Shown here piece by piece: positions 1 through 64,000 of a stretch of 64,000 bases of DNA. The translations under genes were made by a program, and so were the position numbers. Position 1 is the stretch's first letter; each line of letters begins with the position of its first letter. The stretch lies in NCBI RefSeq assembly GCF_040958095.1, contig NC_091185.1, positions 20,137,218-20,201,217 of the forward strand, read 5' to 3'. The DNA comes from Procambarus clarkii (lineage: Eukaryota; Arthropoda; Malacostraca; Decapoda; Cambaridae). The notes beneath the pieces are model-generated. The model saw only the letters and a program-made list of their open reading frames with translations, was not told the DNA's origin and made no database searches.

Positions 1-1
1 T

Positions 2-85
2 GGCCGGCTGCCCGCCGACCTATGGGTGATTTGGGAAGCGTACTGCTTGCGCTTTCCGATACGCAAGTTTCCGGAAAAGTATTAG
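2..85 (+). pseudogene. C-terminal end of ORF1-only LINE gag, cut by window edge
   Basis: Frame 2 from the window start reads 27 codons to a TAG at 83-85. The end is WEAYCLRFP...KFPEKY. This matches the last residues of the gag-like ORF1 of the ORF1-only elements at 39.9 kb (WEAYCLWFP...RFPEKYQ) and 49.3 kb (WEAFNVQFP...CFPEKYVH). It is therefore the 3' end of a fourth member of that family, lying on the plus strand. The rest lies outside the window. No 3' UTR of this family follows; at about 105 the sequence changes to an unrelated LTR-leader repeat, so the copy is truncated or interrupted. Confidence 0.7.
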
Positions 86-104
86 TTCCCATCTTGTGCA
101 CACG

Positions 105-345
105 GCTACGCCGTGCCTGGATCAGCTGCCGCCGTGACCGCGACTCCCCGCCCCCCGGTGCGGGGAGTCTCCCTCTAACGTTCGCCTCTGTTTTCGTCGC
201 CACTCCTCTCTCTACGGCCCATCACATCTACCGCTTTTGACTTTCTTCTCCTCCTCACCATCAACGCGTCTCCTTACATTTGTCCTGGTGCAGTCATCGG
301 GAGGGTTACCCCTTCATGCACCTATTCTCAAGAAGTGAAGAGGCG
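105..345 (-). repeat. LTR-retrotransposon leader fragment, copy 1
   Basis: About 235 bp is clearly homologous to 10378-10612, in the same orientation. Shared blocks include TTTTCGTCGCCACTC, GACTTTCTTCTCCTC, TCAACGCGTCTCC and TGTCCTGGTGCAGT. Read on the minus strand it contains GTGGCGACGAAAA, which resembles the LTR end and primer-binding-site junction of Gypsy elements. In copy 2 it lies directly upstream of a Gypsy gag on the same strand. The leader identity is inference; the duplication is seen directly. Confidence 0.6.
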
Positions 346-1240
346 TGTAGTGGCATGGTGTGAGGCGTGTAGTGGCATGGTGTGAGGCGTGTAGTGGTAT
401 GGTGTGAGGCGTGTAGTGGCATGGTGTGAGGCGTGTAGAGGCATGGTGTGAGGCGTGTAGTGGCGTGGTGTGATGTGTGTGGTGGCGTGGTGTGAGGCGT
501 GGTAGTGGCATGGTGTGAGGCGTGTAGTGGCGTGGTGTGAGGCGTGGTAGTGGCGTGGTGTGAGGCGTGGTAGTGGCCTGGTGTGAGGCGTGTAGTGGCG
601 TGGTGTGAGGCGTGGTAGTGGCCTGGTGTGAGGCGTGGTAGTGGCGTGGTGTGAGGCGTGGTAATGGCGTGGTGTGAGGCGTGTAGTGGCGTGGTGTGAG
701 GCGTGGTAGTGGCATGGTGTGAGGCGTGTAGTGGCGTGGTGTGAGGCGTGGTAGTGGCATGGTGTGAGGCGTGTAGTGGCGTGGTAGTGGCGTGGTGTGA
801 GGCGTGGTGTGTAGCTTGTAGTGGCGTGGTGTGAGGCGTGGTAGTGGCATGGTGTGAGGCGTGTAGTGGCGTGGTGTGAGGCGTGGTAGTGGCGTGGTGT
901 GATGCGTGTAGTGGCGTGGTGTGAGGCGTGGTAGTGGCATGGTGTGAGGCGTGTAGTGGCGTGGTGTGAGGCGTGGTAGTGGCATGGTGTGAGGCGTGTA
1001 GTGGCGTGGTAGTGGCGTGGTGTGAGGCGTGGTGTGTAGCTTGTAGTGGCGTGGTGTGAGGCGTGGTAGTGGCATGGTGTGAGGCGTACAGTGGCCTGGT
1101 GGTAGGTGTGGTAGTCGCGTGGTGTGAAGCGTGCAATGGCGTGGTGTGAGGTGTGGTAGTGGCGTGGTGTGAGGCTTGTAGTAGCGTGGTAGTGGCGTGG
1201 TGTGAGGCTTGTAGTAGCGTGGTAGTGGCGTGGTGTGAGG
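346..1240. repeat. Minisatellite, ~22-bp unit with ~225-bp higher-order period
   Basis: Tandem copies of a ~22-bp unit containing GTGGTGTGAGGCGTG alternate between GTAGTGGCATGG and GTAGTGGCGTGG variants. A distinctive variant GTAGCTTGTAGTGG occurs at 811 and again at 1036, with matching neighbours, showing a higher-order repeat of about 225 bp. Because the unit has few stops on the minus strand it opens several long frames (His/Thr/Pro-rich); these are not genes. Confidence 0.9.
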
Positions 1241-1665
1241 CTAGTTAGTGTGGAGGATGGGTAGATGTGTGGAGGAGGAGTAGAAGTGTGGAGGAGGAGT
1301 AGAAGTGTGGAGGAGGAGTAGAAGTGTGGAGGAGGAGTAGAAGTGTGGAGGAGGAGTAGAGGTATGGAGGAGGAGTAGAAGTGTGGAGGAGGAGTAGAGG
1401 TGTGGAGGAGGAGGAGGGGTAGATGTGTGAAGGAGGGGTAAAGGTGTGAATATTGAGGGAGTAGAGGTTTGGAGGAGGAGAGGTAGAGAAGAAGGGGTAG
1501 AGATCTAGAGGAGGAAGTGGTAGAGGTGTAGAGGAGGAAGGGGTAGAGGTGTGGAGGAGGAAGGGGTAGAGGTGTGGAGGAGGAAGGTGTGGAGGAGGAA
1601 GGGGTAGAGGTGTGGAGGAGGAAGGGGTAGAGGTGTGGAGGAGGATGGAGGTAGAGGTGAGTAGT
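1241..1665. repeat. Purine-rich minisatellite, 19-bp and ~23-bp units
   Basis: At 1260-1420 the unit is TGTGGAGGAGGAGTAGAAG (19 bp), repeated about seven times. From about 1500 to 1655 it becomes a ~23-bp variant with GAGGAAGGGGTAGAGGTG. The plus strand is almost pure purine plus T. Minus-strand frames (Ser/Pro/Leu-rich) are by-products of the repeat. Confidence 0.88.
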
Positions 1666-2183
1666 TGAAATGGCCCCATAGCGACGGCACAAGAAGCTAC
1701 CTCAGTACAGGAATAGAGTATTAGCTCCCATTAACAAATAGGTGTTAAGACTTCCCCACAGCGACCTGACTTTTCAAACTATGAGTGACGTCACCAGAAG
1801 GGCAATGAGGCCCTAGCATACCACAACTGTAATCATTATGTACTGATAAGTTAAAAAAATTAAATAGCTACCCAAATGTTGTACTGCAATTTGAGAAGAA
1901 TTGTATGTCTGACAGCATAGCGGGTGAGCTGAACATTAGAATGAAGGTACCTGCAGGAGGCCTATTAGCGCATATGAGGCAGCTCCTATATATATCCACC
2001 CAATCTCATTCATATACATGTCCAACCTATGCTTATAATAATCAAGGGAATCCCCCACTTCCAATAAAAGTTTATAATAAATAGCGCACATTCCAGTTTT
2101 ATACGCAACAGCAATTATGAAACCCGATAGCTAGATATCGTACTATAATATCGTACTATAATAGTTACCGTACATCTGGCATA
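1666..2183. other. AT-rich spacer, no gene seen
   Basis: No coding frame with recognisable content is present. A short tandem duplication (ATATCGTACTATA twice) lies at about 2134-2160, just outside the LINE insertion. Confidence 0.6.
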
Positions 2184-2193
2184 TCAGCGGATT
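2184..2193. repeat. Target-site duplication, left copy
   Basis: TCAGCGGATT here is repeated exactly at 8239-8248. The two copies bracket a minus-strand LINE that begins with a T-run (poly-A tail) at this end. This is the arrangement expected of target-primed reverse transcription. Confidence 0.75.
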
Positions 2194-2207
2194 TTTTTTT
2201 TTTTTTT

Positions 2208-3376
2208 ACAGAGCAATTACAGCGTACAGTAACCATATAAACAGGATAGCACAGAATAACAAAGAACACAGAATAACAACAACACAGATAACAAGTAACA
2301 CAGATCAACACAAAAGTGAAAACAAAGAATAACATAAAACACTTAAGAACACACACACACACAAACAAAAGCAGCACCACCCAGACGGGGCGCGCCAAAA
2401 GCGTCAGTAATTACAAAAGCGCACAAGGAGCACAATAAAACCAAGGGTAAAGTATAAACAAGGAATACACATACAAAATAACACAAAATAACACAAACGC
2501 AAAACACACGCACCATGCGCCACACCACACAACAGCAGACAACACACGCACCATGCGCCACACCACACAACAGCAGACAACACACCACAGAATCGAGAAC
2601 ACAATAACAGAACATGTTAATATAACACTGTAAATACAACATAGTAAGTAAATGCAGGAAAAGTAAGTAAATGCAGGAAAATAACAAGGGAATACAACAA
2701 AGCAATACACAGCACAGTACATAAAATAAAGGAAACAGAAGACATTAGCATTACATAGTAAAATAACATAGTAAAAAATAAAGAAATCGGTATAGTACAA
2801 ACCAACATTGGAACATATAATACAGTAAAATGACACAGATAACAGAACAAAGTGTAAATAAGCATAAACACATAAACAAACAACACATGCCACCCATACG
2901 GGGCGTGCCAACAGGAACCATAATGAAAAGCACATAACACAAGGCAGCAAGACAAAATGACAATGAACACAAGCATACAAAAACACACAAGAATGGAACA
3001 CATACGAGACAAACACAGCCACCCAGCACACAAACCCGACCCCCACAGACAGAGGACGGCCAGTCACCAAGCAGAAAAAAACACCCACGCACTGGACACA
3101 TCAGGAGAGAGACAGACATGCCATGCAACACCACAACACACCCATACCCACCCACACACAAACAAAACGCTGCCACACAAGGCAACCAAGCAAACCCAGC
3201 ACACACAAAACCCCAAAGACAAACAAACACAGACCCCCCCAAACCCCCACCCACCAGAGGGAACCGAACCCAAGGAACACGCACAGACACACACATAACC
3301 ACACCCACAGGAACCCACCACCTACACCAATGCAGCACCCCGGACATACTCGACCATGAACCAAGCATCAAAATCC
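2208..3376 (-). other. 3' UTR of the full-length LINE
   Basis: A-rich (plus strand) sequence lies between the tail and ORF2. It contains two copies of a GC-rich motif, CCACCCAGACGGGGCGCGCC at about 2378 and CCACCCATACGGGGCGTGCC at about 2889. A ~36-bp tandem duplication lies at about 2505-2580 and another at 2640-2680. The paired motif has a counterpart in the 3' UTRs of the ORF1-only elements at 39.4, 43.7 and 49.5 kb. Open frames here are compositional (Cys/Val/Phe-rich on minus, Thr/His/Pro-rich on plus) and not treated as genes. Confidence 0.6.
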
Positions 3377-6300
3377 CTAGGAAAGGAGCGACGCAACCAC
3401 CACATAGTATAAGACAGACGGCCCTTCAAAAAGCCCAAAATCCTCCCCACCCCCATATCCCTCCATCCTACCAACCCATAAACAAAAAATATAGTCCGCT
3501 AACAACACCCCGAGCGTGTTACGCACCAGCCTGGAGCCCCGAGGGAACGAAAAAAACAAAAACCGCAATAGGTCGACCTGCACCCCTGGACCACAAAAGG
3601 CTGCAATGACATCCCGCAACCACCCAACCAAACCCTGAACCCGCGCACAAAAATAAAAGACGTGCAACTGAGTCTCACGTCCCCCACAATGAACACAATT
3701 ATCAGAGGCGACCAAACCCAACATAAGAGCCTCGCATTCGTAGCCAAAGACTCATGCAAATATCGAAAAACCAACTCACGCGTCCGTGGCGCAATTCACG
3801 GCCCACTCAACGCCTCCCACACATTCCCCCAGTCGAAACAAGGGTACAAACTTTCGACCCTGGGAGGTACCCGAGAGGCAAGCGCCCCATACACCTCCCG
3901 ACAACGAAAAGAGACAAACCCAGGAAAACGACAAAGCACCCGAAGGATCAAAACCGCCCACGAGTACACTGGAGGCGTATACAGGGCTACCTCCTGGCAA
4001 CGACCCAGATCAAGCAAAAAACTAAACCTCATAGAGCAGTAAAACAACCCCAAGGAGTTTAACCCACCCCCTAACACCAAACTCCTCCAAACCGACCCCC
4101 AAAACAAAGCCAACGCCTTCATATAGACATCAGGAATACCAATTCCACCTTCTGACACCTTAAGACATAACGTAGATCGACGAACCGGATGATACCGGCC
4201 ACACCACACATAATGATACACCAAACCCTCCAGAGCGTGATCCTTCCGCCGATCCAACGGAAAACACTGCGCAACAAACCAGACCCGCGACAAAACCTTA
4301 CAAGACACGACAATCGCCCGCTGGTAAATAGTCAGGGCCCGTTGCGACAACATCCCCACAGCCACGCCCATCCCCCGCGAAACTGCCTCCCAATTAAACT
4401 CCAAAGACTGCACATACGACCTGAACCACGTAATCCCAGAACCCGAATGGACTGAACCACCGGAAACCACGAACCAGACCACACCAAACGAGAGGCCCAA
4501 CCCCCCAACCCCAGAAGACAAGACTTTTCACGATTGACCAAAGCCCCTGTAGCCGACTCAAACTGAAGCACCAAATCTTGAACAGCAGGCACAGAACCCT
4601 CAGAGGCAACAAACAAGACCGTGTCGTCCGCATAACCACAAATCTTGGGCGACAAGCCATTCGGCAAACACGGTGAAACAACTGAACGACAAGCATGCAC
4701 CGCTCGAACAAAGGGCTCCTGAAACAGAATATAGAGAAGCATCGACAGAGGACACCCCTGTCAAACCGAAAGCCGAATAGCGAAGGGAGCAGTAAGGAAC
4801 CATTGACACACACCCTACTACTACAACCAGCATACAACATCCGTATCCAGCCCACAAACTGGGGCGGGAAACCAAACCTCTCCAGGACCCGCAAAACAAA
4901 CCCAATTGGCACGCAATGAAAAGCCTTGGACCAATCCAAGCTTATCATGGCCGCGGGAACACCAGACTCCTCCACATAGAGGAGCAAATCCCTGAAAAGG
5001 GAATTGCATTGCACCAACGACCTACCCGGAACGCCACAAAACTGACCCCAAGAGATCACCGACCCCACAACCGAGCGCAAACGTCCAGCCAACAACTTGG
5101 AAATAATCTTGTAATCCACATTTAGCAACGTAATAGGCCGCCAATTCGCAAAAAAACGTAAGTCCCCCGGCATCAGAAGAAGCTGCACAAGACCATCATT
5201 CTGTGAAACGGACGGAGACAAACTCCGAAGACAAAACCGAACCACCTCCAAAAAATCGGCACCAAGCACATCCCAAAACTCGACATAGAACTCCGTCGGA
5301 AACCCATCCGACCACTGGAACCTTACCACGACGAAAGGACCGCACAACCTCCCAAAGCTCCGAAGGGCTTACCTCCCGCACAAGACCCACACAATCCATA
5401 CCCGACAACCCCGGTGCACAGTGTTGGAGGAAGGACTCCATCAACCCCCTCATCCCCCGCAACCCCATACAAAGACCCAAATTCACCACGCACATAATGC
5501 AAAACCGCCCCCGTGTCTGACAAAACCGAACCTTCCGGCCGATGAAGACCTTCCAACAAAACAGAGGCACGCCCCACCCGTTCCCTCCGCAGTAAAAACT
5601 GCGAGAGCTTCTCACCACACAACGGTTCCTCCACCCCAGCCCGCACATGTACCCCCTCAGCCCACAAATGAGATCCTTACACACCGAGATCTCCTGAAAC
5701 CTATCTAAACCCTGATTCAGCAACCCATACAGGCGAAATAACCGTGCCTGCAAGACCCTCAACAGACCAAACCTTCCCGACGCCTCCCGCTTCGCCAGCA
5801 CCCGAAAAAACGACCGACATTCCACCTTAGCCCACTCCCACCACTCCAGAACCGAGGGAAACGCCCCATTCCGAGCGGCCAAAACAGCCCACTGGGCCCG
5901 GAACTGGGCACACGCAACAGGGCACTTCAGCAACCCACAATTCAGTTTCCACCAGCCACGGCCAACCCGCACCTGGCTGCGAATCTCCACTTGCAACACC
6001 ACCATGCAATGGTCCGAGAATCCCACGGGAACCGTCCGCAACGAAAAAACCGAACCACCCCCCAGTAGGCACGTAAAAACGATCAAGGCGATAGCAAGCC
6101 CCACGCAAGAGAAGAGTGTACTCCAAAGGACCCCTTTGCAACACGGCCGCATCCCGAAACCCGCAACTCTTCAAGGTAGCAGTCAAAGCCGGCGAGATAT
6201 TTGCTGGACGAAGACTATTGCTATCCCGCGGCGACGTAATACAATTGAAATCCCCCCCCAAAAATCATCCCCTTCGTATCGTGCCGCAAAAAATGCAGCA

Positions 6301-6690
6301 TGTCACAGGAAAAGAAAACCTCCCGGTCCTGCCTCTGCGCCGCCCCAGATGGCGCGTACACATTCAAGAGAGAGACCTCAGACCCCAAAAAGGAGACCCT
6401 AACTAATAGCACCCGACCACCCTCGCCCATCTCCGTGTGAAGCACGGAAATCGGGGCCCGCTTAGAGAGCAGGATCAACGTACCTCCATGCAAGCCACGG
6501 GAAGGGTTTAACACCACTGTAAACCCCTCAGCCAACACATGTAACAACCCCACTTCCTGCACATTGTGCTCCTGCACAAAAGCCACATCCACCCTCCACT
6601 CATGCAGCATCGACACCAGGCCCAATTGCACAGCCACAGCACGCAAACCATTCACATTCAGCGAAGCACATGTAATTTAGGATCCATTGG
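3377..6690 (-). pseudogene. LINE ORF2: endonuclease + reverse transcriptase, frameshifted
   Basis: Reading on the minus strand, the N-terminal endonuclease begins at a SLNVNGLRAV-type start near 6690. It then has QEHN (about 6568), GGDFN (about 6255) and the catalytic GFSDHCM at 6003-6023. The RT domain follows with GFPTEFYVEFWDVLG (about 5300), a Q.CGVPGRSL motif, a damaged D-box (LDWSKAFHCV, about 4930) and the catalytic YADD at about 4630. The thumb region lies at 3.8-4.5 kb, then a C-terminal zinc motif CVHCG...H....C near 3690. At least five frame changes are needed to follow the protein, so it is dead. The enzyme would nick target DNA and copy the element RNA from the nick. Confidence 0.85.
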
Positions 6691-6699
6691 GAAAATAGA

Positions 6700-8109
6700 T
6701 AAACCCTATCTAACCACAAAAAAGTCAGACCGGTCCAGCCGACACCCCGTGCATGGAGGCAGTAGCAGCCGCCACCGGGTTCCCAGACGACAAGATGCAC
6801 TCCCCGCAGGGGGGTGGGGAGGCCAGAGTCCTTCAGGAACGTCATCACAAGGCCGTGATCATCACTGGCACAGTCCCCCGGATCCACCACTGCCCACTCC
6901 GGGCTCCGTACCCCAGGGGACCCACATACGAGATCACCAGGAGGGTCCACAACACATCCTCCACCGCCGGGGCTACTACAGACACCGCCACACCCTCACC
7001 ATCACAGACACACGCATCAGGCTCTAACCTCCGCACCGAAGGCCCCCGGTCTCGACCACTCCTGGCCATCTTCCGGCGCTTTGTCTGAGAGCCAGGTTGA
7101 CCAGGGTCAGCAGTGGTGGAAGGACGACGAGAGGGGCGGCCCCCTTCCAAGAACTCATCCACCTCCAAGGGTTCCACACCAAGGGCAGAAGCACATACCA
7201 ATCCAGGCGCACCAGAATCTGGCACGACATCATCCACCGGCAACAAAACAGGGCCACGCCCCACCGAAGCGTCAACATCGACGGCTATGGCAACCGGAGG
7301 TGAATGCACCTTCACATGCGTGACCACCGCACTACCGCCCACACCAGAGGGGTCCACAGACACCGGACCCGGCACGTTAGCACCAGTGGGGCGCACCGCA
7401 CCCACAACGCCATCAACAACGGCACGTTCAGGAGGGGAAGGGAGTTCAACCCGGCAGGATCATCCCCCAGGTCCACAAGGCCATGTAGAGGTGGGAAATC
7501 CTCTTCTCGGAAGTCACTGACCAACCGGACGGTGCCATTACGGCAACCAGCAGCCTGGTGTCCAGCCATATCGCACCAAAAACATGTGCGCTCCTGTCCC
7601 GCATAAAAGCACTGAACCTTGAACCCCAGCAGCACCATCGACGACGATGGGATCGCCTTCCTCAGCTTCATGGTAATCGTGCGGGTACCAATCAGGACGC
7701 CACGAAGACGGCCAGATTTCAGCACATTCGCCCGACAGGCGAGAACACTCCCATATCCCCCAAAGAACCGGTGGAGCAGGCTCTCTGGGAACTCAAACGG
7801 CAGCCCCCACACCACCACTCACTCAAACGTCACTGGAATACACAAGTCCGTTACAGAAACCGTACCCGCCGCGCCAGGCAAAGGTACAGTACGCCCATCA
7901 AACTTGTCGACCACATCCCGGTACACCACAGCGTCAGTCAGCTTAACCAAGGCCCGATGTTCCCCAGCCAGCTGCACACTACACACATCTGCAGGGTTGA
8001 TACCCAGCACATCCAGGAGAGCAACTACCAACAACGAGTAGTTTACCAGACCAGAGAAGGCCAGCTCAACCGTATCCACACGCTTTATAGGCGGCATGGG
8101 CAACGCCAT
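6700..8109 (-). pseudogene. LINE ORF1: gag-like protein with CCHC knuckle, frameshifted
   Basis: The ATG at 8109 starts MALPMPPIKRVDTVELAFSG and aligns with the start MGGHLPPVVRVNSVGLEFTG of the ORF1-only element at 47.76 kb. An RNA-recognition-like region (8.1-7.65 kb) is followed by the zinc knuckle CFWCDMAGHQAAGC (about 7560) and a conserved EDFPPL motif. A Pro/Ala/Val-rich tail runs to about 6.85 kb. The frame changes at least twice. ORF1 proteins of this kind bind the element RNA. An upstream in-frame GTG at 8163 exists, but the alignment supports the ATG. Confidence 0.78.
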
Positions 8110-8238
8110 CCCGCCGGCCCGCCAGGCAAGAGCCCACAAAAAAAGACTACCAACTATGTGCACGCCAAACGTCCAGGCAAGACTGAGGAGCGAACGTAAA
8201 CAGAACCGCTCCGCACGGCTGCCAAACAGCCAATCATC

Positions 8239-8248
8239 TCAGCGGATT
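8239..8248. repeat. Target-site duplication, right copy
   Basis: TCAGCGGATT is identical to 2184-2193 and lies immediately 5' of the LINE on its own strand. Confidence 0.75.
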
Positions 8249-8560
8249 AGTAGCTGTGTTCATAGACTAGTCAACTGTCCTCACATCCGTCAAATTGCCA
8301 TCCAAATGTCGCACCGCAATTCATCTATCTAGCATCTTAGCTGGATGCTAGCCACTATATTCATAGGCTAATCATTTCTACACATCAAAAATCCTAATCT
8401 TGCTATGCAAATCATCTAACTTGCTTCTAAACCAACATATACAATAAATACAAGCATACATACTGTTAGGTGCAACGAACAGGGGACACCATCTGGCTCA
8501 CAACTAGCCAGAAACATGATCTTCTCACAAACGATCTGACTTCTCTAGCACCTCTTTGCT
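8249..8560. other. Spacer, no gene seen
   Basis: AT-rich sequence with no supported reading frame. TGTTAGGTGCAACGAACAGG at about 8464 could be part of a degraded LTR, but no partner copy was found in the window. Confidence 0.4.
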
Positions 8561-8599
8561 AGGCTGTCCTCCTTGGACGCCTGTACTCCATCGGTCCAC

Positions 8600-9432
8600 T
8601 CTACTTATTGTTTCCACCCTCCGTTTGCTCGTGTTCTTCTCTTCACGTCCAGAATCAGACATCTACTGTCTGTACCTCCTCTGTCGTCTTCACACTTCCA
8701 TCTACTGCCATTATACTTCCGTCTCATGTCATCATACTTCACTCCCTCGTCTTCACCGGCGATCCTCCCTTTCGTCTCCTCATTTATCCGAGACCTCATC
8801 CTGTTTGACTTCCATCGAGTCCTCGGCTTTCTTCTATTCCTCCATGCTTGTATCATCATCTTCTCACACTTCTCACCTCTATACAACTGCATTTCTTCTC
8901 CTTCAACTCTTCTTCGTTCCCTAAAAGTTTCTTCGAGCACTGTACTACACCCAACAGCACTCAACCGTACATGTCGCTTTACCTCTCCTAGAGCGCTCGT
9001 AAGCATCTCTCCACACATAATGTCTCTTCTCCTTTCATTTTCTCGGCTATTATTCTTCTTCACTATCTCTCCTCCACGTTTTCTGTGAAACATGTCAACT
9101 CCTGACATCTCAAACACCTTAACTCCATTACCCCTATGCTTCTGTGCTTGTGGACAACTTGACGCTCTACTCCCGTCCTCAGTCGCTCCACATCCTTCCT
9201 CATTTCTACTCAGCACAGTTGTATTCACCTTCCGACTCTTAATTTCAGCAGGCTGGGGTCTACTGAGGTCTGCTCTGTTCATACGATTCTTCTTTGGCTG
9301 GGTCATCTTCACTTTTAACCTCACCGAGACTCCATCTTGCTGAGTCGGACCTTCCTCAAATAACCACGCTATATCTACGTCGATATCTTCTACCGGGTGA
9401 ATCGACACTGTCTCATCTTCTCCAGTGTTTTC
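8600..9432 (-). pseudogene. Charged open frame downstream of Gypsy protease, unrecognised
   Basis: A 267-codon minus-strand frame (8605-9408) follows the protease remnant. Its first part (MSIHPVEDIDVDIAWLFEE...) looks like a natural continuation of the protease-RT linker. The remainder is highly basic and acidic (Arg, Lys, Glu) without a recognisable domain. No reverse transcriptase motif is visible where one would be expected, so the element is probably internally deleted or joined here to foreign sequence. Confidence 0.4.
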
Positions 9433-10380
9433 CTAGTCGGCCACCTCTGCCTTCGTCACTACCGTGACAGGATACTCAATGGCTTGGCAGTCTCCTGACT
9501 CATCTCGGATGTCAGTCAGGTTCACACTCTCAGGTGTCCCACCCGTGCCGTGGCCTTCTGGGCACTCCTCTGGCACAGTCTCCGCTATGACTCTTGGCAA
9601 CACCTTTGTCCCGCACAAGTCATTCCCCAGGATCACTTGGACTCCTGGAACAGGTATGTTGGGGCATACTCCCAACACCACCTCTGCCGATACATATGCC
9701 GATACCTTAGATGGACAGCACATACGGGCATGTCACTCTCAGACAATAACCCGTATACTTTCATCCTACTCCTGCCAGCTAACCGTCTATCACTCCCCAT
9801 CAGGCTTCTCGTGATCAAGCTCTGATTAGCTCCGGTATCTCTTAAAATACCAACTTCTACTTCAGGTTGGCCTCCTATACTGATCCAACCTTTACTGATG
9901 AACGGCCTATACCGCTCGTTCACTAAGTTCACCTTCTGTGGTTTGTCTTGGAACACATTAGTATATTTACTTCGGGGGTCACACATGGCCAGGGTCACAA
10001 TTCTTTTGCCCTGCCTACAATCTCGCATCACGTGACTCAATCCGTTACAATTGTAACACCTCACCTGGGAAAAGTCTCTTCTATATGTACCAGAGTGGCT
10101 CTGACTTTGTCCACTCGCATGAGAGTTCCTCGGGCCAGGTACACTACCTGCACTCTGTGGGGCTTTACTGGACTCTTGATTTTCTGGATCACGATTAGTT
10201 TCTCGTTTAGCTCCTCCATCCTCACTTTCAGACGAAGTGCGCGACCTACTCTTCTGAGTTTTAGGGTACTTACGTTTATCTGCCCATTTATCAAAATTCT
10301 TCTCACCCAGACTCCTCTGGGTCTTTCATAATTTCTTCCTCCCCAGACTCCACTGGATCTGCTATTGCGCAAAACGATAT
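9433..10380 (-). pseudogene. Gypsy-type gag C-terminus and aspartic protease remnant
   Basis: On the minus strand a hydrophilic gag segment (SRSRTSSESED..., about 10.3-10.1 kb) leads into the CCHC knuckle CYNCNGLSHVMRDC at about 10060-10018. The retropepsin motif ILRDTGANQSLI then follows at about 9840. A frameshift near 9700 moves the frame to a segment containing GVQVILGNDLCG, a typical protease C-terminal part. A second frameshift lies at about 10330. The order gag-protease is that of Ty3/Gypsy elements; RT and integrase are absent from this copy. Confidence 0.72.
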
Positions 10381-10612
10381 GCCGTGCGTGGATCAGCTTC
10401 CACCGTGAACTCGACATCCCGCCATACGGTGCGGCGAGTCTCTCTCTAACGCCCACCTCTATTTTCGTCGCCACTCTTCTATCTACGGCCCTACGCAACT
10501 GACACTTTTGACTTTCTTCTCCTCAACGTCAACGCGTCTCCCAACATCTGTCCTGGTGCAGTAATTGGGATGGTAAACCCTTCATGCAAACTGCACCTAC
10601 TCTCAAGAAGAA
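10378..10612 (-). repeat. LTR-retrotransposon leader fragment, copy 2
   Basis: Homologous over its length to 105-345. Here it abuts the gag remnant on the same strand. Read on minus it gives GTGGCGACGAAAATAGAGG followed by gag-like sequence. This supports its reading as the end of an LTR, primer-binding region and gag start. The complete LTR is not delimited. Confidence 0.6.
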
Positions 10613-11149
10613 GAGAAAATTCCCATTATTATTAACATTTTTCCATTAACCCCAGGTAATAGAGGTTAGGTTGGGATGGTGGTATTGATGTGAAAAAAAA
10701 ACATGGCTAAGAATATGATGTAAAACCAAGATCCATGTATAGGAGGTTAGGTCTAGGGCAGTTGAGTTGATGCACAAACAATACTTTCCTTCCCCCAAAA
10801 GGAGGTTAGGTGCGGGGCAGTTGGGTTCATGCATAAACAACACTTTCCTCCCATAAATACAATAAATTTGAAGTTAGATAAAGGGAGGTAAGGTGCAGGG
10901 TGGCTTGCTCTGTATGTGATGTGCATAGGTACATTTAGTAGAATTTATGGTTTTGGTTTGACATAATTAGGATAAATTTGCTGGAATTTTTACAAATTGG
11001 AATAATTTGGATGAATTTAGCTAATGTTGTGTTAGGATAAGTTAGGTTAGGTCTGGCTTGGTAGAATTAATGATAGAAAACACATCTGGAAATTGGAAAT
11101 AGCTAGACTAGAACACTAGCTCTATGAAATGGTCTTGGGAATGGGGGAT
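10613..11149. other. AT-rich DNA with dispersed GGTTAGG motifs
   Basis: No coding content. Short direct repeats such as GGAGGTTAGGTGCGGGGCAG (about 10800; a variant at 10740) and scattered TTAGG words suggest old tandem-repeat decay. Confidence 0.5.
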
Positions 11150-11910
11150 GTTGTGCCAAGACTGTATTGGATATTGGAAGTTTAAATGGAATAGATGAAA
11201 CTCGGATAAAATGGGCTTTGGCTGTGCTATGATACAAAACATTTTAGGTATATTCGGTAGAAATTGTCTTAAATTTGGTTGAATTCAGGTGGGACAGCAT
11301 AAATTTCACGAACTTTAATCAAATCTAGCTTGAGATATGCAAGGTCAGGTTAGGGTAGGTTGGAATAGGTGAAAATGTGAGTAAAAATGGGCTTTGGTTG
11401 TACTTAAACAAACTTTCATTCAAATCTAGCTTGGCATATCAGGTTAGGTAAGGTTCTGTAGGGCAGGATAGAATAGGTGAAAACTTGGGTAAAATGAACT
11501 TTGGCTATGCTAAGATACAAAACATTTGGGGTATATTTGGAGTAAGTTGTCATAAATTAGGTAGAATTTAGGTGGGACAGCATAAATTTAATGAACTTTT
11601 ATTCAAATCTAGCTTGGGATATGCTAGGTCAAATTGGGTAGGTTGGATTAGGTGAAAATGTGGGGATAAAATGGACATTGGATGTGCTATGATACAAAAC
11701 ATTTTGGGAATATTTTATGGAAATTGTCTTAAATTAGGTCGAATTTAGGTCGGATAGCTTTAATTTCGCCTACTTTTATTCAAATCTAGCTTGGGATATG
11801 CTAAATCAGGTTAGGTAAGGTGGTGTAGGGTAGGATGGAATGGGTGAAAATATGGGTAAAAATGGACATTGGCTGTGCTATGATACAAAACATTTGGGTA
11901 AATAAAAACA
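11150..11910. repeat. Satellite, ~185-bp tandem unit, about 4-5 copies
   Basis: The landmark GATACAAAACATTT occurs at about 11231, 11513, 11690 and 11881. It is followed each time by a TATTTGG...AATTGTC(T/A)TAAATT block and a CAAATCTAGCTTGG(G)ATATGC block. Spacing is 175-191 bp, except for one long interval that contains a unit lacking the landmark (about 11380-11460). Units differ at many positions, so the array is not recent. Confidence 0.8.
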
Positions 11911-12765
11911 GACATATGCTAGATGAATAGTTTAGCACTAATAATGCTGAAACATTAATAGAGAATGTATGCGTTTTTATATTGAGTTCATAGTATGTCA
12001 GACATTTCATTCATTCATGTAAAATTCTGACTTTTTGGGAGTTGGTTAAACTCAGCATATTATAAATATTGACCTAAACATACCTAGAAAAATATCATGC
12101 AAATTGTGTATTATTTGACCTAGTTGGCTTTGATTGTATTTTTACAACTAGCACAGTTATTACAAGTCGTGAATTAACTATGCAGATTCTGTATTTTGTA
12201 TAAGTTGTATGATGATAATTGCAAATATGTATTGATTATATTCCTACAAATTGTGTATTGTTTGTGCAAGTTGTGTATGAATTGTACAGGTTTTGTACGT
12301 GTATTTGTGGAATTGTGTAGTTGTGTATTTGATGTATATGCACTAGTTATTTAGCGTTCATATTTGGGCTAGTTTCGTATTGTTTATATTTTCGTGCAAA
12401 TTGTGTATAATTTGTGTATGTGTTGTAATTGTATTTGTGTGAATTTTGTATTTGTGCTAGTTGTGTATTTATGCTAGTTGTGTATTTACATATTTGGGCT
12501 AGTTATATATTGTATGTATTTGTGTTGGATATGCATTTGTTTGTACTTATGCAAGTTTTGTAACAATAATTATGAAAGATGTATAATAATTGTGCAAGCT
12601 GTGTATTAATTTGCGCACATAGTGTAATTGTATATGGAGGAATTGTGTATTTACACCAGTTGTTTACTGATTGTCATTGCGCAAGTTATGTAATTATATG
12701 ACAAGTTTGCTTGTATTAAATGTGCAAAGATGCGTAATAGTTACACAATTTATGTAATAAATTTA
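11911..12765. repeat. AT-rich cryptic repeat (TTGTGTAT-like)
   Basis: Loose repetition of GCAAGTTGTGTATT and GTGTATTTGTGCTAGTTGTG-like words without a fixed period. No gene is seen. Confidence 0.55.
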
Positions 12766-12984
12766 TGTGGTGTGATAATATTGTATGGTAGTGTGGTGAG
12801 GTGGTGTGGTGACGCAGTGCAGTGTGGTAATGGCGGTGTGTGTTGGTGGTGTAGTGTGGTAGTGGTGTGTGGTATAGTGTGAGGTTGTGGTGAGGTGAAG
12901 TGTGGTAGTATGCATGGTTATGTAGTGTGGTAGTGGTGTGTGGCATAATGAGGTAGTGTGAGGTAGTGGTGTGGTGTAGTACTC
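12766..12984. repeat. GTG-rich simple repeat
   Basis: Degenerate GTGGTGTGGTAGTG sequence abuts the 3' end of the CR1-like LINE. The same kind of repeat occurs at the other, truncated end of that LINE (15.44 kb), suggesting the LINE inserted into a longer GTG array. Confidence 0.7.
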
Positions 12985-13081
12985 ACCAATTTGTACTCAC
13001 CTATTTCTGCTTGCGGGGGTTGAGCTTTGGCTCTTTGGTCCCGCCTCTCAACCGTCAATCAACCGGAGTACAGATTCCTGA

Positions 13082-13318
13082 AGTAAGTAAGTAATTATCA
13101 AAAGAAGGCACCAAACCGGGAAGGCTATGTAGCACCATCAAATGTGCAGAATAATCAGAGGGCGCTAAATATCACCAAGGATGCCAATACGAGAACAGAA
13201 ACGCATAAGGCGAACGATATCAAAAATATCAGAGTCACCAAGAATACGATCGAGAGACAAGCGACCGCGGGTGACGGTCGGAAAACAAGACACACGCTCG
13301 TCCCGGAAGTCAGGACAT
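13082..13318 (-). mobile_element. 237-bp SINE-like insertion with TSD
   Basis: The CR1-like sequence is interrupted here: compare 60870, where the host sequence is continuous. The insert is flanked by ACAGATTCCTGA (13070-13081) and ACAGATTCGTGA (13320-13331), a 12-bp duplication with one mismatch. On the minus strand it ends in a TTAC reiteration. Its last ~50 bp (GGTGCTACATAGCCTTCCC...GGTGCCTTCTTTTGATAATTACTT-like) recurs at about 18808-18858 and 19489-19537. Short length, simple tail and TSD suggest a SINE or a short LINE-derived element. No tRNA-like boxes were recognised. Confidence 0.7.
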
Positions 13319-13504
13319 TACAGATTCGTGAGCCTACTGGGCTCTGTCATATATACATTTAAAACTGTGTATGGAGTCAGCCTCCACCACATCACTGCCT
13401 AATGCATTCCATTTGTTAACTACTCTAACACTGAAAAAGTTCTTTCTAACGCCCCCTGGCTCATTTGGGTACTCAGTTTCCACCTATGTCCCCTTGTTCT
13501 CGTA

Positions 13505-15422
13505 CTAACCAGTGTTGAATAGTTTATCCTTGTCTATCCTGTCAATTCCCCTGAGGATTTTGAAGGTAGTGATCATGTCTCCCCTTACTCTTCTGTCTTC
13601 CAGTGTCGTAAGGTGCATTTCCCGAAGCCTTTCCTCGTAACTCATGCCTCTTAGTTCTGGGACTAGTCTAGTTGCACCTCTGAACTCTTTCCAGCTTCGT
13701 CTTGTGCTTGACAAGGTACGGGGTCCATGCTGGGGTCCGCATACTCGATGATTGGTCTTACATATGTTGTATACAAGATTCTGAAAGATTCCTTAAACAG
13801 GTTCCTGAAAGCTGTTCTTACGTTAGCCAGCCTCGCATATGCCTCAGACGTAAATCTTTTTATATGGGCTTCAGGAGACAGGCTTGGTGTGATATCAACT
13901 CCTAGATCTTTCTCTGTCCGTTTCATGAAGTATTTCATCTCCTATTCTGTATCCTGTGTCTGGCCTCCTGTTTCCACCGCCAAGTTTCATTAATTTGCAT
14001 TTACTCAGGTTGAACTTTAGCAGCCATTTGTTGGACCATTCATTCAGTCTGTCATCCTCTCTTTCTATCCTCCTCATAATTTTTGCATCGTCAGCAAACA
14101 TTGATAGAAACGAGTCTATACCCTCTGGGAGATCATTTACATATATATTAGAAACAGTATAGGTCCAAGGACTGACCCCTGTGGGACTCCACTTGTGACG
14201 TCTCGCGAATCTGAAACCTCACCCCTCACAGTGACTCATTGTTTCCTGTTGCTTAGGTACTCCCTTATCCAATGGAGTACGTTCCCTTTCATTCCAGCCT
14301 GCATCTCCAGCTTTTTCACTAGTCTCTTGTGTGGTACTGTATCAGAGGCTTTCTGGCAATCCAAAACAATATGCAGTCTGCCCACCCCTCTCTTTCGTGC
14401 CTGATTTTTGTCGCCTGGTCGTAGAATTCAATTAACCCTGTGAGGCAGGACTTGCCATCCCTGAACCCATGTTGATGCCATGTTACAAAGTTCTTTTGCT
14501 CCAGATGTTCCACTAGTTTTCTTCGCACAATCTTCTCCAACAGTTTGCATAGTATGCAGGTTAGGTTAGGGACACTGGCCTGTAGTTCAGTGCCTCCTGT
14601 CTTGTATATCGGGACTAAATTAGCTGCTTTCCAAATTTCTGGCAGTTTCCCTGTTGCCAGCGATTTGTTATTTTCTATAGAGAGTGGCAGGCACAGTGCT
14701 TCTGCTCCTTCCTTTAGTATCCAAGGGGAGATTCCATCGGGGCCTATAGCCTTTGTCACATCCAACTCCAGTAACAGCTTCCTTACTTCCCCACTGGTAA
14801 TCTCAAACTCTTCTAGCGGTTCCTGGTTAACTGTTCCCTCTTATCTCTGGAATTTCTCCTTGCTCTAAGGTGAAGACCTCCTGGAATTTCTTATTCAGTT
14901 CCTCACACACTTCCTTGTCGTTTGTAGTGAATCCTTCTGCCCCTATCCTTAATGTCACTACCTGTTCCTTTACTGTTGTTTTTCTCCTGATGTGGCTATG
15001 CAGCAATTTAGGTTGAGTCTTTGCCTTGCTTGCGATGTCATTTATGTATTGTCTTTCTGCCTCTCTTCTCATTCTGACATATTCATTTCTGGCACTCTGG
15101 TATCTTTCTCTGCTCTCAAGTGTTCTGTTATTCCTATAGTTTCTCCACATCCTTTTACTTTGCTGCTTAGCTAGCCTACATCTCTGATTAAACCATGGGT
15201 TTCTCATCTTCATTTCGTTGTTTTCCTTTTGGACTGGGACAAACTTGTTTGCTGCTTCCATGCACTTCTGCGTGATGTCTTCATGTCATACATCATGTCT
15301 TGGGCCATCTTTCCCCTGAGCTCTGTTTCCCATGTTATATCTGTTAGGAATTTTCTTATCTCCTCATAGTTTCCCTTTCGGAATGCCAGCCTTTTGTTTT
15401 CAGTATCCCTATACGATTTCAA
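13505..15422 (-). pseudogene. CR1-like reverse transcriptase remnant, copy 1
   Basis: In minus-strand order: a pre-RT linker (FNQRCRLAKQQSKRMW..., 15.2 kb), then RT motif DVTKAIGPDGISPWILKEGA (14.76 kb). These are followed by WKAANLVPIYK (14.63 kb), QHGFRDGKSCLT (14.47 kb) and the catalytic FADD at about 14090. Next come LGVDITPSLSPEAHIKR (13.9 kb), YVRPIIEYADP (13.75 kb) and the C-terminal VPELRGMSYEERLREMHLTTLE (13.6 kb). Only the last two-thirds of the ORF is present. Frames shift near 14330, 13900 and 13700. The fragments align with the second copy at 61.1-63 kb, which confirms the family. Confidence 0.85.
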
Positions 15423-15439
15423 TAACCCTTCTTCAATGT

Positions 15440-15811
15440 GGTAGTGTACCTTCTACCTTCTTGTAGTGTGGTAGTGTGTATGGTTATGTGGTAGTGTGAG
15501 TGTGGTGGTGTGTGTTAGTGGTGTGTGAGTGTTATCTGTGGTAGAGTGTGTGGCAGTGTGTGGTAGTGTGTAGTGATAGTGTGGCTTACTGTGGGAGTAG
15601 ATATGTATGGTGGTGGTGTGGCATAGTGAAGTGTGTGGTGGTATGATATGGTGATGTGTGTCATGGTGTGGTGTGTTTGTGAGTGGTGGTGTTGTGTCGT
15701 GGTGCGGTGGTGTGGGGCAGAGTTTTAGTGGTAGTGTGTGGTAGTGGTAGTGTGTGGTAGTGGTAGTGTGTGGTAGTTGGTGTGTGTGGTGGTGTTGTGT
15801 AGTAGTGTATA
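15440..15811. repeat. GTG-rich simple repeat
   Basis: Irregular GTGTGGTAGTGTG sequence continues the type seen at 12766-12984. Confidence 0.75.
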
Positions 15812-15897
15812 CTCACCGAGTTGTACTCACCCAGGTGTGCTTGCGGGAGTAGAGATTTGGCTCTTTGGTCCCGCCTATCAACCATCAATCAACTGGT
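15812..15897 (-). mobile_element. CR1-like LINE, 3' end only
   Basis: About 85 bp are nearly identical to 12985-13068: TACTCACC...TTGTACTCACC, GGCTCTTTGGTCCCGCC and CAACCATCAATCAAC. It is a heavily 5'-truncated insertion of the family represented at 12985 and 60768, embedded in the GTG array. Confidence 0.8.
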
Positions 15898-16340
15898 GGG
15901 AATGGTGGTAGAGCTCCCTCTACCACCACTCCCTCTACCATTACTCCCTCTACCACCAACCTCACTACCTCCACTCCCTCTACCATTAGTGTGTGGTCGT
16001 GTGTGTGTGTGTGGCAGTGGTGGTGTGGTAGTGTGTTTGTAGTGTGTGTGTGGTAGTGTGTTTGATGGTGTGGTAGTGTGTTTGTAGTGTGTGTGGTAGT
16101 GTGTTTGTAGTGTGTGTGGTAGTGTGTTTGATGGTGTGGCAGTGTGTTTGTAGTGTGTGTGTGGTAGTGTGTTTGATGGTGTGGTAGTGTGTTTGTAGTG
16201 TGTGTGTGGTAGTGTGTGTGATGGTGTGGTAGTGTGTTTGTAGTGTGTGTGGTAGTGTGTTTGATGGTTTGGTATTGTGTGTGGTGTTAGTGTGTGGTAA
16301 TTTGTGTGGTGTAGTGTGATGGTATATGGTGGTGTAGTTT
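15898..16340. repeat. CTACCACTCC then GTGTGTTTGTA simple repeats
   Basis: A short (CTCTACCACTCC)n run at 15915-15985 is followed by (GTGGTAGTGTGTTTGTAGTGTGT)n-like repeats up to about 16260. The two strands' complementary simple repeats (CTACCAC and GTGGTAG) occur back to back. Confidence 0.8.
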
Positions 16341-16435
16341 AGTTATCATACCAAATATGAACCAAAATATTGCATTCGAAAGACGTGACTTCACTGAGCC
16401 TTCCCCTTTATTGCTGTACTCGTCTTACTCCTCCC

Positions 16436-16985
16436 AACACCCACACTACCACCACTCCCTCTACCACCACTCCTTCTACCACCACTCCCTCTACCACCAC
16501 TCCTTCTACCACCACTCCCTCTACCACCACTCCCTCTACCACCACCCATACTACCACCACCACTCCTTCTACGACTACTAACACTACCACCACTCCCTCT
16601 ACCACCACCCACACTACCACCACTCCCTCTACCACCACTCCCTCTACCACCACTCCCTCTACCACCACCCATACAACCACCACCACTCCTACAACTACTA
16701 ACACTACCACCACCCACACTACCACCACTCCCTCTACCACCACTCTTTCTACCACCCCTCCCTCTACCACCACTCCCTCTACCACCACCCATACTACCAC
16801 CACCACTCCTTCTACCACTACTAACACTACCACCACTCCCTCTACCACCACCCACACTACCTCCACTCCCTCTACCACCACCCACACTACCACCACTCCC
16901 TCTACCACCACTCACGCTACCAACACTCCCTCTACCACCACCCACACTACCACCACTCCCTCTACCAACACCAGCACTACTGGTG
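16436..16985. repeat. 15-bp minisatellite (CTCTACCACCACTCC)n
   Basis: About 36 units of a 15-bp repeat, with variants ACTACCACCACC and TTCTACCACCACTCC. Because 15 is a multiple of three, several frames stay open: Thr/Pro-rich on plus, Gly/Ser- or Val/Glu-rich on minus. There is no independent evidence that any is a protein. Confidence 0.9.
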
Positions 16986-17040
16986 GGGTGGTGGTGGAAG
17001 AGGGAAGGTTACACACATTGTCTCACCATAGACAATGTGT

Positions 17041-17285
17041 GTAGATTACTCACATTTGGTGCCTTGCAGCGTCATGTCCCCGAGGCCATACTGAAAGACA
17101 TAGAAGCTAAGGAATTTGGTCCAGACAACACAATTTGGGAATTAATGGATGAGATTTCAGATTTCACTGAAAGGCTAAAGAACCAGGACCTAGATTCAGG
17201 AAGCTCTGTGTATTTCTTCGTAAGTGGGTTTGCTACGAAGGTTCCTAAGTGCGCCCTAAGAAGATGCTTAGGTGCAATTCAATAA
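17041..17285 (+). pseudogene. Short coding-like fragment, unrecognised (retroelement gag?)
   Basis: An open frame of about 80 codons begins LLTFGALQRHVPEAILKDIE and continues with a Trp-containing acidic helix-like stretch (ELMDEISDFTERLKN). This looks like protein rather than repeat. It vaguely resembles BEL/Pao gag segments, but I do not claim homology. Immediately downstream, CCTAAGTG...CACTTAGG (about 17247-17299) forms a small inverted repeat. The frame upstream is 15-bp minisatellite, so no start is defined. Confidence 0.3.
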
Positions 17286-17645
17286 CGTCCACTTAGGAAG
17301 AAATTTGTTGGTTCACCTGCGTGCCGATAGAGGTCACTACTGTGTTTCGTTTGGCCAATCAGAGAGCAGCAACATTCTTCATATTGAAGATTTAGCGCTG
17401 GCTTATAGGAGCTCTACTGCCTCCTATTTACGTCGAATTTTCTTATAAAATTAGTATATTTCGAAGTAAAACAATGTTTTTTCAACTTCTACAGCCAGCA
17501 CCGACATTGTAGTAAACAAATATGTTACATTTGTTGTTTACCTACGTAATTCTAAGATATACTGTGTAGCTGTCCTTGTTGCTCGGAAGATGCGCTGACA
17601 ATTATTGTATATATTTACTGAATTTACCCAAGGGCCACTAACTAT

Positions 17646-18113
17646 CTAGTGGCCTCGAAGAGGACAGAAAGCCGGCGGCTTGTTAAAGGGCCCGCCAATT
17701 GTCTTAATGACATTTTTTACCTGGAATTTGGCATTTACGGCTTCAGCGGTTAAGCGGTTCATGGATGTATAGCTCTCTTTGTGGAGAAAAACATCTGTTT
17801 TCAGTCCTACTTGAGAGAACATACTCTCCAACACTATATCTATGATTGCCCTGTTATCAGTGACTTCATACCAAATGGTATGAGGTATTTTGAGCTCTGT
17901 AATTACTTCATACACTCAGGAATATTGGAAGATATTCTTGTGCTGCACCCAGATTTTGCCAGTGGAGGCTAATAGATCAGCATTAAGTATTTTGTTCTCT
18001 CCTAATTCCATGTATGACTGGCCATCCTGTGAGGTGAGGATGTTGGATGAGCTCGTAGCTGGTTTTTGATCTACACTGTGTGGTCCTTTATACAGAATAG
18101 GGAAGCAGCACAT
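17646..18113 (-). pseudogene. Exon-like open frame with one stop, tandem unit 1
   Basis: On the minus strand a frame of about 155 codons runs from 18113 (MCCFPILYKGPHSVDQ...) to 17646, broken by a single TGA at about 17917. It is preceded by TATACACAG, a good splice-acceptor sequence. Its first ~35 codons are homologous to the unit at 18218-18416. The protein is not recognised. It could be a decayed exon of a host gene or of a DNA transposon. Confidence 0.35.
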
Positions 18114-18217
18114 TGCTGTGTATACCTAAATATGTTTAAAAATACATTGTTTGAGAGGAGTCTTGTAGAAACTGGTAAGAGTAATTATAATAAAATGTTT
18201 CCATGATTCAGTGCTTA

Positions 18218-18416
18218 CCTCTTGTGAAAATCGCGAAGAGTTGTTTAGTCAGAGTTGATTTGTTTTTTGTATTGAGGCTGGTATTTTCTAAATTGATTCC
18301 ATGTACAGTAATGTATGTCTAACCATCCTGTGAGATGGGAGTATTAGATAAACTTATAGCTGGTTTTTTATCTACACTGTGTAATATTCCATATAGAATA
18401 GGGTAGCAGCACATTG
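18218..18416 (-). pseudogene. Exon-like tandem unit 2, with splice-site-like ends
   Basis: The same TATACACAG acceptor precedes a segment reading MCCYPILYGILHSVDKKPA, paralogous to MCCFPILYKGPHSVDQKPA of unit 1. It ends at AAGAG followed by GTAAGC, a strong donor-like sequence on the minus strand. An in-frame TAG replaces the CAG of unit 1. The two units are about 300 bp apart, so a segment was tandemly duplicated and has diverged. Confidence 0.4.
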
Positions 18417-18865
18417 CTGTGTATACCTAATCTTCTTAATAAAAAAAATCAGTAATAAAGATTTTAAATTATAGTTTGTATTATTACAAATACAGTACTG
18501 TATTATCCTTATTAAATCATGTTGACCATGGATCATTAAGATCTCATGTTGATATGTAATAGTCATATTTCTTTTGAACTGCTAATCCATGCTAATCATT
18601 CATTAAATTGTGCATTATGTCTCAATTTTTCACTTCCTTGGATATACTGTACAGTACAAAAAGATAGGATAAAAATAAACCAGTAATATTTCTTTCATTA
18701 TATTTTTCATCTAAATAACTGCATCAATATTTTTACAGCTGACAGGATTTGTTTTACCATACAGGTGCATTATTTGTTAAAAAAAATTTGGTTTATTGTT
18801 ACACACAATGGTGCTACATAGCCTTCCCAGCTTGGTGCCTTCTTTTAATACTTACTGATTAAAAA
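18417..18865. other. AT-rich DNA with a SINE-like 3' end at 18808-18858
   Basis: Mostly AT-rich and without coding content. GGTGCTACATAGCCTTCCCAG followed by GGTGCCTTCTTTTAATACTTACT matches the 3' end of the SINE-like insert at 13082, here in plus orientation. Confidence 0.6.
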
Positions 18866-19440
18866 ATAAATAATAAATACATTTTATTCAGGAAAAGTAC
18901 ATACAGTTGATTTACAAACATAATGTTGGATTTATAGACAGAGCTAGTACATACAATACCTAAAGCCACTAATACTCATAGCATTTCGGGCAAGGTGTGG
19001 GGGAAAAAAACACAGACTAAAACTTAATAGTAATCGGACTTGGGTATAAATTGTGTTGAAAGAAGGAATAAAAAATACAAAAAGTGGGGTTAACATAGCA
19101 TAAATCAGCATAAATTGCACATGTTGGTGAACAGCGTTGTTTAAAAAATAGCAAGACATGGGTTGACATTTAGGAGGTAAGTTAGGTTACATGGAGTTAA
19201 TTAGGCAGTACTTGGTTTAACTCTTAAACTGGTTGAGAGAGGTACAGCCTTTGACATGATTCGGGAGGTCATTCCACATTCTGGGTCCCTTGATTTGTAG
19301 AGCACTTCTAGTTTGGTTACACACAGCCAAATTGTGTAACAGGAAGAGGTCTTGGACACAAATTTGTTCCATGCTAAATGTAGAGGAATCAGCTGAGTAT
19401 TCCTCAAATAAAATAAGTTGCCTCAGCTTATAAGGTAAAT
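18866..19440 (-). mobile_element. LINE 3' end remnant
   Basis: A minus-strand fragment ends in an A/T-rich reiteration (plus: AAAAAATAAATAATAAATAC). It carries the last codons of an RT-like protein: from an ATG at 19372 to TAA at 19217, including CNQTRSALQIKGPRMWNDLP. GPRxWNxLP is a common C-terminal signature of CR1/Jockey-type reverse transcriptases. It is 5'-truncated. Confidence 0.6.
19217..19372 (-). pseudogene. C-terminal fragment of a LINE reverse transcriptase
   Basis: A 51-codon open frame with the GPRMWNDLP signature lies upstream of the LINE tail described at 18866-19440. No other domain remains. Confidence 0.55.
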
Positions 19441-20100
19441 AAAATAAGCATTTCTCAAATAAGTAGCTGCCTCACCTCACTGCCTTACTGCTACATAACC
19501 TTCCCGGCATTGTGCCTTCTTTTGATAATTACTTGTTCCACACCCAAATTGTATAACAGAAGAGGTCGTGGACCCCCTACTTCCCTCTCTCATTTTTAAT
19601 AGTCTATATAGTCATAATTATAGCTTTAAGTATTCAATGAATAAAGTTTTTGACATTTTTACCCTTCTCCTTACCTAACATCATTTGTGCAGCATATTTT
19701 TATTTTATGTCTCACCCAGATTAATTTCAAAATAAAACCAAACTAAATAAATTTGAAATGGGTATGTATAGCTAAGGTACACCCTTACTACTAGGTGAAC
19801 AGGGGCATTTGGTGATAGTAAATGATCCCATCAGGCAGGGCTCATCACCTTCTCTCATATTTCATGTTCACCAGTGTTTATTTACTTAATAACTACTGGT
19901 ATAATATCTTGCTATTATAAAACTAATTCTACTATCATCAAACACATATTTACTTCAAGTTTCAAGCAGAGAATGCATATATAACTAACACGAAGGACTA
20001 CTCTTAACTAGATTCACCAGCTATAATATTTTGGTCATGTTCCAATATCATAAATCGATCCCAGTGTTATGTAGTAGAGAAAAATTGAGTTATATCCAGT
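19441..20100. other. AT-rich spacer with a second SINE-like 3' end
   Basis: 19489-19537 (TGCTACATAACCTTCCCGGC...GTGCCTTCTTTTGATAATTACTTG) is another copy of the 3' end seen at 13082 and 18808. The remainder has no coding signal. Confidence 0.55.
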
Positions 20101-20239
20101 TTACGTAAAGCTACGAGTGGTCGAAACCACACTTAAATCCCGGAATGAACTTACGAAGGTTTTTCCACTTAATTTTCCACTTCCTGAATCCGGCCCCAGG
20201 ACTCTGCCCAGCACTCTACCGTCTTTAGTGCAAACAGTC

Positions 20240-21046
20240 CCCATAACCCTGTGAACGTTGTCACACGGTCTTTTCCTAGTAACGTTCAGACTCATGCTAG
20301 GTCTCTTCCACCCTCATAAGGCCCCAGGTCATACTCCAGAACTAGCTTTCCTCAGTATCCTCCACGCCCACGAACGCCAGAATGCTTTAACTGTCGCAAA
20401 CCAGGCCACCGAAAGGCAGAATGCACACCAAACAACACTCTTTACCAAGAACATGCCAGACATAACAATGCAGGTCATACTATCACAACCGTCCTTATTG
20501 CACATTTTACCGCAGACCTGGACATGACACGTCAGCATGCCGAGTCGCTCGTGCATAATCCTGCACTTTCCACCAGCTCCTTGGTCATGACATTGTTGAC
20601 TGTCGAGCTCGCCGCGGTACTAACCACCAAACTAACCGCTATAGCCCTGCTCCTCCTCATCAAGCTAACCGCTATAGCCCTACTCTTCCTCACCAAGCTA
20701 ACCGCTATAGCCCTGCTCCTCCTCATCAAGCTAACCGCTATAGCCCTACTCTTCCTCACCAAGCTAACCGCTATAGCCCTGCTCCTCCTGCCCATAACCA
20801 ACCACATGCTGCAACCATTAACCAGGGCAGCCCGAGCCCTACACATGCTCATGCAACCCGACCTACTGCCCATGTTAGGTTCGCGACAACTGACAGTCAC
20901 AACATAGATGGACACTGTGACTCGCGGATGACAAACGGCGCTACGGCCTTCATGGATAACACAGACCAGACCTACGGACACCCAGACCAGACCTATGACT
21001 CGCAATCAGGGGAAGGCATAGCAGCCTTCGTCAACAGCATGACGTA
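20240..21046 (+). pseudogene. Gypsy gag C-terminus: zinc knuckles and 11-residue repeats
   Basis: The region holds a CCHC knuckle CFNCRKPGHRKAEC (20383-20424). It is followed in other frames by two related boxes, CTFYRRPGHDTSAC and CTFHQLLGHDIVDC, in which the second Cys has become Tyr or His. Next is a 33-bp tandem repeat encoding ANRYSPAPPHQ / ANRYSPTLPHQ, about five units at 20625-20790, then a tail ending at TAG about 21046. The pol frame opens about 30 bp later in a different frame, as expected for gag-pol frameshifting. The N-terminal gag is not recognisable. Confidence 0.75.
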
Positions 21047-21076
21047 GGGAAGCAAGACAACCTTCCTGCACACTCA

Positions 21077-21544
21077 GTGCCTACCCATAACAGGTTTCAT
21101 GTATTAGCAGAGGAGGATACCATACACCACCTACACACTGATAGTACACACAGTCATGTGCTCCAGACACCACGGTCGACCACACCAGTCTTGTGGTCTA
21201 ACATGCCTAACAAGGACACAGAAGGTCCTCTGATTTCAGCCACTCTGAAGGATCGACAAGTTAAAATGTTCCTAGACACAGGAGCTAGAGTCAACATCAT
21301 CAATCAAGCCGCCTTGCATGACATACACGACAGACTTGTACGCCTGCCATCTGTCTCCAAGCTTAGCGGAGTTTCTGGAGTAATGACTGCAGTGTTCGGT
21401 GAAACTAACATAGGGTTAATAGTTAATGACAGATCACTCGCCATGACATGTTTAATAGTAGATAATATTCGGTTCCCAGGAGACATCTTACTAGGACTGA
21501 ACACTATGAGAGACTACCGAATTACTATCGATGGTTACCGTTGA
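21077..21544 (+). pseudogene. Gypsy aspartic protease
   Basis: An open frame of 155 codons has the retropepsin catalytic triad in FLDTGARVNII (DTG at residues 67-69, 21275-21283). The C-terminal GDILLGLNTMRDYRI is the usual flap-to-end region with the hydrophobic-hydrophobic-Gly pattern. It would cleave the gag-pol polyprotein. The frame ends at a TGA right after the protease, where a functional element would continue toward RT, so this copy is broken. Confidence 0.8.
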
Positions 21545-22025
21545 GAAACAATCATTGGTGACACAGTAGTACCTCTTTGTAGTGTGTACGTCATGGGACA
21601 CGAGTTCGCCAACCATAGGGACTATATCAGTTACATAAAATCCAGGAGTGACTAGGATACACTTTACCAGTCACACCCAAACAAAGCCATGTTACTTACT
21701 CAGTTACTTTACAAGGGGCCCCAACAATTGTTCATTACCTTACTTGCCTAGAGTCTAACATCGTTCAAGTCAGAGGCATCGTACACCAAGACACAGTCCT
21801 TCATTCTCACGCACTAACAAAGGTTATTATCAAAATTCCTAGTGTACCTGACCTAGATCATTTAATAGCAGTGACACATGTCAAATTAAAGATACTTACA
21901 CAGAACCGTCCTCACATCAGATACAGAACAACACTACTGCTGTTTATGTTGCCAATGTCACCAATGCCAACATTCAACTCGCATCAGGCATACACATTGT
22001 AGACTTCACCCATTATTCGTTTCCG

Positions 22026-22832
22026 GTGCAGGTGGTGGATGAAGCCTCTACTGAACAAATAGTACATGCACTCTCTCATACGACAAATCGAAATCAGTTA
22101 GCGATCTCACGTGAACATTTTAGTCCCACTGACTTCCCAGATGCCAAAGCTCAGTTGCTGACCATCCTCAACAAACATTATACTGTTGTTGCACTGACAG
22201 GAGAACAACTTGGACTGACAGACCTCATCACTCACAAAATTCCTCTTGAACCAGGCACTCGACCAATTTATGTACCCGCATTCAGATTGCCTCATTCTCA
22301 ACGAGCTGTTGCAGACCGACTTATTGATGAGATGTTACACGGAGGTGTTATTGAAGGAAGTACCTCCCCATGGAATGCTCCATTGATCTTAGTACCCAAA
22401 AAGGATGGCTCTAGGGGTCCCATCGTTGATTTCAGAAATCTTAACCAAGTGACGATACCTGATAGATTTCCACTTCCCGTGCTCACTGACTTATTGCAGA
22501 ACATAGGCCAGAATAAGTTTTTTTCTTCACTTGATCTATTGCAAGGATTTTGGCAAATTCCACTTAACCCAGAAAGTCGAGAACCGACAGCGTTTTCAGT
22601 CCCTAACAGTCATTATCAGTACATCCACATGCCTTTTGGCTTACGCAGCAGCCCTATTACTTTCTCTAGGCTTATGACAAACTTGTTCCGACGAATTTCA
22701 TATAATACCCTCATGGTTTACGTCGATGACCTCATAATCATGTCCAAGGATGTGCCATCCCACATTCAAAGTTTAGACCGTGTTCTTCAGAAAGTATTTG
22801 ATGCTAATCTGAAAATTAAACTTACTAAATAG
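22026..22832 (+). pseudogene. Gypsy reverse transcriptase
   Basis: 268 codons contain all the classical motifs: IPLEPGTRPIYVPAFRLP, VIEGSTSPWNAPLILVPKKDG, VDFRNLNQVTIPDRFPLP, FSSLDLLQGFWQIPL and FGLRSSPITFSRLM. The catalytic YVDD is at residues 232-235 (22719-22730), followed by the thumb region. It ends in a TAG at 22830 where a sense codon (Cys or Lys-like) is expected. Translation of the same domain resumes a few codons on (VFLGHNVTPQG). Confidence 0.88.
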
Positions 22833-22851
22833 GCCTTCATAAAAAAAAATA

Positions 22852-23660
22852 ATGTTTCTTGGCCATAATGTCACCCCACAAGGCAACACCACTCCTGACT
22901 CAAAGATAGACGCTGTGAAGAACTATCCTGCCCCTCATAATGTTGAAGCTGTACAAAAAGTCATAGGCCTAGCAGGATCCTACCGCCATTTCATCGCTGG
23001 CACCTCAGTGATTGCGTCTCCTCTCACTCACCTCCTTAAGAAAGACGTCCCGTTCACTTGGACAGCTGATCAGGAGAAAGCGTTTCAAACACTTAAGAGG
23101 CTTTGATATCTGCTCCCATTTTCTAATTCCCATACTTCTCCAAACCGTTTGTCTTAGTCACCTACGCCAGTAATATTGGGTTAGGAGCAGGAGCTGTACT
23201 AACATAAACTAGCGACAGAAAAGAACATGCATACGCTAGTAGAGTCCTCTCCAAAGCAGAAAAAATTACTCGACAATAGAACGAGAAGCTTCAGCTGTAG
23301 TGTGGTCGCAAACATTTCAGAGACATTATCAACAACTTCCCTGTTCATGTACTGACAGACCACCAAGCCATCATTCCCTTCTTCAAAGAAAAGAACCCAA
23401 TAGGCAGGTTTGGCCTTTGGTCGCTCGCAATACAAGAGTTCCTACACATGTTTGGATACTTATCTGGCAGACATAATGTAGATACCGATGCCCTCTCCCG
23501 CTACATCTCTCCTATTCATGTTCAATACCCTTCATTAGACTTGCAAGATGTAGATACAACACAACAACACGACCCAATGTGGGCACCGATCATAAGCTTT
23601 CTAATAAACTCAAACACGACTCTTACCGTCAAGCCTCCCGTGCCGCTCAAGTAACTAGTA
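22852..23660 (+). pseudogene. Gypsy RT connection / RNase H and tether region
   Basis: 22852-23106 reads FLGHNVTPQG... FIAGTSVIASPLTHLLKKDVPFTWTADQEKAFQTLK, the RT-RNase H connection. From 23107 the RNase H region is recognisable in changing frames (FPYFSKPFVLVTYAS, GLGAGAVL, RVLSKAEK, REASAVVW). 23448-23654 contains GRHNVDTDALSR, the conserved end of RNase H in Gypsy elements. Multiple frameshifts are present. Confidence 0.75.
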
Positions 23661-23839
23661 CTCTTAAATCACGTGCTCCACCCCAAGGTTATGCTTGGCG
23701 TTCCTGCCAGAATGATACATCAACTTGTTATTAATGCGTGGATAGTACCTTCCGTGTTGAAACTTGTCCATGATGCCCCACGCAGTGCATATCCTGGCAA
23801 GGACCGCACCATAAATCAGGCTCGTCTCAAGTAGTCTTC

Positions 23840-24740
23840 GTCATACTACCTCAAGTACTACTGATCCAAAATGGCAAAACAGATTGAACATCATGTGGAT
23901 CAATGTCTATCATGCCTAGCTCACAGAGGCCACGTTGCTGGCCCGAACCCGATTCAGACTTACCCAACGACTAATGCACATTGGGACCGTGTTTCTATGG
24001 ACTTGCTAACAAACTTTGCTGAAACTTCTAAAGGAAATAAACATCTCCTAGTTATGGTAGATAACTTTTCAAGATACTGAAAACTGGTTCCGATTCCAAA
24101 CAAAACTGCATAAACAATAGCTAGTGCATTTCATAACATAATTTGCAGGTATGGTCCCCCTAGAGTTATATTCTCTGACAACGGCCCGGAATTCATCAAT
24201 TCTGTTCTGGAACAACTGGCTAAACTGTACAACATCAAAAATTGTAATATAATGCCTATCAACCAGCTAGCTTTGTCCTTGCTGAAAGAACCAATAAAAA
24301 GAGTACTTGACACACTCAGAGTAACAAACAATCGGGACAGTCACAATTGGGATGAACTTATGCCAATCGTCCAAAGCTCGATAAACTCCTCTGTCAACTT
24401 CTCCACAGGAGACACACCTCACTTTGTGCTTTTTGGGACAGACATGAGATTTCTTAACGCTCTCATATCCTCACCGCCTGTGCCGCTCTACAATTATGAT
24501 TATGTTAAAGTAAAACAAAGAGACACTCAATTGGTGTTCCAGAGAGTCAAGGATCACCTATCTAAAGCTACTGACGATTTCACTCGGTTAAAAAACGCCT
24601 ATGCTAAACCTACAAAAATAGGACTTGGATCTTTAGTAATGATCCTCAACCAGCGAAGAGATGGTCCCATGTACAAGTTGACTGAGAAGTTTCTTGGACT
24701 TTACAGAATTCTTGAGTGTATCACAGGTAACAAGTAAAAG
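23840..24740 (+). pseudogene. Gypsy integrase
   Basis: The zinc-binding N-terminus is partly present (HHVDQCLSCLAHRG, 23.9 kb). The catalytic core follows with the first Asp in WDRVSMDLLTNF and the second in VIFSDNGPEFIN (24171). The third acidic residue lies in a damaged stretch (LALSLLKEPIKRV) where HPQ.NGL.ER is normally found. The C-terminal part (GDTPHFVLFGTDMRF, 24.42 kb) and a YKLTEKFLGLYRI barrel-like end (24.68 kb) are clear. In-frame stops occur at 24080 and 24111. Confidence 0.8.
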
Positions 24741-24892
24741 CTGGAAAACCTAGCTACAAGTGAATATGTAAATGAACATCTCAATCACTTAAAATTAGCC
24801 GGCTTGACTGTTGACAATGAAAACTCAATACCTGTAACTGACAACGTTTTGACTGATCACTGTGACACCCACTCCGATTACAGACACGAATA

Positions 24893-26873
24893 ATGGTTTC
24901 GCAACACCTAGTACTCACACTTAAAACCTTCGGTCCAGATCAGTTATTTCGACAGTACACCACCAACAGTCTGCTCATACACGCCCGTGTGACTAGTGTT
25001 CCAGCCTGTAAAGGGCAATGGGTGCGTTATATCAGCTCCCCACTTCCTGACTGTCAGTATGTAGCAGTTCTACTACGTTCGTGACAAACTAGCCCCTAAC
25101 ATTCATAGTTTTTATGTCAAGCTGTAAGGGTAATGCTTACCATATTATAAACTAAGTAACCAGCTTAAGCCTACTAACTTCTTCCCTTTTGAACTAGCTC
25201 TAGTTAATATTATTACTAGCGAGCTTGTCCTGACTGAGTACCCAATCATTATGTGTGTTAGACACTTTTTATGTAACATTCCAACAGCGTATCCGTTGAG
25301 ATTTCCTGTGAAGATTACACCAATCAACATCTTTCTCAGTGGTTTTTATAGATCTGTTCTCTTTCCTTTGCCTCAAATGTATATATTATAATATCTACTC
25401 ATTTAACCTTAGTTTATAGTTTTAATCTTATCACGTCTCTTACAATCACTGTTTAAGTCCTCGTGTTTCTGACACGTCCCTGTGCTCCATATTTTAGTAG
25501 AACGTCACTTATACTATGTACTATATCGTGTCTATGTCAGTGTCCACCGTTTATAATCTGCTTAACAGGTAACACTGTGGCTGAGTATCATGATCCTTGA
25601 GCACAACTTTTAGTCCACTGCCTCTACATCCTACTCTGCCTCTACCTGCAGATGGACCTTCTGCCTCCAGTATGCGCAGACGTTTAGCTAATTAGTCATG
25701 ATGCTCCATGGATAGCTTAGTTTTATAATTATATTTCTGCCATATACTCTGTTCATGCATGTCTGAGATGTTGGACGTCTCAAAGCTTGTTTAAGGCCAC
25801 TAAAGATAAAACTGTACATAAATGTTAGTTTGGTACACAACCAAGAAGTTCATTAAGCAAATCGTCGAGGACGACGATGATAGCGTGCCAAGCGGTGTTG
25901 GACACCCAGGGTTAGTGGCTGCCATCTGACTGTCTAGTCAGCCCCTTCTTAGAACAAGGCGCTCCTTGTGTGCTCGCCCAAGCTGCAAGGAGTACCTTGT
26001 CAGGAGATGGATTTTTCCAGCTCCCTTGTGCACTGAAATGTGTGCACAGTATGTGTGCACCACAGCACGAGATTAAGAAGTACAACTCTCTCACAGTCAT
26101 GTTGGGTGTCTCCGGATAGCCCTTATTAAGTGTTAGTCATTAAAACTATTGTGGTTGCTGTAGCAAGTCTATAGAGAAAGTTATAACAGGGAGTTGATTT
26201 CAGGTGAATTTTTGTACAAGTTCAAGTGGAGAGAGGGGGTTTGGGGGGTTAACGGTTGTAGGCCGGCCACCCTCACGTGACTCCCTCGTGCCAGAGGGGG
26301 AGAGCGTCGTCTTGGAAGAATGTGATTGGCCGACGCTCCTGGGCCTCTGAGAGGCCTATCTGTGATTGGTGGAAGGAGCTGAGCGTACCGCCTGAGCGTG
26401 GGGCTCTCTTTTGGCACCAAGCCCCATTCTTATCCATGTCTGTTGCTGAAGGAGGACGTGTCGTTTTGTGCTAAGGCCAAGCACCGGAAAGACCGCCTGC
26501 AACGACACAAAAGTCACTCTCGATCATCGAGCCATCATCCCGGGACCATGGGAGTAAGAATCCGGTATCGTGGAAGAGGGAATCGGCAATATTAGCTAAC
26601 GAAGTGAACTTTGGAGGATCGTCACCTTCCTGCATGATTGTGGGATGCCATCCAAAGAAAATGGACTGTGGAGGATGTATTATATCTACGTGTGGTAGTG
26701 ACATCCATCGTCTATCGTGCCTTAGTTACAAGGTACTTGGGAGAGACGAACTTGTGAAAGTTTCAGTTTTGTGTTGGAAACCTAGAATTCGTAATTCTGC
26801 TGAATTACCCGTGAACAGTGAGGGACTGTCATTTTCACATGCCGTGCCGTACAGCGTCGTACTGAGCCGTGTT
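24893..26873. other. Spacer downstream of Gypsy, no gene supported
   Basis: A 63-codon frame at 24893-25084 lacks recognisable content; an env remnant is possible but unsupported. 25.1-26.2 kb is AT-rich with no signal. 26.2-26.6 kb is notably GC-richer and contains two GATTGG (inverted CCAAT-like) words at about 26321 and 26363, but no transcription start or ORF can be tied to them. Confidence 0.4.
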
Positions 26874-26880
26874 GAGGGCA
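26874..26880. repeat. Direct repeat (candidate TSD) left of giant palindrome
   Basis: GAGGGCA occurs here and again at 39136-39142, exactly at the outer edges of the two arms. With a 6-bp reading (GAGGGC) the element termini are perfectly symmetrical: AGTAGTAGGG ... CCCTACTACT. Confidence 0.65.
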
Positions 26881-27070
26881 GTAGTAGGGATGGCAGTCCA
26901 GCGGCTCCTTTTTTTTTTTGGGAGAGGACCCCTGTGGACTGCGCAGTCCACAGGCTCCTTTTTTTTTTCTGGGAGAAAATTCCCCTGTGCGGGCCAGGGT
27001 TTTCAGGATTCCCCTGTGCGGGCCAGGGTTTTCAGGATTCCTCTGTGCGGGCCAGGGTTTTCAGGTGAAT
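26881..27070. repeat. Terminal block: dyad 24-mer, T-tracts and 29-bp repeats
   Basis: A perfect 24-bp palindrome (half-site CCTGTGGACTGC) at 26931-26954 sits between two oligo-T tracts. It is followed by three tandem copies of a ~29-bp unit containing GTGCGGGCCAGGGTTTTCAGG (26980-27066); a fourth copy is at about 27325. Mirror image: 38945-39135, with the dyad at 39061-39084. Such subterminal palindromes are typical places for transposase binding, which is inference here. Confidence 0.75.
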
Positions 27071-27599
27071 TTGGGGAGTCACAGATTTGGAATTAGGGAA
27101 TTCTTATAATGAAAAATAATGTCATACTAATTTGTTAAAGTTCTTATGAGAAAAATAATTTCCAAGACATTGAAGTTTGTTAAGGGCTTATGGAACAAAT
27201 TCAAGTAACATATGTAGCTCTTTAGGGTTTCCAGGAGAACTCTACGGACATATTTTACATGTTTTCAACTTACAAATATCGTCTATGTAAGCCATAGTTT
27301 TTCAGGTAAATTTCGAAAATCACCTGTGCGGGCCAGGGTTTTCAGGGTTTCGTACATCACACCCCCCTCCCTCCCCCCTTACCTCGCAATCTGTCGCGTC
27401 ACCTTTATTTACTTTACGCCCGGCCAGCCAGACCTCTTATCTTATCTTATCTTCTTCATAATATCTCGACCATCCCTCCTCTCTCTCTCTCTCTCCTCCT
27501 CCTATTTCCTTACAACTATTTTCAGAGTTTCAAATAATCATAGAAGTTTATTTATATATTTATGACCGAATTTGTAAAAGGATCATTTTCAGAGAATAT

Positions 27600-28320
27600 T
27601 GTCTTAGATGTTTTGTTAAGGAAAACAGACAACTTATCCATAACACTTAGTTTTATATCCATTTACGGCTATTTCATCTGTAAAGACCAAATTGAACAGA
27701 GCCCGGTTTTAAGCTCATATTTCATCAGAGTCCAGTTTATACCTAAAAATGAACAGAGTCCACTTTGAGAGCAAAATTCGTCAGAGTCTACTTTGTGAGC
27801 AAAATTAGTCAGAGACAGTATTTAGCTCATATTTCATCAGAGTCCAATTATCAACAGAAATTCGTCAGAGACTACTTTGTGAGCAAAATTAGTCAGAGAC
27901 AGTATTCAGCTCATATTTCATCAGAGTCCAATTATCAACAGAAATTCGCCAGAGTCTACTTTGAGAGGAAATTTCATCAGTGTCCTGTAATCTGTGAAAA
28001 TTTGACAGAGTCCATTTTATACCCAATTTTCGTCAGAGACCATTTTATACCTAAAAATGAACAGAGTCTACTTTAATAGCAAAATTCATCAGAGTCCAGT
28101 TTTCTAGCAAATTTCATCAGTGTCCTGTAATCTGTGAAAATTTGACAGAGTCCAGTTCTTGATCGAAATTCATCAGAGTCCAGTTTTCTAGCAAAATTCG
28201 CCAGAGTCTACTTTGTGCCAAAATATTCAGAGTCCAGTTCATGATCGAAATTAATCAGAGTCCAATTAAAGACCCAAATTTGACAGAGACCACATTTTCG
28301 CTACTAACAGTCCAATCCCC
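27600..28320. repeat. Arm block: CATCAGAGTCCAGTTT-type repeats
   Basis: Irregular units of 30-55 bp share TCAGAGTC(C/T)A(G/C)TTT and (G/A)CAAAATT(C/A)(A/G)TC. Mirror block at about 37770-38420. The 56-bp arm difference lies inside this block, where the right arm has a shorter arrangement of the same units. Confidence 0.8.
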
Positions 28321-28389
28321 CTGAAATTTTAAACAGTCATATTTCAGACGTAGTAAATAAGATCAAGTCAGTTACAGAGCTCCAGCTCT

Positions 28390-28860
28390 TGTCCCCCTGT
28401 ATTTGCATATTTTCTCTATATTCAGCTGTGTTCTTCACATTTTTTCCATGTTTTCTGTGTTCATTCCATGTTCTATAAATGTTCACAGCAAGCTCAGTTC
28501 AAATTTTTTCTGCCATTTTCCCCGTATGTTCACTATGTTCTTTGTCATATTTTCATGTGCATCATATGTTCTCTGTATAACTTTTTATACTCAATATTCA
28601 TGTTCTCAATGTTCTTAGCTTGTTCTTCACACGTTCAGTGTTCATTCTTTGTATTCCCTATGTTCCTTATCATGTCTTCATATTCTCTATAAGTTCATAT
28701 TCCCAGCATGTTCACTGTATTCATCAACTTTTTCTTACGTGTTTTCTGTGTTCACCGTATGTTCACTGTGTTCATTCCCTTACTTAACCTCATTTTTTTT
28801 ATGTTCTTTGTTTCTTCCATTCACTAACTAGTTCTTTGTCAAATATTAGCATCAGCAATA
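28390..28860. repeat. Arm block: TGTTCATTTTCT-type repeats
   Basis: Repeated GTTC(A/T)(C/T)(A/T)(C/T)TGTTCAT words with no strict period. Mirror block at about 37200-37680. Confidence 0.7.
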
Positions 28861-28949
28861 CAGTTTCCTCAACAATTTTAGTCACCAAGTTTTTATTTGC
28901 AAAAACTATGTCAAAGTAATTCTCGTAGTCAACTTAATAGTTCTACCAG

Positions 28950-30120
28950 CCATGTTCTTAAACAAATCTACACTTTATTCAGTTCCAAATTTACAAAGAC
29001 AAACCTTTCTTGTAACTTCTTAACTAAAAATCTTTCGCCAATCAACTGAAACATAGTCACTTTCCTCATTTCTCAACTAACTTATTATCCAATCAACCAA
29101 AAAATTGTCAAAGGAATCTTTCCAACACTGTTCATAACTAAACTTATTCCCTAGTCATCAGAAAATAACCGTGTTCTTCATGTTTCATTGTCATTTCATA
29201 ACTAAAAAATCTTTCGCCAATCAACTAAAAACATAGTCACTTTCGTCATTTCTCAACTAAACTTATTATCCAGTCAACTAAAAATAGTCAGAAATAGCCT
29301 CGTTCAACACTGTTCTTAACTAAAACAACCTTTCTCTTAGCTAAAAATTGTCAAAGGAAACTTTTTTCAGCACTTTCTTAACAGGCGCTATGTTTCATCA
29401 AGAAAAAATTGTCAAAGGAAACTTTCCAAAACTGTTCATAACTAGCTTTTATCCATCGTCAATCAACTAAAAATAATAACTTTCATCATTTCTTAACTAA
29501 ACATATTCCCCATTCATCAGAAAATAACCGTGTTCATCATGTTTCATTGTCATTTCATAACTAAAATTATCTGCCAATCATCAGAAAAAGTCACTTTCAT
29601 CATTTCTTAACTAAACTTATTCCCCAGTCATCAGAAAATAACCGTGTTCTTCATGTTTCATTGTCATTTCTTATCTAAAAATTATCCGCCAATCATCAGA
29701 AAAAGTCATGTTCATCATGTTTTGTCTTTTGCTCAACTAAAAGTATTCATCGGTCAACTAAAAATAGTCTCGTTCATCATTTCGTAACAACCATTATGTT
29801 TTCGTCAAATAAGAAAATATAGTCACAGATATCTATCATCGTCATTCTTAACTGACATTTTATACTTTGTTGAGCACTAAAATAGCCACTTTCGTCATGT
29901 CTTGTCTTTTTCCATAACTAAAAGTATTCATCGGTCAACTAAAAAATAGTTACTTCATCATGTTTCCTTGTCATTTCTTAACTGAAATATCACTTCTCTC
30001 ATTTTAAAATAGTCAGAAATAGCCTCGTTCAACACTGTTCTTAACTAAAGTAACCTTTCACTTCGCTAGAATAGTCATATTCATCGTTGTTCCTAACTAA
30101 ATTATATGTCGTTAAGTAAG
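28950..30120. repeat. Arm block: AACTAAAAATAGTCAC-type repeats
   Basis: Units of ~45-60 bp combine AACTAAAA, ATAGTCAC and TTCATCATTTCTTAAC; several are near-identical over more than 60 bp (for example 29150-29230 and 29510-29580). Mirror block at about 35890-37070. Confidence 0.8.
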
Positions 30121-31260
30121 AAATATAGTCAAAGACACTCTTCGAGACATCAAGGACTTACTCAAAGACATCAAAGTTGCACTCAAAGACATCCTTTTCA
30201 TTCATCAGAGAAACTTTCTAAGACGTCTTTGTTCATTAAAGTTAATCTCTTGTCCACAAAGTTATTCTGAGCTATCAAACTTGTTCTCAAAGACATCAAA
30301 TGTTATTCACAGAGTCATCAAAGTTATTTTGTAACTCACTTTGTCCACAAAGTTATTCTGAGCTATCAAACTTGTTCTCAAAGTCATCAAATGTTATTCA
30401 CAGAGTCATCAAAGTTATTTTGTAACTCACTTTGTTCATAAAAGTTATTCTCAGTCATGTTATGTTATTCTCTAACTCACTTCCATTCATCAAAGACATT
30501 CTCTAACTCCTCAAAGTTAATCTCTAAGACAACAAAGTCTTTCTCAGAGCTAACAAACTTGTTCTCAAAGTCTTCAAAGTTATTCTAAGACATCATCTTT
30601 CATCAAAGATATTCTCTCTAAGTCATCAAAGTTACTTTTCATTACATCAAAGACGCATTCAAATACTACCCATGTTCTCAGAAGTCATTCTCAAAGGCAT
30701 CAAAGTTATTCAAAGAGCTAACAAAAGTTATTCTCAGAGTCACCTTCGTTCTTCAGAGAAACTTTCCAAAACATCTTTGTTCATCAAAGTTATTCTCAGA
30801 GTTAACAAAGGTAATCTCTAACTCACTCTCAGTCATCAAAGTTAATCCAAGAGACGTCAAAGTTAATCCAAGACATCATCTTTCATCAAAGATATTCTCT
30901 CTAAGCCATCAATGTTCTTCTCTAAGACATCAAAGTTATTCTCAGAGTCACCTTCGTTCTTCAGAGAAACTTTCCAAAACATCTTTATTCATCAAAGTTA
31001 TTCTCTAAGACAACAAAGTCTTTCTCAGAGCTACCAAAGATGTTCTCTAAATCATAAAAGTTAATCTTAACTCACCTTCGTTCATTAGAGAAACTTTCCA
31101 ATCCATATTCGTTGACCAGAGTTATTCTCAGAGTCATCAAAGTAATCTCTAATTCACCTTTGTTCTCCCAAAGTTGTTCTCTAAGACACCTTCGTTCACC
31201 AAAGAAACTCTCCTTCTTCCATCATGTTATACTTTAAGACATCTTCAGTCATAAAATTTC
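30120..31260. repeat. Arm block: CATCAAAGTTATTCTC-type repeats
   Basis: Units share TCATCAAAGTTATTCTCAGAG, with local duplications of ~100 bp (30250-30350 against 30345-30440). Mirror block at about 34760-35890. Confidence 0.8.
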
Positions 31261-31389
31261 TCTTCAAAATGTAACTAGTTCAGCTTTTCATACCAAACCT
31301 GCATTTCTGTTAAAACATATTTTCTTAGTTGCTTTACCCTAAAACTGTTCTCTGAACTACACTGTTCAAACCTACGTAACCTATCCTCT

Positions 31390-32120
31390 CCACCCAATGT
31401 TACTTAGTTAACGTAACGTTCCTAAACCTAACTTTACCTATCCTAACTTATTTAACTTATCTTACCTATCCTAACCTAACTTGCTTTACCTAACTTAATC
31501 TGCATAACCTAACTTTACCTAGGTTACCTTACCTTACCTATCTTACCTAACCTAACCTAACTCTACCTATGTTACCTTACCTTACCTACCTTTCCTAACT
31601 TAACCTGCTTAACCTATCTTACCTATCTTACCTAACTTTACCTATGTTACCTTACCTTACCTACCTTTCCTAACTTAACCTGCTTAACCTATCTTACCTA
31701 ACTTTTACCTATCTTACCTACCTTTCCTAACTTAACCTATGTTACCTTACCTTACCTATCTTACCTAACTTTACCTATCTTACCTTACCTTACCTACCTT
31801 TCCTAACTTAACCTGCTTAACCTATTTTACCTAACTTTACCTATCTTACCTAACTTAACTTTCATAACCTAACTTTACCTATCCTAACATAACTTACCTT
31901 ACCTTCCCTGTCTTACCTAACTTTACCTATCCTAACATAACTTACATTACCTATCATACCTAACTTAACCTAACTTTACCTATCCTAACTTAACTTACCT
32001 AACTTATTCTGCTTAACCTAACTTACCTACATTACCTAACTTAACCTGCTTAACCTAACTTATTTTAACTTATCTTACCTATCCTAACCTAACTTGCTTT
32101 ACCTAACTTAATCTTACATT
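31390..32120. repeat. Arm block: degenerate TTAGG-like array (CCTAA strand)
   Basis: About 730 bp of CTTACCTAACCTAACTTTACCTAT-like sequence is built on the arthropod telomere pentamer read as CCTAA, with many CTTAC variants. Mirror block at about 33895-34640 reads GGTTAGGTAAG. Confidence 0.8.
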
Positions 32121-32209
32121 CCCAAACTGATGTATCCTATCTTATCTAGTCAAACCAGACATGATCTAACTTACATAAGTATTCCTTCTTGTCTTTTGTG
32201 TTTCGTCAA

Positions 32210-32680
32210 TCATTGTCTCATATTCATTTACTCATTTCTTTAGTTAATTTCTCAAATGGTCACTTATGGATTTCAAGTGCTATTTGTTAGAGATTGGATA
32301 TTTAAGCATTTCAAAGAATGTTTGTTATATATGGGCATTTACTCATTTCAAGGGATAATTTCTCAAATGGACGTTTTTGCATTTCAAGTGTCATTTGTTT
32401 AAGATTGGGGTATTTAACCATTTCAAAGGATTTTTGTTATATATGGGAACTTACTCGTTTCAAGGGCCAATTTCTCAAATGGTCATTTTTGCAGATCAAG
32501 GGTTATTTGTTAAAGTTCATCAAGTTGCTCATAAGTTGTATTTATTATGTTTGTTATCATTTATTCTTATTCCCCAACCCCTTAACCTAACCTCTTGTAA
32601 TCTTAGTGTATTTGGTAGGTTCTATCATATGTTCTTATTCCCCAACCCTTTAACCTAACCTTTCAGATGTAGTTTATGGT
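32210..32680. repeat. Arm block: ~86-bp repeats near the centre
   Basis: Units contain CATTTCAAGTG.(C/T)ATTTGTT, GATTGG(A/G)(T/G)ATTTAA(G/C)CATTTCAAA and TCAAATGG(A/T)C. Mirror block at about 33330-33810. The right arm has one additional 86-bp unit, showing that the arms evolve separately. Confidence 0.8.
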
Positions 32681-32808
32681 GTTTTTAACGTATTTGTTGA
32701 ATATATTATCCTTTTCCTAATCTTTCAGATGTAGTTTTGTTTCTCCTTTTTGTATATTTTTACCCAAACCCACCATCCCACTTAACTTTCTTTCCTTCTT
32801 TTACTTTG

Positions 32809-33198
32809 ATTCTCCTACTCCTTCTAACCCTCCTTTTCTATCTCTCTCCCTTATTCTCTCTCTTCCTCCCCCGCTCTCTCCCTCATTTGCTCAAATGCTC
32901 TCTTGTTTCTCAAATTCAAGTCTTATTGCTCCCATTCTCACACCCTCACTCTCATTCACTTAGTTTTCTTTTTTCTCAAATTCAAGTCTTAGTTCCCCCA
33001 TGCCCACACTCTCTCTCTCTCTCATTCTCGCTTCTTTGGTCCCATTTTCTTCCGCCCCCTCTCTCTTACTCCTTGCTCTTCTTTCATGCTCTCACTCCCT
33101 TGAGCTCTTGTTTCTCAATTTCAAGTCTTAGTAGATCTGATTCTTTACTATTGTAATTCTATTATTACTAAGATAAAGAATGAACTTATATGTGAAAA
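32809..33198. other. 390-bp single-copy centre of palindrome, polypyrimidine
   Basis: The plus strand is overwhelmingly C and T (CTCTCTCTC runs) until about 33130. Three direct copies of TCTCAA(A/T)TTCAAGTCTTA lie at about 32907, 32977 and 33111. It is not repeated in inverted orientation. A 140-codon plus frame runs through it (32737-33156) but is Ser/Leu/Pro/Phe-rich because of the base composition. I see no transposase. Confidence 0.7.
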
Positions 33199-36100
33199 CA
33201 AAGTAAAAGAAGGAAAGAAAGTTAAGTGGGATGGTGGGTTTGGGTAAAAATATACAAAAGGAGAAACAAAACTACATCTGAAAGGTTAGGAAAAGGATAA
33301 TATATTCAACAAACTACATCTGAAAGGTTAGGTTAAAGGGTTGGGGAATAAGAACATATGATAGAACCTACCAAATACACTAAGATTACAAGAGGTTAGG
33401 TTAAGGGGTTGGGGAATAAGAATAAATGATAACAAACATAATAAATACAACTTATGAGCAACTTGATGAACTTTAACAAATAACCCTTGATCTGCAAAAA
33501 TGACCATTTGAGAAATTGGCCCTTGAAACGAGTAAGTTCCCATATATAACAAAAATCCTTTGAAATGGTTAAATACCCCAATCTTAAACAAATGACACTT
33601 GAAATGCAAAAACGTCCATTTGAGAAATTATCCCTTGAAATGAGTAAATGCCCATATATAACAAACATTCTTTGAAATGCTTAAATATCCAATCTCTAAC
33701 AAATAGCACTTGAAATGCATAAGTGACCATTTGAGAAATTATAATTCTTTGAAATGCTTAAATATTCAATCTCTAACAAATAGCACTTGAAATCCATAAG
33801 TGACCATTTGAGAAATTAACTAAAGAAATGAGTAAATGAATATGAGACAATGATTGACGAGACACAAAAGACAAGAAGGAATACTTATGTAAGTTAGATC
33901 ATGTCTGGTTTGACTAGATAAGATAGGATACATCAGTTTGGGAATGTAAGATTAAGTTAGGTAAAGCAAGTTAGGTTAGGATAGGTAAGATAAGTTAAAA
34001 TAAGTTAGGTTAAGCAGGTTAAGTTAGGTAATGTAGGTAAGTTAGGTTAAGCAGAATAAGTTAGGTAAGTTAAGTTAGGATAGGTAAAGTTAGGTTAAGT
34101 TAGGTATGATTGGTAATGTAAGTTATGTTAGGATAGGTAAAGTTAGGTAAGATAGGGAAGGTAAGGTAAGTTATGTTAGGATAGGTAAAGTTAGGTTATG
34201 AAAGTTAAGTTAGGTAAGATAGGTAAAGTTAGGTAAAATAGGTTAAGCAGGTTAAGTTAGGAAAGGTAGGTAAGGTAAGGTAAGATAGGTAAAGTTAGGT
34301 AAGATAGGTAAGGTAAGGTAACATAGGTTAAGTTAGGAAAGGTAGGTAAGATAGGTAAAAGTTAGGTAAGATAGGTAAGATAGGTTAAGCAGGTTAAGTT
34401 AGGAAAGGTAGGTAAGGTAAGGTAACATAGGTAAAGTTAGGTAAGATAGGTAAGATAGGTTAAGCAGGTTAAGTTAGGAAAGGTAGGTAAGGTAAGGTAA
34501 CATAGGTAGAGTTAGGTTAGGTTAGGTAAGATAGGTAAGGTAAGGTAACCTAGGTAAAGTTAGGTTATGCAGATTAAGTTAGGTAAAGCAAGTTAGGTTA
34601 GGATAGGTAAGATAAGTTAAATAAGTTAGGATAAGTAAAGTTAGGTTTAGGAACGTTACGTTAACTAAGTAACATTGGGTGGAGAGGATAGGTTACGTAG
34701 GTTTGAACAGTGTAGTTCAGAGAACAGTTTTAGGGTAAAGCAACTAAGAAAATATGTTTTAACAGAAATGCAGGTTTGGTATGAAAAGCTGAACTAGTTA
34801 CATTTTGAAGAGAAATTTTATGACTGAAGATGTCTTAAAGTATAACATGATGGAAGAAGGAGAGTTTCTTTGGTGAACGAAGGTGTCTTAGAGAACAACT
34901 TTGGGAGAACAAAGGTGAATTAGAGATTACTTTGATGACTCTGAGAATAACTCTGGTCAACGAATATGGATTGGAAAGTTTCTCTAATGAACGAAGGTGA
35001 GTTAAGATTAACTTTTATGATTTAGAGAACATCTTTGGTAGCTCTGAGAAAGACTTTGTTGTCTTAGAGAATAACTTTGATGAATAAAGATGTTTTGGAA
35101 AGTTTCTCTGAAGAACGAAGGTGACTCTGAGAATAACTTTGATGTCTTAGAGAAGAACATTGATGGCTTAGAGAGAATATCTTTGATGAAAGATGATGTC
35201 TTGGATTAACTTTGACGTCTCTTGGATTAACTTTGATGACTGAGAGTGAGTTAGAGATTACCTTTGTTAACTCTGAGAATAACTTTGATGAACAAAGATG
35301 TTTTGGAAAGTTTCTCTGAAGAACGAAGGTGACTCTGAGAATAACTTTTGTTAGCTCTTTGAATAACTTTGATGCCTTTGAGAATGACTTCTGAGAACAT
35401 GGGTAGTATTTGAATGCGTCTTTGATGTAATGAAAAGTAACTTTGATGACTTAGAGAGAATATCTTTGATGAAAGATGATGTCTTAGAATAACTTTGAAG
35501 ACTTTGAGAACAAGTTTGTTAGCTCTGAGAAAGACTTTGTTGTCTTAGAGATTAACTTTGAGGAGTTAGAGAATGTCTTTGATGAATGGAAGTGAGTTAG
35601 AGAATAACATAACATGACTGAGAATAACTTTTATGAACAAAGTGAGTTACAAAATAACTTTGATGACTCTGTGAATAACATTTGATGACTTTGAGAACAA
35701 GTTTGATAGCTCAGAATAACTTTGTGGACAAAGTGAGTTACAAAATAACTTTGATGACTCTGTGAATAACATTTGATGTCTTTGAGAACAAGTTTGATAG
35801 CTCAGAATAACTTTGTGGACAAGAGATTAACTTTAATGAACAAAGACGTCTTAGAAAGTTTCTCTGATGAATGAAAAGGATGTCTTTGAGTGCAACTTTG
35901 ATGTCTTTGAGTAAGTCCTTGATGTCTCGAAGAGTGTCTTTGACTATATTTCTTACTTAACGACATATAATTTAGTTAGGAACAACGATGAATATGACTA
36001 TTCTAGCGAAGTGAAAGGTTACTTTAGTTAAGAACAGTGTTGAACGAGGCTATTTCTGACTATTTTAAAATGAGAGAAGTGATATTTCAGTTAAGAAATG

Positions 36101-39100
36101 ACAAGGAAACATGATGAAGTAACTATTTTTTAGTTGACCGATGAATACTTTTAGTTATGGAAAAAGACAAGACATGACGAAAGTGGCTATTTTAGTGCTC
36201 AACAAAGTATAAAATGTCAGTTAAGAATGACGATGATAGATATCTGTGACTATATTTTCTTATTTGACGAAAACATAATGGTTGTTACGAAATGATGAAC
36301 GAGACTATTTTTAGTTGACCGATGAATACTTTTAGTTGAGCAAAAGACAAAACATGATGAACATGACTTTTTCTGATGATTGGCGGATAATTTTTAGATA
36401 AGAAATGACAATGAAACATGAAGAACACGGTTATTTTCTGATGACTGGGGAATAAGTTTAGTTAAGAAATGATGAAAGTGACTTTTTCTGATGATTGGCA
36501 GATAATTTTAGTTATGAAATGACAATGAAACATGATGAACACGGTTATTTTCTGATGAATGGGGAATATGTTTAGTTAAGAAATGATGAAAGTTATTATT
36601 TTTAGTTGATTGACGATGGATAAAAGCTAGTTATGAACAGTTTTGGAAAGTTTCCTTTGACAATTTTTTCTTGATGAAACATAGCGCCTGTTAAGAAAGT
36701 GCTGAAAAAAGTTTCCTTTGACAATTTTTAGCTAAGAGAAAGGTTGTTTTAGTTAAGAACAGTGTTGAACGAGGCTATTTCTGACTATTTTTAGTTGACT
36801 GGATAATAAGTTTAGTTGAGAAATGACGAAAGTGACTATGTTTTTAGTTGATTGGCGAAAGATTTTTTAGTTATGAAATGACAATGAAACATGAAGAACA
36901 CGGTTATTTTCTGATGACTAGGGAATAAGTTTAGTTATGAACAGTGTTGGAAAGATTCCTTTGACAATTTTTTGGTTGATTGGATAATAAGTTAGTTGAG
37001 AAATGAGGAAAGTGACTATGTTTCAGTTGATTGGCGAAAGATTTTTAGTTAAGAAGTTACAAGAAAGGTTTGTCTTTGTAAATTTGGAACTGAATAAAGT
37101 GTAGATTTGTTTAAGAACATGGCTGGTAGAACTATTAAGTTGACTACGAGAATTACTTTGACATAGTTTTTGCAAATAAAAACTTGGTGACTAAAATTGT
37201 TGAGGAAACTGTATTGCTGATGCTAATATTTGACAAAGAACTAGTTAGTGAATGGAAGAAACAAAGAACATAAAAAAAATGAGGTTAAGTAAGGGAATGA
37301 ACACAGTGAACATACGGTGAACACAGAAAACACGTAAGAAAAAGTTGATGAATACAGTGAACATGCTGGGAATATGAACTTATAGAGAATATGAAGACAT
37401 GATAAGGAACATAGGGAATACAAAGAATGAACACTGAACGTGTGAAGAACAAGCTAAGAACATTGAGAACATGAATATTGAGTATAAAAAGTTATACAGA
37501 GAACATATGATGCACATGAAAATATGACAAAGAACATAGTGAACATACGGGGAAAATGGCAGAAAAAATTTGAACTGAGCTTGCTGTGAACATTTATAGA
37601 ACATGGAATGAACACAGAAAACATGGAAAAAATGTGAAGAACACAGCTGAATATAGAGAAAATATGCAAATACAGGGGGACAAGAGCTGGAGCTCTGTAA
37701 CTGACTTGATCTTATTTACTACGTCTGAAATATGACTGTTTAAAATTTCAGGGGGATTGGACTGTTAGTAGCGAAAATGTGGTCTCTGTCAAATTTGGGT
37801 CTTTAATTGGACTCTGATTAATTTCGATCATGAACTGGACTCTGAATATTTTGGCACAAAGTAGACTCTGGCGAATTTTGCTAGAAAACTGGACTCTGAT
37901 GAATTTCGATCAAGAACTGGACTCTGTCAAATTTTCACAGATTACAGGACACTGATGAAATTTGCTAGAAAACTGGACTCTGATGAATTTCGATCAAGAA
38001 CTGGACTCTGTCAAATTTTCACAGATTACAGGACACTGATGAAATTTGCTCTCAAAGTAGACTCTGGCGAATTTCTGTTGATAATTGGACTCTGATGAAA
38101 TATGAGCTGAATACTGTCTCTGACTAATTTTGCTCACAAAGTAGTCTCTGACGAATTTCTGTTGATAATTGGACTCTGATGAAATATGAGCTAAATACTG
38201 TCTCTGACTAATTTTGCTCACAAAGTAGACTCTGACGAATTTTGCTCTCAAAGTGGACTCTGTTCATTTTTAGGTATAAACTGGACTCTGATGAAATATG
38301 AGCTTAAAACCGGGCTCTGTTCAATTTGGTCTTTACAGATGAAATAGCCGTAAATGGATATAAAACTAAGTGTTATGGATAAGTTGTCTGTTTTCCTTAA
38401 CAAAACATCTAAGACAATATTCTCTGAAAATGATCCTTTTACAAATTCGGTCATAAATATATAAATAAACTTCTATGATTATTTGAAACTCTGAAAATAG
38501 TTGTAAGGAAATAGGAGGAGGAGAGAGAGAGAGAGAGGAGGGATGGTCGAGATATTATGAAGAAGATAAGATAAGATAAGAGGTCTGGCTGGCCGGGCGT
38601 AAAGTAAATAAAGGTGACGCGACAGATTGCGAGGTAAGGGGGGAGGGAGGGGGGTGTGATGTACGAAACCCTGAAAACCCTGGCCCGCACAGGTGATTTT
38701 CGAAATTTACCTGAAAAACTATGGCTTACATAGACGATATTTGTAAGTTGAAAACATGTAAAATATGTCCGTAGAGTTCTCCTGGAAACCCTAAAGAGCT
38801 ACATATGTTACTTGAATTTGTTCCATAAGCCCTTAACAAACTTCTATGTCTTGGAAATTATTTTTCTCATAAGAACTTTAACAAATTAGTATGACATTAT
38901 TTTTCATTATAAGAATTCCCTAATTCCAAATCTGTGACTCCCCAAATTCACCTGAAAACCCTGGCCCGCACAGAGGAATCCTGAAAACCCTGGCCCGCAC
39001 AGGGGAATCCTGAAAACCCTGGCCCGCACAGGGGAATTTTCTCCCAGAAAAAAAAAGGAGCCTGTGGACTGCGCAGTCCACAGGGGTCCTCTCCCAAAAA

Positions 39101-39135
39101 AAAAAAGGAGCCGCTGGACTGCCATCCCTACTACT
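33199..39135 (-). repeat. Right arm of giant palindrome
   Basis: Inverted copy of 26880-32808 with the same block order mirrored. It lacks 21 bp near 33315 and 56 bp near 37960, and gains an 86-bp tandem unit at about 33712-33797. Confidence 0.9.
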
Positions 39136-39142
39136 GAGGGCA
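39136..39142. repeat. Direct repeat (candidate TSD) right of giant palindrome
   Basis: GAGGGCA is identical to 26874-26880. Flanking sequence beyond it (CATGGTACCATCTTAGC...) is unrelated to the left flank. Confidence 0.65.
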
Positions 39143-39337
39143 TGGTACCATCTTAGCTGTGTGAGGCTACAAACCTCACCTGGGTCTCCTCCTGCTTACC
39201 CTAGGCCCGGAGGGGAGTACCATCCACAACCACCCTGGTCCGTGTGTCAGGACACCACGCCAGCCACCCCTTGGTCCCAGCTGACCACGTGAACGAAGTG
39301 GGAGGACCCCCACTTCACCATCTACTGCAGCAGCAAG

Positions 39338-41640
39338 TTTTTTTTCTTTATTTTTATTTTTACTTGCACGAATGCAATTAACTACAATAAAACAGAATAC
39401 AATATAAACATGCAAGCAAAGAAAAAAACATAGTAACAATCAACAAATTAAACATAGGAGCACCAGCCTAAAGGACCGACAATAAAGCACATCACGAATT
39501 AAATACACATAATACACAGTAACAAAACACAGAACCACCGGTCTGAAAGGCCGCCAGCAAAACAGGAACATGAATCACCAGGAACAAGATAATATGAAAT
39601 GTGCAATACAAAACAATACACACAAAAAACACAGAAAATATTTACATAAAGGAAACACAGGCTATATAAAAAAAAAACAAGACAGGAACAAGCAAAGAAT
39701 CAGCCCGAAGGGTCTCTGCAAAACACAAACGAGCGCACCAATAACACAAACAAACCAAAACAGGCCCATGCAGGAGCCAAGAGGAAACACCCACATGCGC
39801 ACACACAATGCCACCCCCCTCCCCTCGCGCACGTAGTCATCAGGCAAACAGAGCACGGACTACTGATACTTTTCTGGAAACCGAGATGCCGGGAACCATA
39901 AACAATACGCCTCCCAAAGCAACTGGGCGTTCTCCGGAACCTGAGAACCGTAATCCATATCCGGCCGAGGCATTAAGTTCGGCACACCCTGGATAAAACA
40001 CCGTCCTCGCGGAACCCAAACGCAAGTAGGATCCCACGGAACCGGGAGCACGCGCTCAAGTGTGTGAAAACGCACAGTGTAAAAAGTATGCACGTCCCCG
40101 GAGGCCAAGACGATAGGTAAATGGTTCACTTCAGGGGGGCCTGGGACAAGACGGCTCACTCAGAGACACCGCAAAGGCCGCCTCATTACCCATGGGATGA
40201 CGTGCCTGCTGGGACCCCCCACGACGGGCATCCTTCTTCAGCACCATGACGATGCCACGGCGAGCACCAGTACCCACCGCATCGACAGCAGGAGGAGCTA
40301 CCTCCTCCCACCGCGGAGAACCGTCCGCCGAAGGCAGAACCAAAGGCACCGCAGAGAGACAGGCACCTAAATCACCAGCAACACCAGGCACATGGACCTC
40401 CGCCACCACCAACCGCTCGGAGTGCGAGGCAACCTGAACCACCTCCTCGACACTCGAAGCCTCACCGTCACTGAAGTCACCCACATCCGCCCAGGCAGAA
40501 GACGAACGCCGGGAACGCTTGGGCACCAGTCGTACATCATCAGAGCTGGAAGCAGATCCTGAAGCACGGGCCCCACAAGCCGGGCGGACTGACGCACGAC
40601 GCAAGACGGCAGCAGCCTCAACCACTGGGGGAACCGGACCGCACACAGCAGGTGGCCCTGCCACCCCAACATCCAGCACAGTCGGAACACAAGGCAAGGG
40701 CGTAGGGCCAGGAGCAGGAGCAGAAGACGAGGAAGAGAAGAGCGCCGACGAAGCACGGAGATTGCCCAGAAGGCCTACGGGAGCAGCAGGGACAGCGACA
40801 GGATCAGGATGAACATCCGACGGCACGGCAACACCCGGAGGAGGGTCCACAACAACTGAGAAAAGGACGGGTGCCGCAGGGGAAGCCGAAGCAGTTAACG
40901 GGACACTCACTTCCTCACCCCCGGAGTCCTCCTCCAGAGGGAGCGGCGGGAAATTCTTCTCCTGGAACAAGTTGACGGGAGCAACCAAAGCCGCAGTGCA
41001 CCCGGCAGCCTGATGCCCCAATAGGCCACACCGAAAACAGGTACGGGGCTGCTGGGCATAAATACACCTGGACGTAGTACCCCATAAGCCGGACAGAGGA
41101 TGGTATATCCGACCGTAGGGGCATCCCCAGGGTATTTATGTTCGTCCGCAAACCTGCATACTTCCCCAAGGAGAGCGTGTTCACCCGCACACTGAATACA
41201 GCTCTAAACATCTGGAAGTAACGGCGGAATAGGTCTTCGGGAAACTCCAGGGGTGCCCCGTGCAAACTGACATATGTCAGGGCACCACTACGGTCCGAGA
41301 TAAACACAGATCCGGCACCACCCGGCATCGGCAACGAATGCCCCTCATATCGTCGGAGGAAGTCACGGTATTCCTCCTCCCTCACGAACTTGAGAATAAC
41401 CCAAGTAGCAGTTACAAGCTCCACATTGAAGATGGCAATCACTGGGACACGGAGCATGTCACACATAGCAGTCTCGACTTCACGGTATCCAGCACGGCCA
41501 GTGAACTCCAGGCCCACGGAGTTCACCCTCACAACAAGGGGGATAGATGGCCGCCTATCGCAAGCTCACCACGTCACCACGTAGCCAGGCAGCAACAGCA
41601 GAGAGGGCAGAGACGCCCACACCCCCTGACGACTAAAGCG
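39338..41640 (-). mobile_element. ORF1-only LINE derivative, copy A
   Basis: A minus-strand element of about 2.3 kb has a 5' leader, one gag-like ORF, a 3' UTR with two hairpin-like GC motifs and an A-rich tail (T-run at 39338-39361, interrupted by C and A). No endonuclease or RT sequence lies between ORF1 and tail. The 5' limit is set by loss of similarity to the copies at 46.0 and 47.6 kb, at about 41640. No clear TSD was found. The left flank (39143-39337) is GC-rich and not recognised. Confidence 0.78.
39860..41563 (-). pseudogene. Gag-like ORF1 of copy A (CCHC), frameshifted, start lost
   Basis: The N-terminal region (RVNSVGLEFTGRAGYREV..., from about 41532) is collinear with the copy at 47.76 kb. 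The equivalent of its ATG is ATA here. After MGYYVQVY a one-base insertion (TATTTATG against TACTATG) shifts the frame just before the knuckle CFRCGLLGHQAAGC (about 41035). The NFPPLPLEED motif, a Pro/Ala/Val-rich region, a basic patch (VPKRSRRSS) and a second frameshift near 40150 follow. The protein ends in FPEKYQ and TAG at 39860-39862. Confidence 0.78.
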
Positions 41641-41780
41641 GCAAACAACCCTCAACGACCAGTAAAATGAACAGTAAAATGTGTACTTGGATGAAAAAAC
41701 GATTCTTCGCGGCAGGGGATCGTATTCCAGGGACCTGCCCGAAACGCTACGCGTACTAGTGGCTGTACAAGAATGTAACA
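41641..41780. other. Flank of copy A, unassigned
   Basis: Contains ACCTGCCCGAAACGCTACGC; no coding signal. It may belong to another interspersed repeat, but there is no second copy here. Confidence 0.35.
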
Positions 41781-41797
41781 ACTCTTGTATATATCTC

Positions 41798-41885
41798 AAA
41801 AAAAAAAAACATATACGTACATATACATATACACATACATGTATACATACATATACACACACACACACACATGCATTCACATACA
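41798..41885. repeat. A-run and (CA/TA)n microsatellite
   Basis: A 12-bp A-run is followed by alternating ATACATATACAC and a (CA)9-like tract. This is the usual 3'-tail type of sequence; an adjacent retroelement end is possible. Confidence 0.75.
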
Positions 41886-43621
41886 TTTGTCTCTTACTCT
41901 GACAGGGTGAGATAGCTGATAGAGAAACTAGTGTGCAATTAAAAACTTAATCACTGAAGGTGATGAAGGTGCTTTTACAAGCTCAGGTTATATAGTTACA
42001 TCACATACATACATTGTATAATTGATACATTACATGGTTAATCTTGGGTATAAGTCCAATATATCATCAAGTGTTCAAGTACTCATATAGTAATTACACA
42101 GTTCAGCATACCTTAGCCCAGGAGGGCGAAAGTCAGTCAATATGGGACATTCTACAATATAATGTTCAAGAGAGTACATGTTTTCTCTTTCACAAAGTTG
42201 ACACATTGTGTACTCGACATTTGGGTTTTGAGAAAGCTTTGAGCTTTGAGTTTTGTGAACTGTTGACAGGTTGTCTTTGGTGTAATGCGTGGTGTACTGT
42301 GAAGGATTCCGTGAGAATTAAAGTCATTAACGCCACTGGGGGACATCATTGCTTAACGAGGGCATTGTTGTGTTGTTGAACAGCGTTGTGAGTAACATAA
42401 ATTTGTGGGTGCAGTTACCTGTCCGTGTGACAATTAGTTGTGCACCCCTAGCTAATTTGTGTAATTAGCAGCTGTCAGTGAGTTCACGCAGTGGTGAGGA
42501 AGTGTCGGAAGGAAGACTAACGTAATGTTAACGAATTAACGAGCCGTCGTTAATTAAGTGATTGATTAACGTAAGGGGTTGACTACCTGTCATAGGCAAA
42601 GTCAATTGAGCTGTCATAGCTGTCATAATTTGTTGGACTGATCGTATCTGTCTGCGGGCAGGGGATTAAACACTAGAGTAGCTGATTAAGGGAGTTAGCA
42701 CCCGCCACTTGGTGAATTCACAGTGTTGATGTTGGTACTTACACAGGGTGTAGAGTAACCTTGTGTAGTAGAGTAATATTACCCTCGTTAAGGTAATTTT
42801 GTCGTAAGACAGGAATGACACCTGTCAATTGGGTGACAGCAGTGTCTATCATAATTCTTCTGAATTAATAGGCAGTCGGTGTGGCGGTAATTAACTGGGA
42901 ATTACTCACTGAATTCTTAACGTCTCGAGTGTAATGTAATTAAAGGGCTTTCGAGTCATTGGTGTCATTTGAGCGTCGTTGAGACACGATTATGTTAACG
43001 TAAATTGAATTGTTGCTGACCACTGTGGACAGTCGATTAACGTAAATTGTATTAAATTCAATTAGTGTACTTTTTAGTATTGTTGTTGTCTTGAGAGACA
43101 AGAGTTAATGAAGGTTTTATTACGGGGGTCATTATTGTTGGATCACCCGCCTAGTTACTTAGTACCTCGCTGGGAGGGCCGCGAGAGTCATTCAAGATTT
43201 GTGATTATAGTATATTGTGCACTGTGAGGGCCGTGACATATAGTGATTGCAAGCTTGCGTCGCCAGTGGGCACCACTCTGTTCAGTTAGTGTCATTATTG
43301 AGTCAGCGACGACGGAAAGAATTCCGTGGGTCCGTGAGGTTGTTGACTAAGCTGTTACTAAATGTGCCACTGGGAGACAGTAAAGTAACGTAAACTCGAT
43401 GTTGTAGTGGTGCTAGATTTTTGTTGAATAAATTGTTATTGTTCGATAAATGGCGTTTAAGTTCAATCAATCTTATTGTCCCACTTATGTTCTGCAATGC
43501 CTTGCATGCTTATGTGTAAATTGAGTTTGTTCCTAGAGCTCGAGTCCGATTCATAGCTCCACACTTCAAGAAATTCGGAGTGAGTTCCTGTCAACCTCCC
43601 TTTATTAGTTTTTACTAGGAG
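41886..43621. other. 1.7 kb without supported gene
   Basis: A 111-codon plus frame (42044-42379) has no recognisable family, although KVDTLCTRHLGFEKALSFEFC reads protein-like. 42.4-43.6 kb is rich in TTAACG and GTAATTAA words and contains an AATAAA at about 43426, followed by a T/G-rich stretch. It could be an LTR or leader of an unidentified retroelement, but no second copy is present. Confidence 0.35.
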
Positions 43622-43634
43622 TCAACAGCCCAAG
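43622..43634. repeat. Target-site duplication, left, copy C
   Basis: TCAACAGCCCAAG; its partner is TCAACGGCCTAAG at 46043-46055 (11 of 13 identical). Confidence 0.6.
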
Positions 43635-46042
43635 TTTTTTTTTTATTTTTATTTTTACATGCAAGCATGCAAGTTAAATACAATAAATACAATAAAACAA
43701 ACTAGGAAACATAAGAAACCAAAAAAAAAAATTAAAAACCGGTTAGAAGGACCGACAGCACAGTACAACAATTAACAAAACTGGAGAAACGCATGAGAAA
43801 CACAGCATACATCTAAACAAGAACATAACACAAAACAGAAATCAATATAAACAAGCAATCAATGCAAACAAATAAAGACAAGAAAACAAAGCATAGTAAC
43901 CCATGAAACAAAGCAAACAGAAGCACCGGCTGGAAGGACTGACAAACAAGCACATCATGAAGTACAACAAGAAATATAATACAAGAAAATCATATACAAC
44001 AAGCCAAAAATAAAAACAAAAGAAAACAAAATAAAAATAAAAAACAATACAGCAAGTAAGGCATAAATATAACACACAGGGTAAAATAACAACACAAAAA
44101 CAAATACATGAATAAGAACACGCACATCAAACCACCAGCCACGCAACAAAGGGAGAGGCACGGGCACATAATACAACAGGGCACACAAACAGCCAGAGGG
44201 GCACACAGCACTACATAAAACAAATAAACAGGAAATCAGCGGACATATTTGCCCGGGAACATAACCCTTGGGAACCGTACGTTGAACGCTTCCCAGAGCA
44301 ACCACCACCAAGGGTCTCATCCATCCACCGGGGATGCCAGAACATCTGGAACCCTGGCAACAAACACCCGCAAACAGGGGACCCAGATGGTATTACTTAT
44401 GAGGCGAGTAGTGGCCACATGCCCCCACATCATGGGAATCCCCCCACCATGAAAGTTCTCCAGCCAGTCAGACAGCATTAACCCGGTAATCGCTGTCCAG
44501 TGACCCGGCGACATCACAGACACCGGCAACACGTCCCCCAGGGCCCCAACGTGCACCCTCACACGAGGGAACTTGACAGAGGGCACTACCACAGGGGCAC
44601 CTGCGGCTACGGGCACACCACCAGACGACTGCATTGAACCTGGACGGCACGCATCCTTCTGCAATGTCACTACCAGGCCACGCCCAGCACCAGCATCCAC
44701 ACCATCCTTGGCAGCGGAAGCCACCACCAACCACTACGGAGAGTCCCCTGGCGGAGAGGGAACAGAAGGCACGTCCGAGACATGGGCACTAACCCGAAGA
44801 CCCACAGTCACTGAAGTCACAAACATTGGCCCAGGCCGAAGACGAACGCCGGGAACGTTTGGGCTCCGGCCGGATATTGTCAGAGCCGGAAGCGAACCCA
44901 GAAACACAGGAACCACTAGCCGGACGAACCGACGCCCGACGCATGATGGCAGCAGCCTCTACCACAGGGGGAACCGGACCACACACAGCAGGAGGCTCCG
45001 CATCCACCCCAGCACCCAGCACAGCCAGGACCCGAGGCGAGGACACAGGGCCAGGCGCAACAGCCGAAGACGAGGGAGAAGACGGCGACGCCCCACAGGG
45101 AGCACCAGGAAGGTCCACAGGAGCAGCGGGGACAATGACAGGAGCAGGTAGACCATCCGACGGCACACCAGGAGGGTCTGCAACAACCAGAGGAATGGCG
45201 GGCGACACAGGGGGAGCAGCATCAGCTAACGGGACGCTCACCTCCTCATCCCTGGAGTCCTCCTCCAGAGGGAGCGGTGGGAAATTTTCTTCCCGGAGCA
45301 AGTTGACGGGAGCAACCGGAGCTGCAGTGCACCCGGCAGCCTGATGCCCCAACATGCCACACTGGAAACAAGTACGGGGTTGCCGGGCATACACCCGCAC
45401 GCAGTACCCTAATAGCCGGACAGAGGATGGAGTGTCCGACCTCAGGCGCATTCCGAGGGTATGAATGCATCCACACACATCCACTTCACACCCGTATACA
45501 TCCCAGAAGACAGCGAGTGCATCCACACACTGACGACGGTGCCAAACCTCTGGAAGAAACGCCGGAGGAGGGTCTTGGGAAACTCCAGGGGGGCCTCATG
45601 GACACTCACATACGTCACGGCACCGCTTCGATCCACAGTGACCACAGATCTGGTGCCATCCTGCAGCTGCAAGGTACGTCCCTCGTACCGTTGGAGAAAG
45701 TCACGGTACCCCGCTTCTCCCACAAACTTGATGACCACACGGAGAGCAGTTACCAGCTCAACACCGCATATGACCATGACCAGGATATGGAGCATGTCAC
45801 ACATGACCAGCTCCATGAGAGGGTATCCTGCATGGCCAGTAAACTCCAAACCCACAGAGTTTATCCTCACAACAGGGGGAAGATGGCGGCCCATCCCAAA
45901 AGCGCCAAGCCCACACCAACCAGGAACAGCAGGGAGGGTAGAGACACCCACACCCACTGCCAACGAAAGCGGCAAACACCCAAACTACCGGAGAGGCTAG
46001 GCGACACGTCCTCGCCTCACAGCAGCTAGAGCACAACTCTCA
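43635..46042 (-). mobile_element. ORF1-only LINE derivative, copy C (complete, with TSD)
   Basis: A 2.41-kb minus-strand element lies between a 13-bp imperfect duplication (43622-43634 and 46043-46055). The tail is (T)n-A-(T)5-A-(T)5 on plus at 43635-43653. It has one ORF with a CCHC knuckle and then a ~0.6-kb 3' UTR. That UTR holds two GC motifs (AACCGGTTAGAAGGACCG at 43738, CACCGGCTGGAAGGACTG at 43924). The TSD and tail show that an RT-less unit was itself mobilised, rather than being a deletion that happened after insertion. Confidence 0.82.
44236..45894 (-). pseudogene. Gag-like ORF1 of copy C (CCHC), nearly full length
   Basis: The ATG at 45894 gives MGRHLPPVVRINSVGLEFTG. The RNA-recognition-like domain runs to about 45.45 kb. 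The knuckle CFQCGMLGHQAAGC is at about 45355, then ENFPPLPLEED, an Ala/Pro/Val/Ser-rich region and KRSRRSSSAWA (about 44.85 kb). The conserved C-terminal part follows (GLVVTLQKDACR, WVPCLRVFVARVPDVLASPVDG, WEAFNVRFP), ending at TGA 44236-44238. Frame changes lie near 45480, 44790 and 44320. It is about 550 codons if joined. Confidence 0.78.
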
Positions 46043-46055
46043 TCAACGGCCTAAG

Positions 46056-46204
46056 TGGACAGGTTTTACCCTTGTGGTGGAAGCCTGGCAGTTTGCTACC
46101 ACTTTTCCTATGATCTCTATTTAATTTAATTTTTATTGTTCTATTATTTTCCTATTGAAGTTAAAAATTCTGCTAGTAAGAAGTTCTTTCTGTTTGAGGT
46201 CTGC
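46056..46204. other. Short AT-rich spacer
   Basis: No feature recognised between copy C and the Helitron fragment. Confidence 0.5.
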
Positions 46205-46642
46205 CTCCCATGCGAGGTGACATCAACGTAACACACGTGTGTGTTATGCGTGTTAAGCGTGTGTTGCTCCTATGTCCTACAAATGGCGCTGTTTTTCAAA
46301 AAAGCATGTTTTTTCCTGTCACAGGTGAAGCACGTACATAGTAGGTTTATAAAAATGCTCGCCTATTCCAATGCAACGTTGTGTCAAAATTTCAAAGCAA
46401 TAGAGAGGTAAAGAGGTTTCGAAGATTTCTCTCACATGAAAAAACATGAAAAACACAGTTTAAATAAAAACATGTTTTTTTTTTACCGTCAGAGACGTGA
46501 TATCGATATAGTATGTATATAAAAACCCCCTCGGATGCGAATGGAACGTTGTGTGAAAATTTCAAAGCAATCGGTGAAGAACTTTCGGAGATTAGCGATT
46601 TTGAACAAACGAACATTTACATTTTTATTTATATAGAAGATA
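46205..46642 (-). mobile_element. Helitron 5'-terminal fragment
   Basis: On the minus strand it begins at 46642 with TCTATATAAATAAAAATG, continuing AATGTTCGTTTGTTCAAAATC, and is nearly identical to the 5' end of the Helitron at 52172. It contains two subrepeats with AACGTTGTGT.AAAATTTCAAAGCAAT. No 3' terminus was found, so it is a truncated copy or a separate non-autonomous member. Confidence 0.75.
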
Positions 46643-47105
46643 TCTGCGGGTTTCTGACGAGGTGAATGCCAAGGGTAAAATTGGATGACATCTGAGAGAG
46701 TTCAGATACTATGCCTAACAAGATTGATGAAGAGAACGGTCGCCTAATGAGACAATTTGACGTACAGAGACTCCATGGAAGAAGAAGAATTGTTGAAGCG
46801 GTGAGCAATGATTGATATTGTACCATATTTTTACCAGTAATTGTACCAGTAATTGTTAATTCATTGTTTCATAGTTATTCCTGATACCTAGTGACTATAA
46901 CATGGAAGAATGTGATTATTAGAGACAAGTTTATTATATTGATAAAATACTTATATGTAGGTGAAAGGAGAGCCTAAACTGCGGAGTACCTTTGTCTTGA
47001 GAAGTCTGTAACTATGCTATGTGCTATAAGTTGGGGACCCTGTACAAGGCATCATTTATTTCTTTGTTTTTGTAATAAATGTTTGTTTGAAAACTTTATT
47101 TACTG
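46643..47105. other. Spacer between Helitron copies
   Basis: No supported gene. A 34-codon plus ORF (46711-46815, MPNKIDEENGRLMRQF...) is charged and ends next to GCG-GTGAGC, which could be a splice donor. It is too short to support. Confidence 0.35.
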
Positions 47106-47135
47106 CTAGCAGTACCCGCCACGCGTTGCTGTGGC

Positions 47136-47622
47136 TCAGTCTGGTTAAATGGAAAGAAAAGAGAAAGCGCACGTTTCTAATATGTTTAATTTCACAATGT
47201 TTGTGGGATCACTATAATTTTTGTTGTTCCATTGTCTGTGGAGATATAGAGATTCTCTGGTTTGTCGACTATACAACACTCGACATATAATTGTCCACGT
47301 GAGAATCAATTCGTGTCTAGATATAAACTGCACAATTCTAAAAATTGGCCCAGAGCTTTGTTGATAGTGATTGCAAACGCTAATCGAATTGGAAATTACA
47401 ATCTCTTAAATTGAAATGGAATATCTGTTGGAATCATAAGAATGCGAGGAATGAGGACATCTTCCCTTTGAAAGGTCCTGTCAGATTGTTGCTTCTACGA
47501 CGTCGCTGATTAATTTTTTTACTGCAAGGCACATGGCGTTGCAAAGGTTTGGCTGGTTGATGTTTAGTAACATGATAATTGACAAGCCGATCTTCAATTG
47601 CCGTACGTGGGAGTCCACCTGG
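47136..47622 (-). pseudogene. Helitron helicase C-terminal part
   Basis: On minus, following the insertion: HVRQLKIGLSIIMLLNINQP, CLAVKKLI, EATNLTGPFKG, then in other frames recognisable ends (SHVDNYMSSVV and LYLHRQWNNKN-like, corresponding to the usual SHGQLYVACSRV and CTDNGTTKN). This is the C-terminal part of a Pif1-like DNA helicase used in rolling-circle transposition. Several stops are present. Confidence 0.75.
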
Positions 47623-47761
47623 AGCTGCCATGAGATATCGACGTGTCGCCTGGCCTCTGGTAGTTTGGGGTGTTTGCCGTTTTCGTTGCCAGGGGGTGTG
47701 GGCGTCTCTGCCCTCCCCCTGCTGTTGCTGCCTGGCTGTGTGTTGACGTAGCGAGCTTGCC

Positions 47762-49381
47762 ATGGGAGGCCATCTTCCTCCTGTTGTGCGGGTAAACTCC
47801 GTGGGCCTGGAGTTCACTGGTCGTGCTGGATATGCGGACATAGAAATGGTTATGTGCGACATGCTCCGTATCCCTGTGATGGCCATCTACGGTGTTGAGC
47901 TTGTAACTGCCCACCGGGTTGTTATAGAGTTCGTGATGGAGGAGGAGTACCATGACTTCCTCCGTTGTTACGAGGGGCATTCGTTGCCGTTGCCGGGTGG
48001 TGCCGGCTCTGTGTCCATCTTGGACCATTGTGTGCATGGGGTGTCCCTGGAGTTTCCCGAGGACCTCCTCCGACGTTACTTTCAGAGGTTTGGAATGGTC
48101 GTCAGTGTGCGGGTTAACACGCTCTCCTCAGGGAGGTATGCAGGTAGGCGGACGAACATTCGCACCGTGGGGATGTGCCTGCGGTCGGATATTCCATCTT
48201 CGGTCCGGCTTATGGGGTACTACGTCTGGGTGTACTATGCCCCGCAACCCCGTACCTGTTTCCGGTGTGGCCTGATGGGGCATCAAGCTGCCGGGTGCAA
48301 TGCGGCTCCGGTTGCTCCCATCAACTTGTTACGAGAAGAGGATTTCCCGCCGCTCCCTGTGAAGGAGGACTCCAGGGTGAGGAGGTGAACGTCCTGTTAG
48401 CTGATAAGGCTCCCCCAGCGTCGCCCGACGTTCCCTTGGTTGTCGCAGACCCTCCAGATTTTGCAGTGCCGTCAGATGATACTCCTGCTCCTGTCACTGG
48501 CCCTGCTGCTCCCATGGGCCTTCCTGGTGCTCCCTGTGAGGCATCGCCGTCTGCTCACTCGTCTTCGGCTGCTGAGCCTGGCCCTGCATCCTCACCTCGG
48601 GTCCCGCCTGTGCTCGGTGCTGGGGTGGCTGCGGAGCCTCCTGCTGTGTGTGGTCTGGTTCCCCCCCTGTGGTAGAGGCTGTTGCCGTTCTGCGTCGGGC
48701 ATCGGTTCGTCTGGCTGGTGGTTCCTGTGTTTCTGGGTCCGCTTCCGGCAGTGATGATGTCCGGCAGGTGCCCAGAGGTTCCCGGCATTCGTCTTCTGCC
48801 TGGGCCGATGTTGGGGAATTCAGTGACTGTGGGTCTTTGGGTGTTGACGGTGTGGTTCTGGACACGTCGCTGTCTTCGCAGTTAGTATTGGCGGAGGTCC
48901 ATGTGTCTACTGGTGCTGGAGCCAGTGTCTCAGACGTGCCTTCGGTTCTTTCTCCGCCAGGGGACTCTCCGCAGTGGGGGGGTGGTGGCTTCCGCTGCCA
49001 GGGATGGTGTGGATCCTGGTGCTGGCCGTGGCCTGGTAGTGACATTATGGAAAGATGCATGCCGTCATGTGAGGGTGCGCGTTGGGAGACCAGGGGACGT
49101 GTTGCCGGCGTCCGTGATGCCATCGGGTAATTGGTCAGCGATTGCCGAGTTGATGCTGGCTGACGGCCCGGAGAATTTTCATGGTGAGCAGGTTCCCTGC
49201 ATGTGGGGCCGAGTGGCAATTACTCCCCTCCTCAGTACTACCATCTGGGTCCCATGTTTGCGGGTGTTTGTTGCCAATGTTCCGGATGTTATGGCTTCCC
49301 CAGTGGATGGCCGAGATGCTCTGGGAAGCGTTTAATGTGCAGTTCCCGCGGGCCTGTTTTCCGGAAAAGTATGTCCACTGA
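47762..49381 (+). pseudogene. Gag-like ORF1 of copy D (CCHC), frameshifted
   Basis: The ATG at 47762 opens 208 codons. These comprise an N-terminal RNA-recognition-like domain (1-155), the knuckle CFRCGLMGHQAAGC with Cys166, Cys169, His174, Cys179, then EEDFPPLPVKED. A frameshift at about 48380 leads into an Ala/Pro/Val/Ser-rich region (to 48.67 kb). Another leads to ASVRLAGGSCVSGSASGSDD and PRGSRHSSSAWADVG (48.7-48.8 kb). A last part has GLVVTLWKDACRHVRV, WVPCLRVFVANVPDVMASPVDG and the family terminus FPEKYVH, with TGA at 49379-49381. Only frameshifts and few stops separate it from an intact frame, so the copy is fairly young. Confidence 0.82.
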
Positions 49382-49407
49382 TTTCTTGTTTAAGTGCTTA
49401 ATGACAT

Positions 49408-49432
49408 GATGTATGCCCCTCTGGCATACATC
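49408..49432 (+). terminator. 3'-UTR hairpin of ORF1-only element D
   Basis: Perfect 10-bp stem GATGTATGCC / GGCATACATC with loop CCTCT, 26 bp after the ORF1 stop. The position in copy C (about 44195) has the related TGTGTGCCCCTCTGGC but a weaker stem. It is listed as a structural element; whether it acts in RT recognition, RNA stability or termination is unknown. Confidence 0.6.
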
Positions 49433-49752
49433 ACGTTTTTGTTCATGTATTTGTTCTGTGTTGTTACTATGCCCTGTGTGTTATTTTCTGCCTTCCATGT
49501 TGTATTGTTATGATTTTATTGTGTTCTGTTTCATGTTGTACTTTATCGGCCGTTCCGGCCGGTGCTTCTGTCTGTTTTGTTTTCATATGTTACTATGTTT
49601 TGTTTTCTTGTCATTATTTGATTGATTTGATTGCTTGTTTTCTCTTTTGTGTTATGATCTTGTCTTGATGTCATGCTGTGTTATGTTGTTTTATTGTATT
49701 TATTGTCTTTAACTTGCATGCTTGCATGTAAAAATTAAAAAAAAAAAAATTG

Positions 49753-51310
49753 GTATCCCTGGCAGACCGAGTGAATTAAAAAATTCTGTTAGATAATTAA
49801 CCTCTTCCTCTGCTTCAACAACAGTTTCGACGGACTTGTATGTGACTGCCTCGCTCTGAATGTTAGACTGAATAATATTGTTAATGTCGTAGACGTTTTG
49901 TTCTTGACCACAAGAATAGCTCGTTCACTCAGCTAATCGTGATTCTTATAATTGGTTTCAATATTGGGAAATACTTTTTCAACCAATTCTTCTTTTGATG
50001 TCACTAAATTGCATAAGTTATGAGGCAATGAAATTCGTCCTGAGGTCAGATCAACCAGCCCGTTTACGTTCCCAATTTCTAGAAATTTATGTGAGAATAT
50101 CTCAGCTGATGGATCGTTTTGCAGTAACTACATAACTACACGCATATTTGTAGTTAATTTAAATATCTTTACGTAGCGCCACAAAGTAGAGTGTTTCAGG
50201 CAAGCATTTATTTCGTCCGCTGGTGCCGATCGAGGATTAAATGTTCAATAGCAATTTCAAAGCAGAAGTAGTAGTTCTTCCACCTGGTAGCAATGTTGCA
50301 GCAATTCCGGACGATGCAAGAGCTAAAGTTATGCCATTTTGGGATCGAAATGCTGCCAGAATCAATCTAATTAGGAAGGTTTTACCAGTTCCTCCTGGCG
50401 CATCTAAGAAGATTTCTCCAAGCCCGTTATTGACAGTTTGAATTATTTGATTGTTAATGTCTTTTCGTTCAAGCGTTAGCCTAGGAATATTAGATTAAAC
50501 ATACGACAACAGATCGCCCGTGTTGTAATGTTGTTCACGACGAAATTCTACATCGAACGAAGCAGCAGCAGATCGATTCGATGATGGCTTTTCCAATTGA
50601 TTGAAAACTTTGTTGGCGATTTCCAAGCACAAGTCTTCAATCATTAACAAGGCTTCGTTGAAGATTTTTGCTGTAAAATCCATGTTCATATTTGAATTTT
50701 CTTTGCGTATTCGATGGATAATATCTCTAGCCATGTGCGATTTATAATTATCCCATAACTCTGTTGGACAAAACGGAGAGCCGGAGGTCAATATGATTGC
50801 AAACAATGCACGAAATTTATTTGGATGTGATGTGTTGGACGCGTCACTAATGCATACATCCCAGTGCCGATCGTTGTCTAATAAATTCAGAGCTAGACAT
50901 ACACTACGGAAAGTGGCACGTTAACAAATCATGCCACTTGACAAATCTCAATTGACGCCGTTGACAAATCTCAATTGCTGGAAAGACGTTGGACTGGGCA
51001 CATTTACGAGCAGAATGCGAAGAAAGAAGCATTCATCCTGATTAGAATGCATGGTGTACAGTCTGCCTATCGTAGTTTATTTAAATATGTCAAGTTTCTG
51101 TCGACTCGCTCTCCTCGTTTGCGTCGTTCAAATTATTTTCTACTGGCATTCCATGTGTAAAACTTAGGCACTTACGAATACAGCATTATTTTCCCAAACA
51201 CGTCATTTTGACATAACGTGAAGAAAGCAGTTAACGCTGTAGCCGGTGGAATCATAGCTGTTTGTTGCTCATTTGCAGCTGTGAAATAAACGTGTTGTCC
51301 ATTTTCACGT
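49753..51310 (-). pseudogene. Helitron Pif1-like helicase N-terminal and core part
   Basis: On minus from about 51300: QHVYFTAANEQQTAM, ALTAFFTLCQND, then TFRSVCLALNLLDNDRHWD and SHPNKFRALFAIILTS. Next is PTELWDNYKSHMARDI (50.75 kb) and IEDLCLEIANKVFNQL. The Walker A box GGTGKTFLIRLILA is at about 50400, then ALASSGIAATLLPGG (50.3 kb), LPHNLCNLVTSKEELVEKVFP (50.0 kb) and AILVVKNKT-like (49.92 kb). The frame is broken repeatedly. It would be the motor of Helitron transposition. Confidence 0.82.
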
Positions 51311-51639
51311 TTTCAAAAGAAAAACAAATAATACTAACGAAATATTTCAATTCAAACGCAAATCAATCGACACAGCTCAATTTCACCACCAATTACACTG
51401 AAAAATAATAAGAACAGTTAAAAATACGAAAAGAAAAACAATGAAAAAAGAAAAACTATATCCACGAAATGAACGGTATGGTAAACAACACAGCTCAGTC
51501 TCAATGCAATATCACAAAATAATTAAACCAAAATGAAAATAAATCAAAATCTATGAAAATTCCATTTATCAATGCAATCAGGAACATTGTAATAGAATCG
51601 TAACATATTTTGTATTGCTTGTGTTAGTCTTACGTGCAA

Positions 51640-52172
51640 CAGATGGCGCTGTTTTTTTAAAAAAAAACATGTTTTTACCTGTTACAGGTGTGGCATCTAA
51701 ATAGTAGGTATATAAAAACACGCACATATTCGAATGGAACGTTGTGTCAAAATTTCAAAGCAATCAGTGAAGAACTTTCAGAGATTAAAGCGTGTACTGC
51801 TCCTACGTCCTACAGATGGCATTGTTTTTCAAGAAAAGCTTTTTTTTTTCCCGTCACAAGTGAGGCATATATATATAGTAGGTATATAAAAACGCTCGCC
51901 TATTCCAGTGCAACGTTGTGTCAAAATTTCAAAGCAATCAGTAATGAGGTTTCAAAGATTTCCCTCATATGAAAAAAACACGAAAAAACACAGTTTTTCA
52001 TAAAAAGCATATTTTTTTCCCCGTCACAGACGTGATATCAATATAGTATGTATATAAAAACCCCCTCGGATGCGAATAGAACGTTGTGTTAAAATTTCAA
52101 AGCAATCGGTGTAGAACTTTCGTAGATTAGCGATTTTGAACAAACGAACATTTCCATTTTTATTTATATAGA
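51640..52172 (-). repeat. Helitron 5' subterminal tandem repeats (~170 bp, three units)
   Basis: Three diverged units each contain a T-tract, a (C/G)TCAC or GTTACAGG block, GTA(G/T)GTATATAAAAA, GAACGTTGTGT.AAAATTTCAAAGCAATC and (A/T)GAACTTTC. Landmarks GTATATAAAAAC lie at about 51707, 51889 and 52048. The inner two carry an ACAGATGGC motif. Confidence 0.75.
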
Positions 52173-53550
52173 TTGTCCCTGGGAGGGCTCTAGTTGAGAG
52201 AGCTTATAATCTCGACCTGCGACCAAATGACAGAAAATAACGGAATCTGTAACAGAGCTCCGCGAGAGTAACTTGGGTGCTCAGTTTGAAGGGGTGAACA
52301 GAAGACTGCAGGTGGTTACTGAGCCATGAGTTCCCATCTTGGTGACACTAGACTACTTTACCATAATTTGATTATTACGGCCACTATGGGTCGCAACCGG
52401 GTTCTTTGCTGGTGGAACCAAAGTACTAGTATCCGACCCAAAGTCAGCAGTGGCTTTCAAGTAGTTGGCTAAGTAATGCAAGTAAATAAAAGGGAAGGGG
52501 GAAGCTGAAATGAATACAACACTTCATCCTTTATCAATATATTCACTTACCTTATTACCACTTTCCCATCACCTAAATATAAAATGCTATAATATTACTA
52601 CACGTGAATATTTACATGTGTCGCTCTCACCTAGGACACTAAGCACTCCTCGATGCTAAATTGATGCAGCCTTTGTCAACTCCTGTGTTTCCCCAACACA
52701 CAGTACCGTCCTCAATCAGTACTGGGAAACACCCATGAGTCTACCCTTGCCATGGGCCAGCCTATCTACAGTATCACTAGGTGCTTCTTGTGAATGCCCA
52801 CAATCACTCTCCATCTAAGTGCTGGCAGAGAACTTCAGCCACTCGCTGATGTTCCTCTACACGGACAAATACAAGGGTAGCTAACCCCGGGCAGGAGCTT
52901 CTAGTGATGGGCTAGTAACGCTCCTCAATAGCACCTCGCTGCCGGTCGTCTCTTCCTCTAGCCAGTCCCGGGATACGCCGAATTCTTTCACTGCCACTCC
53001 ACAGGCAGAATGCAGATACCACACGGTTCCTCTTCGACGGCTGCTCACTTAGTCGTCAAGCAGAATTAAGCAGAGGGATGTTAGGGTTCCCTGGGTAGAC
53101 TGCTTTTCTCCATACCTTTGCAGCCCTACGTCGCCTCTGTGGGTACAAACACGTCATCAGTAAACTGGCCAGTACTGGTGGAACTAGGAAATACCACTTA
53201 CTAACTCTGGCACTGACATACAGCTCATATCACAACAGATGGCGCTGATTTCTAGTCGCCACTTCACCAGAGGTCAGCCACAACGACTCTGGCTGACCAA
53301 GGCAGGAATCTTGAGTCATTTGCAGGTCTCAGACTGCCACCACCAGATGGCTTAGTAGCAGACGTCCATCCACATAAAGTCTGATTTTGTGGGTGTTAGG
53401 TAGCAGACTCACAGATGGCGCTGACGTCGCTACTCCATGCTCCGAGGATGTAGTCGAGTTCGTAACATTGATGTACATCTGGGTTGTCTCACAGTGAGTG
53501 GACTGACAGAGTTCGGTGTCAGAGAAAATAGCAGCACGATAGTGTTTGCT
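52173..53550. repeat. Diverged ~0.9-kb repeat, unit 1 (with 54175-55211)
   Basis: No gene. 52.6-53.47 kb shares ordered landmarks with 54.37-55.2 kb: GTGTCGCT(C/T)TCACC(T/C)AGGACAC; CTCAC(C)AGAGGTCA; and AGATGGCGC(T/C)GA near the end. Between landmarks they are hard to align by eye. A dispersed element present twice is the simplest reading. Confidence 0.4.
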
Positions 53551-53559
53551 TGCTTGTTA

Positions 53560-54175
53560 ATCATAACCTAACCTAGCCATAGGTTTGGTTAGGTTATAGT
53601 TAGCAATAACCATAACCTAATCTATCCTGTTAGGTTAACCATACCCTAATGGGTTGTGTCGTCGATTGGTTAGATTATGGTTAGGTAATGGTTAGGTTGG
53701 GTTATGGGGTTAGGTTATGGTTAGGTTATGGGGTTAGGTTATGGTTAGGTTAGGTTATGGGGTTAGGTTATGGTTAGGTTATGGCTAGGTTATAGTTAAG
53801 TTAGGTTAGGTTATGATTAAATTTCGTTAGGTTATTGGTAGGTTAGTTTATGGTAAGGTTATTGGTAGGTTAGTTTATGGTAAGGTTATTGGTAGGTTAG
53901 TTTAAGGTAAGGTAAGGTTAGATTAGGTTATGGTTAGGTTATTGATAGGTTAGGTTATGTTATGGTTAGGCTATAGGGTAGGTTAGGTTATAATTAGGTT
54001 ATCGATATATATGGGTTAGGTTATCGATAGATATGGGTTAGGTTATAATTAGGTTAGGATATGGTTGGGTTATGGTTAGGTTAGGTAATAGGTTATATTA
54101 TGGTTATGGTTAGGTTACATCAGGTAAGGTAACATCAGTTACATCAACAGGTAAGGTTGGATATGGTTAGGTTAG
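53560..54175. repeat. Degenerate TTAGG-like array, block 1
   Basis: GGTTAGGTTATGGTTAGGTTA-type sequence: TTAGG pentamers alternate with TTATGG hexamers. It begins in a CCTAA-oriented patch at 53570-53650 and then flips to TTAGG orientation. Confidence 0.8.
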
Positions 54176-55214
54176 TGTCACGGCCTGCTTGAGCCACCAA
54201 CCAGGTTCTATCTGTTTAGTGTGCCTTATAGCTTCTTCTTCTATGATCCTACCCACCAAGTCAATGGTAAGTTCTCAAAAATTGGCGATAGTAATTGTAC
54301 AAGGAATAAAGGTTGGTAAACAAGATGCAATAATACCTGCACCAATATATTATATACAGAAGTATAACTACACTTAATTACACAGTGTCGCTTTCACCCA
54401 GGACACAATATATCTGCAGTGCTCTTCAAATCCCAGTGAGTCCACTATCTTCAAGAATACGTCGTCCATACTCGGTGGCAATCATCGGCGAGTTCACCAT
54501 CCTCAACATGGGCCAGTCCACACACTCTATCGTCACGATGTCCCAATACCCCCACATCTGCTCTCCAGAAACACACTGGCAGAGGTCTTCAGCAACATGC
54601 TGACAGGGGTCACAAATAATCACTCCCAGGGGTTTCTAACACCCTGGCAGAAGTCTCTAGCAACACACACACTAGCAGCACTTCTCAGCAGAAAGACACT
54701 GCTGTCTTCTTGTAACTCCTGGCCAAATCCTGGGTACGTCGGTCCACACAATCACTGCTCAATTAAAACAGCCAACACATTGCTTTCTACCGACGATGGC
54801 CACTTGTCCTCACAGGAATCAAGTCAGAAGTTCTGGACTGCCCAAGGTGTACTAATTACCACAATGCAATAGGCATTATACATCACCTCTGTGAGCATAA
54901 AAGTGATTAGCCAGACATAAAGTATAGAGGGAGCACATAGAAAGACAATCTTTCACCGGGGAACTGAAATTGTAATCGAATGCACATTCTAGATGCTGTT
55001 GATATTGTTACGTCACTCACCAGAGGTCATCAGCATCGACCTCACTTCCGAACTGAGGTATGAAACAGGAACCTTTTACAGGCGCCACACCTCTGCTAAC
55101 AGAAGGCGTTGTCTGCGTCTCATCTAATGCCTTTGAGTTGGAGTGCAGGTCCATAGATGGCGCCGAAATCACCACATCACACTCCAGCACCAGTGTTGAT
55201 AATGTAACAGTTAC
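54176..55214. repeat. Diverged ~0.9-kb repeat, unit 2
   Basis: Lies between two TTAGG-like blocks and shares landmarks with 52.6-53.47 kb. Frames of 60-90 codons here have no recognisable content. Confidence 0.4.
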
Positions 55215-57215
55215 GTAATGCTTAGGTTAGGTTATGGTTAGATTAGGTTATGGTTACGTTAAGTTATGGTTTGGTTAGGTTATTATTAGGTTAGTTTATG
55301 GTTAGGTTTTGGTTAAGTTAAGGTTAGTTTATTGTTAGGTTAGGTTATGGTTAGATTATTTTTATGGTAGGTTATGATTAGGTTATGCATAGGTCATGGA
55401 TAGGTTAGGTTATGGTAAGGTCAGGTAATGGTTAGTTAATGGGTAGACTACAGTTAATTTAGGGTTAGGTTAGGTTGAGGATAGGTTATGGCTTGGTTAG
55501 GTTATAATTAGGATAGGTCATGGTTGGGTTATGGTTAGGATATGTTATGGTTATATTATACAGTAGTTAGATTATGGTAAAGTTATTGATAGGATAGGAT
55601 ATGGTTAAATTATTGTTAGTATAGGTTATGGTTAAGTTATTGTTAGGATAGGTTATGGTTAGGTTATACATAGGTCATGGATAGGTTTGTTAATGGTTAG
55701 ATTATGGTTAATTTAAGATTAGGTTAGGTTATGGACAGGTTATTGCTTGGTTAAGTTATGGTTATCCTAGGTCATGGTTGGGTTATGGTTAGGATATGGC
55801 TAGGTTAGGTTAAGTTAGGTTATGGTTATGTTATGGTTAGATTAGGTTATGGTAAGGTTAGGTTGTGGTTATGATTAGGTATTGTTATGTTAGGTTAGGT
55901 TAAGTTATCATTAGGTTAGGTTATGGTTAGGTTATGGTTATGTTGCAGTTAGGGTTAGGCTAGGTTATGGTTTGGTTAGGTTAGTCTTAGGTTATTGTTG
56001 GGATAGGTTATGGTTAGGTTAGGTTATGGATAGGTTATGTTATGGATAGGTTAGGTGATGGTTAGGTTAGGTTAGGTCTAGTTTATGGTTAAGTTATGGT
56101 TACACTAGGTTATGGTTGAGTTATGATTAGGTATGGTTATGTTATGATTAGGTTACTTTATGGTTAGGTTAGGTTATGGTTTGGTTATGGTTAAGTTATC
56201 TTTAGATTAGATTATGGTTAGATTACAGTTACTTTATGGTTTGAATATTGATAGGTTATGGTTAGGATATTGTTGAGTTAGGTTATTGTTAGGATAGGTT
56301 ATGGTTAGGTTATTGTAGGGATAGGTTATGGGTAGATTATTGATGGGATAGGTTAAGGCTAGGTTATTGTTGGGATGTATTATGGTTAGGTTATACTTAG
56401 GTCATTAATAGGTTACATTATGGTAAGGTCATGTTAGGTAATGGATTATTAATGGTTAGGTTATGGTTAGATTATAGCTTGGTTAGGTTTTGATTAGGTT
56501 AGGTTAATATTAGGTTAGGTTATGGTTAGTGTAGGTTATGGTTGTGTTATGGTTATGTTATGGTTAGATTAGGTTAGGTTAGATTAGGTTAAGTTAGGTT
56601 ATGATTAGGTTGTGGTTGGTTTGGGTTATGTTTACGTTATGGGTAGATTATGCTTAAGTAATTGATAGATTACATTATGGTTAGGTTAGAAAATGGATTG
56701 TTAATGGCTAGGTTACATTATGGTTAGGTTAGATCATGGATTGTTATTAGTTAGGTTATTGCTAGGTTAGTTTATGGTGAGGTTAGGTTATGGTTAGGTT
56801 AGGTTATGGTTAGGTTAGGTTATGGTTAGATTAGGTTATTGTTAGGTTAGGTTATGATTAAGTTAGGTTATTGTTAGGTTGGTTTATGGTTAGGTTATGG
56901 TTAAGTTATGGTTAGGATATGGTCAGGTTAGGTTATAGTAACTTTTTTACAGTTTGGTTATGTGTAGGTCATGGATAGGTTAGGTTATGATAAGGTTACG
57001 TAATTGTTAATGGTTAGGTTGTGGTTAATTTAGGGTTAGGTTAGATTATGGCTTGGTTAAGTTATGGTTAGGATAGGTCATGGTTGGGTTATGGTTAGAA
57101 TATTGTTGGGTTAGGTTATGGTTAGGTTATGGAAGGTTAGGTTATTGTTTGGTTAAGTTAGGGTTAGGTTTATTGTTGGGATAGTCTATGGATAGGTTAT
57201 GCTTAGGTTATGGTT
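55215..57215. repeat. Degenerate TTAGG-like array, block 2
   Basis: Two kilobases of GGTTATGGTTAGGTTA-like sequence. The core pentamer TTAGG recurs at irregular intervals with TTATGG, TTATTG and ATAGG variants. No coding frames. Confidence 0.85.
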
Positions 57216-57472
57216 AGGAGCCGGCAGCTGAGCGGACAGAACACTCGACGCGTGATCCTGTGGTCCCGGGTTCGATCTGGGGCGCTGGCGAGAAACAATG
57301 GGCAGAGTTTCTTTCACCCTGATGTCCCTGTTACCTAGCAGTAAATAGGTACCTGGGAATTACTCAGCTGCCACGGGCTGCTTCCTAGGGATGGAAGCCT
57401 GGTCGAGGACTGAGCTGTGGGGACACTAAAGCCCCGAAATCATCTCAAGATAACCTCAAGATAGGTTATGGC
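57216..57472 (+). mobile_element. tRNA-derived SINE, copy 1
   Basis: Starts GGAGCCGGCAGCTGAGCGGA (A-box-like GCAGCTGAGCGG), with B-box-like GGTTCGATCTG at about 57270. The body contains TACCTAGCAGTAAATAGGTAC and the end is ATCATCTCAAGATAACCTCAAG. Copies 2 and 3 (58427, 59308) are inverted relative to it. All three sit in the TTAGG-like sequence. Confidence 0.85.
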
Positions 57473-58425
57473 TAGGTTAGGTTATGATTAGGTTAGGTTA
57501 TGGTTAGGTTAATGTTAAGTTATATGTAGGTTAGGTTATGGTTACAATACAGATAGGTTAGGGTTAGGTTAGGTTAGGTTATGGTTAGTTTGTTGTTAGA
57601 TTATTGTTATGGATAGGTTAGGTTATGGTTACATTATTGTTGGGATAGGTTATGATTAGGCAGTTGTTGGGATAGGTTATGGTTAGGCTATTGTTGGGAT
57701 AGTTTTTTTGGGATAGGTTATTGTTGGGATATGTTTTGGTTAGGTTATGCTTTGGTCATCGATAATGGATTGTTAAAAGTTAGGTTATGGTTAGGTTACA
57801 TTATGGTTAGGCTAAGTTATAGTTAGGTTATGTTAGGTTAAGGTTAGGTTAGGTTATGTTAGGTTAAGTTAAGTTATGCTTAGGTTGCATTACGTTATGG
57901 GGTGGTTATGGTTAGGTTATGTTAAAAATATTGTTCGGATAGGTTATGGTTCTGTTATGGTAAGGTTAGTTAATGGCTATGATTAGGTTAGGTAATTTTA
58001 GGTTAGGGTTGGTTGTGGTTAGGATAGGTTATGGTTAGGTTAGGGTTGGTTGTGGGTAGGATAGGTTATGGTTAGGTTAGATTATGGTTAGGTTAAAGGT
58101 AAGTTATGGTTAGGTTAGGTTATGGTTACAATTCTGTTGGGTTAGGGTTAGGTTAGGTTATGGTTACTTTATGATTAGGTTGTTGTTAGATTATTGTTAT
58201 GGATTGGTTATGTTATGGTTTCATTGTTGTTGGGATAGGTAATGATTAGGCTATTCTTTGGGATAGGTTACGGTTAGGCTATTGTTTGGATAAGTTATTT
58301 TTGGGATAGGTTTTATTGGGATATGTTTTGGTTAGGTTATACTTTGGTCATCGATAGGTTACATTATGGTTAGTTTAGGTTAGGTAATGAATTGTTAAAT
58401 GTTAGGTTATGTTATGGTTAGGCTA
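57473..58425. repeat. Degenerate TTAGG-like array, block 3
   Basis: Same composition as block 2, with local duplications such as GGTTAGGGTTGGTTGTGG (58003 and 58040) and a repeated GTTGGGATAGGTTA phrase (57650-57730). Confidence 0.85.
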
Positions 58426-58426
58426 T

Positions 58427-58692
58427 CTTGAGGTTATCTTGAGATGATTTCGGGGCTTAGCGTCCCCGTGGCCCTGTCCTCGACCAGGTCTTCTTTATGT
58501 TACACCCATCCCCCAGAAAGCAGCCTGTAACAGCTGTTTAACTCCCAAGTACCTATTTACTGCTAGGTAACAGACACATCAGGGTGAAAGAAACATTTTT
58601 GCCCATTTGTCTCCGCCACCACCGGGGATCGAACCCGGAATCTCAGGACAACGAATCCGAAGCACTGTCCACCCAGCTGTCAGGCGCCCTAA
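58427..58692 (-). mobile_element. tRNA-derived SINE, copy 2
   Basis: Reverse orientation: begins on plus with CTTGAGGTTATCTTGAGATG (3' end) and ends with AGCTGTCAGGCGCCC (5' head). The B box on minus is GGGTTCGATCCC at about 58627. A ~15-bp insertion (TTTATGTTACACCCAT) distinguishes it from copies 1 and 3. Confidence 0.85.
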
Positions 58693-59306
58693 TTAGGTTC
58701 AGGCTAGGTTATAGTTAGGTTATGGTTAGGTTATGTTAATTTAGGTTAGGTTAGGTTAAGTTAGGTTATGCTTAGGTTGTGTTAGGTTATGGGGTGGTTA
58801 TGGGTAGGTTATGTTAAGAATATTGTTCGGTTAGGCTATGGTTATTTTAGTTAATGGCTATGATTAGGTTAGGTTTGAGTTTGTTGTGGTTTGGATAGGT
58901 TATGGTTAGGTTAGGTTATGATTAGGTTACAGTTAGGTTAGATTATGGTTAGGTTATTGTTGAGATTGGTTATGGTTGGGATAGATTACGGTCAGGTTAT
59001 TGTTGGGATTGGTTATGGTTTGGTTATTGTTGAGAGAAGTAATGCTTACGTCATGGATAGCTTACATTATGGTTAGGTTAAACAATATATTGTCAATGGC
59101 TAGGTTATGGTTAGGTTAGATAATGGATTGTTAATGGTTAGATTATGGTTTGTCTAGATTATGGTGGGGTTATAGTTAGGTTATGGTTAGATTATTGTTG
59201 GGATAGGTTATGGTTATGTTAGATAATAGATTGTTAATTGGTAGGTTATGGTTAGGTTAGGTTATGGTTAGGCTAGGTTATGGTTGGGTTATGGTTAGAT
59301 TAGGTT
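58693..59306. repeat. Degenerate TTAGG-like array, block 4
   Basis: Continues the GGTTAGGTTATGG pattern between SINE copies 2 and 3. Confidence 0.85.
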
Positions 59307-59307
59307 A

Positions 59308-59548
59308 ACTTGAGATGATTTCGGGGCTTTTTAGTGTCCCCACGGCCCGGTCCTCGACCAGGCCTCCACCCCCAGGAAGCAGCCCGTGACAGCTGACTAA
59401 CACCCAGGTACCTATTTTACTGCTAGGTAACAGGGGCATAGGGTGAAAGAAACTCTGCCCAATGTTTCTCGCCGGCGCCTGGGATCGAACCCAGGACCAC
59501 AGGATCACAAGTCCAGCGTGCTGTCCTCTCGGCCGACCGGCTCCCTCA
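59308..59548 (-). mobile_element. tRNA-derived SINE, copy 3
   Basis: Reverse orientation: CTTGAGATGATTTCGGGGCT at the 3' end; B box GGGTTCGATCCC on minus at about 59486; head GAGCCGGTCGGCCGAGAGGA at 59526-59545. The A and B boxes are better preserved here than in copies 1 and 2. A 67-codon minus frame over it is not a gene. Confidence 0.85.
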
Positions 59549-60767
59549 TGGTTATGGTAGGTTAGGTTGTGGTAGGTTTGGTTATCAGTATGTTTAGTAT
59601 GGTTAGGTATGGTTTAGTATGGTACAGTTTGGCATCTTCTTTTAATGGTTACTGACTTTCTTGGTTTAGTTTTGTTTAGCTTAGGTTAGATTTAGTTTGA
59701 TTAGGCTAAGTTACGTTTAAACTGTGTATTATTCTCAAACATGAGCAATATGAAATTCAAAAACTACTTAAGTATCCGTTCGTATATGACATTAATGAAA
59801 ACCTACTCATTAGGGCTTATCAAAGAAAACGAGTTTATCATAGACTTTTTATCATTTAATCCCTGGATATATAATACAATTCAGTTATAACTTCAGAATA
59901 TTTTCTGTTTATGACAGAGGTTCACATACCTGGTTACAAGCTTATTGTTATTGAAACCGGAATATGCTTTCTGACCATCACAAATATCTAGATAACTTTC
60001 CATGTGGTCTGAGAGGGAAAGTGATGTCTCAAACTAATCAATCTACCCTGAAATCGGGTTGTTTACCATAAACTTTTAATTAATTAGGTTCTATGTTCAA
60101 GCAATCATATAATATTTCTTGAATATTTTGTAAGGGTGCATTAATGCCAAATATTGTTTCAGGATTAAATCAAAATTAATGAATGTTCAATGCATCCATC
60201 TATCAGTACACATAACTTCTGTTATTGAGGTTACTGATGAGTACTTCTCACTGTATGTATATCTTGCGTGATCCTGGATATGGTTAACTGCTGACTACAC
60301 ATGAGCAAACTTCTCTCAAACTGCCCTACCATTTTGCCTAATTTATAAAGAAAAATTATATCCTAGGTGTGGATGGCAGGATGACTTGGCACTGTTACTG
60401 GCAGTATGCATACCAGGATAAGAAGTTGTCATAATACAGGGATGCACCTAAGGAGACATGAGATTCGGACTTCAGAAAGCAATAGCCTGTGGAACAAATA
60501 ATATATTAGTAATCAGTTACATATAAAAGTTTGAATTTAAGGGCATAATGTTTTCTAAGATGTATAGCCCCAAGATAACAATAACTTATAATAATAAGGT
60601 AAGTAGTGTACAACACACACTACAATAAAACACCAAGATGAGAGCAGACATCATTAGTAGATGATGTATCGCCTGTCAGTGATTACTCAGATATAAATGA
60701 GAAACAATTGTAGTGTTTATGGAGGAGCAAATAAGGACGTGTGAGGTGAAGGTGAGGGATAATGTAC
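59549..60767. other. End of TTAGG-like sequence, then AT-rich spacer
   Basis: TTAGG words fade out by about 59720. 59.7-60.77 kb is AT-rich with no coding or repeat signal that I can identify. Confidence 0.55.
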
Positions 60768-61099
60768 TTACCTAGTTTTACTTACATAGTTATCCTTGCG
60801 GGGTTGGGGGGGGGAGGTTGAGCTTTGACTTTTTGGTCATGCCTCTCAACCGTCAATATACTGGTGTACAGATTCCTGAGCTTCTCGAACTCTATCATAT
60901 CTACATTTGAAACTCTGAATGGAGTCAGCTTCCACAACATCGCTACCTAGTTCATTCCATTTACTAACTACTCTGACACTGAAAAAGTTCTTTCTGATGT
61001 GTCTGTGGCTCATTTGGGTACTCAACTTCTACCTGTGTTCCCTTGTGCGTGTACCACCTGTGATAAATAGTCCATCCTTGAACACCCTGTCAGTTCCCC

Positions 61100-62900
61100 T
61101 GAGAATTTTGTACGTGGTGATCATATCTCCCCGAGCTCTTCTGTCTTCCACCGACGTGAGGTGCAGTTCACGCAGCCTTTCCTCGTAACTCATGCCTCTT
61201 AGTTCTGGGACTTGCCTAGTGGCATACGTCTGAATTTTTTCCAGCTTCGTCTGTTGCTTGACAAGGTACGGGCTCTATGCTGGGGCTGCATACTCCAGGA
61301 TTGATCTTACATATGTGGTATACAAGGTTCTAAAGGATTCCTTACACAGGTTTCTGAAAGCAGTTCTGGTGTTAGGCAGCCTCGCATGCGCCGCCGATGT
61401 TATTCTTTTGGTTTGGGCTTCAGGAGACAGGTTTGGCATGATATCAACTCTTAGATCTTTCTCTCTGTTTGTTTCGTGAAGGATTCATCTCCCATTCGGT
61501 ATCCACTGTCTGGCTTCCTATTTCCTCCGCCTTGTTTCATTACCTTGCATTTACTTTGGTTGAACTTTAATAGCCATTTGTTAGACCATTCCTTCAGTTT
61601 GTCTAGGTCATCTTGTAGCCTCATACTATCTTCCTCTGTACTGATCCTCCTCATAATTTTTGCATCATCAGCAAACATCGAGAGGAACAAGTCTATTCCT
61701 TCTGGAATAGATCGTTTACGTATATCAGAAACAGTATAGGTCCAAGGATTGATCCCTGTGGGACTCCACTGGTGACGCCTGACCACTCCGATACCTCACT
61801 CTCACAGTGACTCGGTGTATCCTGTTGCTTAGATACTCCCTTATCCAGTGGAGTACCTTCCCTTTCACTCCTGCCTACATCTCCAGCTTGTGCACTAGTC
61901 CCTTATGTGGTAGTGTGTCAAAGGCTTTCTGGCTGTCCAGAAATATGCAGTCTGCCCAGCCCTCTTGCCCTTGCCTAATTTTTGTTGCCTGGTCATAGAA
62001 CTCAATTAAACCTGTTAGGCATGATTTGCCATTTCTGAACCCACGCTGATGTTGTGTTACAAAGTTCTTGTGCTGAAGATGTTCCACTAGCGTTTTTTCA
62101 CAATCTTCTCCATCATCTTGCATGGAATGCAAGTTAGGGACCCCGGCCTGTAGTTCAGTGCCTCCTGTCTATCACCCTTCTTGTATATCGAAACTACATT
62201 AGCCATCTTCCAAATTTTTGGCAGTTCACCTGATATCAGTGATTAGTTGTACACCAAGGTGAGTGGCAAGCACAGAGCTTCTGCTCCTTCCTTTATAATC
62301 CATTGTGAGATTCCATTCGGGCCTATGACCTTTGTCACATCCAAATCTAGCAGATGCGTCCTCAGCTCCCCCACTGGTAATCACAATCTCCTCTAGTGGT
62401 GTCTGATTTGATATTCCCTCACTTATCTCTGGGACTTCTCCTTGCTCTGATGTGAAGACCTCCTGGAATTTCTTATTGAGTTCCTCTCACACTTTCTTGT
62501 CGTTTGTAGTGAATCTTTTTGCCCCTATCCGCAGTTTCATTACCTGTTCCTTTACTGTTGCTTTCCTCCTGATGTGGCTATGCAGCAGTTTGGGTTGAGT
62601 CTTTGCCTTGCTCGCTATGTCAATTTCATATTGCCTCTTCACCTCTCTTCTTACCCTGATGTATTCATTCCTGGCGCTCTGGTATCTTTCTCTGCTCTCT
62701 AGTGTTCTGTTATTTCTATAGTTTCTCCAGGCCCTTGTACTTAGATGCTTTGCTAACTTACGTCTCTGATTAAACCATCGTTTCTCGTCTGCATTTCACT
62801 TTGTTCCTTTTGGATTGGGACGAACTTGGCTGCTGCCTCCTTACACTTCTGTGTGATGTAGTCCATCATGTCTTGAGCTGTCTTTCCTCTGAGCTCTGTT
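61100..62900 (-). pseudogene. CR1-like reverse transcriptase remnant, copy 2
   Basis: Minus order: linker (about 62.8-62.5 kb), ISQWIIKEGAEALC-like segment (62.3 kb) and QRGFRNGKSCLTGLIEFYDQATKIR (62.03 kb). Next are [18 protein letters not shown] (61.93 kb; the D of the palm motif is intact here, unlike copy 1) and the catalytic MFADDAKIMRR at about 61670. LKEWSNKWLLKFNQSKCK follows (61.6 kb), then the C-terminal ELRGMSYEERLRELHL-like end (61.2 kb). Frameshifts occur at about 62.1, 61.8 and 61.45 kb. Confidence 0.82.
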
Positions 62901-62912
62901 TCTCAAGCTATA

Positions 62913-63860
62913 TCAGTTAGGAAATTTCTTATTATCCTCATAGTTTCCCTTCCGGAATGCCGGCCTTTTGCTTTCTGGTTCTTTCTTTGAGTACATTAAC
63001 CCTTCTTCAACCAGATACCCAAACATCAGTACACTGTGATCACTCATTCCCACGGAGACTTCGAGACAGGTTTTCCATATGTCTGAATCGTTCTGGGTGA
63101 ATACTAGGTCGATTCTCGCTGGTTCATTGTTGCCTCTTATTCTCGTGCGAACCCTGATATGCTGACTTAAAAAACAGTTTTTAGTCGTCACCTCCAACAG
63201 TTTCCCCCTCCATGCTTCCTCACCTCCAGGTGGTTCCTTGCTTTCCCAGTCTATCCTTCCGTGAGTAAAGTCCACATGATGAACAGATGGCAACCCGTTC
63301 TCGCACTTTCTTACAGTCAATATTGACTTATTAAATACATGCATATGTGACATACTAGTATACCCTGAAAAGCTTCATAGAAAACACCGACCTTACCTAA
63401 CCTTCTTAGTATGTTAAGATAAGCATCTTATTGCTTCGTAATTACAATTATTACTTAACCTATACTTATAATAGGTTAAGTAATAATTGTAATTATGAAG
63501 CAATAAGATGCTTATCTTAACATACTAAGAAGGTTAGGTAAGGACGGTGTTTTCTATGAAGCTTTTCAAGGTAAACTAGTATGTTTAGTATGTCACATAT
63601 GCACGTATTTAATAAGTCAATATTGACTATACGAAAGTGCGAGAACGGGCTGCAGATGGAATCGATTTCTACAGGCAGCAGTGGCTGCTCTCTCAATTAA
63701 AGTGTTAACGGCCATGTTGTTTTTGTCATACTCATGCCTGGGTCTTCTGTCATTTGGTGGTGGGTTATATATCACTGCTACTCTTGCTCCTCCCATTGTC
63801 ATGGTGCCTGTTATGAAGTCTCTGAACACTTCGCAACCCGGACTTCTTGTGCTCTTTCCC
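62913..63860 (-). pseudogene. CR1-like endonuclease remnant, split by MITE
   Basis: 63.83-63.66 kb on minus: VFRDFITGTMTMGGARVAVIYNPP, an internal strand of the AP-endonuclease fold. After the MITE: HHVDFTHGRIDWES (63.28 kb), LLEVTTKNCFLSQHI, RIDLVFTQND (63.1 kb) and the catalytic end MSDHSVLMF (63.04 kb; SDH). The endonuclease would nick the insertion site. Confidence 0.75.
63291..63652. mobile_element. 362-bp palindromic MITE with 7-bp TSD
   Basis: Two ~175-bp inverted arms: left starts CAACCCGTTCTCGCAC, right ends GTGCGAGAACGGGCTG. They meet around 63466 (ACCTATACTTATAATAGGT). Arm identity is high, with a few substitutions and one ~9-bp indel. CAGATGG at 63284-63290 and 63653-63659 is the likely target duplication. 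It interrupts a LINE endonuclease gene. It encodes no protein and must have been moved by a transposase elsewhere. Superfamily not determined. Confidence 0.85.
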
Positions 63861-63933
63861 TAAGTTCACTTACCTATGCAAGGCCCGATTTGCCTAATAA
63901 GCCAAGTTTTCATCAATTAATTGTTTTTCGACT

Positions 63934-64000
63934 ACCTAACCTACCTAACCTAACCTAACCTAGCTTTTTCGGCTACCTAACCTAACCTAACAGATAAAGA
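63934..64000. repeat. TTAGG telomere-type repeat (CCTAA strand), at window end
   Basis: CTACCTAACCTACCTAACC followed by (CCTAA)n, interrupted by CTAGCTTTTTCGG. It is cleaner than the 53-59 kb blocks. Confidence 0.75.

Follow-up and report, generated by a model that had tools for sequence, protein, structure and literature searches.

Self-comparison of the window, the whole 64,000-nucleotide stretch of Procambarus clarkii DNA analysed here, delineated a 12,256-bp inverted repeat at positions 26880-39135, in which arms of 5,929 and 5,936 bp surround a 391-bp centre. The palindrome of 12.26 kb originally predicted, with two 5.93-kb arms and a centre of about 390 bp, was thus recovered. Repeat finding (TRF) also bore out the view of the arms as stacks of different tandem minisatellites. 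The features of the element are as follows.

26874..26879, no strand: left target-site duplication GAGGGC, read directly, an exact match to 39136-39141
26880..26889, + strand: left terminus AGTAGTAGGG, the Maverick end motif (AGT)2 followed by AGGG
26880..27080, + strand: terminal hairpin and subrepeat zone, T-run hairpin modules and three 29-bp units (TRF)
26880..32808, + strand: left arm, 5,929 bp, the shared terminus followed by minisatellite blocks
26959..27501, + strand: stretch common to the PolB-bearing Maverick C40, 77% identity
about 27.7-28.3 kb, left arm: 28-bp units
about 29.3-31.2 kb, left arm: 21-124-bp units
31.4-32.1 kb, left arm: ACCTA-like repeats
32.2-32.5 kb, left arm: 112-bp units
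32809..33199, no strand: central unpaired spacer, 391 bp, pyrimidine-rich
33200..39135, - strand: right arm, 5,936 bp, the left arm copied inverted
38515..39056, - strand: inverted copy of the Maverick-shared stretch
39126..39135, - strand: right terminus CCCTACTACT
39136..39141, no strand: right target-site duplication GAGGGC

The two arms are separated by 13 substitutions, several of which fall in one misaligned tandem-copy patch, and by 7 gap events, amounting to 0.22% substitution; they carry different indels of 9, 20, 56 and 77 bp. The left arm is G-poor on the + strand (11% G, 23% C), and no Rfam family matched in the region 26000-40000. The element runs from AGTAGT to ACTACT, with AGTAGTAGGGATGGCAGTCC opening both ends, so that the termini are symmetrical, as was anticipated. 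Among the 82 AGTAGT...ACTACT pairs located 200-40,000 bp apart in the window, only the element's own pair has identical 6-bp flanks. The direct repeat had been given as 6-7 bp; the six bases GAGGGC hold, and the seventh, A, is to be dropped, being on the left side the first base of the element itself. The terminal segment 26880-27019, folded as DNA, outperformed 198 of 200 shuffles.

Inspection of open reading frames identified no recognisable gene in 26880-39135, and none for protein-primed PolB, rve integrase, ATPase or capsid proteins. The only ATG/GTG/TTG frame of at least 150 aa that touches the element (154 aa, 26604-27068) extends across its left end, and the longest internal stop-to-stop frame is a low-complexity stretch of 151 aa over the pyrimidine-rich centre, in agreement with the prediction that the element has no transposase of its own. 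Lacking these PolB, integrase, ATPase and capsid genes, it is classed as a non-autonomous derivative and not as a Maverick proper.

Copies across the genome

Over the 4.03 Gb searched, the forward strand contains 1,164 and 72 matches to two end patterns, compared with 0 for a reversed-pattern control; the family is estimated at a thousand or so copies. The terminus is present at the start of 36 of the 38 other scored terminus matches (34 with AGTAGTAGGG and 2 with AGTAGGGGGG), and over their terminal 0.6 kb, the scored copies match the window copy at 84-95% identity. Exact 6-bp duplications, all different from one another, flank 13 of 15 inverted end pairs, the window copy included, where the best end combination was taken in each fetched stretch and, for 9 of the 15, only the ends were read. 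Adding 7 PolB loci to these 15 pairs, which belong to the gene-less family or have an unread interior, brings the count to 19 of 22, with 19 different sequences. Thus, other copies with different flanks and their own duplications exist, and the proposal that the palindrome is one mobile unit is upheld. Uninterrupted paralogous (not allelic) sites are indicated by 34 of 45 rows that, judged by coordinates only, cross the junction in one alignment at 70-84% identity. An exact search of viral_contigs with two terminal words gave 0 matches.

In a search with the arm interior, 38 of the 40 scored matches form 19 inverted pairs, including that of the window, and on C1, 14 of 18 plus-ends pair up. 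Five of the six gene-less copies read through are long palindromes (the window, C234, C48, C5:41.8 Mb and C2:0.92 Mb), the sixth being a short form of 1.9 kb. The 18.5-kb copy at C2:0.92 Mb, considered as a one-armed progenitor, turned out to be a palindrome with one arm interrupted by other DNA that contains a 677-aa frame. Not all pairs are palindromes: the pair at C75:11.4 Mb and the end at C1:6.8 Mb track the PolB-Maverick terminus beyond 0.9 kb.

Within one element, the arms differ by 0.09-0.27% substitution (4 elements; 5 substitutions in 5,862 positions for C48), versus 4-33% between arms of different elements in four global comparisons, of which the 27-33% values are inflated by register shifts in the alignment of repeat arrays. 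The centre is 95-100% identical at 40 scored genomic places, window included, and is better conserved than the arms. In two elements, the centre lies in opposite orientations, at 96% identity. The spacer of C5:41.8 Mb differs from the centre in the window, and C48, a candidate for a centre-less palindrome, retains about 55 unpaired bp; with such differing centres, a single snap-back event cannot account for all copies.

The terminal hairpins vary between copies, whereas the stem halves agree within each copy in a permutation test on 32 ends, which leaves relatedness and inheritance of whole cassettes uncontrolled; a further end (pC8, of 33 in all) could not be parsed by the pattern and was left out. 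At 9 of the 32 kept ends, the within-copy stems do not exceed that end's between-copy mean, or lie within one pair of it. Fold z-scores are below -2 at 17 of 25 ends and not at the other 8, under plain shuffling, a weak control.

A terminus shared with PolB-bearing Mavericks

PolB-bearing Mavericks in the same genome share these ends, and 6 of the 7 tested are flanked by exact 6-bp duplications. The C40 Maverick has AGTAGTAGGG ends, the duplication CTTAAC, and frames that pass the Pfam thresholds for the polymerase (DNA_pol_B_2), the packaging ATPase (Pox_A32), the integrase (rve) and Chromo, along with an Ulp1-like match below the cut-off; the MCP-like frame of a related Maverick matches a Procambarus clarkii protein. 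Over 443 bp, the C2:0.92 Mb palindrome is 93% identical to the C40 terminus. Homology to C40 ends about 0.62 kb from the element end, and beyond this point the arms resemble none of the Maverick loci compared, so that a Maverick origin does not account for the minisatellite arms. For PolB group A (C24), the 8.8 and 8.7 kb fetched on its two sides contained no AGTAGTAGGG end, and among the few interiors read, no Maverick combined minisatellite arms with a full gene set.

Vertebrate Mavericks are bounded by 5'-(AGT)2//(ACT)2-3' ends and 6-bp duplications, and the intact ones have terminal inverted repeats of 46-1,447 bp (PMC8097293). Our element resembles Mavericks/Polintons (polintoviruses) in its duplication, ends and terminal inverted repeats, as well as in the terminal sequence it has in common with a PolB-bearing copy of the same genome, but it is gene-less and palindromic, with minisatellite arms and 5.9-kb inverted repeats. 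A search confined to a collection of PMC full texts returned no paper on a non-autonomous or miniature Polinton/Maverick, and within the same scope, none of the matches listed concerned palindromic Mavericks, as far as their titles or abstract openings indicate.

Origin and spread of the palindromes

We conclude that the element is, very probably, a Maverick/Polinton derivative, gene-less and foldback-shaped, which is probably replicated and integrated in trans by Maverick enzymes. Of what a Maverick would need in cis, it retains the AGTAGT end, the hairpin zone at the terminus and roughly 0.5 kb of terminal sequence, the rest consisting of two mirror-image minisatellite arms around a short centre. 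We infer that a Maverick protein-primed polymerase and integrase copy and insert the element; the palindrome would have originated when a displaced single strand snapped back and was copied, and at each round, the arms may be re-copied from one another via a panhandle or hairpin intermediate.

Alternatively, gene conversion by the host once the element has inserted, and not hairpin replication, could maintain the likeness of its arms, an option to be taken seriously even if we lean against it. Inverted arms a few kilobases apart convert well in other systems, and the inverted centres are likewise consistent with recombination between the arms. In 10 of the 13 inverted pairs compared, the arms agree at 99.2-99.9% close to their ends; at C171 the figure is 94.9%, and at C131 and C60 the similarity runs on into the flank. 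The extreme tips of C67 and of the PolB locus C53 differ between the two ends while the duplications are intact; neither observation decides between the two mechanisms.

That the family originated independently of Mavericks and merely captured a Maverick terminus by recombination appears rather unlikely. The lack of similarity to the compared Maverick loci past about 0.62 kb would fit such a history, but the terminus, captured or inherited, sits at the insertion junction together with the Maverick footprint, so that mobility runs through it even if it was captured.

The original prediction placed the palindrome among Foldback-like elements. Under this reading, a Foldback-, Galileo- or Mutator-type element is moved by a cut-and-paste transposase and its likeness to Maverick ends is coincidental, which we find highly improbable and largely refuted. 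The anatomy does fit, in that the inverted repeats are long and internally repetitive and a transposase is absent. The two-TIR copies of Drosophila Galileo (P superfamily) are likewise non-autonomous and consist almost entirely of inverted repeat, some with internal tandem repeats, and the longest inverted repeats belong to copies without transposase; however, they average 1.7-2.2 kb, have 7-bp target sequences and represent another lineage (PMC3573991). Similarly, Drosophila Tetris, a Foldback-type element assigned near Mutator by its authors, has terminal inverted repeats with tandem arrays and no coding capacity, but its duplications are 8-10 bp long and its inverted repeats reach 1,735 bp (PMC4079207). 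The crayfish elements have inverted repeats with tandem subrepeats, whereas their duplication is 6 bp in all 19 pairs that have one. The duplication of Foldback itself is 9 bp. Kinship with Foldback or Galileo is rejected on the length of the duplication and on the termini, which, with about 0.5 kb of adjoining sequence, are common to PolB-bearing Mavericks of the same genome; given that both ends and footprint are those of a Maverick/Polinton, the resemblance to Foldback is convergence in shape. The element is gene-less and abundant like a MITE, but at 12,256 bp it is far longer than the usual limit of 600 bp given in the Galileo report (PMC3573991).

Large palindromes are also a known artefact shape. 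A false palindrome assembled from foldback long reads, as C48, mirrored nearly end to end, and the C131 pair, mirrored past the element on a 1.5-Mb contig, might suggest, is nevertheless rejected as the general cause, with hardly any probability left to it, by the different flanks on the two sides with their exact duplications, the arm indels and the recurrence of pairs at many loci; C131 and C60, where similarity continues beyond the element and no duplication was found, are excepted.

The derivation from Mavericks allows a further, tentative reading, which as a whole we hold to be doubtful: the palindromes could be satellites of a Maverick virus, defective genomes formed by snap-back and retaining nothing beyond the origin and integration end. 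Mavericks are regarded as bridging transposons and large DNA viruses. In linear DNA viruses such as adenovirus and parvovirus, a palindromic defective genome would likewise keep only one end, mirrored, and need a helper polymerase, but the crayfish palindromes are integrated in host chromosomes, in many copies and with duplications. The Maverick polymerase would copy them as self-complementary hairpins, so that the arms would stay identical, the centre could flip and the terminal stems would match within a copy. Packaging in Maverick capsids may occur because the palindromes are genome-sized (9-15 kb for most spans, compared with about 13.5 kb), and re-entry into the chromosome would proceed through the Maverick integrase. 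Such satellites would have grown to about a thousand copies and could brake their parent Maverick.

A numerous gene-less family with Maverick ends provides a natural test of the cis requirements of Mavericks, of whether their polymerase starts on AGTAGT ends, and of whether animal germlines give rise to defective, satellite-like forms. It also reveals where 6-kb inverted repeats and minisatellites can come from in a crustacean genome. Slide-back initiation would be expected to generate extra terminal AGT triplets; at least three are present at 31 of 1,164 forward ends, compared with about 18 expected if the preceding host triplet were random, a mild excess only, and slide-back variation in AGT number was accordingly set aside.

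Structure of the window element and its insertion site

The original prediction of a palindrome with two inverted arms and a direct flanking repeat, then read as a giant Foldback-like transposon, was borne out in its structure. The element comprises the following parts:

26880-32808, left arm of the inverted repeat
26880-27080, modular terminal hairpin zone, with comparable modules at the ends of other copies
32809-33199, centre, 391 bp
33200-39135, right arm of the inverted repeat

Both ends start with AGTAGTAGGGATGGCAGTCC, and GAGGGC adjoins each of them outside; among the 82 AGTAGT...ACTACT pairs in the window, the element's own is the single one with identical 6-bp flanks. The Foldback duplication is 9 bp. 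The arms are composed of stacked minisatellites; in the left arm, the plus strand is G-poor (11% G, 23% C) throughout its various blocks. The reading frames of the window yielded no recognisable gene in either arm. Arm-to-arm comparison gave 0.22% substitution and 7 gap events, including indels of 9, 20, 56 and 77 bp; thus, the two arms are separate sequences. In a search with the joined flanks (40 places scored of 83), 34 of 45 rows span the insertion junction in a single alignment, and, by these alignment coordinates and coverage, the element is inserted into a dispersed host repeat.

Copies, arms and terminal hairpins across the genome

The first 601 bp of the element were compared with the 4.03-Gb genome, in which the window occupies C36:20137218-20201217, and 40 places were scored out of 3,095 candidates, many of them forming inverted pairs approximately 8-13 kb apart. 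Sequence was retrieved for each of the 38 scored places that lie beyond the window; the terminus is present at 36, as AGTAGTAGGG in 34 and as AGTAGGGGGG in 2, and the two places with neither form are the pair on contig C131. Fifteen inverted pairs were tested for duplication (that of the window, 12 from the 601-bp search and 2 from an end-pattern search), and 13 carry exact 6-bp duplications of 13 different sequences, so that the search for further copies with their own flanks, proposed with the original prediction, was successful. For the C131 and C60 pairs, no exact 6-bp duplication is demonstrable because the inverted similarity continues beyond the element into the flanks, which reflects either a larger inverted duplication or an assembly fault; the C60 ends are 1.5 Mb apart.

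Genome-wide, the pattern AGTAGTAGGG-N8..13-CACAG-N3..8-T8 has 1,164 forward and 2,801 reverse matches, the latter number being inflated because one end can count several times, and its reversed-pattern control has none. The AGCGG form, which is that of the window element, adds 72 forward and 181 reverse matches, again with 0 for the control pattern. On contig C1, a minus-end lies within 20 kb of 14 of the 18 plus-ends (two share one partner), and the paired ends span 1.9-14.8 kb. From these counts and the C1 pairing, we put the number of elements, including those bearing PolB, at about a thousand or higher. Two same-strand ends with the same module, C1:6831470 and C1:6832433, 963 bp apart, are either nested or tandem termini.

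Six gene-less copies, including the window element, were read end to end. Palindromes among these are the window element, C234 (12,587 bp), C48 (11,808 bp), C5:41.8 Mb (8,665 bp) and C2:0.92 Mb, the last being 18.5 kb long with other DNA inserted in one arm; the 1,888-bp copy at C1:62.98 Mb has inverted repeats of 556 bp at 90% identity. When a 1.14-kb block located more than 3 kb inside the arm was used as the query (40 scored matches of 4,177 candidates), 38 of the 40 fell in 19 inverted pairs, that of the window included, with equal or nearly equal scores of both members in most pairs. Within elements, arm substitution is 0.22% in the window, 0.15% in C234, 0.27% in C5:41.8 Mb and 0.09% in C48 (innermost 40 bp left out). 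Between elements, global alignment gave differences, inflated by shifts of repeat register, of 4.0% for the C234 and C48 arms and 27-33% in three comparisons of the window arms with other elements.

Of the 40 places scored for the centre, 32809-33199 (1,606 candidates), each of the 39 besides the window holds it once, at 95-99% identity; it is better conserved than the arm block, for which identity falls to 76% among its 40 scored places. The window and C234 centres are mutually inverted and 96% identical, so that the centre occurs in either orientation; that of C5:41.8 Mb differs from the window centre, and the unpaired centre of C48 is only about 55 bp.

The copies vary in short modules inside AGTAGTAGGG, yet within a single copy the opposing halves of a hairpin are often matched. 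Across 32 ends, the mean best stem was 11.3 within copies vs 6.8 between copies, a value reached in none of 20,000 permutations, and likewise for the 28 ends retained after duplicate removal. Predicted folds include uninterrupted stems of 22-26 pairs at 5 of 25 ends and of fewer than 10 pairs at 12 of 25. The matching stems look like the product of re-copying by local fold-back, and are not proof of structure under selection. In C67 and the PolB-bearing C53, the terminal modules differ between the two ends, with the duplications intact. One end of C67 carries (AGT)4.

Relation to Maverick/Polinton elements

Intact vertebrate Mavericks are described as having 6-bp duplications and, most commonly, 5'-(AGT)2//(ACT)2-3' ends (PMC8097293). 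The profile of viral PolB, PF03175, has 95 matches in this genome and 0 across 14 control genomes. On contig C40, PolB lies inside a copy of approximately 13.5 kb, flanked by CTTAAC on both sides, with ends consisting of AGTAGTAGGG and a hairpin module. In frames beside PolB, matches to DNA_pol_B_2, Pox_A32, rve and Chromo exceed their Pfam cut-offs; an Ulp1-protease match in one frame is below the cut-off. A 467-aa frame of the C40 Maverick, which matches an uncharacterised Procambarus clarkii protein at 55% and no Pfam family above its cut-off, is likely the capsid protein, judging from its size and position. Both ends and an exact duplication were found at 6 of the 7 PolB loci tested; the stretch fetched for C13 excludes the far end. 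In a second PolB group (C24:42801881 and similar, with frames of approximately 1,253 aa), no AGTAGTAGGG end was detected within the stretches fetched. The PolB-side terminus of C40 is identical to the far-side ends of C16 over 834 bp and C57 over 805 bp, sequence identity that suggests recent activity.

Positions 80-622 of the window element are 77% identical to the C40 terminus, and the C2:0.92 Mb palindrome shares 93% (443 bp) with it; the pair at C75:11.4 Mb and the end at C1:6.8 Mb match the PolB-Maverick terminus, not the palindrome arm. Because the duplication, end motif and terminal sequence are common to the palindromes and the PolB Mavericks, the palindromes have Maverick ends. We classify them as gene-less Maverick derivatives rather than Mavericks proper, given that they have the ends and the 6-bp footprint but no genes. 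In the repeatome of another crayfish, Pontastacus leptodactylus, Polinton is reported at 0.09%, and the main text of that study does not contain the terms maverick, foldback, palindrom or inverted repeat (PMC7859515).

The palindromes carry Maverick ends and a Maverick footprint, polymerase and integrase frames occur in a Maverick of the same genome, and the arms are alike within copies. The main rival explanation of this last observation is gene conversion in place, which would keep the arms alike. Under the Maverick-based scheme, Maverick enzymes would act in trans on the palindromes, which might have formed via snap-back synthesis on a displaced strand, the arms being homogenised in a hairpin or panhandle intermediate; the palindromes might also be packaged. 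Slide-back occurs in protein-primed replication, and defective palindromes are known in adenoviruses.

Other features of the window

To the left of the element, at 21077-24737, frames resembling the protease, reverse transcriptase and integrase of a Gypsy-type retrotransposon were recognised by eye, as were gag-like frames in three related stretches of mixed orientation (40254-41662, 44792-46010 and 47640-49032). Long arrays of a GGTTA-like, telomere-like unit occupy an internal position, 53667-59307, and a further near-palindrome of 364 bp, with a 90% self-inverted match, lies at 63290-63653.
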